Made by a program: the position numbers and the translations under genes. The notes under the pieces were generated by a model that was not told the origin of the DNA, did no database searches, and worked only from the letters and a program-made list of their open reading frames with translations. Below, piece after piece: positions 1 to 64,000 of a stretch of 64,000 bases of DNA. The stretch comes from Aphrocallistes beatrix (lineage: Eukaryota > Porifera > Hexactinellida > Sceptrulophora > Aphrocallistidae), in the NCBI GenBank assembly GCA_963281255.1, contig OY725493.1, positions 372,001 to 436,000 on the forward strand, written 5' to 3'. The first letter of the stretch is position 1; each line of letters starts with the position of its first letter.

Positions 1-430
1 AAGTGTAAATATTGTGGAGCTACGATCCAATACAAAGTATTGGAAAATCACAGCAGAATCTGCCTAGAATTTCCTTTAGTTTGTCCTAACGAATGCTTGA
101 AAAGTTGCATCCGGAAAGAATTGAAGTTACACATTGAAAAAGAATGCCCAAACACACTAGTAGCATGTCCATATAAGGAAATGGGATGTGAAGTGTCAAG
201 CAAACGATCTGAGTTACCTGAACATGAGAAAACATTATAAATGGAATCAATAATTCAGATTCAAAAAGATGAAAATGAACAATTAACTGCTAAAGTGTGA
301 AATTTGGAAAAAGAATGTCAGCGATTAAAAACTTCGAAGTCGCCCGTTCTAGCATTGACTACAACAGAACCAATCAAAGTTTACTCAGGACCATGTGAGG
401 TAGTGAATTTAATTGAATATAAATATTGAT
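1..430 (+). pseudogene. TRAF-type zinc-finger protein fragment (decayed)
   Basis: The frame open from base 1 encodes paired Cys/His modules of the TRAF-type zinc-finger style: CKYCG, a Cys-Pro-Asn-Glu-Cys module, then CPYKEMGC with downstream His residues. TRAF-type fingers normally precede a coiled coil and a TRAF/MATH domain in signalling adaptors. The frame stops at TAA 238-240. The next codons still encode a charged, coiled-coil-like stretch (IIQIQKDENEQLTAKV, then a Leu/Lys/Glu-rich run), broken by TGA at 298-300 and further stops near 425. No MATH domain can be recognised beyond 430. The gene starts outside the window, so the 5' part is unseen. I read it as a pseudogene tail, although a short 3'-truncated product ending at 240 cannot be excluded. 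Confidence 0.6.
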
Positions 431-644
431 TTAGATGTTGGAGATTATCCACAATTTTCTTATGATATCCTTTAGACGTTTAAGAACCCATGTGGTAAAT
501 CTACTCTAGATATATCTTTATCAGAATGTACGTATTTCAATAGGATTGGTCGAGTAAATCCGTTTTAACAGGTGGTATATTTATATAGTATTCAAACGAT
601 GCATTCATAGTAGTAAGTAAAAACTGAGTCAAAAGATTGTGAAA
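431..644. other. Spacer between TRAF-type relic and E2/U-box pseudogene
   Basis: AT-rich. Short open stretches are interrupted by stops. No SAM exon for the following pseudogene can be seen here, unlike the other family members. Confidence 0.4.
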
Positions 645-3551
645 TTCCAATTTTGAAAATAAATATTAAATTTCTAAATCAAGAAGGAATTGTCTGCAAT
701 ACTGTGTACCCTTTAGATATTGATCAATCCATGAAGTACTATGAGTTTGTACAGATAGTCTATCATGTTGTAAGTAAGAAAATAAATGGTTTTAACTTCA
801 CGAGTGTAGAACTGTACTCAGAGACAGGATATCCCCTCGCACCCACTCCTATAATCTACCTAGAACCTCTCTCTAACTGGGGACTACGAGATAATGAGTT
901 GATATATGCTTATCCTAAAGAATTATTCAACAATTACCAGTTCGTGAGTGATGTACATTGCGAGGATTTCGTAATTCCAATTAAACTTAAAAATGGAAAT
1001 TTCGTAAAAGATTTTGAATTTAAAAAAGAATTCGTCTTCTGTTTAGACCTAAAAGTACTAATATCCTTTGAAATGCATATACATGTCGATTGCAACAATT
1101 TATATTAGTTCAATTTCTCTTAAAAATGCGAGGAGATCGCACCAGATACAATAGGTTTTCAAAAGAAATCGATTGACAGACGAAATCTATCTTTCACAAT
1201 TTCTGAAACTTATATTAACAATGAATCCTTGAATGCATTCCGTACATTCTACACTTCATGCTATCTTTCTAATGGCCCTAATACATATTATTACACATTC
1301 AACGCGTATCTTCTCTTCTTAGTGAGAGAGTACGGAGAGAACAGAGATAAAGACAGACTATTGAGGAGACTGGAACTGCTTAGGAAGATTTTTTGTTCTC
1401 CTCCACTCGTCTACTATCTCTATCCCCCACATCTCTACCACACAGAATAGCCATCAATGAAGGCATCATTACAACCATTTCTCTTCTCTCCACAACTTCA
1501 GATAGACCCACCATCTCCAAATTCCCACAGCTGTGGATGCACATAGAAGAACACGCACTAACACCTGATCTACAATTGACAGAGATATACGAAACTACTT
1601 TCATTTCAAAACGGACACGAGAGAATCCGAGAGATGACGATACCCGTAGACTCTAGCGAGCATTCCCTCCCAACCAAGATACAATCGTAACTTGGAGAAC
1701 CGTCTCTTCCACACACGATGCGTTTAGCTATACTCCTCCCACTAGATTGGAAGATTTCACTGAAAGAGTTAAGCACAGATTTCCATTACAACATCCAGTA
1801 CAGCTTTACAAGAGTTTCGTAGAAGAAAGGAAATCTTACGGACTGATGCTTCCACTGATTCGTGGTCTGTCTAGTCCCTGTGTGTTCCTAGGAAGGACTG
1901 AAGGGAGGTATGGGTACTTCAACTATTTCTCCCCGGAAGATGGTAAATGTTACTGATACAATCCTCATGATATTAACATTTCAAAACGTCTCGAGATATC
2001 CAATATAAACAGTTACCTCAAGATTATAGTGATATGGGTTTGGCATTCCTTGAAAACTCAAGAATTCAAAGCGTACCTAACCCTGCACTCAGTCAACTTG
2101 ATGCTGCTAACATGTTAATAGAAAATCTCGTGGACTATCTTGTTGGATCTCAAGTATTTGCTCGGTGTCATAGTAATATCAAACAATCACGATGTTCGAA
2201 CTAAGGAAATGATGAAGCTTACTTTTGAATACAACGTGGTTTTGACCAAATTAAAAAAATATTTAGAAAAGTTTAAACCTACATATTACGAGAAATATCG
2301 GCCTACTGATGGAATAATCCAAACGTCAATTGATTATTGTATTGATTCATATTCCAGTCCCAGTAAGGAATTGAAAACAGAGATTTTTCTCTTTACTAAT
2401 GGTGAAACTAGCAAAAAGTATTATGGAGCCAAGACTAACTCATTTGAACGGAGACTCTACAACTCCTCTTGTGTGGTGAACAACGTTATTCTATCAGAAA
2501 GATTCGGACATAATTTAGAAAAACTTTGCAAGATAACTAGAGGTGTACACATCACATATAAACCAATATCAAAAAACATTTCAAAAGAAAACAATATATA
2601 CCCTCCAACTAATCCGATATTGGAATACTGCACAGTGTTACAAGACATACTGAGTGGTGTTGATGAGCGAGTGATAATTTTGGAACCTATAACTTTCTCT
2701 CAAGTCAAATCTCCCTGAAACTTATTAGTCCAGAAGAATTCCTTGAAAACTCTGAGAGAGATAAAGAGGAGTATCAGAAGACTATGATTTATCAAGGCAC
2801 AATATCTAACTGTATACACATTTTGAGGAAAGTTACTGCTTACATTAAGAGCCCTAATCCTCACTGCAAACTCTATCCTTTCAGAAATGAAATTCTAAAA
2901 TGGTTAATCTTCATGCAAGGACCAACACACTCTCCCTTTGAAGATTCTATATTTATACTGGAGTTGTATTTCGGAGAACAGTACCCACATTACCCGCCTA
3001 AACTGAGATTTCTATCATCAGTCTATCATCCTAACGTAGACAAGGCAGGACACATATGTCATCCTATTCTCATAGAAGACTACTCTCCTAGTGTCTCACT
3101 CCGTCAAATTCTAGATGCAATCCACTCTATGCTAGCCCAACCAATCATATCACATGCAGTTAGAAGCAAGGTGTTAGAAATAGCAATTTGGTACAAAGAG
3201 TTGTACGGTCAGGCAGCGAATATTCTGTGCGAAATTTTGCATTTAAAAGGCAAAACATTGTTTACCATAGAACAAAATTTCAAGATAAAATCAGACTATT
3301 CTAAGGTCTCTCATCCTCCAGCTCTAGTTTATTCTATCACAAATCAACTGTTCGACAATCCTGTCATGACTCCTGAAGGTAACACATATGAACGTCACGC
3401 TATTCTACAGCACATAGAGAATACACACACAGATCCTATCAGCAACACTCCTCTACGCTCTTCAGACCTCATTCCTAACCACGCTATGGAAGTGATGGTG
3501 AAAAATTATAAAAGTAATATGTCTTCTAAGATCTACTGGTGGGAAAAATAG
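645..3551 (+). pseudogene. Ubl-vWA-E2-U-box fusion pseudogene (subfamily A, 5'-truncated)
   Basis: It aligns along its length with the intact gene at 5374-8753. The Ubl-like N-terminus is at 653-1108, the helical region at 1229-1656, a vWA-like remnant at 2140-2718, and E2 plus U-box at 2784-3551. The E2 keeps HPN and the active-site Cys (VYHPN, then GHICHPIL). The U-box keeps LFDNPVMTPEGNTYE. The frame is broken by TAG 1106-1108, a second stop about 15 bases later, a deletion of about 16 bp near 1425, stops at 1654-1656 and 1954-1956, and a frameshift near 2720. The piece at 1747-1956 resembles the middle region of the gene at 9721-13515, a section missing from the intact subfamily A gene, so the pseudogene preserves the older, longer layout. 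No upstream SAM exon is found. The 3' part (2784-3551) is a clean 255-codon frame and could in principle still be expressed. Confidence 0.8.
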
Positions 3552-4220
3552 AGTTAAAATCGTTTGAATTACTGCATACTACCATTTGTGTACGTATTAT
3601 TAAAGTAATGTTTTAGAATTAATTTTATCACGCGTTTCCACAAAAAGTGTCAAAATATATTAGTCAATCAGAATCCAGAGATTTACTATCACGATTGACT
3701 TTGATTTAATTGATTAATGGCGACTTAACGGACATATACAAGTGAGAATCACTTTCTAGCCTAGTGTAACGATTATTCGTATGTTCAACCTTACCTCATA
3801 TGTGGCAACCAAAAATATTAGAATTTTAATTTAACAGCAGAATTTAACATAATTGATCAATTTAGAATATACCTAAGTCAATACAAATAAACAAGTTAGA
3901 ATCACTCAAATTCGATTAGTTGAAATGAAAGAAATGTCCTCAATTAACTCAATTAAGGAGGATGTATATTATACACATGCCTTACGAGTAATTTAATGAA
4001 GATATACACTATCAATCTGTCAACGGATATTTTGTTTTTGTTGATTCTTTTTCAAAACTACGCGATCAATTCTTTGTTTATTTTCGTTTACATTAGATAT
4101 GTCAAGTAAATAGTCGTAAAAATAAATTACATTTCTACAAGCACACACATAATAATCTAAGAATAATATATGCTTCTAATTTGTCAAACTGAGCCAATAT
4201 ATTACAAAAAAGCCCCTAAA
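3552..4220. other. AT-rich intergenic spacer
   Basis: No gene, RNA or clear repeat structure is recognised here. Confidence 0.4.
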
Positions 4221-4530
4221 CGTGGTTGAAGATCTCCCCTACCCTCACCCCGGGGGCATAGAACCTATCCAGGATTGTGTGACAAATTCGTCCTGAACTG
4301 TTGATGCTACAATGGTAGATAGGTGTGATGAATCTGATGTTGGGTGGTTTGGATGGATATTCGTTAGTGAACTCAATGAACAATTCAAATATTCCTCCTT
4401 CGTAAGGAGTACCTTCTGGTCCTTCCATTATAATCCTCCAGAAGTCAAAGTGTTCTTCTCCAGGGAATACCTCGATAGCTGGATGAGGATGTGCTTGGTG
4501 GTAGGAAAATTCTTGTAAGATTTGCTTAGT
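4221..4530 (-). pseudogene. Inverted E2 (UBC) domain fragment
   Basis: Read on the minus strand, about 100 codons match the E2 domain of the gene at 9721-13515. The match includes HPHPAIEVFPGEEH, the EGPEGTPYEGGIFELF core and the active-site region NSSGRICHTILDRFY. Homology starts at 4221, opposite the FNHV codons, and fades near 4530, where a repeat of the GGCGGACAC hairpin family begins. No vWA or U-box is attached. It is a displaced, inverted piece of a subfamily B E2, next to a transposon copy. Antisense transcripts crossing it would pair with the active E2 genes. Confidence 0.8.
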
Positions 4531-5010
4531 ATATATCTCTGTAACGAATTGATTGAAGAAACTGCCAGGCACAGAAAACTGATTTTGGCATGCGGGAGTC
4601 TTTTGACTATGGCTTCACTAAGTTCTGACTTCAGACGAAAATGTCGACTAATCATGGAATTATGACGTCATAGTCATCTTTGCATAATTAGAAATCTGTC
4701 TTTCGACTATAACTCAGCCATTTTAGGTGATAGAAGGCTGAAATTTTAATAAAATGTGTATATTAATATATCTCTAATATGATGCAACTATCATTTCGAA
4801 AATGATGACTCAACCCTCCGTTATCATTACTCAGCAAAAATTGAATAATTTAAAAATTTTGCGATTTTTCGCCTATAACAGTAAGACGTATTTAGGGATG
4901 TTATCTACCTTGCCATTAATCAATGTGAGGCTAGGTGTTCGAAAGACCCCTCTGGCGGACACAAAGTTTCTGACAGCCGCGCAGCGTAAGCAAGCGAAAC
5001 GCCCTTGTTA
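4530..5010 (+). mobile_element. GGCGGACAC-hairpin repeat (family A), near full copy
   Basis: Shared sequence recurs at 53708-54120 (same orientation), 20687-22254 and 42312-42645 (opposite), and as partial copies at 35355-35465, 56683-56708 and 60425-60500. Hallmarks are a region with TGACGTCAT motifs and a terminal block made of a GGCGGACAC/GTGTCCGCC hairpin, then GCGCAGCG..AAGCAAGCGAA. No coding capacity is seen, so it is a non-autonomous DNA element. Confidence 0.65.
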
Positions 5011-5237
5011 ACAATTAAAATGGAACGTTTGACACATTTTGTTTGTATATTTACTCAAAAGAGCTCTGAAATTCTAGTGTACTAATTACAAGTAGAAACA
5101 TACTTATTTTCTTTCTAAAGCCCTATGGATCTGTTCTCCAGTGGATTTCTCCAAAGAATAAGGTATTTTTAGCAATAAAAACAAGTTGGTTTAAGATAGT
5201 TCTTTCATATGTTTCAATTATATCAAATAACAGTTCT

Positions 5238-5310
5238 TGTAATATCCCGGTGGATCTCCTAATACTAAACAGATCATATGTCATATAGGCTCTCTATATA
5301 GTATTCATAG
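5238..5310 (+). promoter_or_regulatory. Conserved proximal upstream block of the SAM/E2/U-box genes
   Basis: A pattern TAATATCCCG, then GATCATATGTC and ATAGGCTCTC, lies about 65-135 bases before the SAM-exon ATG at 5374. Matching blocks precede the ATGs at 9721 (block 9563-9655) and, more weakly, at 14405 (14280-14335). This suggests a shared promoter; its function is inferred. Confidence 0.5.
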
Positions 5311-5373
5311 AAGATGCCTTCGCATTTATATTATTTTCTATTGATGCTATTATACTAGAAATAAATTCTTCAA

Positions 5374-8300
5374 ATGGCGATGAGAAATATAGAAATGTCG
5401 TTGTATGAGTATCTCAAAGAGATACGGCTTGAAAAGTTTGAACAAGGTCTTAGGGAGCAAGATGTTTCTTTTGTTAGTGATTTAACGAAGATTACAAAGA
5501 CTACTTTGATTTCTGAAGTAGGGATGACTCCAATTCAAGCCAAGCGCATAGTAAGAACAATGGGAGAAATGTTTCCAGATCTTGTAAGTATTGGTAGACA
5601 CTGCTCTGTATATGTTCACTCATCTTTTGATTGTAATTGCAATTGTAATTTATAATTATAATGATATTAAAGTATGTAAAACACAAAGTTTGGCATGTTC
5701 TACTCAAACTAAACCATAGCTACGCCTATGTTAGCAATACAAGAATTCCTTTTTGCTTTTGAAACGAGTTTTTATCAGAATCCTAACTTCTTGAATACGA
5801 GAATTTTCCCGACTTAAACCTTTTCCTATCGAACAAACTAATCGACAGTTATAGTTGAATGTTAGTTTATACTTAGTTAGTTAGAGTTTTAGTGATTGCC
5901 GCCCTTGGTTTGAATATAGTTATATATTTTATCGGCTAATTTACTATTACTGGGTGCATTCATAGTGTTATAATTAACCTTGTTTTGTAGGAAATAAGAA
6001 AAGAAATAGCGCCAGTGCTCCCACTGAAATCTGCTTCACTAAAATATACTACAGTACAACCTAAGTCTGACAATAAGCCAAGTGGACAGGAAATGAAAAA
6101 TTATAAGATTCCAAAGTTAAAGATAAAATGTCAATTTCTCGACAGGCAGGGAATTTTCAACAATATAGTGTATTCTATCCATGTATTGCGATTAACTATG
6201 TACTATGAATTCGTACATCAAATCTATGAAATCTTAAGGAAAGAAAAAAGGGATATTAACTTCACGAGTGTAGAACTGTACTCAGAGACAGGATGTCCCC
6301 TCGCATCCTCTCCTAACATCTACTTTGAACCTCTCTCTAACTGGGAACTACGAGATAATGATTTGATATATGCCTATCCTAAGAAACTATTCAACAACTA
6401 TTTTTTTGAAAGTGACATTGATTGCGAGGAATTTGTAATCAACATTCAACTGAAAGATAGTAACATCAGAAAAGAATTTAAATTCAATAAAGAAAACATT
6501 TCTTATTTTGACTTGAAAATACTAATATCTTTGGACATGCACATTCCTATTGATTGCATCAGCATACACTACTTCAACCTTGCAAGCCAGTGCGAAGAGA
6601 TTGCTCTTGACAACATGGACATTCAAAAAGAATTCATTGACAAGATAAAATTATCTTTCACAATTTCTGACACTTATTCCAACAATGATATTAGAGTTCA
6701 GTCAGTTAACACTTCATGTTTTCCGTCCAGTTCCTTACCCAATTTCCACACACTTAACATAGATATTCAGGAGTTAGTGAGAGAGTACGGAGAGAACAGA
6801 GATAAAGACAGACTATTGAGGAGACTGGGACTGCTTAGGAAGATTTCCTGTTCTCCTCCACTCGTCTACTCTCTCTATCTCCTATTCACTCAATCCCCCA
6901 CATCTCTACCACACAGAATAGCCATCAATGAAGGCATCATTACAACCATTTCTCTTCTCTCCACAACTTCAGATAGACCCACCATCTCCAAATTCCCACA
7001 GCTGTGGATGCACATAGAAGAACACGCACTAACACCTGATCTACAATTGACAGAGATAAACGAAACTACTTTCATATCCAAATCAACACAAGGAAATACA
7101 AAGGATAGCAGAACTCGTAGACTCTTGAAACCACTTCTTCCTGACCCAGATACGATCATAGCTAAAGAAAACGCCCCTTCTATATATGCAATACACAATT
7201 ACTCTAAGATTATAATTATATTAGATCTTAGCAATGAGATGAGTCTGACATTCCTTGGAAATCCCACATTCCAAAAGCCAAACTCTGCACTAACTCATCG
7301 AGTTGCTGCTATTAAGGTAATAGAAACTCTCATAGAATACCTCACAAGTTCTCAATGTAAGTATTTACTCAGTGCCATAGTAATTTCCAACAATCCTAAA
7401 GTTCAAAATGGTTATTCTGAAATAATTAAACCTACCGTTGAATATGTTGAGGTTCTGAAAGGAATAAAATCCTATATCCAAGAGCTTAAACCTACCTTTT
7501 ACTTGAGAAATGAGCTCCCTGATGGTCTAATCGTAACCGTACTCAATTATTGTATTGATTCATATGCCACTTCGAGTAAGAATCTAAAAACAGAGATTTT
7601 TCTCTTCACCAATAGTGAATCTAGATTAATATATAATGGAACTAAAGAAAATCCTTTTATAAGGAAACTATGCAACTCTTCCTGTGTGCTGAATAACATT
7701 GTTCTATCAGAAAAAACGATACACTATTTAGAAGAACTGTCCAAACTAACCATTGGGGTCCATTTAACCTATAAATCAATATCAAGATATCTTTTAAGTG
7801 GAAACAACATATCTAATCTCACAATTTCAGTGTTGAAAGGGATGCTCTCAGTTAGTGGGCTGGATGCGAACTTTGGAACCTATGAATTTCTCTCTAGTAA
7901 ACTTACTGGCCAATTAATTGGCATAGAAGAATTCCTTGAAAATTGTGAAAGAGATATAAACGAATATCAAAAGGCTATAACAGCACAAAGCACAATATCT
8001 AACTGTATGCATGTTTTAGGGAGCATTACTGCTTACATTAAGAGTCCTAATCCTTTTTGTAAACTCTATCTTTTCAGAAATGAAATTCTTAAGTGGATAG
8101 TATTCATGCAAGGGCCAACAAATTCTCCCTTTGAAGATTCCCTATTAATATTGGAGTTGTATTTTGGAGAACTGTACCCACATCACCCGCCTAAACTGAG
8201 ATTTCTATCATCAGTCTATCATCCTAACGTAGATAACGCAGGACACATATGTCATCCTATTCTCATAGAAGACTACTCTCCTAATGTCTCACTCCGTCAA

Positions 8301-8753
8301 ATTCTAGATGCAATACACTCTATGCTAGCTCAACCAATCATATCACATGCTGTTAGAAGCAAGGTGTTGGAAATAGCTCAATGGAATGCTGAATTGTACA
8401 ATCAGATCGTCAATAATTTGTGTGAAACTTTGAGCTTAAAAAACAAAAAAATGTCTGCCATTGAACAAGATTTCAAAATTGAAATTCATAATGTACTTTC
8501 CAACCCTAGCAGTGTTCCCCATCCTCCAACTTTAATCTGTCCTATCACAAACAAACTTTTCGACAATCCCGTGATGACTCCTGAAGGAAATACATTTGAA
8601 CATCGAGCTATTTTAGAGCACATAGAATGTAATCATACTGATCCCATAAGTAATACACCTCTACGCTCCTCAGATCTGATACCTAACCGTGCTATAGCAG
8701 ATGCGATCTATAAGTACAAGAAAACATTGGTGACGAAGGGCTTAGTAGTGTGA
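5374..8753 (+). CDS. SAM-Ubl-vWA-like-E2-U-box fusion protein (subfamily A, intact)
   Basis: Two coding exons, 5374-5583 and 5991-8753, join at phase 0 (donor CTT|GTAAGTA, acceptor TTTTGTAG|GAA) into about 990 residues. Residues 1-70 form a SAM domain (GMTPIQAKRIVR). Residues about 110-270 hold two ubiquitin-like segments. A helical region follows. Residues about 475-680 are a decayed vWA, with DLSNE where the metal site DxSxS would be. Residues 744-873 are an E2 with HPN at 814-816 and catalytic Cys at 824 (codon 8250-8252). Residues 913-983 are a U-box (CPITNKLFDNPVMTPEGNT). E2s carry ubiquitin as a thioester and U-boxes recruit E2s, so the chain could be self-sufficient for ubiquitin transfer. 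The segment between helical region and vWA is shorter than in the 9721 gene. AATAAA lies at 8876-8881. The fusion is seen directly; activity is inferred. Confidence 0.88.
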
Positions 8754-9125
8754 ATATTAGAAGAGAACTGTTTGCACTACTTTTGTATTGACTGTATTTG
8801 TTCTGTATATTTTGTAATCCAATATCGTAGATATGTTAATTATGTCTGGAAATATACCGGTTAACTCCTGGAAGAAATAAAAAAATGTCCGTCAACACAC
8901 TGATAGTGCAGCTCCATTAAGTGACTCGTATAGCATTTGCATAATATACAGCTTTAATTGCGTTTTAAACAATTTTCTCTATGTCAGTCAACCAGATTTC
9001 AAGTTTAGAGAGTCATCGTGATTCATTTATATCCATTGAGTCAGATAATCCCTATAAATCAATAAATTTAAAGCCAACTGTAATGTCAAATCCCTGGATT
9101 TTGATTGTCTAATACATTTTTACAC
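8754..9125. other. 3' flank of the 5374-8753 gene
   Basis: It contains a polyadenylation-type AATAAA at 8876-8881. Nothing else is recognised. Confidence 0.4.
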
Positions 9126-9330
9126 CCTTTGTGAAAAGCTGCGAAAGTTTTTCAAAATTTGAGCCTAGGATTAAATCTCTACCATATAAGTAATATATGG
9201 TCTAAATTTGGCGCAATTTGATCCAATCGAATTTCCAGGAGCGAGCAGACAGAAGGACTTAAGTAAGGACTTCGACGCCGATCATGACATAACATCTCCT
9301 ATTCTAGGTACTGCACTAAAAATAATCGAT
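9126..9330 (+). repeat. Dispersed repeat (family B) copy 1
   Basis: The block CTACCATATAAG, then CAATTTGATCCAATCGAATT, then GGAGCGAG and GATCATGACATAA matches 59625-59815 in the same orientation and 35035-35225 inverted. The open frame across it is probably incidental. Confidence 0.55.
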
Positions 9331-9562
9331 CCCAGCTTGTATCTAGCAGCTTATGAGGTTATATATTCTGGCTTAAACATGCGTATATACATGGTCTTCC
9401 AAAATATGAATTTTAGAATCCATAGGCGCTCCATTCCAAACTTTTTGGACCTTATCCATTCGTAAGTGAGGTTCTTCCTGAATCAATATTAATCTCAGTC
9501 ATTTGGATCAGTAAATTGATCTGTATTATGATTTATTCTATCAAACAAATAGAATGTTACTA

Positions 9563-9655
9563 CTGCAATATCCCGCTGAAATGGTATGATATGATATCTC
9601 CACATGAAGTCAAAGAGATCATATGTCGGCATAGGCTCTCCCTGCCTATAGTATG
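9563..9655 (+). promoter_or_regulatory. Conserved upstream block, copy 2
   Basis: CAATATCCCG and GATCATATGTCGGCATAGGC match the block in front of the 5374 gene, at a similar distance (about 65-155 bases) from the ATG at 9721. Confidence 0.5.
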
Positions 9656-9720
9656 TGCATAACTAAATACATTATGTATATACTTTAGAAAGAGTGAGGA
9701 TATTTCTATCTTATTTCTAC

Positions 9721-12700
9721 ATGGCAAATAAGGAAATATCGTTAACTGAATTTCTCAGACACAAAGATGTACGCCTTGGCGAGTACGAAGAAACGTTAAT
9801 TGAGCAGGGTGTTGAAAAAATAGACGATTTGAAGGACGTTGATAAAGAGATACTCACAAGAGACATTAAGATGAAGCCAATTCAGGCCAATCGTTTGTTA
9901 AGGAGCGTCTCAGAGCATTTTAGTTTAGTAAGTTATGATATATACTTGTAGTATTACGTATGTCTTTAGTGATAAAAGGGAGAATCTAAGGACACAGCCC
10001 GTTGATACTGGCAACATTTGCTTTATAATATTCCCAAATACTTTCTAGTATAGAACGTATACTTATCGAGCGAATGATAAAATAAATGGGGCAACTGCTG
10101 GCCGCTAGTGACATATGATCGCCTGGCATGCTTTTTTGGTTTCCGGGTCATAGCGGCCATAAACAGTGCCAATATTAAGAATTGTTAAATTCGATTATGC
10201 CACAATTTTGATTTATACTTAGTATCACATGTTTTCTCATTCCAGTTCTAGGTTAAGTATCTACGAATCTATAGCTAGTGTTGACTTCGTTCTAGTAACA
10301 ATACACATCATAGCTGTCATCTTGATTAATTCCTCAAATTAATCAGGAGGGGCATGTCTGTGTTAAAACCTACTATATACGTTATTAATATTTAATAGAA
10401 GCCATCTCGTTCAATACAAGGACAAGATCACAATGGACTTAATGATGAAGTTCATAAAATGCAAACTAGAAAATTTCAACTTGAAATTCACTACCAGCTG
10501 TTTACAAACCAAAATCCAGAAAAGAAGAGAGTAGGGCCTTTTAACGGTGATCGTGTACTATACTGTGACCTAATTAACATTATATGCAACGAAGAACGAG
10601 ATGAGATACGAGAAGACATGACGGTAGAACTGTACACCTGTGAAGGGTACCCATTAGCCACTAGACCTATCTCCTACATAAGCAAACTGTCCGACTGGTG
10701 TCTTGAGGAGTATCCTGACACTCCTCTACTCTATGCTGTTCCTAGACTTAAATGCTATACTGACAAGTGTACACAGTACATGACAGCAGCTCCTCTCTGT
10801 GATGGAATTGATCATATCTTCATAAGGAATGCTGAATGCGATTTCAAAAGAACGATACGAACTAATTGTAATGAAGCTACGTATTTCCAGTTAATGAAGA
10901 CAATACAAGACATGACAGGAATCCCAGGCCATCTTATCCAATTGTATCAAGCTGACAAACAGGCCCATTCAGATGAAGATAGCTTAACGCTAGATAAACT
11001 GAGTATTGGTAATCAATCTGCATTAGATATGAAACTAAATGACCATTTCTGGACTTTAGGGAAAGACAAGAATTTCAGTTTGCAAGAATGTAAACCAACT
11101 TGGCATCAAGAACAAAGCAATTTTGGGACTTCGTTCTTTTTCAGCTGTCTCTACTCGCTAGCTGATTGGATGGCAGAACCTGACCAAAGATCCTCTGGAG
11201 TATTCTACAAGACATTGGGACACATTCGCAGCATAACAGGATGTCCTCCATTGATCCACGCACTCAACATAATGTTCAGAAATGAGACGCTATCCCTCCC
11301 ACACAGAGTTGCCATTCAGGAATGTCTAGTCATGCTTTTTAAAACGATCGAACCTAAAAACCGAAAACTACACATCCCAGGATTCGAAATTATAAATACA
11401 AAGAAAGTAACTGAGTTTTCGAACTATTTTTGGGTTTATCTAATTCACTACTCGAATAAGAGTCACTTGCAGACAGAACAATACTCTACTCTCAACCTAA
11501 CTTGTAGTGTGACGTTTAAACGCATGACTGATCCTGTATTAGTGATGGATACAAATGGAGTTGAGCACATAGTTGATCGCAATACACTTTATAGAGAGGA
11601 TAGAGACCTAGTCAAGTATCTGTATAATTATAAACGAATGATACATTCATTTATTGGAGATGAAGTGATTATTTGGAATTGTATCCATGCCCCAACATGT
11701 GGAGTGGATCTAACAGATAAGTGGGAGGGACTGACTGAATTATGTTCAAGTTTTCCAGCACTTTCCGTTCAAACGCCACTAAATATCAATGCTCTTTGTC
11801 GTAAACCATCCATGGTTCCTCTCGCAAACGGAAATATTGGTGTCTATACTAGTACATCTGTATCTAAAATTGGCGACAGACCCTTCATTTACTTTGAAGT
11901 TTCCACTGGGAAATATAATAATTTTGATGTTCAAGAATTGGATAGAGCAGTAAAGTCGAACCCACCTCCTATCTGGGAAATAATAGACCATTCTAAGCAT
12001 GCTCTTCAGACCATGACTCGTGATCCTGAAGAGATTATAATGGTCATTCTAGACACCAGTGCATCAATGACATCATTATATCTGGACTGTAAAACAAAGG
12101 TGGATTCAGTTTTGGAGGCATTTTTAGCCTTTTGCGATCGTACTGAAGCTTATCAATTTAAGAATATGATTGGGTTGATATTGTTTGCACAGGATTGCTT
12201 ATTGCAATATCCATTTTCTGAAGATCTCCAAGGATTTACTGATCAGTTTGGAACTTACCCAATTGGAACCAGTACTGCTATCTACGACGCGATAAAATTT
12301 GCAGTCGATCAGTTTGAAAATTTTACAACTCAATATCCAAATTGCAGAGATGTGCATCGAAGGATTTTATGCTTAACAGATGGTGCTGACAACAATTCCA
12401 GCATTACACCTAAAAGGGCGACTAGGTTGCTTGTAGACAATGGAATAATAATGGACTGTGTATTACTGTGTCCAAGTATTACAGTTGATACACATGCTAT
12501 TGCAAAGGCTAGTGGTGGGTACTCTTTTAAGCCGTTTAGCTCGCGAGAGATGTTGAACATATTTGAACAAGAAACAATGTTATCAATGAAATGGAGAAAG
12601 GATTGCACTGCCGTCTTTCCTCCAGGAAAAAGTATCGACCTCAGTTCCCAAGCTACTCGGCCCTTAGATACAGAACCAACTCATGTGTTACCTGATAAGC

Positions 12701-13515
12701 TAAACATAAAAGTCCAAACCATTCAGAAGTGTCTTTCGCGTGCGCTGATTCAGAAACAACTAGCTTCTCGTCCTAACACAAATCTAACTAAGAGAATCAT
12801 ACAAGAACTTTCCTACTACCAAGCACATCCTCATCCAGCTTTCGAGGTGTTCCCTGGAGAAGAACACATTGACTTCTGGAGGATTATAATGGAAGGACCA
12901 GAAGGTACTCCTTACGAAGGAGGAATATTTGAATTGTTCATTGAGTTTATTAACGAATATCCAGCTAAACCACCTAACATCCGATTCATCACACCTATCT
13001 ACCATTGTAACATCAACAGTTCAGGACGAATTTGTCACACAATCCTGGATAGGTTCTATGCCCCCGGGGTGAGGGTAGGGGATATCTTCAACCACGTGTA
13101 TGGACTCCTGAGTAGTCCAGAAGAACAAGATCCACTAGATAGCGTGAAGGCTAATTTGCTACGTTTTAATAAAGAAAAGTATTTTCGGGAAGCAAAATAC
13201 TTCACTGATTATCATGCTAAAGTTCCCATAACAAGTGTTCGTATTAAACTTCTTGGTGGAAAGCAGAATGTTAAAGTGAACTATCCAGAACATCTCGTAT
13301 GTCCTTTGACATTACAATTATTTGAAGATCCAGTTGCTACCTTATCTGGAGACACTTACGAGAGAGAAGCGATAGTAGAGCATCTCAACAGTGGAAAGAA
13401 CTATGATCCGTTCACTTTCCGTGAAATACACATTAACGAATTGCGTCCGAATAAATTAATCCAGAGATCAGTTTTCAACTATAAGCAACAAGTTGCCATG
13501 GCAGCTAAATTATAA
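9721..13515 (+). CDS. SAM-Ubl2-vWA-E2-U-box fusion protein (subfamily B, intact)
   Basis: Exons 9721-9927 and 10399-13515 join at phase 0 (donor TTTA|GTAAGT, acceptor TTTAATAG|AAG), giving about 1107 residues. Residues 1-69 are SAM. About 95-185 is a first Ubl-like segment. About 207-282 is a clear ubiquitin fold (TIQDMTGIPGHLIQLYQ parallels ubiquitin's IQDKEGIPPDQQRLIF). About 434-484 is a cryptic U-box-like stretch (LTCSVTFKRMTDPV). About 614-789 is a vWA with intact MIDAS elements (DTSAS 621-625, GTSTAIYDA, LTDGADNN). About 859-1009 is an E2 with HCN instead of HPN, keeping the active-site Cys 948 (codon 13033-13035). About 1032-1104 is a U-box (CPLTLQLFEDPVATLSGDTYE). MIDAS metal could bind a ligand while E2 and U-box act on ubiquitin; this is inferred from domain families. 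Confidence 0.9.
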
Positions 13516-14158
13516 GAAGAATTATTATATGTTCCCATTATATATTCTAAAAATCTTGTAAACCAAGCCTACTGAAAGACTGTACATTTTAGACAGAGAA
13601 TTGGTTAGATTATTTAGTTTTTTTGTTTTTGTACAAATTGCTTGTTTATTTTATAGGTCGCGTAAATTTAATCAAATATCCATGGTTCAAGCAAGTTATG
13701 TAATATTAGGCGCCCACTGGACGCTTAGTTTGGACAAGTAGTATTCGCAAGCCGTGCAGCGAAGCTTAATAAATGTAAATTATTATTTCTGGGACGGGAC
13801 GAGTCAAGATGGCTAATTTTCATCCCGTCTGTAAGTATCTAAATTTTTCGGGTTGGTCCCATTCCGGAAAATACGTATAAAATTTCGATATGACATCAAC
13901 TACACAAGAGGCAACCTGATGTAAAATATTCAGTAAGAACTGATGAAATTCAATATTATTTTCGCATTTCTTTATATACGTATATATTTTCAATTTAATC
14001 TATAACATTACTTGTAACATCTCTTCAGGGCCCACATGTCGTTCTGGAAAGTGCCAAAAGCACCGACCTAAATCTGGATGGTTATTTATACCAATTTATA
14101 AGCGGACCATAAAAATTTTGATAAGGATCTTATAATATCCATTTTTGCCAGGGCCGTT
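13516..14158. other. Spacer after the 9721-13515 gene
   Basis: No gene is seen. A possible AATAAA lies at 13768-13773. A stretch near 13745-13767 resembles a worn terminus of the GGCGGACAC hairpin family. Confidence 0.35.
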
Positions 14159-14272
14159 TTCAGGGCTCTCAACCGATAGTTTACTAAATCGTGTGATGAC
14201 AAGTGACAAATCGTGAGATATGGGAATATAGTATTATGAACAGTGTTCTAAATCGTGAGAATTGAGAGGCCT
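14159..14272. mobile_element. Short inverted-terminal MITE-like repeat
   Basis: The ends CAGGGCTCTCAA and TTGAGAGGCCTG are inverted relative to each other. The interior has repeated AAATCGTGAGA-type motifs. No coding capacity. Confidence 0.45.
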
Positions 14273-14404
14273 GCATCCCTTGTAACATCCTTGAATTAAT
14301 CCTAGATATTGAACGGATCGTATATCAATTAGGCTTTATTTAGTTATCATAGGAGCATCAATAATTTTATTTAATCATTGAATTTGGAAATCAACCAAAT
14401 AGCT

Positions 14405-17400
14405 ATGAGCAATTCAGATGAAACATTGCTTGAATTTCTCGAGGTAAACAGGCTAGATAAATTCAGAGATAAATTGGTCTATCAAGGAGTGGAAAGCTTT
14501 GATGATTTGGCGGATGTTGATTTGGATATTCTAGAATCATGTGTTGGGATGACTCTGGTTGAAGCTAACCGCATGATAAGGAGAAGAGATGAATGCTTAT
14601 CAAAGATGGTAAGTTATAATACAGTCGAAACCGTATTTTTCTTACTCTTTATTGCGTAAGAATTTCAAAATTCGTATTACTTTCCATCGTTTTTTCTTAC
14701 CCTTATTTTGTCAATCTTATTTACAACAACATTAAATTCGTCCTAGTAAAATTATTTTTTTATAATGTTTTTGACAGTTCTCCAGTGATCCTCTATTAGT
14801 GCTTAATTATACTACTAGAAACACTGTTAGCACATATATTTCAGGAACAAAGTCAGTAAATTTTGAGACCATGACATCTTGAACCTTTATTTGATAATTT
14901 ATAACCTTGGAAATACTTATTATTTCCTTTAATAGGTCACTAAGTATATTCCTGATAAAACATTGCTTGAATTACTCGAAGAGAGCCGACTGGACACATT
15001 TAAGGATGAGCTAAAGAATCAAGGAGTAGAATGTTTTGATGATTTGATAGATGTCAATTCTGATATTCTGACATCAGAAATTGGGATGACTCTCATTCAA
15101 GCTAATCGCATGATAAGGAAAAGAGATGAATGCTTATCAAATCTGGTGAGTTATGATAGCTAGAGTTGGGATCTTTATCGTTCAGTGATCTGCAAGACAT
15201 AGCTAGGTCACTGTCACTTGTTCTATTATGTTTCAGCTAAGGCTTAACTGCCAAACTGCTTGTATATAGTTGGCAATGTTTCTTTGCATAATGTCCTGTT
15301 TTATTAATGAAATGTAATTAGGTAGATATTGAGTATTATTTGTACGCAAATCTTGCGCCAGAAAAGAGAAGATTGCGTCTATTTACGCCAGATCCAATCC
15401 TGTACTGCGACCTAGTTAACATTATATGCAACGAAGAACGAAATGAGTTAGAAGACATGACGGTAGAACTGTACACCTGTGAAGGGTACCCATTAGCCAC
15501 TAGACCTATCTCCTACATAAGCAAACTGTCCGACTGGTGTCTTGAGGAGTATCCTGACACTCCTCTACTCTATGCTGTTCCTAGACTTAAATGCTATACT
15601 GACAAGTGTACACAGTACATGACGGCAGCTCCTCTCTGTGATGGAACTGATTCTATCATCATTCGAAATGCTGAATGCGATTTCAAAAGAACGATACGAA
15701 CTAATTGTAATGAAGCTACGTATTTCCAGTTAATGAAGACAATACAAGACATGACAGGGATTCCAGGCCATCTTATCCAATTGTATCAAGCCGACAAACA
15801 GGCCCATTCAGATGAAGATAGCTTAACGCTAGATAAACTGAGTATTGGTAATCAATCTGCATTAGATGTGAAACTAAATGACCATTTCTGGACTTTAGGG
15901 AAAGACAAGAATTTCAGTTTGCAAGAATGTAAACCAACTTGGCATCAAGAACAAAGCAATTTTGGAATTTCGTTCTTTTTCAGCTGTCTCTACTCGATAG
16001 CTGATTGGATGGCAGAACCTCAGCAAATATCTTCAGGTAAACCATCTCAAATCTTGGGACACATACGCAGCAAAACCCAATGTCCACCACTGATACACGC
16101 ACTCAATCTCTTGTTCAGAAATTCTACTGTAACCCTTCCGCATAGAGTTGCTATTCAAGAGTGCTTGGTTCTTCTCTTCAAAACCTTAATCAAGCACATT
16201 AAATTAGATTTTAAAACAAGTGCAAATACAGTAACTAAAAACACAAACTATTTTTGGGTATATCTGATTGAGAATTCAAATCCTGAACACATGAAAACAG
16301 AGCGATACACAACTCTCAGCTTAACCTGTAGTGAAACATTCAAACGCATGACTGATCCAGTACTAGTCAATGACGTAAATGGAGTAGAACATATAGTTGA
16401 TCGTAGAGCTTTGAATGCAAGAATAGCGTTTGACGGAAACTCAGTCCTAAATCTCTTGAACTACAGACGCATGATAAAGTCTTTTATTGGGGATCAAGCG
16501 ATTGTGTGGAATCCTACTACCAATATCATTGAGGTCAGAGAACTGGAGTGTACTGGTATACCCAAAAAATGCCAGAATTATCCAATACTTTGTGTCCAGG
16601 CACCTCTAAACGTTACTTTCAGTCATTTCCGTATACCATCCATGATCCCTACTTTAAATAGGAATGTCGGAGTTTATTTAGGAAACTCAAACGATTCAAA
16701 AGAGCGTTATGTTTATTATGATGTCCAAACTGGACGTTCTGTCCTTTTCAATGCTCAAGATCTAAATATAAATGTAAGAAATTATTCTTCTTGTTTCCAG
16801 AATCTAGTAAAGCTGACAAATGAAGACCAAGTCAGTCCTAATAACCCCGAAGAGATTATAATGGTGATTCTTGATACAAGCAAATCGATGAGATCTCCTT
16901 ATCTGAACGGCAAAAGCAAATTTAACTCAGTGGCCGAAGCGTACAAAGCTTTCCTCGATCGTACAAATGCCTACGATCTTAAACACATAATTGGATTAGC
17001 TTTGTTTGCAAAAGAATGCTGGTTATATCATGAACTTTCTCAAAATTTTCAAAACTTCACCAATCTGTCCAGTATTTTATCACGAGGAAAGCATACTGCC
17101 ATTTACAGAGCAATAGAATTTGCAGTCCAACAGTTGAACATTTTCAAAACTCAAAATCCAGCTTACCAAGAACTACCTTGCAGAATAATATGCCTGAGTG
17201 ATGGAGGAGGAAAAAACTCAACCAGTCACGCCACATCAGTTGCTAGGCTGCTCATAGAGAATAACATTAAGATGGATAGTGTGCTGTTATCTAGAAAAGT
17301 ATTAGACACACATTTGATAGCTAAAGCTAGTGGAGGGTTCTCATTCATGCCTACAAGTACAGAAGAACTGCTAAGCATATTTGAACATGAAACAATGCTA

Positions 17401-18342
17401 TCAATGAAGGTTAGAGAGCATCGTACGGCCGCTTTTTCCCCTGGACAAAGTATCAACCTCAACTCACAAGCTATTCTGCCTGTTGATACTGCACCAAGAC
17501 ATATAGCACATGGAAAGCTAAACAATACAGTACAAACTGTAGAAAAGTGTCTTACACGCGCTTTCATTCAGAGACAGCTGTCTACTCACACCAACACTGA
17601 TCTAACGAAAAGGATCTTACAAGAACTTTCCTACTACCAAACACATCCTCATCCAGCTATCGAGGTGTTCCCTGGAGAAGAACACATTGACTTCTGGAGG
17701 ATTATAATGGAAGGGCCAGAAGATACTCCTTACGAAGGAGGAATATTTGAGCTGTTCATTGAGTTCATTAACGAATATCCATCCAAACCACCTAACATCC
17801 GATTCATCACACCTATCTACCATTGTAACATCAACAGTTCAGGATGAATCTATCACTCAGTGCTAGATAGGTTCTACACTCCAGTATTGAGAGTAGGAGA
17901 TATACTGATCCAGGTTTACGAACTCCTCTGTAACCCACAGTCTGATGATTATCTGGACAGTGTGAAGGCTAACCTTTTTTGCTCAAATAAAAACGAATAT
18001 TTGCAAAAAGCTAAACGCCACACAAATTCTTACGCAAAGAGAAATAGAGAGACTATTCTCAATTCTCTTATCGGGAGTAAGCACAGTATACCTACAGACT
18101 ATCCTGAGCACTTGGTGTGTCCACTAACTATGGAACTGTTCCAAGACCCAGTCACTACTCTATTCGGAAACATTTATGAGAGCAAAGCGATTGAAGATCA
18201 TCTCAGAAGTGGAAAGAATTACGATCCTCTAACGTTCCGTGAATTAGACGAAGATGAGTTGCGTCCGAATAATGCGATTAAGAAACTTGCAAGAGATTGC
18301 ATGTATCGTCAAGACAACAGAAATAGTTCTAACATGTTGTGA
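14405..18342 (+). pseudogene. SAM-SAM-Ubl-vWA-E2-U-box gene with stop at the E2 active site (subfamily B)
   Basis: Exons 14405-14608, 14936-15145 and 15322-18342 join in phase 0 (donors GTAAGT and GTGAG; acceptors AATAG and AATTAG). The first two exons each encode a SAM domain, so this member has tandem SAMs. Ubl segments, a U-box-like middle and a vWA with DTSKS and LSDGG follow. The frame is open for about 979 residues, then hits TGA at 17845-17847, where the sister gene has CGA (Arg). The next codon but one, 17851-17853, is TAT (Tyr) where the sister has the catalytic Cys. The frame then stays open for 164 codons through a U-box (CPLTMELFQDPVTTLFGN) to 18342. The product is therefore either truncated mid-E2 or, by readthrough, an E2-dead protein. 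Pseudogene is the likeliest reading. A truncated SAM-Ubl-vWA product may still act, for example as a competitor. Confidence 0.85.
17845..17853 (+). other. Premature stop plus active-site Cys to Tyr change
   Basis: TGA-ATC-TAT replaces the sister gene's CGA-ATT-TGT. The first change is a CpG-type C to T; the other removes the thioester cysteine. Downstream codons stay in frame. Confidence 0.85.
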
Positions 18343-18372
18343 ATACTTATATTTGATTGTATACGATGATGC

Positions 18373-18374
18373 TC

Positions 18375-18423
<49 letters not shown>

Positions 18424-18425
18424 GC
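18373..18425. repeat. (GTT)n microsatellite
   Basis: About 17 GTT units lie just after the U-box stop. The poly-Cys and poly-Leu frames across it are artefacts. Confidence 0.95.
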
Positions 18426-19815
18426 TATTATATTTTTGTATTTATTTTTAAAGGATGTTTAAAAATTGGCAAGTATTTGTTTGTTGTAGAAATATTATTT
18501 ACTCGGCTCCAAGGTATTCTCATATGTATCCACTGTGGATACTAACTAATCTCCTCGACAACAATTTGACGATATACTCACATACAATTTCCCAAGGTGG
18601 ATATTGTCCAACCATTTAGATTATCACCTTAAGTGCTTAAGTGTGAGTAGGTGATGTGTCGCAGCATCTTGCACCACCTTAATCACGCCACTGATATATT
18701 TTAACTTAACGCACAGTCAAGAAAATATTCCCATTTAATAAATCTAGTCAACTACTGGTATACATTGGATTCAATTATACGCACAAATTCATTTAATTGG
18801 AGTTTACTTCGCATCTTTCACGGAGTTTCGCAGTAATCTAGGATATGATGATCGCTTCCTAGTAATTTGTAAGGATTGTTGCTGCATTTCGGTATTCTTC
18901 GATTATAAATTTGTATTATAAAAGTCAATAAGATGCAATTAAAGATATTTTAGACCCGTGAAAATTGCTGTACACCAGTAGAGTAGACTGCTACTCGTCA
19001 TGAGTCGATAATGTATTGATATTGTATTTCCCCCAACATAAGGCACCAATGATAGCAGAACTGTTCATATATATTATAAGTTTATATTTAATAGAATGTC
19101 TGTCCACTCAAGTTTTACAAAATTCAATATTGCCTCGAAATAGTTATGCTATTTACTAAGGAACACGTTAGATGATAAATGGTTGAGGAGTGTAGATGAT
19201 CCATAGTACAGATATAGATTGTAAGTGCCTGATGCATTACCGCATTGATCCGGCGTAACCAAGGATTTTAGTGATGGAGGGGGGCACAGCATCCAGCTGG
19301 GAGTCTGGGGACGCTGTATACCCTCCAGTGGGGTCCAGGGGCTTTGCCCCCAAGAAGCTGACAACATTTATTGTAAAATATGTCCAGTGGTGAAGTACTC
19401 AAAATTAAACTGAGTGAGCGACTGTAAAAAAGTATTTTACGCTAAAATGTTGGTAGGACATGAATATCTCTATAAATGTTGTCACAAAAGGTTTTGCTAT
19501 CGTCGTTGCTACATATGTTGCGAAAAATAAGGCAACACAAGAAAATAGAGATAATTTACAACCATTAAAATGATAGTATACCAATTCACCTAGAAAAATG
19601 TTAAACGCGGCTATATCTTTGAAAATTAAGGGGGAACGCCACTCCTCCTTGAAAGATTAGTAAGGGGCACTGGCCCCCCGAACTAAACCCCCGAATATGC
19701 CTAGATTAATTAATTAATATTATTAAAGTTAGTACGGCACTGGCAAGTCCTAGAATGTTGAAGTGAAAATGAAAGTGGGTCATTTCTATTTATACCTTTG
19801 ACTCCAAGTATTCCC

Positions 19816-19853
<38 letters not shown>

Positions 19854-20686
19854 TTCTTAATAAAATGACAAAATACATGTAAAGCTTCAATACATGTAAA
19901 TTTCGTACATTAAATCCTAACAACGCTTCGGGAGTAAGCACTAATGTGACTATGAAGTAACTTGGCACATAAAATTGATCCAGGATCAGCTGGACCTGTC
20001 GGACCGCCTCCGACGCCTATGAGGTATGGAGTGCTTTAGCTGTGTAGGAAGAGAACATCTCTGAAACACAGACACTAAATCCTAGGAGTAAAGTAAATAC
20101 ATATTTCCAATACTAATGATTACTGGGAATCGGATAGCATGAATATTCTAATATTTTAAAGATAATTTAACATTTGTTGCTATTTATTTGGTTCCAAACT
20201 TCAATATTTTGAGATGCTAATTTAGGATAGCTAACATTCAAAATCATCAAATACACAGTGAGATTTAAGATCTTTATTTTATTAAAGAAATTAGATATTG
20301 GATTGAATATTAACATTCAGAATCTATAATGAAATATACATTTCTACAAGTATGTTCCCACTTGAGAGCAGTCACTTACTCAAATTGAATTAATCTGAAT
20401 TAGTGCAAGTTTGAGAGTTCTATTAATAGCTTAAAAGGAATATACAAACACAGTTCATGCTCAGTAAATACTAATTCTAGGTAAGCTCTACTATCGAGTA
20501 GAGAGAAGAGAGGTGTGAAAATAGAGAATGATGTGTCAGTCAGTCGGAGTTGGAGGAATCAGGAGTGAAAATTGGACAGTATACAGCTATAAAATAAATA
20601 AATTACAAAACTTAGATTAATCAGAAACTAATCAAAGTAATTTTGATCTTAAATATAATGAAACATTCCAATGTGACATAAGGTAG
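18426..20686. other. Intergenic spacer with transposon-like debris
   Basis: No convincing gene. A (TA)n tract lies at 19820-19851. G/C-rich phrases such as GGGGTCCAGGGGCTTTGCCC (19331-19350) and GGGGCACTGGCCCCCCGAAC (19664-19683) resemble transposon ends. 20370-20680 matches the region downstream of the other NLR genes (30010-30310 and 48650-48860). Confidence 0.5.
20370..20686 (-). repeat. Conserved 3' flank of NLR gene 1
   Basis: Shared with 30010-30310 (NLR 2) and 48650-48860 (NLR 3), including GTAAGCTCTACTATCGAGTA and the GTCAGTCAGTCGGAGTTGG phrase. It is probably part of the duplicated gene unit (3' UTR or 3' exon). Confidence 0.6.
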
Positions 20687-20818
20687 ACAAGGGCGCTTCG
20701 CTTGCTTGTGCTGTGCGGCTGGCGGACACTTTGTGTCCGCCGGAGGCGCCCTTTGGGCATCTGGGATCACATTGATTATTATAAGGGAGATAACAATCTA
20801 AATACGTCTGTCCTACTC

Positions 20819-21082
20819 AGCGGTGTTTTGCCAAAAATAGAAGTGGGGGGCGCTTCCTTCCCGTAAAAAAGTTATATGTTTTTTCGTGAAACTTTAATCC
20901 CCTGATGGTATAGAAATGGTGATAAATAAGAAAGAGAAAAAGAACAATTATACTAAAAGTGCACAATAAAAAGTTAACGACTAAGAAATTCAGGATCAGT
21001 CGAGCACGGGTTGAAAACCCCCCCAGCGAAAAAAGTGGGGGTGCTGCGACCCCCCGCGCCCCCCCCCAAAACACCACTGGTC
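20819..21082. mobile_element. Nested short element with CAGYGGTGTTTTG termini
   Basis: Left CAGCGGTGTTTTG and right CAAAACACCACTG are inverted. G- and C-rich subterminal tracts (GTGGGGGGCGC; CCCCGCGCCCCCC) lie inside both ends. No coding capacity. Confidence 0.55.
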
Positions 21083-21395
21083 CTACTGCTAATGATGACG
21101 TCATAACAGAGTGATGAGGCTGCATTCGTTGATGATGATTGTATCATAAGTGAAATATATTAATATACACATTCTATTAAAGTTTCAGCCTTCTATCACT
21201 TAAAATGGCTGAGTTATGGTCGAAAAAATGAAATTTCTAATTATAAAAAAGGTGACAATGACGTCATAATTCCATGATGAGTCGACATTTTGGTCTGAAC
21301 TCAGAACCTAGTGGAGCCATGGCCAAAACCTCTAACATGCCAAAAATCAGCTTTCTGCTCCTGGTAGTTTCTTCAATCAATTCGTTACATATATA

Positions 21396-22153
21396 CAGGG
21401 TGACCAAAAAGTTCTGTTACAAGCTTGATTGGGTATATAATTTCTTATACTCAAACGATCTTAGCTATTATGTATGGTCTTTAGAGATCGTAATTCGAAT
21501 ACTTTCAATTATTTTAAATGAATTCTCGATTCTAATACTATTTAGAAATGTGTTTAATATGGCGAGTTTTGATAAGAAAAAATGTGTCCTGGCACGCAGC
21601 GAAAATCGCGAATCAGAGCTCACTGCTTTTCGAATTATCTTTCTAGAGTCTTCAAATTCTAGGAAAAATTAGCACACACATTTTCCTCGAACACGATGTT
21701 CAGATTAGTGCATTTTGAGGACCAATTGGATCAGATTTTTTGTGGTGTGAAATAAAGTGCCATTTTGGGGAATTGTGCAAAATATACCTAATTTGAACAC
21801 TGAATGAATAGCTTTTTCTCATGTCTGAAAATGAATTCAGTGGATTTGTGAAATATTTATATGGTGAATGAAAGGTATCTGGTGTTAAATCGTCATGAAA
21901 CATCGATTATGTAGACAATTTATACAGAAGCAGCGGGACCTGATTTGCGATTTTCGCTGCGAGCCAGGACACATTTTTTATTCACCAAACTCACCATACA
22001 AAACACAGTTCTATGTCTCAGACTCGAAAAATCTTTTTAAATCGTTGAAAGTATTCGAATTACAATCTCTAAAGACCATAATAACTAAGACTGTTTGAGT
22101 ATAAGAAATTATATACCCAATAAAGCTTGTAACAGAACTTATTGGTCACCCGG
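21396..22153. mobile_element. Mariner-like foldback MITE
   Basis: The termini CAGGGTGACCAAAAAGTTC and the inverted CCGGGTGACC..AAGTTCTG are flanked by TA, as in Tc1/mariner target sites. The arms, about 300 bp each, are imperfect inverted copies and share ATAAGAAATTATATACCCAA. No transposase is seen. Confidence 0.75.
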
Positions 22154-22173
22154 TATATATATAACGAATGCTT

Positions 22174-25100
22174 CTAAGCGGAAATTTGATCATTGGCTGG
22201 CGGACACAAAGTGTCCGCCAGCCGCGCAGCGCAAGCAAGCGAAACCCGCTTGTAATTAATAAACTTGAACAAACCTTTCTCAATTTCATTGGTAAATAGA
22301 ATCTCGACAGAGTACTTCTCTGCTGTCTGTATGAGGTGTTTTAGTGGTTCGGAGTCTGGACCAGAGAGTTCAAGTTTGAAGAGTGTTAGTTTTCTTACTT
22401 TTGGAAGTGTCGGTATAAGACAGCTGAGAGTGTGATACGAAGCAGAACTGAGTCTGCAATTTATTACCTGTAACCACCTTATAGCAGAGTGATGAACTAG
22501 ACAGCCACATAGCACCATCATGCCTGAGTCTTGTAGAGGGATATCGACGAGTAGCAAGAAAACGAGTGACTGAAGAGCTGAGATAGTGCTGTACCGGAAA
22601 CTGACGTCATACGAACTGAAATTAGAACAAGACAACATTAACGTCATAAGATTAGAACATGATGCAATGCAACTTAGTAAACTACTCCAGGTATGGATCC
22701 CTGCTCTATCTAAATTAGAAAAATATATCTCTCTCAATGAGTTGGAATTTTTTGCAATTATTGGAGTGAGTTCGTGTATGCGAGAATCGGTGGGATGTGG
22801 TTCTTTAGTAGAGGATATCATCAGGTGTGTAAGAGAGCTGAGGTGTTGTAGGTAACGTAGGACTGCGTATGTATCTCCTCTTCTTCCCCAATTCAACTCT
22901 TTCAGCGAGGAGATGGGAAATAAGGTATCAAGTGGAACTGAAAGAGAACCTTCACAGTCTACAATGTAGAATCCATTAATCGGATGTTTTGCTACTAATT
23001 GGAGGAGATTCTTAATAACACGGTTCTGACTATCAGAGTCATCCTTTAAGGGCATATAATTGAAATTCTCTAACAAATGGAATTGATTGATGAGCGGGTT
23101 TAGTGTTTCGTAATGAATATCGGATTGTTGAATACTCAAACTCCCAGCAAACTGATTGGGTGATGAAAATATAGGAGTGGAAGTAGTCAGGTTACAACAA
23201 AAAATATGGAAACTAATCCTGGTGTTAGGTGGCAGAGTGGCAGAGGAGAGAATGCTAGTGTAGGGATATATGGCATCGAAATCTTTATCAACAAACAACA
23301 GCGCTAAGTAATGGATAGAACAGGAGGAGATCTGATTTAAGAAAGATTGGAACTGCGCTGAGGTAACATAGTCAGATCGGATATGAATAATTTGATACTC
23401 ACGAATATGACTCAGTGACTGAAGGAAACAATGCCACTCATTCGGAGATATTGTAGAATGGAAATATAAATAGAGAGGATAGGAAAACTCTCTTTTGAAA
23501 TAAGCAAAGTGCTCATGAATGGAGTGTGAGTTCATTTCGCTAATCACTGTGGAGAGAAGAAGGTAGGATTGAGTGAATTCCTTCCAATCGGACAAATTAG
23601 TAAGGGCTGCGCCGTAGTACAGCTGAGAAAACATAGATGCATCACGGAGTGACAGGGGTTTCGGGAGAGTATGGCGACAGAGAATGGGAGTCATGCGTCC
23701 TGCGTCCTGTCTTAAGATCCCACCCATGAAGCGAATTACCATTTTATACAAGGACAAGTACTGAGCAGAAGATGTTAGGTATCGAAGTATCAAACATTGA
23801 TTTGTCCACGAATTGTTACAAATGGAAACTGCCGCCATGTACTCTTGAATGGTCAGGTGTTGGAAGGTCCAGACCTTGACACGCACGCCAAACCTCACTA
23901 CTTTCATGTGGACTTGCATTAAACCGAGACGCTCACTGTCATACACCTTATCGTCAATCGTGAGGGAGATGTTCTTTTCTGAGGTGAGTTCTCGTTCGAA
24001 TATTCCCTGATTAGCCTCGAGTCCAATGGTATTAATGCAGTCTCGAATGGCCGGATGGAATTTAGACATTTCTACGATTTTACTCTGTTCCTTCAGTTCC
24101 ATTCGTGACAACTGCCGTCTGACGATATAAACGATCAATTGTGTGTAGAGGTGTGACAGTGTCTGAGTGAGGATGGATTCAGTCGCGTTGAAGAGAGCGC
24201 TGAATAAACTGGCGTTCACGGGCACCAAGGACAGTTGTTTGATTTCATCATGACGGTTAAACATTTCGTGAACATCATTTAGTTTGGAAATGGTCTCGAT
24301 GCGCTTTTCGAAGTACAAGTCTCGGTTTCTGGGAGAAAATCCTAACACTTGGAAGTTTGAATCGATATGGAATTGGGTGCCATACGTGTATTTGAAATCG
24401 TACCACGCGCTAGGTCGACTCGTTAAGAGGATGGTGCTACGTGTTAGGAACTGTCGCTCTAGCAATTTGCAGAGTAAGGTGGTTTCGAATGGGACATTCC
24501 GAGTGAACTCGTCAGCCCCGTCCATTATGATGAAGAGTCCCTCCCCGTCCGATCTGACCAAATACTCGGAGAGTGCTTTGCTCCATTTGGCGCCAGTCGA
24601 CATGCTGAGTTGGAGCCAGCTAACAATGAATGGAGAGTTCACGACCTGCTTCTTTTCGTGTCTCTCCTCCTCTAACAGATGCCACTCCTTACTCCTGCAC
24701 GGAATTGAAACAGTGTATTGGAAGTTATTCATAGTATGGGTACCGTACATGTAGCCGAAGTACTTACATAAGAAAGTTTTCCCACTGCCGGGGTGACCAA
24801 TCAAACACCACAGTTTATTATCATTTGAATCGCACTCAATCACAATTTCTTCAAAGTCTACGACTTCTACGGTTTCCAGTTCGACTTGTTGGTGGATATT
24901 GCGTAGGAATTCGATCTCATTGAGGCCACTCTCCTCAAACGCTGTCTCCTTTGCAGGTTTAATTTGGATTACGGTAAGCGGTGTAAACACAGATTCTATC
25001 GGGACGGCTGCTTCATCTAGCACTACGCTAACGTCCTTATTCTGAGTTTTGAGGAACTTCCTCAAACCTATTTGCCACTCTTCGTGATTTTCCTTTATTT

Positions 25101-25689
25101 CCTGTTCTATTTCGTTATAAAGTTCTCTACGAAATTGATCGTTGGTCATATCTTTAAAGGTTGATGTAAAATGACGGACTTTTATAGCCAAATCGCTACG
25201 CAAGATTATGTTTAGATACTCACTGAGATTTTCCATATCCTTGGTTATAATACCGTTCTCTATGCAAAGTTGGAACATTTGATTATTGCTCTTATTTTCT
25301 TCTATGCTGACTTCAGATGTGCTTGCGGTTAGGATTACCCATTGCTCATTGGTCAGTTCTGTTTCCAACAATTTCTTAAAAGATTTACTGGAATAAGGCT
25401 CGTCTGTTATAATGGACTGCTTGAAACTCGGAAAACTCAGCCATTCTAGTTTCCTAGCGGTGTGTAATAGGGTTTGGTTATCTATCATTCGTAATGCTCG
25501 GTCGAACGTATTCGGATTAAACTTTTCCCAGTCCCTTAGCGCATACAAAAACTTGATAGGTTTCGTACCAATAGCTTCGCTCATTCCAGCTGGAAATTCA
25601 AGTGCGTTTTTCAATTTCATCACAATGTCAGGTGTCATCAGTTTCTCGAGTTCAATTAACACCTTCACTTGATGTTTTCTTTCTTCCAT
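22174..25689 (-). CDS. NLR-type protein 1: DED-like x2, NACHT, LRR
   Basis: One long exon encodes up to 1171 residues. Residues 1-85 and about 103-178 are DED-like death folds (FLYALRDWEKFNP; ENGIITKDMENLSEYL). NACHT follows, with P-loop GHPGSGKT at 298-305, Walker B FIIMDGADEF at 386-395 and sensor-like LLTSRPSAW at 421-429. A winged-helix-like region precedes about six leucine-rich repeats at the C-terminus. NLRs are cytosolic sensors that oligomerise on nucleotide exchange and recruit death-fold partners; tandem DEDs suggest a caspase-8- or FADD-like partner. A splice acceptor TTCTTCTAG sits six bases before the ATG. The last 25 or so codons of the open frame read into the inserted element at 20687-22254. 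A splice donor AAAG|GTTTGT at 22275/22274, shared with NLR 2, may bypass this. Confidence 0.88.
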   Translation of the reverse strand: MEERKHQVKVLIELEKLMTPDIVMKLKNALEFPAGMSEAIGTKPIKFLYALRDWEKFNPNTFDRALRMIDNQTLLHTARKLEWLSFPSFKQSIITDEPYSSKSFKKLLETELTNEQWVILTASTSEVSIEENKSNNQMFQLCIENGIITKDMENLSEYLNIILRSDLAIKVRHFTSTFKDMTNDQFRRELYNEIEQEIKENHEEWQIGLRKFLKTQNKDVSVVLDEAAVPIESVFTPLTVIQIKPAKETAFEESGLNEIEFLRNIHQQVELETVEVVDFEEIVIECDSNDNKLWCLIGHPGSGKTFLCKYFGYMYGTHTMNNFQYTVSIPCRSKEWHLLEEERHEKKQVVNSPFIVSWLQLSMSTGAKWSKALSEYLVRSDGEGLFIIMDGADEFTRNVPFETTLLCKLLERQFLTRSTILLTSRPSAWYDFKYTYGTQFHIDSNFQVLGFSPRNRDLYFEKRIETISKLNDVHEMFNRHDEIKQLSLVPVNASLFSALFNATESILTQTLSHLYTQLIVYIVRRQLSRMELKEQSKIVEMSKFHPAIRDCINTIGLEANQGIFERELTSEKNISLTIDDKVYDSERLGLMQVHMKVVRFGVRVKVWTFQHLTIQEYMAAVSICNNSWTNQCLILRYLTSSAQYLSLYKMVIRFMGGILRQDAGRMTPILCRHTLPKPLSLRDASMFSQLYYGAALTNLSDWKEFTQSYLLLSTVISEMNSHSIHEHFAYFKREFSYPLYLYFHSTISPNEWHCFLQSLSHIREYQIIHIRSDYVTSAQFQSFLNQISSCSIHYLALLFVDKDFDAIYPYTSILSSATLPPNTRISFHIFCCNLTTSTPIFSSPNQFAGSLSIQQSDIHYETLNPLINQFHLLENFNYMPLKDDSDSQNRVIKNLLQLVAKHPINGFYIVDCEGSLSVPLDTLFPISSLKELNWGRRGDTYAVLRYLQHLSSLTHLMISSTKEPHPTDSRIHELTPIIAKNSNSLREIYFSNLDRAGIHTWSSLLSCIASCSNLMTLMLSCSNFSSYDVSFRYSTISALQSLVFLLLVDIPLQDSGMMVLCGCLVHHSAIRWLQVINCRLSSASYHTLSCLIPTLPKVRKLTLFKLELSGPDSEPLKHLIQTAEKYSVEILFTNEIEKGLFKFINYKRVSLACAARLADTLCPPANDQISA

Positions 25690-25917
25690 TTAGATCTAGA
25701 AGAAGGTAAATAACCATAACTGATTCTAGCATTGACTATGCTCTATAAAGAGGTCAGATACTCTGTCCGGTATTTCCAACCCTGAGATAATCTAACTACA
25801 TAACTAGTATGTTTCATACGTGCCAACATCTGCAGGAAAACCTGGAACATAAGTAGTATTTTCGCGGGTCACTGAGTTATTTAGCTAGAAATAGTATACT
25901 ATTTGTATTAGTTCCGT

Positions 25918-26405
25918 TGCGTGATATCTTGAGATCCTAGTATTAAGTAACCATGGATGATTTAGTACCGTGATATCTTGAGATCGTAATATTTTGAGAT
26001 ATCGTAGCATTCTTAGATTTTGTTTGGCTTACTCAAATGGCCTTGTGGTTCAATCGGTTTAATTGTGGCACATGACAAAATTTGATGGCACGTGACACAA
26101 TTTACTATGGTAGAACCCTATATGGACCATAAATTATTAAAATATAATTGATCCATGGTCCATATGGGGGTCTACCATAGTAAATTGTGTCGCGTGCCAC
26201 TAAATTGTGTCGCGTGCCATCAAATTTTGTCATGTGCCACAATTAAACCGATTGAACCACAAGGCCATTTGAGTAAGCCAAACAAAATCTAAGAATGCTA
26301 CGATATCTCAAAATATTACGATCTCAAGATATCACAGTACTAAATCATCCATGGTTACTTAATACTAGGATCTCAAAATATTACGATCTCAAGATATCAC
26401 ACAAC
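25918..26405. mobile_element. 488-bp near-perfect palindromic (foldback) element
   Basis: Two arms of about 230 bp are near-identical in inverted orientation (for example TTAAACCGATTGAACCACAA against its complement), around a short centre near 26145. Repeated GATATCTTGAGATC motifs lie at the tips; the right tip has one motif copy more. Transcribed as part of the NLR 1 leader intron, it would form long double-stranded RNA. Confidence 0.85.
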
Positions 26406-26414
26406 AGTTCTATA

Positions 26415-26500
26415 AACTGAAAAGCGGGACAGTTTTTACGTTTTCGCGGGACAGTGCTTTCAATATATGTCCAAAAAGTGGGACATCCTACCAAAAACGT
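26415..26500. repeat. GCGGGACA-motif repeat, short copy
   Basis: AAAGCGGGACA-type units here recur in a longer copy at 63176-63400. Confidence 0.5.
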
Positions 26501-26699
26501 GATAGTTAGTATGATATTTCGGTTCTTTATTAGAATAAGCACGCTTCACGCACTAAAGAAGCACAGCTAGTGAACACTCCGTATCCACAGAGCGCCTAAA
26601 TTTTATTAGTTTCACTAAATTATGGAATCATTAGGTAAATTCAAGTAGAAGTGATATCACTCATGATGAATAACCATTTGCACCTAGAGAGGATGCTAT

Positions 26700-27300
26700 T
26701 TTTCTGTTACCCTTTAAAAAAAAAAAGTTAAATTCGGGGATGATGACGCGACAAAGATTTTAACCGAAAATTGCTCAGAGGTCCAATGTCCAATGGATCT
26801 AGGAATGTAATAGGTTTTAGAGGACCTGTCGCGAAAATTTTGGTCCTGCAATGGACCATTTTTTTTCAGGGAAAATTGGTCCGGGGGACAGTTTTTTAAA
26901 GGAATATTGGTCCGGAGGACCATTTTTCAGAGATAATATTGGTCCAGGGACCATTTTTTTCAGGAAAAATTGTCCGGGAGACTAATTCTTACATGGAAAA
27001 TTAGACTCTATCAATCATTTGACATCCTCGATTTTTTTATACTTTTCAATTGCTGAATAACCAAGCTATTTGATCCCAGACTAACAATTCATATTTTAGT
27101 ATTCAATACATATTTAGCTAATCTCTAATCTAAGAAAATAACAGCTACCGCAGCACCACTGGGATTTGACATCCTTTCCAAACTGTTCTGGAATGGTGAT
27201 GCATTTTTCGTGGAAATATTGTTTCGGGCGGACCAAAATTCCTTAAGGAAAAATTGGTCCCCCGGACCAAAATTCCATGAAAAAACGGTACTCATTCGAT
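26700..27300. repeat. Degenerate ATTGGTCC / GGACCATT tandem array
   Basis: Units of about 35-45 bp, centred on AAATTGGTCCGGGGGACC-like palindromes, recur at least seven times. Homopolymer T runs separate them. No coding sense. Confidence 0.6.
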
Positions 27301-27571
27301 CATCAAAATAGGATCGCGCGATCCTAGTACCCTACATTTCCTAAAAGTTTTTTGTTATTAATAAGTTATCACCAAATTTGTCCCTATCAGGCATCAGATA
27401 ATTCGTAGGTAAGATATCTTAATTAAAAGTAGGTAGCAGAATATTCAAGTATGAACCTGATTATTATCACACGAAGTCAAGCTATTTCAGATTGCAAATG
27501 CATGAATAGTTGGTGATAAATATGTAGTATTACTAAAATAGGACTGCTATAAATAGAATAAATAAACTCAC

Positions 27572-27790
27572 TTGTTTCAGATTGGAGTGTGTGAATTGCT
27601 GCAAATTCTTCTGTTGAGGAATAATTTTGAGAGTTTGAAAATTGTTTGTTAAATGTTTGTGCTCGGTGTGTTCTGAACAGTATTGGTTGTATTGTTTCAA
27701 TAGAGTAGTAGTGTTTCAGTATACTAACTGCTCGAGAATCTATCTTTTTATCAGTACAGGATGGCCTAATACCATCCAATAGATTGATAT
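27572..27790 (-). promoter_or_regulatory. Putative non-coding first exon of NLR gene 1
   Basis: It matches 55177-55400, upstream of NLR gene 3, including a shared donor CAA|GTGAGT. The distance to the NLR ATG is about 1.9-2 kb in both. Open frames differ between the copies because of small indels, so it is probably untranslated. Confidence 0.55.
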
Positions 27791-29600
27791 TTGTGCATTT
27801 AGACTATTACATATTGAATTCTGTCACGAATAGAATTCCATGAATTTTAAATCAAAGAGATATTTCCGATATCAATAGGAAGGAAAATGGATACACAACC
27901 ATGATTCCTTGGTTCAACTAATGACTACATCACAGATTAACTCAACTGATAGAATGAATGAATTAGAATTATTAGTATTATTCAGCAAATTCTCTAAAGT
28001 GTCATAGCAGGTGGATGAGGAAGTTATGTGAAAATATCAAAGGAAGGCATCGACACGAGTAAGGAAAGTTTAAATCTAAATGCATATCTTTCATCTCTCT
28101 TTAATTCTCCAGAGTAACATGACTCAACTACACTGTAATATCTCTCCTAGACATGTTTGATTTTCTTGCACAATATTCAATTTTTCATTTGTTTAGTAAC
28201 TAATTCATGGTTGTAGAGGTTGGATTGATTTCTAAATTTGATCATAAACGAATAACTTCTCTAAGTACAAATAATAAATGTGCAAATCTTCTCACCGCTA
28301 CATTAATTGCTCCAAACACTTCTGATAAATAAACACAGCCTGTCAACACTTCTCCTACATCAAGGTAATAATGTCACTCACTGAATGTTATCAAGCCAGC
28401 ACATTTGCTAATAAATGATTTGAAACATTTGAGACAGAATAGATTTCAACGAATGGAGCTTAAAACAGTATAGTTTGACTTTACTACATCAACAGTAGTA
28501 TAACCAAAATAAATGTTCAATGGACATGTACTGCACAGTGAATACTGGAGAACTCTATCTCTAGGAGACTCGCCCAAGCGAAATTGGAACAGATAGTCAT
28601 TGCATGAATTACTAAGTCCATTGAAATCATCTGAGTGCGGTTCATTCAGTTACTTATAAATACAGTCGACTCTACTTAATACAGTTACATCGGTCAGAGG
28701 ATATTTTGCCCTGATTAAGCAGAGAACCCTATTAACCGAAAATATTTTATATTAGCTTCTATGTGTGAGAGATAAAAGTGACACGATTAAACAGGACCCT
28801 ATTGAGCAGAGTCGACTGTACTAAGAACATGGTTAACGCATTTGTCAGTTCATGATCATTGTCTCCAACCTTAAATGCCACGGCGACAAGCTGGATTTCT
28901 TATTAAGAATCTCACCCTAAAATTCCTGAAATTGCAGTATTGGCCTTTCTATATCCCTGCCTAAAATTCCAGGATTTTCCTGGTATTGAACAGGCACGAA
29001 GTTAATCCAACGTATATCATTCATGCGACCAAGATTCCTGTCACACATGTTTTATGCGATTAACATTCCGTAGCAACTTCTTAGACCTGGTTTTCCAGGT
29101 ACATACATAGCCATCACTAGCAATACATTGATTAACTTGAATACTATTTGATAGCAGTATTCTTTCAAGTTTGGATATTATAAATTAAAACTCTATAAAG
29201 CTCCGGCGAAGAGCTTGTCAAATGCAAATAACCTAATTTAGGATATCCGAAATCCTTTCCCACAGGTTCAGTTGCTCGCTCTTTCAAACGTACCTGGACC
29301 AAGAGCAACAAATAATTGTAGCACAGTCCTCAAACAGATAAGATTTACTGCCACCTATGTCGCCATTTCGGACACAATACAAATCCCACGTGGGAGAGTA
29401 AAGGGAGCAGGTTCAACAACTGAAAAAAGGCAACAGAAAACATCCGTCAACACACAACCAAGCACATTGTGTGGCTGAAGTTACACCAGTTGATTGGGAA
29501 AAGGCCCAACAAATCATTGGCACTCATGGTCGTATAGCGAAAAGGTACATGAAACTGCTACGGAAACTGTGCATACGTTGCAGCAGTTGCTGAAGCGGTG
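27791..29600. other. Intergenic spacer
   Basis: No gene. Apart from a MITE (28672-28822), 27960-28110 belongs to the dispersed AGTGTCATAGCAGGTGGA repeat family also found near 35485, 42770-43000, 44040-44330 and 55960-56110. Confidence 0.45.
28672..28822. mobile_element. MITE with TACAGTCGACTCTG-type termini
   Basis: The ends TACAGTCGACTCTACTTAAT and the inverted CAGAGTCGACTGTA flank about 120 bp. Related copies: 57976-58079, plus single ends near 39815 and 47968. Confidence 0.7.
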
Positions 29601-30000
29601 AACCTTATGTGGACGCCAGGCAGTGCCTCTGCGTGGTCATAGTGAAGGGATTCATAAGGATAATAGAGGCAATGTCATCGGAATTTTGGAATTATTGTCA
29701 GGCATTAAATCTCGTGTAGAACACGGCCGACTGTACTACACGTCGTCTGCAATACGAAATGATTTGCTGCAGATACAGCCTGAACTGATTGGTGGAGACA
29801 TCTGCTCTGAAGTTCTACTCTGTGATGGCGGACGAATCCAGAGACCTGGGTAAACATGAACAGATCTCTATCACGGCGATATTTTCGCGAAGCCGTATGC
29901 ATGACTGTTTCCTCTGCTGGAACATGGTAGGCCTATGGATGGGCTTGTGGCACAATCGTATGACGGTGCTAACGTCATAGCAGAAAGTATACAAGACGTA
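29600..30000 (+). pseudogene. hAT-like (DUF4371-type) transposase relic
   Basis: Two overlapping frames encode pieces in the order of the DUF4371/hAT transposase core: LRGHSEG..NRGNVIGILELL, YYTSSAIRNDLLQI, then, after a frameshift near 29790, YSVMADESRDLGKHEQISI, and finally a SYDGANVIAESIQDV phrase near 29950-30000. The second piece is the RNase H-like beta1 region of the family (ADE..D motif). No complete frame or terminal repeats were found, so the copy is dead. Confidence 0.65.
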
Positions 30001-30009
30001 AAACTAAAA

Positions 30010-30526
30010 TTAGATTAATCTGAATTTGCACAAGTCTGCGAGTTCTATTACGTAATAGCTTAAAAAAATAAACAAACACAGTTCATGTTCAGTAAATACT
30101 AATTCTAGTAAGCTCTACTATCGAGTAGGGAGAAGAGAGGTGTGAAAATAGGGAATGAGGTATCAGTCAGTCGGAGTTGGAGGAATCAGGAGTGAAAATT
30201 GGGCAGTAGACATCTATAAAATAAGCAAATTATAAAACTTGGATATAATAATAAAATTGATCAAATAATTCTGATTTTAAATATAATGAGACATTCCAAT
30301 GTGACAGGTAGTTGAGAGTGTTTAAGGAATGGAGAGATATAGGTAGAGGTGTGAAACAGAACATTTCTAGAGGAGACACTCGACACTTCAAAAATGAACA
30401 GTCACTCCACAAGGAAGTAAGACGTAGCAGTGAATGCTTCTACTCAGAAATTTGATTATTGTTAAGAGTTGTACGAGTAAGGATGAAATGTCTAAATTCC
30501 TTACTTAGTCACTAAGTAATATTAAT
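30010..30526 (-). repeat. Conserved 3' flank of NLR gene 2
   Basis: Homologous to 20370-20686 and to 48650-48860 plus 49465-49740. In gene 2 this flank is not interrupted by a transposon and so shows the ancestral layout. Confidence 0.6.
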
Positions 30527-33500
30527 TCAAATAGAAAATAAATAATTAATAAACTTGCACAAACCTTTCTCAGTTTTATCTGTAAATTGAATCTCGACAG
30601 AGTACTTCACTGCTGTCTGTATGAGGCGTTGTAGTGGTTCGGAGTCTGGATCGGAGAGTTCAGGTTTGAAGAGTGCTAGTCTTCTTATTTTTGGAAGTGT
30701 CGGTATAAGACAGTTGAGAGTGTGACTCGAGGCAGAACTGAGTTTGCAGTTTCGTACACGTAACCACCTTATAGCAGAGTGATGAACTAGACTACGACAT
30801 AGCACCATCATGCCTGAGTCTTGTAGAGGAATATCAACGAGTAGCAAGAAAACGAGTGACTTAAGAGCTGAGATAGTGCTGTACCAGCAACTGACGTCAT
30901 ACGAACTGAAATCAGAACACGACAACATTAAGGTCATAAGATTAGAACATGATGCAATGCAACTTAGGAAACTACTCAAGCTATGGAACTCTACTCTGTC
31001 TAAATTGGAAAAATATACCTCTCTCAATGAGTTGGAATTTGTTGCAATTATTGGAGTGAGTGAACGTATGGGGGAATCGGTGGGATGTGGTTCTTTAGTA
31101 GAGGATATCATCAGGTGTGTAAGAGAGCTGAGGTGTTGTAGGTAACGTAGGACTGCGTATGCATCTCCTCTTCTTCCCCAATTCAACTCTTTCAGCGAGG
31201 AGATGGGAAATAAGGTATCAAGTGGAACTGAAAGAGAACCTTCACAGTCTACAATGTAGAATCCATTAATCGGATGTTTTGCTACTAATTGGAGGAGATT
31301 CTTAATAACACGGTTCTGACTATCAGAGTCATCCTTTAAGGGCATATAATTGAAATTCTCTAACAAATGGAATTGATTGATGAGCGAGTTTAGTGTTTCG
31401 TAATGAATATCGGATTGTTGAATACTCAAACTCCCAGCAAACTGATTGGGTGATGAAAATATAGGAGTGGAAGTAGTCAGGTTACAACAAAAAATATGGA
31501 AACTAATCCTGGTGTTAGGTGGCAGAGTGGCAGAGGAGAGAATGCTAGTGTAGGGATATATGGCATCGAAATCTTTATCAACAAACAACAGCGCTAAGTA
31601 ATGGATAGAACAGGAGTAGATCTGATTTATGAAAGATTGAAACTGCGCTGAGGTAACATAGTCAGATTGGATATGAATGATTTGGTACTCACAAATATGA
31701 CTCAGTGACTGAAGGAAACAATGCCACTCGTTCGGAGATATTGTAGAATGGAAATATAAATAGAGAGGATAGGAAAACTCTCTTTTGAAATAAGCAAAGT
31801 GCTCACGAATGGAGTGTGAGTTCATTTCGCTAATCACTGTGGTGAGAAGAAGGTAGGATTGAGTGAATTCCTTCCAATCGGACATATCAACAAGGGCTGT
31901 GCCGTAATACAGCTGAGAAAACATAGATGCATCACGGAGTGACAGGGATTTCGGGAGAGTATGGCGACAGAGAATGGGAGTCATGCGTCCTGCGTCCTGT
32001 CTTAAGATCCCACCCATGAAGCGAATTACCATTTTATACATGGACAAGTACTGAGCAGAAGATGTTAGGTAACGAAGTATAAAACATTGATTTGTCCACG
32101 AATTGTTACAAATGAAAACTGCTGCCATGTACTCTTGAATGGTCAGGTGTTGGAAGGTCCACACCTTCACACGCACGCCAAACCTCACTACTTTCATGTG
32201 GACTTGCATTAAACCGAGACGCTCACTGTCATACACCTTATCGTCAATCGTGAGGGAGATGTTCTTTTCTGAGGTGAGTTCACGTTCGAATATTCCTTGA
32301 TTCGCCTCGAGTCCAATGGTATTAATGCAGTCTCGAATGGCCGGGTGGAAGTCGGACATTTCTACGATTTTGCACTGTTCCTTAAGTTCCATTCGTGACA
32401 ACTGCCGTCTGACGATGTAAACAATCAATTGTGTGTAGAGGTGTGACAGTGTCTGAGTGAGGATGGATTCAGTCGCGTTGAAAAGAGCGCTGAATAAACT
32501 GGAATTCACGGGCACCAGGGAAAGTTGTTTGATTTCATCGTGACGGTCAAACATTTCGCGAACATCCTTTAGTTTGGAAATGGTCTCGATGCGCTTTTGG
32601 AAGTACAAGTCTCGGTTTGTGGGGGAAAAGCCTAACACTTGGAAGTTTACGTCGATATGGAATTGGGCGCCGTACGTGTACTTGAAATCGTACCACGCGC
32701 TAGGTCGACTCGTTAACAGGATGGTGCTACGTGTTAGGAACTGTCGCTCTAGCAATTTGCAGAGTAAGGTGGTTTTGAATGGGACACTCCGGGTGAACTC
32801 GCCAGCTCCGTCCATTATGATGAAGAGTCCCTTTCCGTCCGATCTGACCAAATGCTCGGAGAGTGCTTTGCTCCATTTGGCGCCAGTCGACATGCTGAGT
32901 TGGAGCCAGCTAACAATGAATGGAAAGTTGACGACCTGCTTCTTTTCGTGTCTCTCCTCCTCTAACAGATGCCACTCCTTACTCCTGCACGGAATTGAAA
33001 CAGTGTATTGGAAGTTATTCAGAGTGTGGGTACCGTACATGTAACCGAAGTGCTTACATAAGAAACTTTTCCCACTGCCGGGGTGACCAATCAAACACCA
33101 TAGTTTATTATCATTTGAATTGCACTTAGTGACAATTTCTTCAAAGTCTACGACCTCTACGGTTTCCAGTTCTACTTGTTGGTGGATATTGCGTAGGAAT
33201 TCGATCTCGTTGAGGCCACTCTCCTCAAACGCTGTCTCTTTTGCCGGTTTAATTTGGATTACGGTAAGCGGTGTATAAACGGATTCAATCGGGACGGTCG
33301 CTTCATCTAACACTACACTAACGTCCTTATTCTGAGTTTTGAGGAACTTTCTCAAACATGTTTGCCACTCTTTGTGATTTTCTTCAACTTCCTGTTCTAT
33401 TTCGTTATAAAGTTCTCTACGAAATTGATCGTTGGTCATATATTTAAAGGTTAATGTGAAACGACGGACTTTTATGGCCAAATCGCTACGCTCGACTATG

Positions 33501-33979
33501 TCTAGATACTCACTGAGATCTTCCATATCCTTGGTTATAATACCTTTCTCTATGCAAAGTTGGAACATTTCATTCTTACTTCTATTTTCTTCTATGCTGA
33601 CTTCAGATGTGCTTGCGGTTAGAATTACCCATTGCTCATTGGTCAGTTCAGTTTCCAACAATTTTTTAAAGGATTTAGTAGAACAAGGTTCCTCTCCAGT
33701 AATGGACTGCTTGTAACTCGGAGAACTCAGCCATTCTAGTTTCCTAGCGGTGTGTAATAGGGTTTGGTTGCCCATCATTTGTAATGCTCGGTCGAACGTA
33801 TTCGGATTAAACTTTCCCCAATCCCTTAGCGAATACAAAAACTTGACAGGATTCGTACCAGTAGCTTCGCTCATTCCTGCTGGAATCTCAAGTTTTTTCT
33901 TCAATTTCTCCACGATGTCAGGTGTCATCAATTTGTCGAGTTCAACCAACACCTTAGCTTGATGCTTTTTTTCTTCCAT
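30527..33979 (-). CDS. NLR-type protein 2: DED-like x2, NACHT, LRR
   Basis: A single exon of 1150 codons, close to NLR 1 over its full length. The two DED-like folds occupy about 1-85 and 103-178. P-loop GHPGSGKS is at 298-305. Walker B reads FIIMDGAGEF, so Asp 393 of NLR 1 is Gly here. The sensor motif LLTSRPSAW is kept. The C-terminal LRRs differ from NLR 1 in scattered residues (for example around LDRVEFHSLSSFL). The acceptor TTCTTCTAG lies six bases before the ATG. A possible donor AAAG|GTTTGT is at 30565/30564, with the unspliced stop 38 bases on. The Asp to Gly change may weaken ATP hydrolysis and so alter switching; that is inference from NACHT ATPases in general. Confidence 0.87.
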   Translation of the reverse strand: MEEKKHQAKVLVELDKLMTPDIVEKLKKKLEIPAGMSEATGTNPVKFLYSLRDWGKFNPNTFDRALQMMGNQTLLHTARKLEWLSSPSYKQSITGEEPCSTKSFKKLLETELTNEQWVILTASTSEVSIEENRSKNEMFQLCIEKGIITKDMEDLSEYLDIVERSDLAIKVRRFTLTFKYMTNDQFRRELYNEIEQEVEENHKEWQTCLRKFLKTQNKDVSVVLDEATVPIESVYTPLTVIQIKPAKETAFEESGLNEIEFLRNIHQQVELETVEVVDFEEIVTKCNSNDNKLWCLIGHPGSGKSFLCKHFGYMYGTHTLNNFQYTVSIPCRSKEWHLLEEERHEKKQVVNFPFIVSWLQLSMSTGAKWSKALSEHLVRSDGKGLFIIMDGAGEFTRSVPFKTTLLCKLLERQFLTRSTILLTSRPSAWYDFKYTYGAQFHIDVNFQVLGFSPTNRDLYFQKRIETISKLKDVREMFDRHDEIKQLSLVPVNSSLFSALFNATESILTQTLSHLYTQLIVYIVRRQLSRMELKEQCKIVEMSDFHPAIRDCINTIGLEANQGIFERELTSEKNISLTIDDKVYDSERLGLMQVHMKVVRFGVRVKVWTFQHLTIQEYMAAVFICNNSWTNQCFILRYLTSSAQYLSMYKMVIRFMGGILRQDAGRMTPILCRHTLPKSLSLRDASMFSQLYYGTALVDMSDWKEFTQSYLLLTTVISEMNSHSIREHFAYFKREFSYPLYLYFHSTISPNEWHCFLQSLSHICEYQIIHIQSDYVTSAQFQSFINQIYSCSIHYLALLFVDKDFDAIYPYTSILSSATLPPNTRISFHIFCCNLTTSTPIFSSPNQFAGSLSIQQSDIHYETLNSLINQFHLLENFNYMPLKDDSDSQNRVIKNLLQLVAKHPINGFYIVDCEGSLSVPLDTLFPISSLKELNWGRRGDAYAVLRYLQHLSSLTHLMISSTKEPHPTDSPIRSLTPIIATNSNSLREVYFSNLDRVEFHSLSSFLSCIASCSNLMTLMLSCSDFSSYDVSCWYSTISALKSLVFLLLVDIPLQDSGMMVLCRSLVHHSAIRWLRVRNCKLSSASSHTLNCLIPTLPKIRRLALFKPELSDPDSEPLQRLIQTAVKYSVEIQFTDKTEKGLCKFINYLFSI

Positions 33980-33984
33980 TTCGA

Positions 33985-35030
33985 TCTAGAAGAATGTAAA
34001 TCTAATAAAGAATTGCATCTATGTCTGCAATATTATACTTGCTATTGCAGTTAATTGTCAAAGCATCTAATTTCCACTGCTAATATAATACCAACTAATT
34101 AGCAACTCGGCATGAGGAAGCTAGTCCGAAGCTGTCAATAAAGGAATAGAATTAAATACGAGATCTACATTTGGGACTTAAGATTGGTTGCTACGCGTAA
34201 TAGAGGAATGTTGCTAATTGGCGAATTCTACTGTAATTCTATTTCGGTTTTTGTTTTTGATGCTTCTTAGCATATCCCACTGAATGATAAAGTACGTAGT
34301 TATTGCAGATAATAATTCATGAAATACATTAACGATTTGGAATTGTTGTACATTTTTAATGTGCTTCCTATACTATTATATAGGATCCATGGTCCTGTTC
34401 AAATTAGTAAACTAGGTGCACAGTTAAAATAAAATGAGTGTTCGTGTCTGACCGTATTTCATTCCTTAACAACAGTTAAGATAATTACATCTCCGTACTT
34501 GATTTCGTCCCTACGAAATTTGTTGTTTTTCACATGGTAAGCGGAATTCTTGTCTCATTCGAGACTAAGATAAACAGGCACTAATATGTAAGGAACGAAA
34601 AGTGACGCTGTTGGAGTGGAGCATGTTTGAAAAAGGGGTGAAAATGAGGCATTTTGATTGAGAAATCAGTAGGTGCGAAAGGGACATTTCAGGGGACGAA
34701 AATTTCAGGAACGAAACTTCCGTGGGACGAAAATTCTAGGGATCTGCCATTCATAAATTCGCACCTAACTTTCGATTTGTAAAATATGCTAAATCATCAT
34801 GATTATGCAGAATTATGATAATGATGATAATAATATATTAAGGGTTTTTATTTCCTAATCCATATCTCGCGATTAAGACGAGATAAAAGTGAACATATGA
34901 TATTATGCTAACGTAATCATGAGTCAGCTACAAATCTAGAATCAGGGTACAATTGGGGTACAGTGACTCAATAGCATATTCTTTCATATGTGTATTCTCA
35001 CAATAAGTTGGAAGCACACTGCTATCCCAT
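33985..35030. other. Upstream region of NLR gene 2
   Basis: No copy of the non-coding first exon seen for NLR 1 and 3 was found here. At 34660-34745 there is a short array of GGGACGAAAATT-like units. The rest is AT-rich and unassigned. Confidence 0.4.
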
Positions 35031-35034
35031 CTGC

Positions 35035-35225
35035 GAGTGTTTTAGTACCAGAATAGGAGATGATGGCATGATTCGCGCGAAAGGTCAGTACGTACGCGTA
35101 CGTACGTAGACACTCCCTTGAAAAATCTCACTGGACTAAATTGCATCAAATTTGGATCATACATCTCTTATATGGTGGATATTTGCACCTGGGTGCAAAC
35201 TTTCACACCTTTTCACAAAGTCAAA
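35035..35225 (-). repeat. Dispersed repeat (family B), inverted copy
   Basis: Its reverse complement carries CCACCATATAAGAG and the CAATTTAGTCC phrase of the copies at 9126-9330 and 59625-59815. It is bordered by a palindrome, TACGTACGCGTACGTA (35091-35106). Confidence 0.5.
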
Positions 35226-35354
35226 TAAAATTATAATAATCAAGTGCTCATCGGCTCACTCGATGTGTATGAAAGGTGTGAATTAGAAGAATATGCGATG
35301 ATCAAATCCTTACTATTAAAACTCGATTATTGTTTGTGTGTATATATATATCTG

Positions 35355-35465
35355 TATAACGAATTGATTGAAGAAACTGTCACGCCCAGAAAGCTGATTT
35401 TTGGCATGTGGGAGTATTTTGGCTATGGATCCAGCAAGTTCTGAGCTCAGACGAAAATTAGTTTG
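35355..35465 (+). mobile_element. Partial copy of the GGCGGACAC-hairpin family
   Basis: The 5' portion (ACGAATTGATTGAAGAAACT, then TTCTGAGCTCAGACGAAAAT) matches the start of the copies at 4530-5010 and 53708-54120. The hairpin terminus is missing. Confidence 0.6.
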
Positions 35466-36250
35466 CACTTTCAACATCAAACATGTCCCTTCAGCAAATT
35501 CTCTTCTGTGTCATAGCAGGTGGATTCAAACTATAAACTTTGGTCAATGCTCAGAAAATAAATTCACATTTCTAATTAAGACATAGCGAATATTAATTGT
35601 ATCTCGACCAATCCGATTTCGGGTTTAGAAAATGCTTCCAATTATTTACGTGCATGTCCTTATTGATCAATATTATTACAGATAGTTGAAATGCTAAATC
35701 CTGGATTCTGATTGGTTATTAGTATAAGGAATCACCTTCCGGGAAAGGTTGTGAATATTGTACTGAGTTACAATCACGTCTAAATCTCCTAAAATTTGTG
35801 TTTATTAAGCAAGAGACTGAGAGTATCTAAAATTAAACTAATTCAAGGAATTTTCAATGTGCCTATGCAAATCAAGTTGATTGAGAGAAATAATATAAAC
35901 TATCTTCATAAGCTGTTGACAATCAATCGAAGTTATTCAAAGACAAGAGAAATATTTGGGGTCAAAGCGGGATATTTTCCACTTGCTACAGTAAAAAATC
36001 AATTTCATTAAGACACTTTAACCACTTAAAACCACCTGACATAAATGACATGTTTGCTCAGAATTTATTCAAGAACTAACCTTTGAGTGTAAACCAAAAT
36101 AATTGAAAGAATTCAATCAACGATAAACCACAGTATAGTTCCCAACATTTCTTTCTAAAAATATTAATTCTACGAAGGGTTTTAATTCAAATATGGACTC
36201 ACTGTTTTGATACTCAATAAATCATTAACAGAAGCATAAATCTATCCTAG
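35466..36250. other. Intergenic spacer
   Basis: It starts with a fragment of the GTGTCATAGCAGGTGG repeat. No gene is recognised. Confidence 0.35.
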
Positions 36251-36252
36251 AG

Positions 36253-36546
36253 TACCGTATTGCTTCGAATAAGCGCACGGGCGCTTATTTATTTCGTGCA
36301 CCATTTAGACCCGGCGCTTAATTTTTTCATTCGCTATTTTGACCCGGTGCTCTTTTTTTGTTTACTACATTGACTGGCACTTTGATTTTTGCCACAACTG
36401 AGAATGTTAGTTCTATTAAAAAAGGACAATGTGATGTTTCAAAAAGCACTTGTATCTATGCCACTTTGATATGATGTTAGAGAACTAAAATGCTCGCGTC
36501 GGACGCTTATTCAAGCCCCTGGCGCTTATTCAAGAAAATACGGTAC
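36253..36546. mobile_element. MITE with TACCGTATT..GAATAAGCGC termini
   Basis: The left end TACCGTATTGCTTCGAATAA and the right end GCGCTTATTCAAGAAAATAC are inverted. Subterminal GCGCTTATT motifs are repeated. About 290 bp, non-coding. Confidence 0.7.
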
Positions 36547-37140
36547 TCTTTGTACTTTGTTAAACTAAGAACTATATGAAACTGCAAAGAGTAACTATTA
36601 TTCGATGTTAGGTTAGCCTCAGAAAAGATCGAGATAAGGAATCCGACATTTTAAAACTATAATTTTCATAATCTGGATTCTTACGCGGGCCGGATTGAAT
36701 TGGTCGGCGGGTCACTTATTGAGAACTCCTGTACAAGACAGTTCATGGAAATAATGGAATTTCAGTATTAACAGTCACCTAATTACTTGTAATATACTAC
36801 TCAGGGCAATACAGTAGTTTGAACCGCGCATAAACTGACACAATGAAATTTTGAGGTTCTCTAGTTTCAACTCATTTCTTGGTGGTTAAAACGGTTGCAC
36901 CAATAGATCGTGATTCATGGGTAGATCTCGCAGAGCACTGAACTGTATAGGCATCAACTTGTCGACATTTCCAGACACAAACCATAACCCTCTTCCCTCC
37001 ACACACACACACCAGAAATTCAAAAGTTTAAATTCTAGGCATTTGCAATGAGGTAGCTTTCAACATAAAATGGAAATTTCTTATCTTAGTTTTAGCCTTA
37101 TAGTCATAAATAGTCATAATGAAGAAGATTAGTGTGAAGT
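36547..37140. other. Intergenic spacer
   Basis: Nothing recognised. Confidence 0.35.
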
Positions 37141-37289
37141 TAAGTAACAATGGATCAACGATGTTGAGACTAATCTGATTCAATTTTCATGTGCACTACT
37201 AGGACCAAGGAAAACAGGTCAATATAATAGCAGTATGAGAATGGCAATAAGAAATTATACTATCTGCCTTTAAATAAAATTTGCGAAAA

Positions 37290-37560
37290 GCCCGGCTACA
37301 GAGAAGGCTAGGAATAACAATAACAACAACCACAATGGTGGCATTGTTGACTTCTGTGACAGTGACATCTCCTCCCACACAGACGCCGATGTTGCTGCAC
37401 TCTCCCATCCCCGGACACTCCACACCGCTGCCGTCAGTGGGACAAGGAGTGAAGGGCAGCTCTGTCACGTTAGTGCAGATCTACACAACAGTGACGTCAT
37501 CACACTACCTTGCTAGCTCCATACTATGGTAGAGCTAGGGCAGTAGTTTTATGGATTCTG
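37290..37560 (-). pseudogene. Copy of ADAM last exon (EGF-like part, start of TM) with upstream intron
   Basis: The minus strand matches the ADAM exon at 56958-57479 (TELPFTPCPTD, ECPGMGECSNIGVCVGGD) and the intron before it. The transmembrane part is cut by a deletion after VVVIVI, and the cytoplasmic tail is lost. Confidence 0.75.
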
Positions 37561-38860
37561 CATGGACGGTACATGGACGGCCCTGAAAGCATCGGGAGCT
37601 GTTCCTCAGTGGGTAACGCCTCTCTGTATCTTTACTTGGTGAGCGCAGGTAGGTTCCGTTGTCACTCTGGACTTCTAGTTCTCCTTCATGGCCACCAGAG
37701 TGCATTTCCATTGAGTTCTCATGATCTGTGTCTGCCTGGTCTAGAGTTATGCTTCCCTCCCCCACTTCTTTTGTGGATGAGAACTCGTCAGCTTGGTCGT
37801 CCGCCTGGACTTCCTCCTCACTCAGCCCTTCGAGTTGTGCTAAGTTCGGGGTCGGGTAGCGTATGGTTTCTGGATCCACTCCGCCTTGTAGATACTTCTT
37901 AACATTAATGAAGTGCACCCACCTATCTTTTGATCCAATCTGTACTTTGACGTTCGGTCCTCTTCTATCCAAGACCTCGAATGGCCCATCATATCTTGGG
38001 GAGAGTGAGTCCTGTACCATGCTACGCTTCAGCATCACTCTGTCTCCTTCATCGATTTCCATGCTAGACTTTCCTTGAGTTAAAACGCTGCCGCGCCTTT
38101 GCGAGGTTTTGTCAATATTTTCTTGTGCGATCCTGGTCAATTCCTCCCTCTTCCCTTTGAGAGCAAGTAGGTATTCTTCGTGTGAGTTCATTTCATGTTC
38201 ATTGAGATTGTCGCACCATGCGTCTATTGGTGAGAGTGGCTCGCGTCCGAATGTGAGAAGCTGCGGTGACAGTCGACTCGTGGCGTTTTTCATTGCATTT
38301 ATGTGGAAGCTTACTTCGGTCAGGAGTCCGGTCCATGACCCCTTAGCTAGATGCCGATCCGCCTGCAGACACCGTATTGTCTGCTTCACTAAGCCGATAT
38401 GCCTCTCAGCCATCCTGTCGCTCTGGGGGTGGTACGGTGTGGTACGCTTCTTATTAACTCCTGCCTGCCGACAAAATTCCCTGAATGTCTGGCCATCCAC
38501 GTTCGCCCCTTTGTCGGTTAGAACGATCTTTGGCATTCCATGTCCCCTGTATATCCAGGCCTGTTCAAACGTGTCCAGTATGCTTCCGGTCTCTTGGTCC
38601 TTCAACGGGTGTAGTTCCACATATCGGGTGAACAAGTCCACAATTAGGAGGAAATATAAATACCCGTCTCCACTACTATCCGTCCAGGGGAGTACCCCTA
38701 TGTCCATTGCAACCGCCTACCCCGGATCCCCCTTCCTCCCGAGCACCAAGGGGCGCATTGGTTCGACCCCGCTGTTGTCATACTTAGACCTCTGACAGGG
38801 GAGACAGTGTCGACAAAAATCCCTGACGTCACGTGCCATGCGAGGCCAGAAAAAGTTCTT
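37535..38860 (-). mobile_element. Ty3/Gypsy-type integrase fragment
   Basis: A minus-strand frame of 390 codons (38707-37535) encodes a retroviral-type integrase core. It has Asp in MDIGVLPW, Asp 65 in VLTDKGANV and Glu 101 in DRMAERHIG, spaced D-35-E. A GPF-type C-terminal segment (RYDGPFEVLDRRGPNVKVQ) and a polyprotein tail (RRYPLRNSSR) follow. Upstream, beyond an in-frame TAG at 38717-38719, the zinc-binding part (FCRHCLPCQRSKYDN) is still readable to about 38855. No reverse transcriptase or LTRs are found. It is a truncated, dead insertion lying between two copies of an ADAM-derived repeat. Confidence 0.85.
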
Positions 38861-39172
38861 TGAAGTTGAGTAACAATGGATCAACGATGTTGAGATTTAT
38901 CTAATTCAGTTTTCATGTGCACTACTAGGACCAAGAAAAACAGGTCAATATAATAGCAGTATGAGAATGACAATAAGAAAATATAATATCTGCTTTTAAA
39001 TACATTTTGGTGGTTAAAGTTAGACTAACAAACTAATTAACAAATTTGCTAAACTCCCGGCTACAGAGAAGGCTAGGAACAAGATAAACACGACAATAAC
39101 AATAACAACAACCACAATGGTGGCACTGTTGACTTCTGTGACAGTGACATCTCCTCCCACACAGACGCTTTA
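38860..39172 (-). pseudogene. Second partial copy of ADAM last exon with flank
   Basis: 38866-39055 repeats 37135-37290 nearly base for base (TAACAATGGATCAACGATGT and onward). 39055-39172 repeats the TM and EGF part of the exon up to CACACAGACGC, where similarity stops abruptly. Confidence 0.7.
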
Positions 39173-40230
39173 GAGTACTGATTCTATATACAAACATTGA
39201 ATGGAACAACTCAACCCCTTTTGCTATTATTCTATCAGTGATACAATGGATAAGCACGTAGGAGCTATTCTCACAAATTTATTATCGATTAAAACTTACT
39301 TCGAAACCAATCTTATAAGTGTTTATGATAACAGTACATAGATGAAGGATAAATCGAATAATCCATTGTAGATTAATTCATTTTATTTGCTTTTTGCTAG
39401 AACAAGGATAGAGAAGCATCCAATCCATTACTTAATTTGTATTGTGGTAGTTGAATTATATTGGATATTTAGAAAAAATGTTGATTGTTTGTTTGCTTGT
39501 TTGGATGGAAAGTTAGAATTAATTGAATAGAGGATGTGGCATAGAAAGCTGAAATTTGTGTACAGGGATAATTCACACACGCTGTCACTCTATCATGACA
39601 GTAATAGTATTAATTCTTAACAGCGAATGACTCTTCTAGAATCCTACTCTGCTCTTATTATTGTGAGGAATTGGTCGATCTTGAAAATGTCGGTTGACAG
39701 AGTTCCTTATTCAACAAAAAAACGATTGAAGGGCACTACTTTGGTACACAATGCTTGGATTCAGTTAAGTAGACCGATTAACTGATGGTCCTATTAATAA
39801 GCGGAGTCGACTGTATTTCAATTTACAGAGTACAAATAGTATTGTTAATTAACACTATTCTCCTCCATCAAGGTAATTGTCCCACTCACTGAATGTTTTC
39901 GAGCTTTATCACTGCAGCAAGGATTACCTGAACAATTTCTAACTTCTTCAGTTTAGTTTTAACTACATGTAGAATGCTAAACATACATTTCTAGCTTTTA
40001 TCGTTATCTCCACACATAGCTGTTGCTCATTATCAATATAGAAATATTATACTTGTTGGCGCCCAACAGGTTTTTCATTATTTTTCAAAAATTGATGCCT
40101 AAGCTTACAACGTTATTGTTCAATTTACACAGCAGGAGTATCAGCAGTAGTTTAACCCAACTAAATGTTCTGCATAGCAGTTACTTGCAACATTAACTTG
40201 AATGCTATTTGATGGCAACATACTTCTATG
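39173..40230. repeat. Duplicated block, copy 1
   Basis: 39205-40230 is a direct repeat of about 47350-48620 with small indels (GCTTTTTGCTAGAACAAGGA, TAGAATGCTAAACATACATT). Positions 39173-39300 also appear inverted at about 46630-46765. Confidence 0.7.
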
Positions 40231-40261
40231 TTAGATCTAACACTATCGTAGCTCTTTCATT

Positions 40262-40436
40262 TTTATTTACTTTATGTTCTAATTCATCATAATATTCCTT
40301 TCGAAATTGATCGTTGGTCATATTTTTAAGATCGATGTAAAACGACGGACTCTTATTGCCAAATCGCTACGCTCGACTATGTCTAGATACTCACTGAGAT
40401 CTTCCATATCCTTGGTTATAATACCGTTCTCTATAG
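40262..40436 (-). pseudogene. NLR relic (N-terminal fragment)
   Basis: About 170 bases match the second DED-like region of NLR 1 and 2 on the minus strand (compare 33418-33550), including GATCGTTGGTCATAT and TACTCACTGAGATCTTCCAT. Similarity ends abruptly at CTCTATA (40436). A one-base loss breaks the frame near 40330. It is a dead remnant, evidence of a further NLR copy. Confidence 0.75.
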
Positions 40437-41812
40437 AGCTATTAAAAACGTTCATGTAATCTTGTAATCTTATTCTATGTAATCTTATTCTGACAATTAA
40501 ATTGTTTTTTTCGGGTTACATCATTGGTTTACATCATTGGAATCTATTTCCAAAATAATGGTACATCCGTTTCTATACACTGCTGTATGATTTTCAAAAG
40601 ATATATCCAAAGATTCAAATACTGTTAAGATGAACAACAGTATTTGAATGAAATATATTTGGTGGTTATTAAAATATATTTATTCCCATACTCTACGTAC
40701 GCAAAGCCGATACTCCTAGTAACTTCAACTCCATTAGCGTTCGTTCAGTTCGTTCAGTTCAGTTTGTTCAGTTCAAGTTCAATAAGTTCAAGTTGGATTC
40801 GTTCCTGAACCTTTCACTCTCTGAATAAAAGGTAGTCAATTTGAAATTTATATCTGCGAGACAACAAGGGAGAGCAAACAACTTTTCTTGGATTTTGTTT
40901 TTTAAACAGTAAGAATAACATGCCTAGAGCTTCCAAAATATCTTTTAAAATATTCAATTTCTAAGTTCTGATTCTGAATTAAGTAATTTGTATATAGACA
41001 GGTCGTACAGGAACATGATTGTATATATAGTAAAGGTGAGAAAAAGTTATTTTCTATTTTTTTCAGAGATGTGAAATTTTCACTTAGATCTTAAGTTTAA
41101 TCGTAGACTCATCATTTAACACCTACATGCCGATTTTCGTATCTCTATAACTTGCCAACTCTCAAATCAATTCGGACAAAAGGATAAAAACAAAAAAAAT
41201 AATAAGATACATTTACGTGTCTGGCAGGGATTTGCAAGTTACCTCTAAAAAAGATGTCTTAAACGTACTGCATTATAATCCATCTTTAGTAATTGGAGGC
41301 AGACAATACATAGCCATTGTTGTCCACTTTCAGTGACTCAGTTTACATTAGTTTAAAAAGTTCGCGTGCTAGACAGTCAGATTTTTTATCATGAGACACA
41401 GAAAAAAGACTAATTCCTATAATAACTAACTATTGTAATTATATTACCAAAAAGGATAAGTAAAGAAATGTTTTGGATCATTAATGCTATCAAGAATGGA
41501 ATAGTAGGAAATATAAGAACTATTTGAAAGCTATTTTAAGAATAGTAGAAAAATTCCATTGAAATGCTGGATTTCTTATCTCGATCTTTCCTAAGGCATC
41601 GCCTATATACCCCTTTGCAGCCTCATTTTAGTTTTTTCACGCCTTTTCCCAGAAGGTGACGACTTATATTAACCAATCAATATCCAGGATTTAGCATCAC
41701 AACTAGCCATAATATTATTAATTAATAAGGATCTGACCTAACTATGTACAATTAATTGTACATGCATGTAAATAAAGTGTAAGCATTCTAACCCCGAAAT
41801 CAGATTGGCAGA
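40437..41812. other. Intergenic spacer
   Basis: AT-rich. A GTTCAGTTCGTTCAGTTCAG short-repeat run lies at 40743-40790. No gene. Confidence 0.35.
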
Positions 41813-42311
41813 AAAAAGTTCGATAATGTTTCAATTGGAAATATGATTTATTTTCTGACCATTTACCATTACCAATCCAAAGTATTCTAGATCTCCCTAG
41901 CTACTATCCTGTCCAATTAGAGAGAGATGAAGGATAATCATTTAGACTTAAACTGTCCTTAACTCGATAGCCTCACGCTGATTCTCCACATAACTTTCTA
42001 CATAGTTTGACTGCACCTGTTATGGCACTAGACACGTTTGGCGTTGAAAGCACAAATTAACGTATTCAAATGATGGAATCATCTCAGGCTAGATTGCCGT
42101 TTCCAGAGCAGTGAACCCATCAGAACTGTAGTTCTTAGACTGGATGGTAAGATGAAAACAAGATTGCATATACCTTCTGATTTCCTGATTTTCGTAAATA
42201 TATCCAGAACTATATCTCTTTAGGGTATCGAACTATTCCATTCACGATGACAATCATTGTGTAGCAAGACTACATAGATATTTGTGAAGGAATGTTTGGC
42301 TTTTAATTCAA

Positions 42312-42645
42312 TACAAGCGCGCTTCGCTTGCTTGCGCTGCGCGGCTGGTGGACACTTTGTGTCTGCCGGAGGCGCCTGTGGTCACCATTGATTAATTATA
42401 TGGGAAATAACATCTCTACTACTAAATACGTATGTCATAGTACTATAATCGATATCGCACGAAAAATCACCAAATGCGTCAATTTTTTAAATTTTGATGC
42501 GTAATGATGACGTCATAACAGAGTGATGAGTTATCATTTTTTGATGATAGTTCCATCATATGTGAGGTATATTAATATACACATTCTATTAAAATTTCAG
42601 CTTTCTATCACCTAAAATGGCTGAGTTATGCTCGAATGTATTGCT
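42312..42645 (-). mobile_element. GGCGGACAC-hairpin family copy
   Basis: It begins ACAAGCGCGCTTCGCTTGCT and contains ATGACGTCATAACAGAGTGA and the AAAATGGCTGAGTTATG phrase of the family. It ends without the second hairpin terminus. Confidence 0.7.
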
Positions 42646-43159
42646 TGTATTGCTTAACTTTTAATCTGATATTAGGCTTCGAAATGTAATGACTAGAATC
42701 TGAAATCGCTAAATTAGTCTCAATACTTATTGGAAATCAAAAAATCAGAAGGTATACAATCTTGTTTTTTTCATCTTACCATTCAGTCTAAAAACAGTTC
42801 TGATGGGCTAGATTCTGACTGGTCTGGAGACAGCAACCTAGCCTGAGATGATTCAACCATTTGAATTCATTAGTCAATACTTTCACACCAAAACTCTTAA
42901 AATGTCCTTAGCAAAACCTTCACAGTATCATAGCAGGCGGAGTCAACCTATGAACTAGAGAAGCGGAGTTGTTTGTGAGATGTCAGTTGAACGGGTCAGC
43001 ACATTTTGTCACCTATCTCGGCGAGGTGTGAAGATTTAGCTTAGATCTTCGAATTTAATTGTAGATTCGGTATTATTAGCTGTGTGCCAAAAGTCACATT
43101 TCTAGCACCTCCTAGCTCTCAATCAATTTGCACAAACAAACAAAAATTGCGTTTTAATA

Positions 43160-43567
43160 TACAGTGGAACATGTATATAACGGCCACCCAAGGGACTGGA
43201 CAAAATTGGCCGTTATACGCAGGTGACCGTTATATACAGGTGATTGTCTTAATCACCAAAGGTTTCAACGTTGTGCAATAAATATCAAGCTTTTAGAAAT
43301 CCATTACTAGAAGTAATTACATGAAATTTGTTTATCGTTCATAGGAAGTCATGTACTTAAGTAATAAACACTTAAAAAGGTGAAAAAGGTGATGGCCGTT
43401 ATACACAGTTTTAGGGCCAGTAAGGACTACATACGGGTGGCCGCTGGCTGCGTTGAGCAGGTGACCGCTATACACAGGTTCAATATTATGTAATTTCGGA
43501 CGGGACTGTTCATTGGTGACAGCTATAGACAGGTGACCGTTATATAGAGTGGCAGGCTCGACTGTAT
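43160..43567. mobile_element. MITE of the ATATAACGGCCACC family, copy 1
   Basis: The ends ACAGTGGAACATGTATATAA and the inverted GGCAGGCTCGACTGTA are flanked by TA. The interior repeats GACCGTTATA and GGCCGTTATA. It is closely related to 61789-62148. Confidence 0.75.
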
Positions 43568-44694
43568 AAGATTGAGTCCTCTGTGCGCGTTACAATTACT
43601 CTGTTTATAATAGTAGCAATAAATACAAGCACTGATTTAATGAAATAAAATTTAGAATCAGATCTAATTGGATTTGATCAAAATAACTGAAACGGATTAT
43701 TGACTCATGAGAGAGCATCAATTTTTCCATTGACCCACTATATTATATAATTGAAGGGAAACATTATAGTAGTTTGCTAAAAAATCAGAGTTTAAGAAGA
43801 ACGGTTGTGATTTTTGTCTGCTGACACTCGCAAATTTCTACATTCGAGTTCCTACTAGTATAAATCTTCAGATATCAGTGATACATTCCTTCCAATTACG
43901 AATGGCTTGATTCATAATACTATACAGTCGAGATAGTTGTAACAACGAATTTGTCGAAAGATGAATAGTCTATAACACAGTTAAATGAGAAATTATATGC
44001 AATGAATAAGAAATGAAATGTTAATTAAATTGAATTGAAAGCCAAACATTCCTTCACAAATATCTATGTAGTCTTGCTACACAATGATTGTCATCGTGAA
44101 TGGAATAGTTCGATACCCTAAAGAGATATAGTTCTGGATATATTTACGAAAATCAGGAAATCAGAAGGTATATGCAATCTTGTTTTCATCTTACCATCCA
44201 GTCTAAGAACTACAGTTCTGATGGGTTCACTGCTCTGGAAACGGCAATCTAGCCTGAGATGATTCCATCATTTGAATGCATTAATTTGTGCTTTCAACGC
44301 CAAACGTGTCTAGTGCCATAACAGGTGCAGGGTTCAAACTATAAACTTTAATGTAGAAAATTATGTGGAAAATCAGAGTGAGGCTATCGACATGAGATAA
44401 GGACAGTTTAAGTCTAAATGATTATCCTTCATCTCTCTCTAATTCTACTGAATAATAGTGGCTAGGAAGATGTGAATATTTGGAATTGGAAATGGTAAAT
44501 GGTCAGAAAATAAATGCATATTTCCAATTGAAAACTTTTCTCGACCATTTAGATTGGCTGGTGGGCCAACTATTGAGAACCCTGTTCTAGAGTATCTATG
44601 GAAAATAATGTCATTCCAGTATTACAAGTTTCCTAGTTGCTTATAATATACTACTCAAGGCAAAAATGGTCGGTATTTTTCATTTCAGTTTTCA

Positions 44695-45011
44695 CGTGCA
44701 CAAGTAAATTATACTATCTGCTTTTAAATACATTTTGGTGGTTGGAGTTAGATTAACAAACTATTTAACACAAAATTTGCAAAAACCCTGGCTACAGAGA
44801 AGGATTGGAACAAAAGAAACACGACAATAACAATAACAACAACCACAACGGTGGCATTGTTGACTTCTGTGACAGTGACATCTCCTCCCACACAGACGCC
44901 GATGTTGCTGCACTCTCCCATCCCCGGATACTCCACACCGTTGCCGTCAGTGGGACAAGGAGTGAAGGGCAGCTCTGTCACGTTAGTGCAGATCTACACA
45001 ACAGTGACGTC
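44695..45011 (-). pseudogene. Third copy of ADAM last exon (EGF-like part and TM)
   Basis: On the minus strand it encodes TELPFTPCPTDGNGVEYPGM and a valine-rich TM segment, then diverges before the cytoplasmic tail. The first Cys of ECPGMG is Tyr. The plus-strand frame across it is a shadow. Confidence 0.75.
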
Positions 45012-45455
45012 ATATGTGCAAACTTACTAACAAAACCTTGCAAATGCCTATACTTGCATGGTCATAAGAAGCGGGTGGGCTCTACCAATTTTATGAGCTT
45101 TGACGGCAATGCTATGATAGCTAAGATGAACAATGAATCGAATACTTCGAATGGTAGTTAGTGTAAGTATATAAATACAAGTAAAATCTTACCATATTCA
45201 AGCAAATAGTCGATATTTCAAGTAAATCAACATTTCCCTTTGAACACTTGAATGATATTTGGTAGCCACTCGTTCCACAAAATAGTTTGAAGCTCCACTT
45301 AGAAAATGCATTTAATTCAACACTATGCTAGATTAAAGGATATACGTATTATAATTAGCTCTCTCCTTCCTGATTAATTAACTTGTATTCTGTATGATGA
45401 AATGTAATTTAAAATTATAACTATTTTCTAGAAAATCAAAGTCAATTCTTCAAAA

Positions 45456-45899
45456 ATGTCAACAACGAAAGGAGCAATGAGTCTACGAACAGCCCCCACT
45501 GGAAGTATCAAACTCGGTTTATCCTTTGTAGAGGGAATTCAGTATTCAGTTTTTGCCGTAGACGGTCTAGATAAAATTCCTGCGCAATACTTTTCAGAAC
45601 AATGCTGGTTTGTCAAAGATGGCATGGCAAACTTAACACCTGCATTCTCCTATATTGTTTGCCCAAATCCCTTTTTACAACTGAACGAGCCTGGAGTTAG
45701 CTTAGTTGGAGTTCTCCAAGGAGTTGAAGGGACCAAAAAGGTGTATCCAGTTCTCGCGATTACTTCTAATGGGGTAATACCAGCAAAGGCGGAATCTAGT
45801 GCTGAGAGTACACAAAATCCTACCTTGTGTAGATACGTTGAAAATGGTCAGGTGAAAACGGCTCCAAATTTCTATTGGTTGTTTGAGCACGCTAAATAG
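45456..45899 (+). CDS. Small unrecognised protein, 147 residues
   Basis: The ATG sits in a good context (AAAAATGTC) with a clean frame to TAG at 45897. The product has no signal peptide or membrane segment. Alternating hydrophobic stretches (YSVFAVDGL, VSLVGVLQG, VYPVLAITSNG) suggest a beta-rich fold, with four Cys. I do not recognise the family. A splice acceptor CTATTTTCTAG ends at 45431, and a donor AGT|GTAAGT at 45162/45163 would join an upstream exon. In that reading a start at 45133 is in frame and adds 18 residues. Codon use is unlike the surrounding repeats, and the frame is not part of any repeat seen here, which supports a real gene. Confidence 0.6.
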   Translation: MSTTKGAMSLRTAPTGSIKLGLSFVEGIQYSVFAVDGLDKIPAQYFSEQCWFVKDGMANLTPAFSYIVCPNPFLQLNEPGVSLVGVLQGVEGTKKVYPVLAITSNGVIPAKAESSAESTQNPTLCRYVENGQVKTAPNFYWLFEHAK

Positions 45900-46620
45900 G
45901 ATAATCCGTAGCATTTTCCTGTGTGATTCCTAGTACCTCTCTTAGTTTATTTTAGTGTGTGATTCCTTAGCTCTTAGTTTATCTTGTATTACGTATGAGA
46001 TTATTAAACATGAGAATGAGCAACATGTTACAAATTTGACACTCCCAACCATAAGGAGAGAGGTTTGAGGGGACAAGGGGGTGATTTGGGTCTGGAGCAG
46101 ATGGGTAATGCAAAAAGGGAAATATCAATTATATTTTAACTAGCCGCAACCGCCATTAGGGATACATTGAGCTCAATAATATATTCAATACTAATTTTGT
46201 TGGTAAACAGATGCATCAGATTTCCAAGGAAATGCAGGAATTCAGTGATTCTAGTTTTCTAAGGACATCTCGGACTTAACTGAATCCAAAAATTGTCTAC
46301 CAAATTTTTTTTCATTCCAATCGCCTTTTTTTAATAACGAAATCTGTTAAACGACATTTTTAATTATCGACCAATGCCTTGTAATGATAAGAGCCGAGTA
46401 CAATTCTCACAGTTCAGAATTCATACTATTACTGCTTTGATAGATAGAGTGACCGCAAATACCACAATGTAAAATAAGTAGTGAATATAATGCTTCTCTA
46501 TTAGCTTTGTTCTAGCAAAAAGCGATATAAGACAAGTCAATTGAAAATTACGTGAATTATTTGATACATTGTTGATCTATGTACTGCTATCATAGACAGG
46601 CAATTGTAAGATTTGCTTTA
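45900..46620. other. Spacer downstream of the 45456 gene
   Basis: ATTAAA at about 46003-46008 could be its polyadenylation signal. The rest is unassigned. Confidence 0.35.
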
Positions 46621-46624
46621 TTAG

Positions 46625-46765
46625 TAAGTTTGTACATAGTTGAATAAGAAATTTGTGAGAATAGCTCCTACGTACATATCCACTGTATCACTAACTAATA
46701 GCATAACAACAGAAAGGTTGAGTTGTTCCATTCAATGTTTGTATATAGAATCAGTACTCTAAATA
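46625..46765 (-). repeat. Inverted flank of the ADAM exon copy
   Basis: Inverted relative to 47375-47510 and to 39173-39300. With the downstream block it brackets the exon copy at 46800-47354. Confidence 0.6.
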
Positions 46766-46799
46766 TAATGAAGCAGCTCTACCATAGTATGGAGCTAGC

Positions 46800-47354
46800 A
46801 AAGTAGTGTGTGATGACGTCACTGTTGTGTAGATCTGCACTAACGTGACAGAGCTGCCCTTCACTCCTTGTCCCACTGACAGCAGCGGTGTGGAGTGTCC
46901 GGGGATGGGAGAGTGCAGCAACATCGGCGTCTGTGTGGGAGGAGATGCCACTGTCACATAAGTCAACAATGCCACCGTTGTGGTTGTTGTTATTGTTGTT
47001 GTCGTGTTTGTCTTGTTCCTAGCCTTCTCTGTAGCCGGGCTTTTGATTGGTTACTTTGCTTATAAGAAAAGCGTTGATGCTCGGTACAAGTTCAATAAAC
47101 CAGCAACAAGTGCTGGTCCTAGAGACAGAACGAGGACGAGTTCCTTCGTAGACACCGCACTCGGGAAATTGGGTTCTCTTCCCCGCTACGGAGAACTGAG
47201 TGAGGCTCCCAATCCTGTCAACACCTCCCGAACCAATCGCCCCCCTGTCCCGCGGAACAAACCCTCTGCAGAGAGACTCATAACCCCCTCTGCTCCCTCT
47301 CGCACCCCCCCGAGCAAACCCGTCCCGCCTCTAGCGCCGAAACCTAAGTTCTGA
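46800..47354 (+). pseudogene. Full-length copy of ADAM last exon with a stop
   Basis: It contains the upstream intron end (TTGTGTAG), the EGF-like segment, TM (VVVVIVVVVFVLFLAFSVAG) and the whole proline-rich tail to KPKF-stop at 47354, almost identical to 56958-57479. TAA at 46959-46961 replaces the Glu codon just before the TM. The tail is otherwise uninterrupted, so the duplication is young. Confidence 0.85.
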
Positions 47355-48640
47355 CAACTCAGCCCTTTTTGCTATTATTCTAGCAGTGATACAGTGGATA
47401 TGTACGTAGTAGCTATTCTCACCAAATTTGTTATTTGAGTACTATGTAAAATTTACTAACAAAACCAATCTTACAAATGCCTGTCTATGATAGCTGTAGA
47501 TGAACAATAAACCGAATAATCCATTGTAGATTGAATCATCTTACTTGCTTTTTGCTAGAACAAGGATAGAGAAGCATCCAATCCATTACTTATTTTGTAT
47601 TGTGGTAGTTGAATTATTTTGAATTTAGAAAATGTTGATTGTTTGTTTGCTTGTTTGGATGGAAAGTTAGAATTAATTGAATAGAGGATGTGGCATAGAA
47701 AGCTGAAATTTGTGTACAGGGGTAATTCACACGCTATCACTCTATCATGACAGTAATAGTATTAATTCTGAACAGTGAATGACTCTTCTAGAATCGTACT
47801 CTGCTCTTATTATTGTGAGGAATTGGTCGATCTTGTAAATGTCGGTTGACAGAGTTCCTTATTCAACAAAGAAAATGAGTGGCACTACTTAGTTACACAA
47901 TGCTTGGATTCAGCTAAGTAGCCCGATTAACTGGTGGTCCTATTAATAAGCAGAGTCGACTGTATTTCAATTCACAGAGTACAAATAATATCTGTCAACA
48001 CTATTCTCCTCCATCAAGGTTATGGTCCCATCACTGAATATTTTCAAACTACAGCACTGCAGCAACATTTAGGAAAGAATGGATTTCAGTGAATGGAGCT
48101 TACAACAGTATATTTTGACTCTTGTACCTCCTACTGTGGATTTGGATCTACGTGTGAAGTGTCAGAAACTGGAACTAGCTCGCATAGGCTATTTATAGTT
48201 CTAATTAAACTATTTTCTTGTTCAGTTCCATTTGAAGCAACCATAGGCGGTGATGTTGGGCGCTCAGGTGTGGAGCTAGGAACTACCTGAACAATCTAAC
48301 CTCTTCAGTTTAGTTTTAACTACATGTGGAATGCTAAACATAAATTTCTAGCTTTTATCGTTATCTCTACGCATGGCAGTTACTCATTATCAATATACTA
48401 GAACCATTTTTACTTGTTGGCGCCCCACAGGTTTTTCATTACTTTTCAAAAATTGACGCCTAAGCTTACAACGTTATAGATTACACAGCAGGAGTATCAG
48501 CAGTAGTTCAACCCAACAAATGTTCTGCATATGTACATTGCTATTTCCTGCGCAATATTAACCTTAATTCTATTTGATAGCGACATACTTCTATGTTGTT
48601 AGATCTAACACTATCGTCACTTTAAATAGAAACAAAATTA
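47355..48640. repeat. Duplicated block, copy 2
   Basis: Direct repeat of about 39205-40230, including the single MITE end CAGAGTCGACTGTA near 47968. No gene: the 48093 frame is not conserved in the other copy. Confidence 0.65.
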
Positions 48641-48649
48641 AATTTCAGC

Positions 48650-49740
48650 ATAAGCGCTTGAGAGTTCTATTAATAGCTTAAAAGGAATAAACAAACACAG
48701 TTCATGTTCAGTAAATACAAATTCTAGTAAGCTCTACTATCGAGTAGGGAGAAGAGAGGTGTGAAAATAGGGAATTATGTGTCAGTCATGAGTAGAGATG
48801 ATAGATTAGTAATGTAGAGGAATGAGGTGTGAAAAAAGGACAGTTGATACCTATAAATAAACAATTTATAATACTTATCAGATAAAATCAGGAAACGAAT
48901 TCAACATACAGTCAGGGTCGCTTATTGTGAATCACGAAGAGACAAAAAATGAGTTCATAATAGAGATACTTCATCTTAAGCAAACTTGGTTCAATACAAA
49001 TCCTATCTAAAATGAAATTGGGACCAGGAGGTTAGTTCATAACAGGGTTGAAACCGAATAATTGATTATTCGGTTTAACAAAATATTATTTGCAAATAAT
49101 TGATATTTGGTTTGTAACCAAATATCATTATTTGGTATTCGGTTGAGAACCAAATAATTTGGTCAACCGAATATTTGGCCAAACAAATAATTTGCATGCT
49201 TTCCCAACACAATAATCACATGTTCTTACATGAAGTGGTCCGAACACAAATAAATATAATTGGCTTACTTATACTTGAATATATTTTTGTATAAATATTT
49301 ATACAAGTATTATTTGGTTGACCAAATTATTCGGTTGACCAAATTATTTGGTTTGACCATTATTCGGTTAAAATGGTATTTGGTTGAAGCGGTTTCAACC
49401 TTGGTTCATAATAACCGAATATTCATATTAAGCGGGATAATAAGCAACCCTGACTGTTTGTATATCCTAAATTTAATAAAATATTCCAGTGTAAGGTAGT
49501 TGAGTGTGTTCAGGGAATGGAGATATAGAGTGAAACGTAATATTTCTTAAGGAAACATCCGATACTCAAAAAGGAAGTCACTCTACGATGGAGTAAGAGT
49601 AGGAATGAATGATTCTACTCGGATAATCGAATTTATCAGTTAACAGCTGTACGAGTAAAACGAACTGAATAAATTCCTAATTTAGCCACTAAGCAAGATT
49701 ACTTAAATAACAGAGAAAATAAAATAATCAATAAAAGTAA
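48650..49740 (-). repeat. Conserved 3' flank of NLR gene 3, split by an insertion
   Basis: 48650-48860 and 49465-49740 are homologous to the intact flank of NLR 2 (30010-30526). The 48903-49458 element separates them. Confidence 0.6.
48903..49458. mobile_element. MITE with ACAGTCAGGGTCGCTTATT termini, containing a second MITE
   Basis: The outer ends are CAGTCAGGGTCGCTTATT and the inverted AATAAGCAACCCTGACTG. Nested at about 49042-49404 is a second element with inverted GGTTGAAACCGAATAATT-like and GCGGTTTCAACC ends. Its interior is made of repeated ATTTGGTTGACC and AACCGAATA motifs. Confidence 0.75.
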
Positions 49741-49755
49741 ACTAACCTTTTGATT

Positions 49756-52700
49756 TTAATCTCGAAATTCAATCTTGACAGAGTACTTCTCTGCTGTCTG
49801 CATGAGGCGTTGTAGTGGTACGAATATTGGAAAGGAGATTTCACGTTGGGAGAGTTCAAGCATTCTTATTCTCGGAAGTGTCGGTATAAGACAGATGAGA
49901 GTGTGACACGAGGCAGAGCTGAGTTTGCAATTTAGTATCTGTAACTTCCTTATAGCAGAGTGATTAACTAGACTACCACATAGCACCATCATGCCTGAGT
50001 CTTGCAGAGGAATATTGCCGAGCAGCAAGAAAACGAGTGACTTAAGAGCAGAGATAGTGCTGTACCAGCAACTGACGTCATAAGAACTGAAATTAGAATA
50101 CGACAGCTTTAACGTCATAAGATTAGAACATGATGCAATGCAATTTAGGAAACCACTCCAGCAATCAAACCCTACTGTGTGTAAATTAGAAAAATACATC
50201 TCTCTCAATGAGTGGGAATTTGTTGCAATTAGTTGAGTGAGGGAGTCTCTGCGGGAATCGTCGTGAGGTGATTTTCTAGTAGAGCATAGCGTCAGGAATG
50301 TAAGAGAGCTGAGGTGTTGTATGTAGGGTATGACTGCGTATGCATCTTCTCTTGTTACCCAATACAACTCCTCCAGCGAGGAGGCATACGATAAGGTGTC
50401 AAGTGGCACTCGGAGGGAATCTTTATCGTCTATAATGTACATTCCATTAATCGGATGGTTTAATACTAAGCGACGAATACTCAGAATACGGTTCAGCCTA
50501 TCAGATTCATTCTTTATGGGCCAATAAAAGAAATTCTCTAACAAATGGAATTGATTGGTCAGTGAGTCTAGTGTTTGGTACTGAATAGCGGATTGATGTA
50601 TACACAAACTTCCAGCAAACTGATTGATTGATGTAAATAGTTGCTGTGAAGGAATGGAAGCTGTCAGGTCACATTTTGCAAAACTGATACTAATCCTGGT
50701 GTTAGGGGGCAGAGTGGCAGAGGAGAGAATGCTAGTGTAGGGATGTATGGCATCGAAATCTTTATTACCAAACATCAGCGCTAAGTAATGGATAGAACAG
50801 GAGTAGATCTGACTCAAGAAAGATTGAAACTGCGCTGAGGTAACATAGTCAGATCGGATATAAATGATTTGGTACTCACAAATATGATTCAGTGACTGAA
50901 GAAAACAATGCCATTCGTTCGGAGATATTGTAGAATGGAAATATAAATAGAGAGTATAAGAAAACTCTCTTTGGAAATAAGCAAAATGTTCAGGAATGGA
51001 GTGTGAGTTTGTTTCGCTAATCACTGTGGTGAGAAGAAGGTAGGATTGAGTGAATTCTTTCCAATCGGACATACTAACAAGGGTTGTCTCGTAGTACAGC
51101 TGAGAACGCATAGGTGCATCACGGAGTGACAGGGGTTTCGGAAAAGTATGGCGAGAGAGAATGGGAGTCATGCGTCCTGCGTTTTGTCTTAAAATCCCAC
51201 CCATGAAGCGAATTACCATTTTATACATGGACAAGTACTGATCAGAGGAAGTTAGGTAACGGAGTATCAAACATTGATTTGTCCACGAATTGTTACAAAT
51301 GGAAACTGCCGCCATGTACTCTTGAATGGTCAGGTGTTGGAAAGTCCACACCTTGACACGCACGCCAAACCTCACTACTTTCATGTGGACTTGCATTAAA
51401 CCGAGACGCTCACTGTCATACACCTTATCGTCAATCGTGAGGGAGATGTTCTTTTCTGAGGTGAGTTCTCGTTCGAATATTCCCTGATTAGCCTCGAGTG
51501 CAATGGTATTAATGCAGTCTCGAATGGCTGGGTGGAATTTGGACATGACGAGTATTTTGCTCTGTTCCTTCAGTTCCATTCGTGACAACTGCCGTCTGAC
51601 AATATAAACTATCAATTGTGTGTAGAGGTGTGACAGTGTATGAGTGAGGATGGATTCAGTCGCGTTGAAGAGAGCGCTGAATAAACTGGCGTTCACGGGC
51701 ACCAGGGATAGTTGTTTGATTTCATCGTGACGGTCAAACATTTCATGAACATCATTTAGTTTGGAAATGGTCTCGATGCGCTTTTCGAAGTACAAGTCTC
51801 GGTTGGCGGGGGAAAAGCCTAACACTTGGAAGTTGGAATCGATATGGAATTGGGCGCCATACGTGTACTTGAAATTGTACCACGCGCTAGGTCGACTCGT
51901 TAACAGGATGGTGCTACGTGTTAGGAACTGTCGCTCTAGCAATTTGCAGAGTAAGGTGGTTTCGAATGGAACACTCCGGGTGAACTCGTCAGCCCCGTCC
52001 ATTATGATCAAGAGTCCCTCTCCGTCCGATCTGACCAAATGCTCGGAGAGTGCTTTGCTCCATTTGGCGCTAGTCGACATGCTGAGTTGGAGCCAGCTAA
52101 CAATGAATGGCGAGTTCACGACTTGCTTCTTTTCGTGTCTCTCCTCCTCTAACAGATGCCACTCCTTACTCCTGCACGGAATTGAAACAGTGTATTGGAA
52201 GTTATTCAGAGTGTGGGTGCCGTACATGTAGCCGAAGTGCTTACATAAGAAACTTTTCCCACTGCCGGGGTGACCAATCAAACACCACAGTTTATTATCA
52301 TTTGAATCGCACTTAATGACAATTTCTTCAAAGTCTACGACCTCTACGGTTTCCAGTTCGACTTGTTGGTGGATATTGCGTAGGAATTCGATCTCGTTGA
52401 GGCCACTCTCTTCTACCTTTGTCTCCATATTTGGCATAATTTTGATTACGGTCAAGGGTGTGTACACGGATTCGATCGGGATCGACTTCTCACCCAGCAA
52501 GACGTTAACGTCTTTATTCTCATTTAAAAGAAATTTCCTCAACGCTTTTTGCCACTCGTTATCCGTATCCAATTTTTCGTACAGATCAGCGATTAGATTC
52601 CTTTTCAATTTCTCGTTGCTAAAGCTTGCGAATATTGCTTTGTATGGGATAATTTTTTCGACGAGATCAACACGTTCTATTCGACCCAAAATGGAGCATA

Positions 52701-53160
52701 GTTTTTCTAAATCATTCGTGAATAAACCCTTTTCAATGCACGATTCCATCGCCTTTTGCACATTTATTTCCCCCCTTGGTTTCAGTGAAATATTCCGCAT
52801 GATTAATTTCCAGTTTAGAGAAACTAACTCGTTTTTAAGGAGGTTTATGAATGTTTTGGTGTTACGGACAACGCCTATTTCTATTTCCTTGCTGGGGGGT
52901 ATGCACAGCCATGGAATTTTACTCGCAATCGGGACCAAGTCAGCTCTGCCTATCGCGTGCAAGCATGTGTGGAATCTACCTGGTTTGAAGTCCTCCCAAT
53001 CCTCCTTTAGTGCATAAATAAAATCAAATGAGTCAGTTCCTATTTGCTCTCGCATCCCCGAAGGCATGTTTAGGGCATTTTGAAGTTTCTCGATGTTCTG
53101 TGTCGTTAATCTTTTGCACAGTTCATGGATGACTTCTACCTCTTCGTCGATAGTCGCCAT
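49756..53160 (-). CDS. NLR-type protein 3: divergent DED-like x2, NACHT, LRR
   Basis: A single exon of 1134 codons. The first 250 or so residues are two DED-like folds (FIYALKEDWEDFKPGRF; CIEKGLFTNDLEKLCSIL), clearly diverged from NLR 1 and 2. From ESGLNEIEFLRN (residue 251) onward the protein is almost identical to them. P-loop GHPGSGKS is at 296-303, Walker B LIIMDGADEF is intact, and LLTSRPSAWY is kept. C-terminal LRRs are present with more differences (for example WVTREDAYAVIPYIQHL). The acceptor ATTTCTTAG lies six bases before the ATG. The stop TAA at 49756-49758 precedes the conserved donor AAAG|GTTAGT (49747/49746). This gene probably pairs a different signalling end with a shared NACHT. 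Confidence 0.88.
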   Translation of the reverse strand: MATIDEEVEVIHELCKRLTTQNIEKLQNALNMPSGMREQIGTDSFDFIYALKEDWEDFKPGRFHTCLHAIGRADLVPIASKIPWLCIPPSKEIEIGVVRNTKTFINLLKNELVSLNWKLIMRNISLKPRGEINVQKAMESCIEKGLFTNDLEKLCSILGRIERVDLVEKIIPYKAIFASFSNEKLKRNLIADLYEKLDTDNEWQKALRKFLLNENKDVNVLLGEKSIPIESVYTPLTVIKIMPNMETKVEESGLNEIEFLRNIHQQVELETVEVVDFEEIVIKCDSNDNKLWCLIGHPGSGKSFLCKHFGYMYGTHTLNNFQYTVSIPCRSKEWHLLEEERHEKKQVVNSPFIVSWLQLSMSTSAKWSKALSEHLVRSDGEGLLIIMDGADEFTRSVPFETTLLCKLLERQFLTRSTILLTSRPSAWYNFKYTYGAQFHIDSNFQVLGFSPANRDLYFEKRIETISKLNDVHEMFDRHDEIKQLSLVPVNASLFSALFNATESILTHTLSHLYTQLIVYIVRRQLSRMELKEQSKILVMSKFHPAIRDCINTIALEANQGIFERELTSEKNISLTIDDKVYDSERLGLMQVHMKVVRFGVRVKVWTFQHLTIQEYMAAVSICNNSWTNQCLILRYLTSSDQYLSMYKMVIRFMGGILRQNAGRMTPILSRHTFPKPLSLRDAPMRSQLYYETTLVSMSDWKEFTQSYLLLTTVISETNSHSIPEHFAYFQREFSYTLYLYFHSTISPNEWHCFLQSLNHICEYQIIYIRSDYVTSAQFQSFLSQIYSCSIHYLALMFGNKDFDAIHPYTSILSSATLPPNTRISISFAKCDLTASIPSQQLFTSINQFAGSLCIHQSAIQYQTLDSLTNQFHLLENFFYWPIKNESDRLNRILSIRRLVLNHPINGMYIIDDKDSLRVPLDTLSYASSLEELYWVTREDAYAVIPYIQHLSSLTFLTLCSTRKSPHDDSRRDSLTQLIATNSHSLREMYFSNLHTVGFDCWSGFLNCIASCSNLMTLKLSYSNFSSYDVSCWYSTISALKSLVFLLLGNIPLQDSGMMVLCGSLVNHSAIRKLQILNCKLSSASCHTLICLIPTLPRIRMLELSQREISFPIFVPLQRLMQTAEKYSVKIEFRD

Positions 53161-53340
53161 TTCAATCTAAGAAATACTATTCATAAACCTCGTAATATCA
53201 TTAACAAGCTCGATTCAATTCTCGATTCAATTCGGTTGTATCTACTCAGTACACTGGATACACTACTATACAAGAATCCCTCAGAACAGTGGAGATATGC
53301 TATAGACTGTAGCAGTAGAAATTAGACAATGGATTTGGTG

Positions 53341-53455
53341 CTGGATTGTTACTAGAGGGAAACGGAACTTTTCGTCGCCGGAACATTCGTCGCCGGAACT
53401 TTCGTCGCAGGATATTTCGTCGCGGACATTTCGTCACATAGACATTTTGTCTCCT
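53341..53455. repeat. TTTCGTCGCCGGAAC degenerate tandem array
   Basis: Seven or so units of about 14-16 bp (GGAACTTTTCGTCGCC, GGAACATTCGTCGCC, GGATATTTCGTCGC) decay toward the right. They lie in the predicted leader intron of NLR 3. Confidence 0.7.
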
Positions 53456-53707
53456 GAATATAAGTTACCGGATAATGAGTAGCGTCCTTTTTAAACAATA
53501 TTACTAATATGTCCTATAGATCCTAACTTAATAACCAATTCAATTCAGATGGAGTAGAAATGAGAAAACTATCGAATATATGTTATCATAGTATCCAGTT
53601 GTACACACTATATTGACTCGCCATTAGTCATTCTAAAGATCTATGATTTAGATCCTAGAAGAAATTTCAAAATACACTTAAATATAAATTAAATAAACGA
53701 TAGCAGT

Positions 53708-54120
53708 GATGTTAACGAATTGATTGAGGAAACTTCCAGGCACAGAAAGCTGATTTTTGACGTGGGATTAGGCTATGGTTCCACTAACTTCTGACCTCAG
53801 AGGAAGATGTCAACTCATCATGGAATTATGACGTTATTGTCACCATTTTAGAATTATAAATTTCAGTTTGTCGACCATAACTCTGTCATTTTAAGTGCAT
53901 AGAAGGCTGAAGTTAAAATGTGTATATTAATGTTTCACAAAATGATGACACATCACTCTGTTATGACGTCATCATTACGCATCAAAAATTGACTTATTTT
54001 GTGATTTTTCAAGTGATATCGATTATAACAGTAGGACAGACATATTTAGAGATGTTACCTCCCTCATAATCAATCAATGTGACTCCAGGCGCCCGAAGGG
54101 TGCCTCTGGTGGACAGCGCT
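53708..54120 (+). mobile_element. GGCGGACAC-hairpin family copy
   Basis: Full-length relative of 4530-5010 (AACGAATTGATTGAGGAAAC to GGCGCCCGAAGGGTGCCTCT), with a shortened terminal block after GGTGGACA. Confidence 0.65.
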
Positions 54121-54312
54121 TATGTCTATTATTAGGGTAATATATTCTTTCAACTCACTTGATTGTGTAATCCTTTGATTAAGCTTGAATTTTCGTAGTA
54201 AAATCAATTAATCAGATGTATCTATATTTAGAATAAGATAAAATAATTCAACAATTGTAGTATAAGACCGATCGTGTAAACTAGAATAGTAATTTTCTAA
54301 CAATCTAAATAA

Positions 54313-54535
54313 AGTACCGTAAACTGGGGTGACTTTGTCCCACAATAGCAATTTTAATAAAATATACTCAAACTTATGAATCAATGTAATCACATTGCTA
54401 ATATGCTGAATGAAAATCTCAATATATCCAAACTTATTTAAACTGCAATATTTCTAAGTTGGAGTATATTTTATTAAAATTGCTATTGTGGGACAATGTC
54501 ACCTCTTAGGGCCAAAGTCGCCCCAGTTTACAGTA
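54313..54535. mobile_element. MITE with TACCGTAAACTGGGG termini
   Basis: The left end TACCGTAAACTGGGGTGACT and the right end CGCCCCAGTTTACAGTA are inverted. The subterminal CCCACAATAGCAATTTTAAT is also present in inverted form. About 220 bp. Confidence 0.85.
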
Positions 54536-55176
54536 TTGAGTTGTTAGCACGGATCGCCAGAATAAGTCCGAATTTGAAGTAGGAATAAATTGGAAAAACC
54601 TCTAAGTAGGACTAAGACATAAAACTTAAGAATAATACCTAAAATAATACACAGTTCTCCCCTCACGAAAAATGACACTTTCACACTCAATTGGACAGTA
54701 TTTCAAACCTAAAATGCCTCCTTTCACTAAATTCCTATGCATATCACTCTCCAAAGTGCTCACTTTCGCTCTCCATCCAATTTTAGGTTTTTTTCCTACT
54801 TATTCCTACTGTAGCTTCTAATTGTGAACCTCAACATTTCAAATAATTTCTCGATAAATCCGCAAATAAAATTATTTAAATCCATAACAAAATTTGCCTT
54901 GAAACTACGTAAATGCATTATAGTAACAGTGCTTGGTTTCATACTTAGAAAATTCTGAAGATTCAAAACTGTAATCGTAAAGCTCTTCAAAATTTAATGT
55001 TAAGCAAAAAAATAGTTTGTACTGAAACAAATTCAAAAGTGCTAACCAACTCATTCGAAGTGAATTGAAAGAATCTATGACAGATTGATGATTATTATTA
55101 TAAACATACAATAGCTTAAATGAATATAAAATATTACTAAAAATAAGACTGCTATAAATAGAATAAATGAGCTCAC
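54536..55176. other. Predicted leader-intron sequence of NLR gene 3
   Basis: AT-rich and no gene. With the elements at 53341-54535 it fills the interval between the putative first exon and the NLR 3 ATG. Confidence 0.4.
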
Positions 55177-55400
55177 TTGTTTCAGATTGGAATGTGTGAA
55201 TTTCTGTGAATTCTTCTGTTGAGGAATAATTTTGAGAGTTTGAATTGTTTGTGAAATGTTTGTGTTCGTGTGTGTTCTGAACAGTATTGGTTGTATTGTT
55301 TCAATAGAGTAGTAGTGTTTCAGTATACTAACTGCTAGAGAATCTATCTATTTATCAGTACAGGATGCCTAATACTATTCAATAGATTCATAAGCAAACT
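55177..55400 (-). promoter_or_regulatory. Putative non-coding first exon of NLR gene 3
   Basis: It is homologous to 27572-27790, with the same donor CAA|GTGAGC (55177/55176) and the same length. Similarity ends near 55390, possibly marking the transcription start region. Confidence 0.55.
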
Positions 55401-56940
55401 CTAGATTTATTCGGAATAGTCCGCCTCGCTTTTCAAGAACAAAAAGGATTATACAACTTGTTATACACTGAGTTTATCCTTTTGGGGTTTGCAATTTACA
55501 AAAAAACGCAGTTTTAGAAATTGTAAGCAGACAAATATGTACAGCCCTCGTCGCTCACTTTCATTGACTCAGCTTAGAGTTTTAAAAACTTCACATTCCA
55601 CATATCCAGATTCATATCAAGAAACAGTAAATATTCACGAAACACTCACAACTAATTATATGCCGCAACATCAGGCCCGGTGGAAGCTATTTTCTATTGG
55701 TCCGGCCAAAAGCAAATTTGTATATGAAAATAAGCCAAGGCATAAAACTGGTCCGCCGGCACTGCACATGGGATAAATAAAGAAATGTATTGGTTCTCCA
55801 TAGATTCAATACATCACAGCATCATGAGTGCTATCATGAATGGAATAGTATGAAATTTTAAGAACTATCCCAAATCTAGATTTAAGGAAAGAAAATAGAA
55901 ACAAACATAAATATGTGATTCTCCGGCCAAATCCGTTCAATTTCTTCTAATGGCTACAGTTCTGATTGGCTAGTTACTCACTGTTCTGGAGACAGCATTC
56001 TAGCATTGAGATGGTTCAACCATTTGAATTCATTATCAATACTTTCAACACCAAAACATGTCCTTCAGCAAATTCCTCACAGTGTCATAGCAGGTGGAGT
56101 CAACCCATGAACTAGAGAAGCTGAGTTGTTTGTGAGATCTCAGTAGAACTGTATTTGCACGTGAAAGAGAGTTTAAACCTCAAAAAAACGATTCATTAAC
56201 ATTTCAAGTTAAATCCTCTATTAAGGTTGTTATTGGAAATATGAAACCGCATGACATAGCTAGCTGAATTCTAATCAACAACTAATGCATTCATGAATAT
56301 TCCCTAACAGAATACGAATACTGATATTCAGTTCCCAACCGAATAGTAAGTATTGGATCTACTGAACATTGAACTATTCAGTTGTCACCTTGATTAAAAA
56401 TTTAAAATCAATATTTGCAGTCAAATTGAGTTTTAATTAATTAGTAAACAACAGTCATGGAATTTTCAAGGATCTTAGCTCAAAGGACGATTACTATTAA
56501 ACGAATATTGTCTTTTGGAAGAGGATTAGCAACTGACTTCTCACAAACAAAGAAACAAATCATCACAAAAAATAAAGGAATATTTATCTCCAAATTGATG
56601 TAATTCACCCAATAAAATACTAACTCTACTAGATAGTCACATTAGTGACAGTTATTTCCATAATAATGTTAGAATTTGTTCGCGCAAGCAAGCGAAGCGT
56701 ACTTGTTCCGTACAATTACGAATAGCTAGATTCAATATTACAATACGGTGGAGTTAGTGTATATTATCGGATTTTCTAACAATGAATAGTCCCTAACGTT
56801 ATTTAAGAAATTAAAGCAATGAATAAAGAAATAAAATGTTAATTAAATTGAATTAAAAGCAAACATTCCTTCACAAATACCTACAACTGTGTTCCAGTAC
56901 TATCTGTCTATACACACATACTCTAACCAAACACAGTTCC
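55401..56940. other. Intergenic spacer with dispersed repeats
   Basis: 55505-55610 resembles 41290-41385. 55960-56110 belongs to the TCATAGCAGGTGGAGTCAAC family. 56683-56708 is a lone hairpin-family end (GCAAGCAAGCGAAGCG). The 95-codon frame at 55489 looks like repeat sequence. Confidence 0.4.
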
Positions 56941-56957
56941 AACTCACACAGTCAGAA

Positions 56958-59900
56958 TCAGAACTTAGGTTTCGGCGCTAGAGGCGGGACAGGTTTGCTC
57001 GGAGGGGTACGAGAGGGAGCAGAGGGGGTTATGAGTCTCTCTGCAGAGGGTTTGTTCCGCGGGACAGGGGGGCGATTGGCCCGGGAGGTGTTGACAGGAT
57101 TGGGAGCCTCACTCAGTTCTCCGTAGCGGGGAAGAGAACCCAATTTCCCGAGTGCGGTGTCTACGAAGGAACTCGTCCTCGTTCTGTCTCTAGGACCAGC
57201 ACTTGTTGCTGGTTTATTGAACTTGTACCGAGAATCAATGCTTTTCTTATAAGCAAAGTAACCAATCAAAAGCCCGGCTACAGAGAATGCTATGAACAAG
57301 ACAAACACGACAATAACAATAACAACAACCACAATGGTGGCATTGTTGACTTCTGTGACAATGACATCTCCTCCCACACAGACGCCGATGTTGCTGCACT
57401 CTCCCATCCCCGGACACTCCACACCGCTGCTGTCAGTGGGACAAGGAGTGAAGGGCAGCTCTGTCACGTTAGTGCAGATCTACACAACAGTGACGTCATC
57501 ACACACTACCTTGCTAGCTCCATACTATGGTGGAGATCCAGCAGTAGTTTTATGGATTCTGTATATATGTCACAGTTAAAACGTCAAATCAGTTATTATG
57601 TAAAATCGCTGTAACTTTAAGGCATTATGCGTATTACCTAGAAATTCCAGGCATTTCTCTCAGTTATTATGCATAATGTAGAAATTTTCAGGTATTTGAC
57701 TTCCTAACGGTAACATATACGTACATTATTATTGTGGTATCAGTGATACAGTGGATATGTATTACAGTTAAAACGTCTAAATATTTCAGGCATTATGCAT
57801 AATAACTGATGGAAAATGCCTGAAATCTGAAAAGTTATTATACAAAATAACTGAAATTTTCCAGGTATTTTACATAATAACTGATTTGACGTTTTGGCTA
57901 ACATATACAGGAAACGTGTCCCCACGAATTTCCCTGTGGTTACATTATTATGGTGTTGAGTGATACAGTGGATATGTACAGTCTCCGTTTAATAGGGTCA
58001 CTATTTATTAGGGTTCTCCTCTTAATCTGGACAAAATGTCCTCTGACAGATGTGACCCTATTAAGCGGAGTCGACTGTATATAAGAACTGTATCCTCAGG
58101 AATTCAAATCCTACATGTTCCAGTAGGCTAGAACTCACCCCCATGAGACAAACAGAGGAGACATCACACTGGGTTCCATCAGGCACAATTCCTGGGTCTG
58201 GCATGTCCCCGCTGTCGATGCTGATAGCAGTGCAGACGGTGCCTGAGAATGTGAAGCGAGTTTGCCGGTAAGATCCCGGTAGGGCCGGTGAAGTGTTCTC
58301 GGGAACATCGCAGTGGAGTTTCCCACATTTCACATTCTCTAAGGCGCAGGGTTGGAAGATACCTGTCGTACAATTAACAGGTCAAGATCTTAGCCACTCT
58401 GCTATGACTATGTATAGCATGGACCATGGATAGTACTGCCTTCCTCGAAAGTTATTTTCAACCATACAAAAGCGTTGATACACACTGGAAGCTCGTTAAT
58501 ACGAACAGATATTTTATCCACTACGGAGGAAAATGCATGTAAATCACTTCGGTTCTTAATTGACGCTAAATTTTAGCTAACTCATTTCCGATTAAGTCAT
58601 TTTGGGGGGTGAAACCTTAGAAGTGTGGGGTATTTGCTATAAATAGAAATCACTCCAGGTAATTAGGGTTAATTAACTTAATTAATACGAATTCAGGATA
58701 ATACGAACAAATTTCGACCGTTCTCTGGTGTTCGTATTAACGAGGTTCTACTGTATATATCTAGGAGAATAAGTAAAAATTGAATGTAATATTATCTTAT
58801 CTCTAATTGAAGGGAGCATAAAGAGATTAATGCGTTCACAACCCTTGCCTTATTGTAATAGTAATGGTGTGATCTGGCACTCAAGTAGACTAAGCACCAC
58901 AAATACAATGGATACTAGTGGATAGCAATCGTACTATCAAAGCTCAATTAAATCATTCAAGTGATAATTATAAATAGTTCTGGTGTATCGTTTGATCTTC
59001 GGAGCAAAAGCAAACTGGTAGTAGTATATATGAAATATCTTTACAAATTTATTTTCTACAAATTGTATTCAAAAGTTTTTTTCCGGTTTTATTATTAATT
59101 ACTAATTGTACAGCCGGGAAAAAAAACTTTTGAGACGCCTTGTAATAATATAGTATACGAATTAGAACCATGGATAGACACCACATCGTGCAGAACTCTC
59201 ACTGTGTCTACCTACCTTGTTCCTGTCCGCAGTTTCCGAACTCGTTCCCTAACACGTTAACCTCGTTGAAGCAGATGTCCCTCCCCACTCCTGCGCTAGG
59301 ACCCCACACGTAGCGGCACTGGTCCAGTAAGGTCCTGCAGGCTCCGTCGTAGCAGAATGAGTCTACTCCTCCTGAGGTGCAGGACAGACCATTCCTGCGG
59401 TAGAGATTGTTCGGACACATGCTCTTGTCTCCACTGCACTTCTCTTCTATGTCGCAATCTCCTGCACAGTAGACTCAATAAATATACAGTTGAAACTGGG
59501 GTCTTCTTACTTATCGTTTTCCTCTTCAATTTCAGAATATTTAATGTGTAAAAATTCCAAATCTATATTAATTTCCATTGGCTTTTTCTTACTATCGTTT
59601 TTTCAATTGTTTGAACCTGTAAAGAAATATATTTTGGCACTTTTTGTAAAAATGTGTAAAGATTTTCCAGAATTTGGACCCAGGTTCAAATCTCCACCAT
59701 ATAAGGAATACACGGTCCATGTTGGTGCAATTTTGTCCAATAGAATTTCCAGGAGCGAGTAGACGGACGTCGCATGCTGATCATGACATAAGGCATCTCC
59801 TATGCTAGGAGCTGACTAAAGGTTTATATACTGTACTGTATACACCGTAGGAAATGATACACTGATAAGTCCTATCACAGTGAATGCTAGCATAACTGGC

Positions 59901-62860
59901 TTGAATTGTGTGACTAACCAGATCTAGCTCTGCAGGTGAAATCCTGTCCGCGGAAAGTGCAGTTGTCACAGCAGTCCCCACTGGCGCACTGCGCTGTTGC
60001 TTTCAGCTTGCACTGTCCAGGCTCACAGCAAGGGTCTATGCTGGGACAGTCCGCCAGAGAGCCGCAGTCGCACTCCTCTCCCTCCTCCACGAACGCGTTC
60101 CCGCAGAACGGATCTGTGAAGAGCCGCGAGGGGGCGTTGAAGATGCAGCTCCCGACCCCGCTGTTCAGAGCGGCGGTCAGGTCCTCGGTGGAGCAGGTGG
60201 TGAAGAGGGAGGGAGGAGGACTGCTGATCACTGCACTCATGACGCAGCCCTACAGGATGAGCTAACCACTAACCACACGGCGTGTTGAGGATAAATCTAG
60301 ATAATATAACTCAATTGTTTTTGTTTGTTTGTTTGTTTGTTTGTTTGTTTGTTTGTTTGTTTGTTTGTTTGTTCATGATTTTTTGAATATGAAATAGGCG
60401 GCTATTATTATTGCATTAGCATAGGCGCCCGGAGGGCAACTTATGAGGACACTAAGTGTTCGCCAGCCACACAGCACAAACAAGCGAAGCGCGCTTGTCT
60501 GTGACTCACTACTAATTCTAAATTCTAAATTTAGTCTCCTCTACTCACCCTCTGATCGGAGCAGTCGTCGCAAGATCTCCCATCATCGTGGTTCATCCCA
60601 AAGTTGTGTCCCATCTCGTGGCTCATAGTGGCTGCAACGCTGGTTGCTACGTTACCGCGAGTGTCTCTATTCACACCTCCAGATCCAGACAGACACATGG
60701 AGTTGAGAGGTGCTCGTCCGATGACATTAGACTGAGTGTTGAGAAGACCTAGGCACACAGAAAACAGTTATTACGAAATAATCGAGTAAAAACGACTTAT
60801 ATATCTTCTGAATTTGTTAATTTTACAACTCAATTGATGCATGCGTCTTGATTTAAACAGGAGGATCTTAATGCAGTTAGTGGTAGTATTTAGGACTTAA
60901 ACATTTTACAGTGTATTATCCCGTCGCTTTTAACACTATACACTGCTTCCTCACTTTCTAAATCTTGTCAAGATTAGCTTCTCGAATCAAGTTAGAAGAG
61001 TATTATGACGGATTTAAAAATCTAATCACCAGTGATGAGCTGAGCGTTGTCGAACGTTAATCCATCTGCGGCCTTCCTAGAAGTGAGGGTGGGGAGGTAT
61101 CTGATCCAGTTCGGGAGCAGGATGGAAAGGTCTGGATCTGTGGTGATGAAGTCGTTCGTGCTCCAAACTTCAGCTCCGACAAGAGCGATCCTGATGCCGA
61201 TAGACCTGAAAGAAGTTTTAAAAGTTTATAAATTTGTAATGAAAAATGTTATTTATACCAAATAAGACCAACTTCGGCCTATTAAAAAGTTTACAGTTGA
61301 TTGGTTGGTATAACTAAAAACTGAATGAATTACATTGGTTGAAGGACCAATCATTTTGTTGATTATTCAGCGGGAACTCAAATAATTATAACACTAAATT
61401 CTAAGTTTAGAATTTCTGTTCCTGGGATTCTTGTCCTAAATATAGCTACATTACCTGTAAATGAAGTCCATGTGGTTAGCTATCTCTATAGCGTACTGCC
61501 TGGAATAGGAGCTGTTTGATCCAGTCAGCTGATAGTGAGTGTTGTCCATCGCTAGGAACAGCTCTACGAACTTGTTGGCTTGATCTGGAGGAAGAGCAAT
61601 GAATGGAACTTCATGACTTTAACCAAACCAAACTAGCTATTCCATTGAAGGAATGTTACTTTAAGAATTCGAATAGGAGCTCTCCTCCGAATATCGCCAC
61701 AAATACAGTCAAACTTTTTCCTATTCACTTAAAATGGTTTTTGTGACATATTTCCTTCACCACATTCTCAAACTCTGACTGAAACATGTACAGTGGAACC
61801 TGTATATAACGGCCACCCAAGGGACTGGACAAAATTGGCCGTTATACACAGGTGATTGTCTTAATCCCCAAAAGGTATCAACGTAGTGCAATAAATATAA
61901 GTTTTTAGAAATCCATTCCTTGAAGTAATTACATTAAACTTGTTTATCTTTCGTAACTGGTCCTGTAATAAACACAGGTGATGGCCGTTATAGACAGTTT
62001 TAGAGTCAGTAAGGGACTACAAATGGTGAGCAGGTGACCGCTATACACAGGTTCAATATTATGGGATTTCGGAAGGAACTGTTCATTGGTGACCGCAATA
62101 GACAGGTGACCGTTATATAGAGTGGCCGTTATAGCAGGTTCGACTGTAATTATAATTAACAGTGGTTTATGTGGCATTTTTGGTTAGAAACTGGTCAAAA
62201 TAATCTGCGTAAATTCAAAATTCATTCAGAGTAATATTGTATTAGTTATAACTAACCTCTTCGATTTCTCTTTAACAATTTCTGTCCGAAATCCTTCCCA
62301 ACATCTCCTGAGATCTCATGAGGCACTCCCTCCACCTCACACGTACCCATCCCTCCCAGGCTATCCTCTGTCCGATACAAGAAATGCTCCCCTTCCTCAT
62401 CAACGTGGTCCAAATGGTGCAGATTTGATCCATCAAACACAAACCCTCTCAAACCATTATCACAAGTGGAGAGGGAAACAGAAGATTCCAATACGCCTCT
62501 AATGTTACCATGGTAGTAACAATGCTCGTAGTTGGAATGCGGGACATCATCTGCGTAAAAACGGAAATTGGAACTAACAAGATCTAAATTTAGACTTAGA
62601 TCTAATAACCACTCTGTGTTATCATTAGCCTCTTCGTTGCTATGTATACGGAGATGGAATGTAGTCTCTTCTTTATGTAGATTCCGATCTTGCTTCGTAG
62701 AGAGAGTCGGGATTGGAATGTGGTTTCTGGTGAATTGTGACACAGTTGTCAGTCTATATTTAGAAGCTCTCTGCTTGGCGAATTGATGAGTTCTACTTCC
62801 ATTGCCTTCAAGGAACAAACAAAGAAACACAGATAAGATCAGAAAGTCCTTAAAACCCAT
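56958..62860 (-). CDS. ADAM metalloprotease-disintegrin, membrane-anchored, 810 residues
   Basis: Eight coding exons on the minus strand join in frame: 62860-62257, 61584-61455, 61205-61030, 60748-60549, 60249-59919, 59461-59216, 58362-58139 and 57479-56958 (2433 bases, 810 residues plus stop). All junctions are GT-AG. A signal peptide (1-21) is followed by the prodomain, which has a possible Cys switch (GTCEVEG) and a furin-type RNRR before the protease. The metalloprotease runs from 202, with HEMGHNFGMNHD at 347-358. The disintegrin domain is in exon 5 (ECDCGSLADC, ASGDCCDNC). A Cys-rich region, an EGF-like segment, a TM helix (about 685-712) and a cytoplasmic tail with PPVP, TPPSKPVPPLAP motifs suited to SH3 partners complete it. 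ADAMs shed membrane proteins at the cell surface. All catalytic residues are present, so it is probably active. Which subfamily it belongs to is not clear. Confidence 0.93.
57563..57911. mobile_element. MITE with ATATGT..CAGTTAAAACGTCAAATC termini
   Basis: The left end TTAAAACGTCAAATCAGTTA and the right end TAACTGATTTGACGTTTTGG are inverted over about 40 bp. The interior repeats GGCATTATGCATAAT. It sits in the last ADAM intron. Confidence 0.75.
57976..58079. mobile_element. MITE with CAGTCGACTCCGCTTAATAG-type ends
   Basis: The right end CGGAGTCGACTGTA and the left end TACAGTCTCCGTTTAATAGG are inverted. Related to 28672-28822. It lies in the last ADAM intron. Confidence 0.7.
58480..58755. mobile_element. 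MITE with CTCGTTAATACGAAC termini
   Basis: The left end GAAGCTCGTTAATACGAACA and the right end TTCGTATTAACGAGGTTCTA are inverted. About 275 bp in the ADAM intron between exons 6 and 7. Confidence 0.8.
59625..59815 (+). repeat. Dispersed repeat (family B) copy 3
   Basis: Matches 9126-9330 (CCACCATATAAGG, ATAGAATTTCCAGGAGCGAG, GATCATGACATAA). It lies within the ADAM intron between exons 5 and 6. Confidence 0.6.
60309..60373. repeat. (GTTT)n microsatellite
   Basis: About fifteen TTTG units lie in the ADAM intron between exons 4 and 5. Confidence 0.95.
60425..60500 (+). mobile_element. Terminal piece of the GGCGGACAC-hairpin family
   Basis: Only the end block remains (GGCGCCCGGAGGGC, then AAGCGAAGCGCGCTTGT). 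It lies in the ADAM intron between exons 4 and 5. Confidence 0.6.
61789..62148. mobile_element. MITE of the ATATAACGGCCACC family, copy 2
   Basis: The ends TACAGTGGAACCTGTATATA and the inverted GCAGGTTCGACTGTA are flanked by TA. It lies in the first ADAM intron and is closely similar to 43160-43567. Confidence 0.8.
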
Positions 62861-63175
62861 CTCTAATTAGCTTAGTTTAAGTCTATGAACCTTTTATCAT
62901 TATACTATAATAGAGCTATTGCCTATAATGAACTGACACTACTAAGTTCTATAACTTGAACGCAGGCATCAGGTTGCACTAGATAGAAGAATAGAAGAGG
63001 GGCATTGATATGTAAGCAGATATTCTATGACGAAATAGACAATGGCACTCAGTGAGGATGAAATGTATGCTGCTTAGTTGCAGCGTAATTGCACAGAGTT
63101 GGTAATGACCTAAATTTAACTGTTCGAGACAGTATCGTCCTGATAAGGAGTAATTACAAATAGCGATGTACATAC
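62861..63175. other. Upstream region of the ADAM gene
   Basis: It would hold the promoter and 5' UTR. No TATA-type or other motif stands out. Confidence 0.35.
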
Positions 63176-63405
63176 ATGCCAACCTGAGTCATGATAAAAG
63201 CGGGACGCAGCGTTGAATTTCGCGGGACATGGCGGGACGCAATAGAAAAGTATTATACTAGTACATAGAGTAAAAAAAAGCGGGACATAATGGGGAAATA
63301 TCATGTAAAAGCGGGACACTCGAGAAATTTAGGTCAAGAGAAGGGTGAAAAAAGCGGGACGTCCCGCCAAAACGGGACAGTTGGCAAGTATGTATGTATG
63401 TATGA
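63176..63405. repeat. GCGGGACA-motif repeat ending in (GTAT)n
   Basis: At least seven AAAGCGGGAC-like units and a GACGTCCCGCC palindrome, followed by a short GTAT run. Related to the short copy at 26415-26500. Confidence 0.65.
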
Positions 63406-63650
63406 AGTATCCCAATAGGATCATCATATATAAATATTTCATCTGCCACATTTCGAAAAATAGGACTCAGAATGATATGAAATTGCGTTTGTAGCCTAAG
63501 AGCAGCGGTTTATATAATAAAATAAGCTCTATACAAAGATTTGAGACGAGAACAGGACAGCCTTTTAGTCCAGCAGACACGTAGCAAGCAACTTTAAACT
63601 GGTCCACGGCCTGGAAGTGGCCTTGATCCCCCACTACTGTGATCACACCC

Positions 63651-63811
63651 ACTGGCGTAGCTTACACCTATGTCGCCCGGGGCGGATGTATTTCATGCCG
63701 CCCCTCAACACATATTTCTGGAAAAATTATGAGTTTACCAATGAAACACAAGGTCAAGTGCCGCCCCTATTAAGCGCCACCCCCCCGCCCCCCCTAGCTA
63801 CACCACTGATC
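63651..63811. mobile_element. MITE with CACTGGCGTAGCT termini
   Basis: The left end CACTGGCGTAGCTTACACCT and the right end TAGCTACACCACTG are inverted. The interior repeats GCCGCCCCT. Confidence 0.75.
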
Positions 63812-64000
63812 ACACCCTTAATTAATTTTTATGGGAGCTCATAATCATAGGCGCAAACAGGGGGGGGGCCCCCCAGAAAATGTTGAAGGGAGGCACAAGA
63901 ATGGGCGGGGTATTACCGTACTCTAGATAAAAAATGAAATAAATTCAAGGACTGAATAAATCTAAAATCATTCAAAAATGGCATCTGTTGCTCCATTCCG
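63812..64000. other. Window end, no gene seen
   Basis: A G-rich phrase with GGCGCAAACAGGGGG looks like another transposon end, but its partner is outside the window. Confidence 0.3.

What the first reader, a model, noticed from the sequence alone, without database searches (positions are those of the whole stretch)
5374..13515. Tandem genes fusing SAM, ubiquitin-like, vWA, E2 and U-box domains on one chain
Two intact genes (5374-8753, 9721-13515) encode an E2 with its active-site Cys directly followed by a U-box E3, behind a vWA, ubiquitin-like segments and a SAM exon. I know of large E2/E3 hybrid proteins such as BIRC6 and UBE2O, but not of this domain order. It would place ligand sensing or oligomerisation (SAM, vWA), a ubiquitin-like module and both transfer steps in a single protein.
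Basis: partly seen in the sequence, partly recalled or inferred. Interest (0 to 1): 0.9.

Follow-up and report, generated by a model that had tools for sequence, protein, structure and literature searches.

The report
E2–U-box fusion ligases in glass sponges
A glass sponge carries a tandem array of genes whose single protein combines a ubiquitin-carrying enzyme (E2) and a ubiquitin ligase (U-box) with sensing and clustering domains, a build also found in uncharacterised proteins of other sponges and of fish and apparently not yet described.

Summary
Gene 1 (5374-5583 + 5991-8753, 990 aa) is of a diverged sister subfamily: E2 and U-box are clear and a SAM is supported, but its vWA is degenerate and the internal U-box missing. 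The host is most likely a glass sponge (closest named homologs: Oopsacas minuta). Two paralogs elsewhere in the genome carry the whole architecture in one uninterrupted ORF; one passes Pfam cut-offs for all five named domains. The vWA-E2-U-box core, with SAM, recurs in Oopsacas, Amphimedon and teleosts, all uncharacterised. Here it forms a ~170 kb cluster, mostly under purifying selection, with gene-conversion-like homogenisation, some copies lacking the E2 Cys, and NACHT genes nearby. Most likely it is a self-contained E2/E3 machine whose E2~Ub is activated by its own or a SAM-neighbour's U-box; this and an immune role are inference. Kind: new variant of E2/E3 hybrids.

The parts
5374..5583 (+). 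gene 1 exon 1: SAM domain, 70 codons, donor GTAAGT at 5584
   Evidence: SAM profile built without genes 1 and 2 hits at 1.2e-10; Pfam SAM_TNK below cut-off
5991..8753 (+). gene 1 exon 2, 920 aa (type B): Ubl1, helical MID, degenerate vWA, E2, U-box
   Evidence: hhalign of type B alignment A4 against A2: probability 100, E 8.9e-74 over 914 columns
7971..8435 (+). gene 1 E2 domain; active-site Cys codon 8250-8252 (YHPNVDNAGHICH)
   Evidence: UQ_con E 1.3e-27; family profile built without type B, 2.4e-28; motif
8499..8729 (+). gene 1 U-box
   Evidence: Pfam U-box E 2.2e-14; family profile built without type B, 1.1e-23
9721..9927 (+). gene 2 exon 1: SAM domain, 69 codons, donor GTAAGT at 9928
   Evidence: SAM profile built without genes 1 and 2 hits at 2e-12; Pfam SAM_2 below cut-off
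10399..13515 (+). gene 2 exon 2, 1038 aa (type A); acceptor before 10399 is my choice among several in-frame ones
   Evidence: AlphaFold2 model pLDDT 87.6, pTM 0.78
10462..10713 (+). gene 2 Ubl1 (ubiquitin-like)
   Evidence: position (profile includes gene 2); N-terminal model pLDDT 91.4, pTM 0.91; Ubl1+Ubl2 match linear di-ubiquitin and ISG15 with differing domain placement
10771..11028 (+). gene 2 Ubl2 (ubiquitin fold)
11041..11466 (+). gene 2 helical middle domain (MID)
11467..11694 (+). gene 2 probable degenerate internal U-box (U-box1)
   Evidence: homolog P0053: Pfam U-box reports two stretches and a sub-threshold zf-Nse match falls here; U-box2 profile touches this region of the C11 ORF at E 0.01 and the U-box1 profile hits another U-box gene, C1:8470393, at 3.5e-3
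12019..12558 (+). gene 2 vWA domain, intact MIDAS DTSAS
12754..13218 (+). gene 2 E2 domain; active-site Cys codon 13033-13035 (YHCNINSSGRICH)
13261..13494 (+). gene 2 C-terminal U-box (U-box2)
   Evidence: Pfam U-box E 5.2e-16; PDB U-boxes incl. CHIP and plant U-box proteins
14399..18342 (+). gene 3 (type A), broken: two SAM exons 14399-14635 and 14942-15157, main ORF 15322-17847 ended by TGA inside the E2, then 17848-18342 with Tyr at the Cys position
617..3551 (+). upstream type B copy spread over several frames (probable pseudogene); last ORF 2667-3551 carries E2 + U-box
4216..4614 (-). solitary antisense E2 fragment, 94.9% identical to gene 2 over 311 nt

Best explanation
These genes encode a family of animal E2/E3 hybrid ubiquitin ligases. 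Shown by sequence and predicted fold: one chain carries SAM, tandem ubiquitin-like domains, a helical domain, a probable vestigial U-box, a vWA with a conserved metal site, a ubiquitin-type E2 with its core catalytic residues, and a canonical U-box. Inferred mechanism: E1 charges the E2 Cys; a U-box2, its own or that of a neighbour in a SAM-mediated oligomer, locks E2~Ub for discharge onto a substrate held by the vWA/Ubl/MID part, so the chain needs no free E2 or E3. Further inference: the tandem array serves a fast-turning-over, probably innate-immune, role; type A (gene 2) is the full enzyme and type B (gene 1) a diverged, possibly regulatory, sister.
For: Pfam hits over cut-off. The C1 ORF equals P0048 over 1142 aa; P0048 passes SAM_TNK, ubiquitin, VWA_2, UQ_con and U-box cut-offs and is one intronless frame. 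Confident models with fold matches. In A2 (57 rows: gene 2 plus 56 of the 74 proteins found; 18 left out): Cys 53, HxN Asn 55, MIDAS Asp 56 and both Ser 57, D117-equivalent Asp 53. The Phe that UBE2D uses for RING/U-box contact (F62, recalled) is Phe in 1 of 57, and backside Ser22 is Ser in 1 of 57, which would fit an E2 that relies on a tethered E3. Purifying selection over the main exon: dN/dS median 0.31 (0.23-0.43, 15 pairs of 6 type A ORFs) and 0.45 (0.41-0.53, 10 pairs of 5 type B ORFs). Immune hints: tandem cluster, conversion-like homogenisation, three NACHT ORFs in the window, a RING and weak B-box match prefixed in halibut P0064.
Against: No biochemistry and no transcripts of this genome. 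I could not measure E2-U-box contact in the model. Two of 10 open type A ORFs have lost the Cys. Type B has His at the D117 position in 10 of 10 rows and degenerate MIDAS. NACHT genes are common in this genome (94 matches scored of 176 candidates), so adjacency is weak evidence for immunity. No domain has a median dN/dS above 1, though single pairs in Ubl1, U-box1 and U-box2 exceed 1; no site test for positive selection was run. The C1 gene is one locus and 80% identical to Oopsacas P0053, which looks housekeeping. Loss of F62 is not decisive: UBE2A has Asn there (alignment).
Confidence: 0.6

Rival explanations
1. Same enzyme, but a general protein-quality or signalling ligase (CHIP-like job), not an immune one; the tandem array reflects dosage or an unstable region.
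For: Purifying selection over the main exon; the C1 gene has an 80% identical Oopsacas counterpart, and the C1 and C11 genes group with single proteins from other, mostly unnamed, sources; the solved U-boxes matched include CHIP.
Against: Large lineage-specific tandem expansion with broken and Cys-less copies and a RING/weak B-box prefix in halibut are less usual for housekeeping ligases.
Confidence: 0.28
2. Many copies, including type B gene 1, are pseudo-enzymes that act as scaffolds or inhibitors through SAM hetero-oligomerisation with active copies.
For: Cys lost in 2 of 10 open type A ORFs and D117-equivalent His in 10 of 10 type B rows; MIDAS degenerate in type B.
Against: Cys is kept in 10 of 10 type B rows, and type B E2 and U-box2 have median dN/dS 0.41 (10 pairs) and 0.15 (6 pairs).
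Confidence: 0.2
3. The E2 carries a ubiquitin-like modifier other than ubiquitin, or works with free E3s while the U-box has another job.
For: Backside and RING-contact residues differ from UBE2D; the tandem Ubls resemble linear di-ubiquitin, ISG15 and OASL.
Against: The best sequence and fold matches listed are ubiquitin E2s (UBE2A, UBE2D, UBE2E, UBE2N).
Confidence: 0.1
4. Annotation illusion: SAM exon and main exon belong to different transcripts.
For: The acceptor of gene 2 has several in-frame alternatives; some cluster copies have no SAM exon detected close upstream.
Against: C1 and C11 paralogs have SAM to U-box in one ORF; both introns are phase 0 right after the SAM; P0028, Trinity-named, has a SAM-like N-terminus in my alignment.
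Confidence: 0.03

Closest known systems
BIRC6 (BRUCE/Apollon) and UBE2O, E2/E3 hybrids (domain content recalled; 'hybrid' wording seen in abstract starts listed)
   Same: E2 and E3 activities on one chain with accessory domains
   Different: No BIR domain here (Pfam); this family has a U-box directly after the E2, plus SAM, tandem Ubl and vWA
WDSUB1 (WD40-SAM-U-box), PMC3087547, passages read
   Same: Animal U-box ligase with a SAM domain; SAM + U-box sequences without WD40 are noted there, two of them from sponges
   Different: No WD40 here; described there with WD40, SAM and U box only
Mb_UBOXa, vWA + U-box protein of Monosiga and some protists, PMC3087547, passages read
   Same: vWA together with a U-box; called ancient there
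   Different: No E2 or SAM mentioned in the passages read; said there to be absent from animals. Its sequence was not compared, so kinship is open
Uncharacterised proteins: Oopsacas minuta LOD99_14351, LOD99_14356, LOD99_726; Amphimedon A0A1X7US96; Hippoglossus LOC117778419; Scomber LOC121913673; Arctogadus glacialis
   Same: vWA, E2 and U-box called, homologous to the query over most of their length; these are family members
   Different: SAM passes Pfam in LOD99_14356, LOD99_726 and halibut, is below cut-off in Amphimedon and Scomber and is seen only by alignment in the rest; halibut adds an N-terminal RING and a weak B-box match; no function is given
UbcH5B-RING3 of MIB1 fusion, PDB 8v0d
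   Same: Top Foldseek match of the full model (E 2.1e-14): E2 with a tethered RING domain
   Different: A fusion construct; the relative placement of the two domains does not superpose (rmsd 16.5)

Membership tests
E2 ubiquitin-conjugating enzymes (UBC fold) | UBC fold over curated cut-off, HxN and active-site Cys | tested here: met
E2 ubiquitin-conjugating enzymes (UBC fold) | E1-dependent thioester with ubiquitin | not testable with these tools
   needs protein
U-box E3 ligases | U-box over curated cut-off | tested here: met
   59 and 53.8 bits vs 21.4
SAM-domain proteins | SAM model over curated cut-off | tested here: inconclusive
   genes 1 and 2 below cut-off; of 8 homologs scanned, P0048, P0053, P0042 and P0064 pass SAM_TNK, P0049 and P0065 are below it, P0063 and P0070 have no SAM match; SAM profile without genes 1 and 2 hits both
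vWA proteins with MIDAS | vWA over cut-off with DxSxS motif | tested here: met
   gene 2 only: VWA_2 36.8 bits, motif residues conserved; gene 1 not called and MIDAS degenerate
Ubiquitin-like domain proteins | ubiquitin (beta-grasp) fold | tested here: met
E2/E3 hybrids such as BIRC6 and UBE2O | E2 and E3 function on one chain | not testable with these tools
   both domains present; activity untested
BIRC6 | BIR domain | tested here: not met
   no BIR model listed at E <= 0.1 in genes 1 or 2
WDSUB1 | WD40 repeats | tested here: not met
   no WD40 model listed at E <= 0.1 in genes 1 or 2
TRIM proteins | RING + B-box | tested here: not met
   not listed in genes 1 and 2; halibut P0064 has RING over cut-off and a B-box match below cut-off
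Mb_UBOXa (vWA + U-box of Monosiga and protists) | sequence homology outside the U-box | not tested
   its sequence was not fetched; known only from passages of PMC3087547

The most novel reading that the evidence does not exclude
An ancient animal family of self-sufficient ubiquitin-transfer sensors: ligand binding by vWA/Ubl/MID and SAM-driven oligomerisation switch on an E2 that has become insulated from free E3s and is activated only by the U-box of its own oligomer. In glass sponges it forms a gene-converted tandem array near a contig end alongside NACHT genes as an innate-immune arm; in a teleost it gained a RING/B-box front end; no human member is known to me (recalled, not searched).
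Probability: 0.27. Interest if true: 0.85.

Novelty: new variant of a known kind. Interest (0 to 1): 0.62.

Why it matters
Natural proteins that put a complete E2 and a U-box E3 on one chain would let the cis/trans question of ubiquitin transfer be tested in one molecule, something otherwise done with made fusions such as PDB 8v0d. The family, seen in glass sponges, a demosponge and teleosts but apparently unnamed, suggests that animal ubiquitin enzymology has a hybrid branch outside the catalogue of characterised proteins. Its tandem expansion in a genome rich in NACHT genes makes an immune role in an early-branching animal testable.

Tried and rejected
Second protein search with the 9-row alignment A1 returned only three Amphimedon proteins; the third, from P0048, gave the fish and wider relatives (25 proteins; only the 7991 candidates sharing most words were scored). 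Virus collection scan: 29 pattern matches, none a relative. Prokaryote genome scan: 18 pattern matches, 1 relative, vWA part only, 23% identity, in a Leptolinea MAG; so no prokaryotic version of the whole architecture was seen at that sensitivity. Synonymous constraint as the cause of low E2 divergence was rejected because identity between paralog groups is low at the same sites. The whole-model fold comparison tests mainly vWA and E2 and the N-terminal one mainly Ubl2; MID, U-box1 and the segment after it have no firm fold match here, which does not show a new fold. A Pfam scan of alignment A2 was too large and not answered; instead 8 homologs were scanned. Promoter and tRNA scans gave nothing useful. 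BIRC6, WDSUB1 and TRIM membership were considered and rejected for genes 1 and 2. The ten answered library searches listed no paper that I could see describing this architecture; they show only the top 8-15 rows each, only openly licensed PMC papers are held, and I read passages of five (PMC3087547, PMC10280926, PMC10282587, PMC4327156, PMC2964712); the others were seen as listings with abstract starts.
Full report
What is there. The window is 64 kb of a 100.5 Mb genome in 28 contigs (C7:372001-436000). The closest named homologs in the first search (50 proteins) are from the glass sponge Oopsacas minuta, so the host is most likely a hexactinellid; no tool names the species. Gene 1 splices as 5374-5583 + 5991-8753 (990 aa) and gene 2 as 9721-9927 + 10399-13515 (1107 aa), each with a GTAAGT donor and a phase-0 intron right after the SAM exon. 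The acceptor of gene 2 is my choice among several that keep the frame.

One chain. Two paralogs outside the cluster, on C11 (1162 aa) and C1 (1144 aa), hold SAM through U-box2 in one uninterrupted reading frame. The C1 protein equals database protein P0048 over 1142 aa, and P0048 passes the Pfam cut-offs for SAM_TNK, ubiquitin, VWA_2, UQ_con and U-box. P0028, Trinity-named and so presumably from a transcriptome, is 1150 aa with vWA, E2 and U-box called; its SAM-like start is seen only in my alignment.

Two subfamilies. Own profiles over C7:212001-436000 and 12 other U-box loci show type A (gene 2) and type B (gene 1). These profiles contain gene 2 but no type B sequence, except the SAM profile, which held both genes. 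In the cluster, type A has six open main ORFs plus broken copies at about 276 kb (no E2) and gene 3. Ten cluster loci of type B carry an E2; several are fragmentary, and two (311 kb, 343 kb) show no U-box. Outside, type A is on C2 (twice), C11 and C1, and type B on C14. Profile-profile alignment joins type B to type A over 914 columns (probability 100, E 8.9e-74), vWA included, but a single vWA profile does not detect it in gene 1 (E 33) and its MIDAS is degenerate. Gene 1 also lacks the U-box1/INT stretch.

Catalytic residues. A2 has 57 rows: gene 2 and 56 of the 74 proteins found; 18 were left out by me as short, redundant or distant. Cys 53, HxN Asn 55, MIDAS Asp 56, both MIDAS Ser 57; D117-equivalent Asp 53. 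The four rows without Cys are P0002, P0007, P0041 and P0071; the first two are 99.9% and 100% identical to two C7 ORFs of this genome. F62-equivalent is Phe in 1 of 57 and S22-equivalent is Ser in 1 of 57. In this genome Cys is kept in 8 of 10 type A rows and 10 of 10 type B rows (one further type B E2, at 297.9 kb, was not in that alignment; it reads GLICH); D117-equivalent is Asp in 10 of 10 type A and His in 10 of 10 type B. Numbering is recalled from UBE2D and rests on matches of equal length.

Distribution. Homologs with vWA, E2 and U-box called are in Oopsacas (P0023, P0042, P0053), Amphimedon (P0049, P0051) and teleosts (P0064 Hippoglossus, P0065 Scomber, P0066 and P0069 Arctogadus). 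Of 8 homologs scanned, SAM passes in 4 (P0048, P0053, P0042, P0064), is below cut-off in 2 (P0049, P0065) and unmatched in 2 (P0063, P0070); Pfam ubiquitin passes in 3 (P0048, P0053, P0070); U-box is missing in P0070. Ectocarpus P0073 has a precomputed E2 but no U-box. In a quick tree of 52 rows the C1 gene groups with Oopsacas P0053 and unnamed proteins, the C11 gene with unnamed proteins, and the C7 type A copies form their own clade; long branches make the deep order unsure.

Selection and conversion. Pairwise dN/dS over the main exon: type A median 0.31 (0.23-0.43; 15 pairs of 6), type B 0.45 (0.41-0.53; 10 pairs of 5), one C2 pair 0.27. Single pairs exceed 1 in Ubl1 (up to 1.57) and U-box2 (2.39) of type A and U-box1 (1.92) of type B, all short segments; dS above 1 in some domains is near saturation. 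Synonymous divergence is mosaic: fourfold-site identity within C7 type A is 0.99 in Ubl1 (61-120) and 0.94 in the E2 core (841-900), against 0.60-0.71 in vWA (541-720) and 0.63 in U-box2 (961-1020). The E2 core is 0.97 within type B and 1.00 in the C2 pair, yet 0.24 between C7 type A and C2 and 0.38 between types A and B. The islands are not the same everywhere: in type B Ubl1 is only 0.83 while residues 241-480 reach 0.89-0.96, and in the C2 pair residues 181-300 are also 1.00. This points to gene conversion, not synonymous constraint. Pairs are not independent and no formal conversion test was run.

Neighbourhood. Three NACHT ORFs lie at 22174-25689, 30527-33985 and 49756-53166, minus strand; leucine-rich and death-like ends are my reading of two of them. 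NACHT matches are many in the genome: 94 scored of 176 candidates, and the window's own three are not in that list, so it is a lower bound. Closeness is therefore weak evidence.

Mechanism. Shown: the parts, their order, conserved catalytic and metal-site residues, constraint. Inferred: E1 charging of the E2; activation by the chain's own or a SAM-neighbour's U-box; substrate binding by vWA/Ubl/MID; immune use. The altered RING-contact and backside positions fit an E2 that depends on a tethered E3, but UBE2A has Asn at the F62 place, so this is a hint only.

Comparison and novelty. It would work like an E2/E3 hybrid, a kind known from BIRC6 and UBE2O (recalled; abstract starts), but is not BIRC6: no BIR is called and a U-box follows the E2. 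PMC3087547 (passages) describes SAM + U-box sequences in sponges and an ancient vWA + U-box gene said to be absent from animals; neither passage mentions an E2 in them. Ten answered searches (listed under Tried and rejected) showed no description of this architecture, within open PMC papers only. The Oopsacas and Aphrocallistes genome papers hold no occurrence of 'ubiquitin' or 'U-box' in their main text. I rate it a new variant of a known kind.

Noticed in passing
window 22174-25689, 30527-33985, 49756-53166 (minus strand): Three large single-exon NACHT ORFs (1171, 1152, 1136 aa) downstream of the E2/U-box genes; the genome has at least 94 further NACHT matches.
   Followed up: partly
G000:C1 about 11.67-11.95 Mb; L038, L039, L040: A second, separate tandem expansion of E2 domains (UBE2J/Ubc6-like by my reading): 29 of the 99 UQ_con matches, up to two E2 domains in one ORF, with RBR-like ORFs by my reading and NACHT matches in the same region.
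   Followed up: partly
gene 2 exon 2 residues 61-120 and 841-900, and same segments of paralogs: Islands of near-identical synonymous sites between otherwise diverged paralogs: the E2 core in three paralog groups, Ubl1 in type A and the C2 pair, MID to INT in type B; conversion-like.
   Followed up: partly
window 4216-4614 (minus strand): Solitary antisense E2 fragment overlapping the same E2 core, 94.9% identical to gene 2 over 311 nt.
   Followed up: partly
G000:C7:281169-284345 and C7:352173-355271: Open type A ORFs with the E2 Cys replaced by Tyr and Gly.
   Followed up: partly
window 14399-14635 and 14942-15157: Two SAM exons in a row before broken gene 3; could be alternative or tandem SAM exons.
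   Followed up: no
P0064 (Hippoglossus LOC117778419): Halibut member carries a C3HC4 RING and a weak B-box match before the SAM, so RING, U-box and E2 on one chain.
   Followed up: no
P0042, P0053 (Oopsacas): UniRef names are non-specific protein-tyrosine kinase, probably a misannotation through the SAM_TNK match.
   Followed up: no
window 37535-38716 (minus strand): Retroelement integrase core ORF.
   Followed up: no
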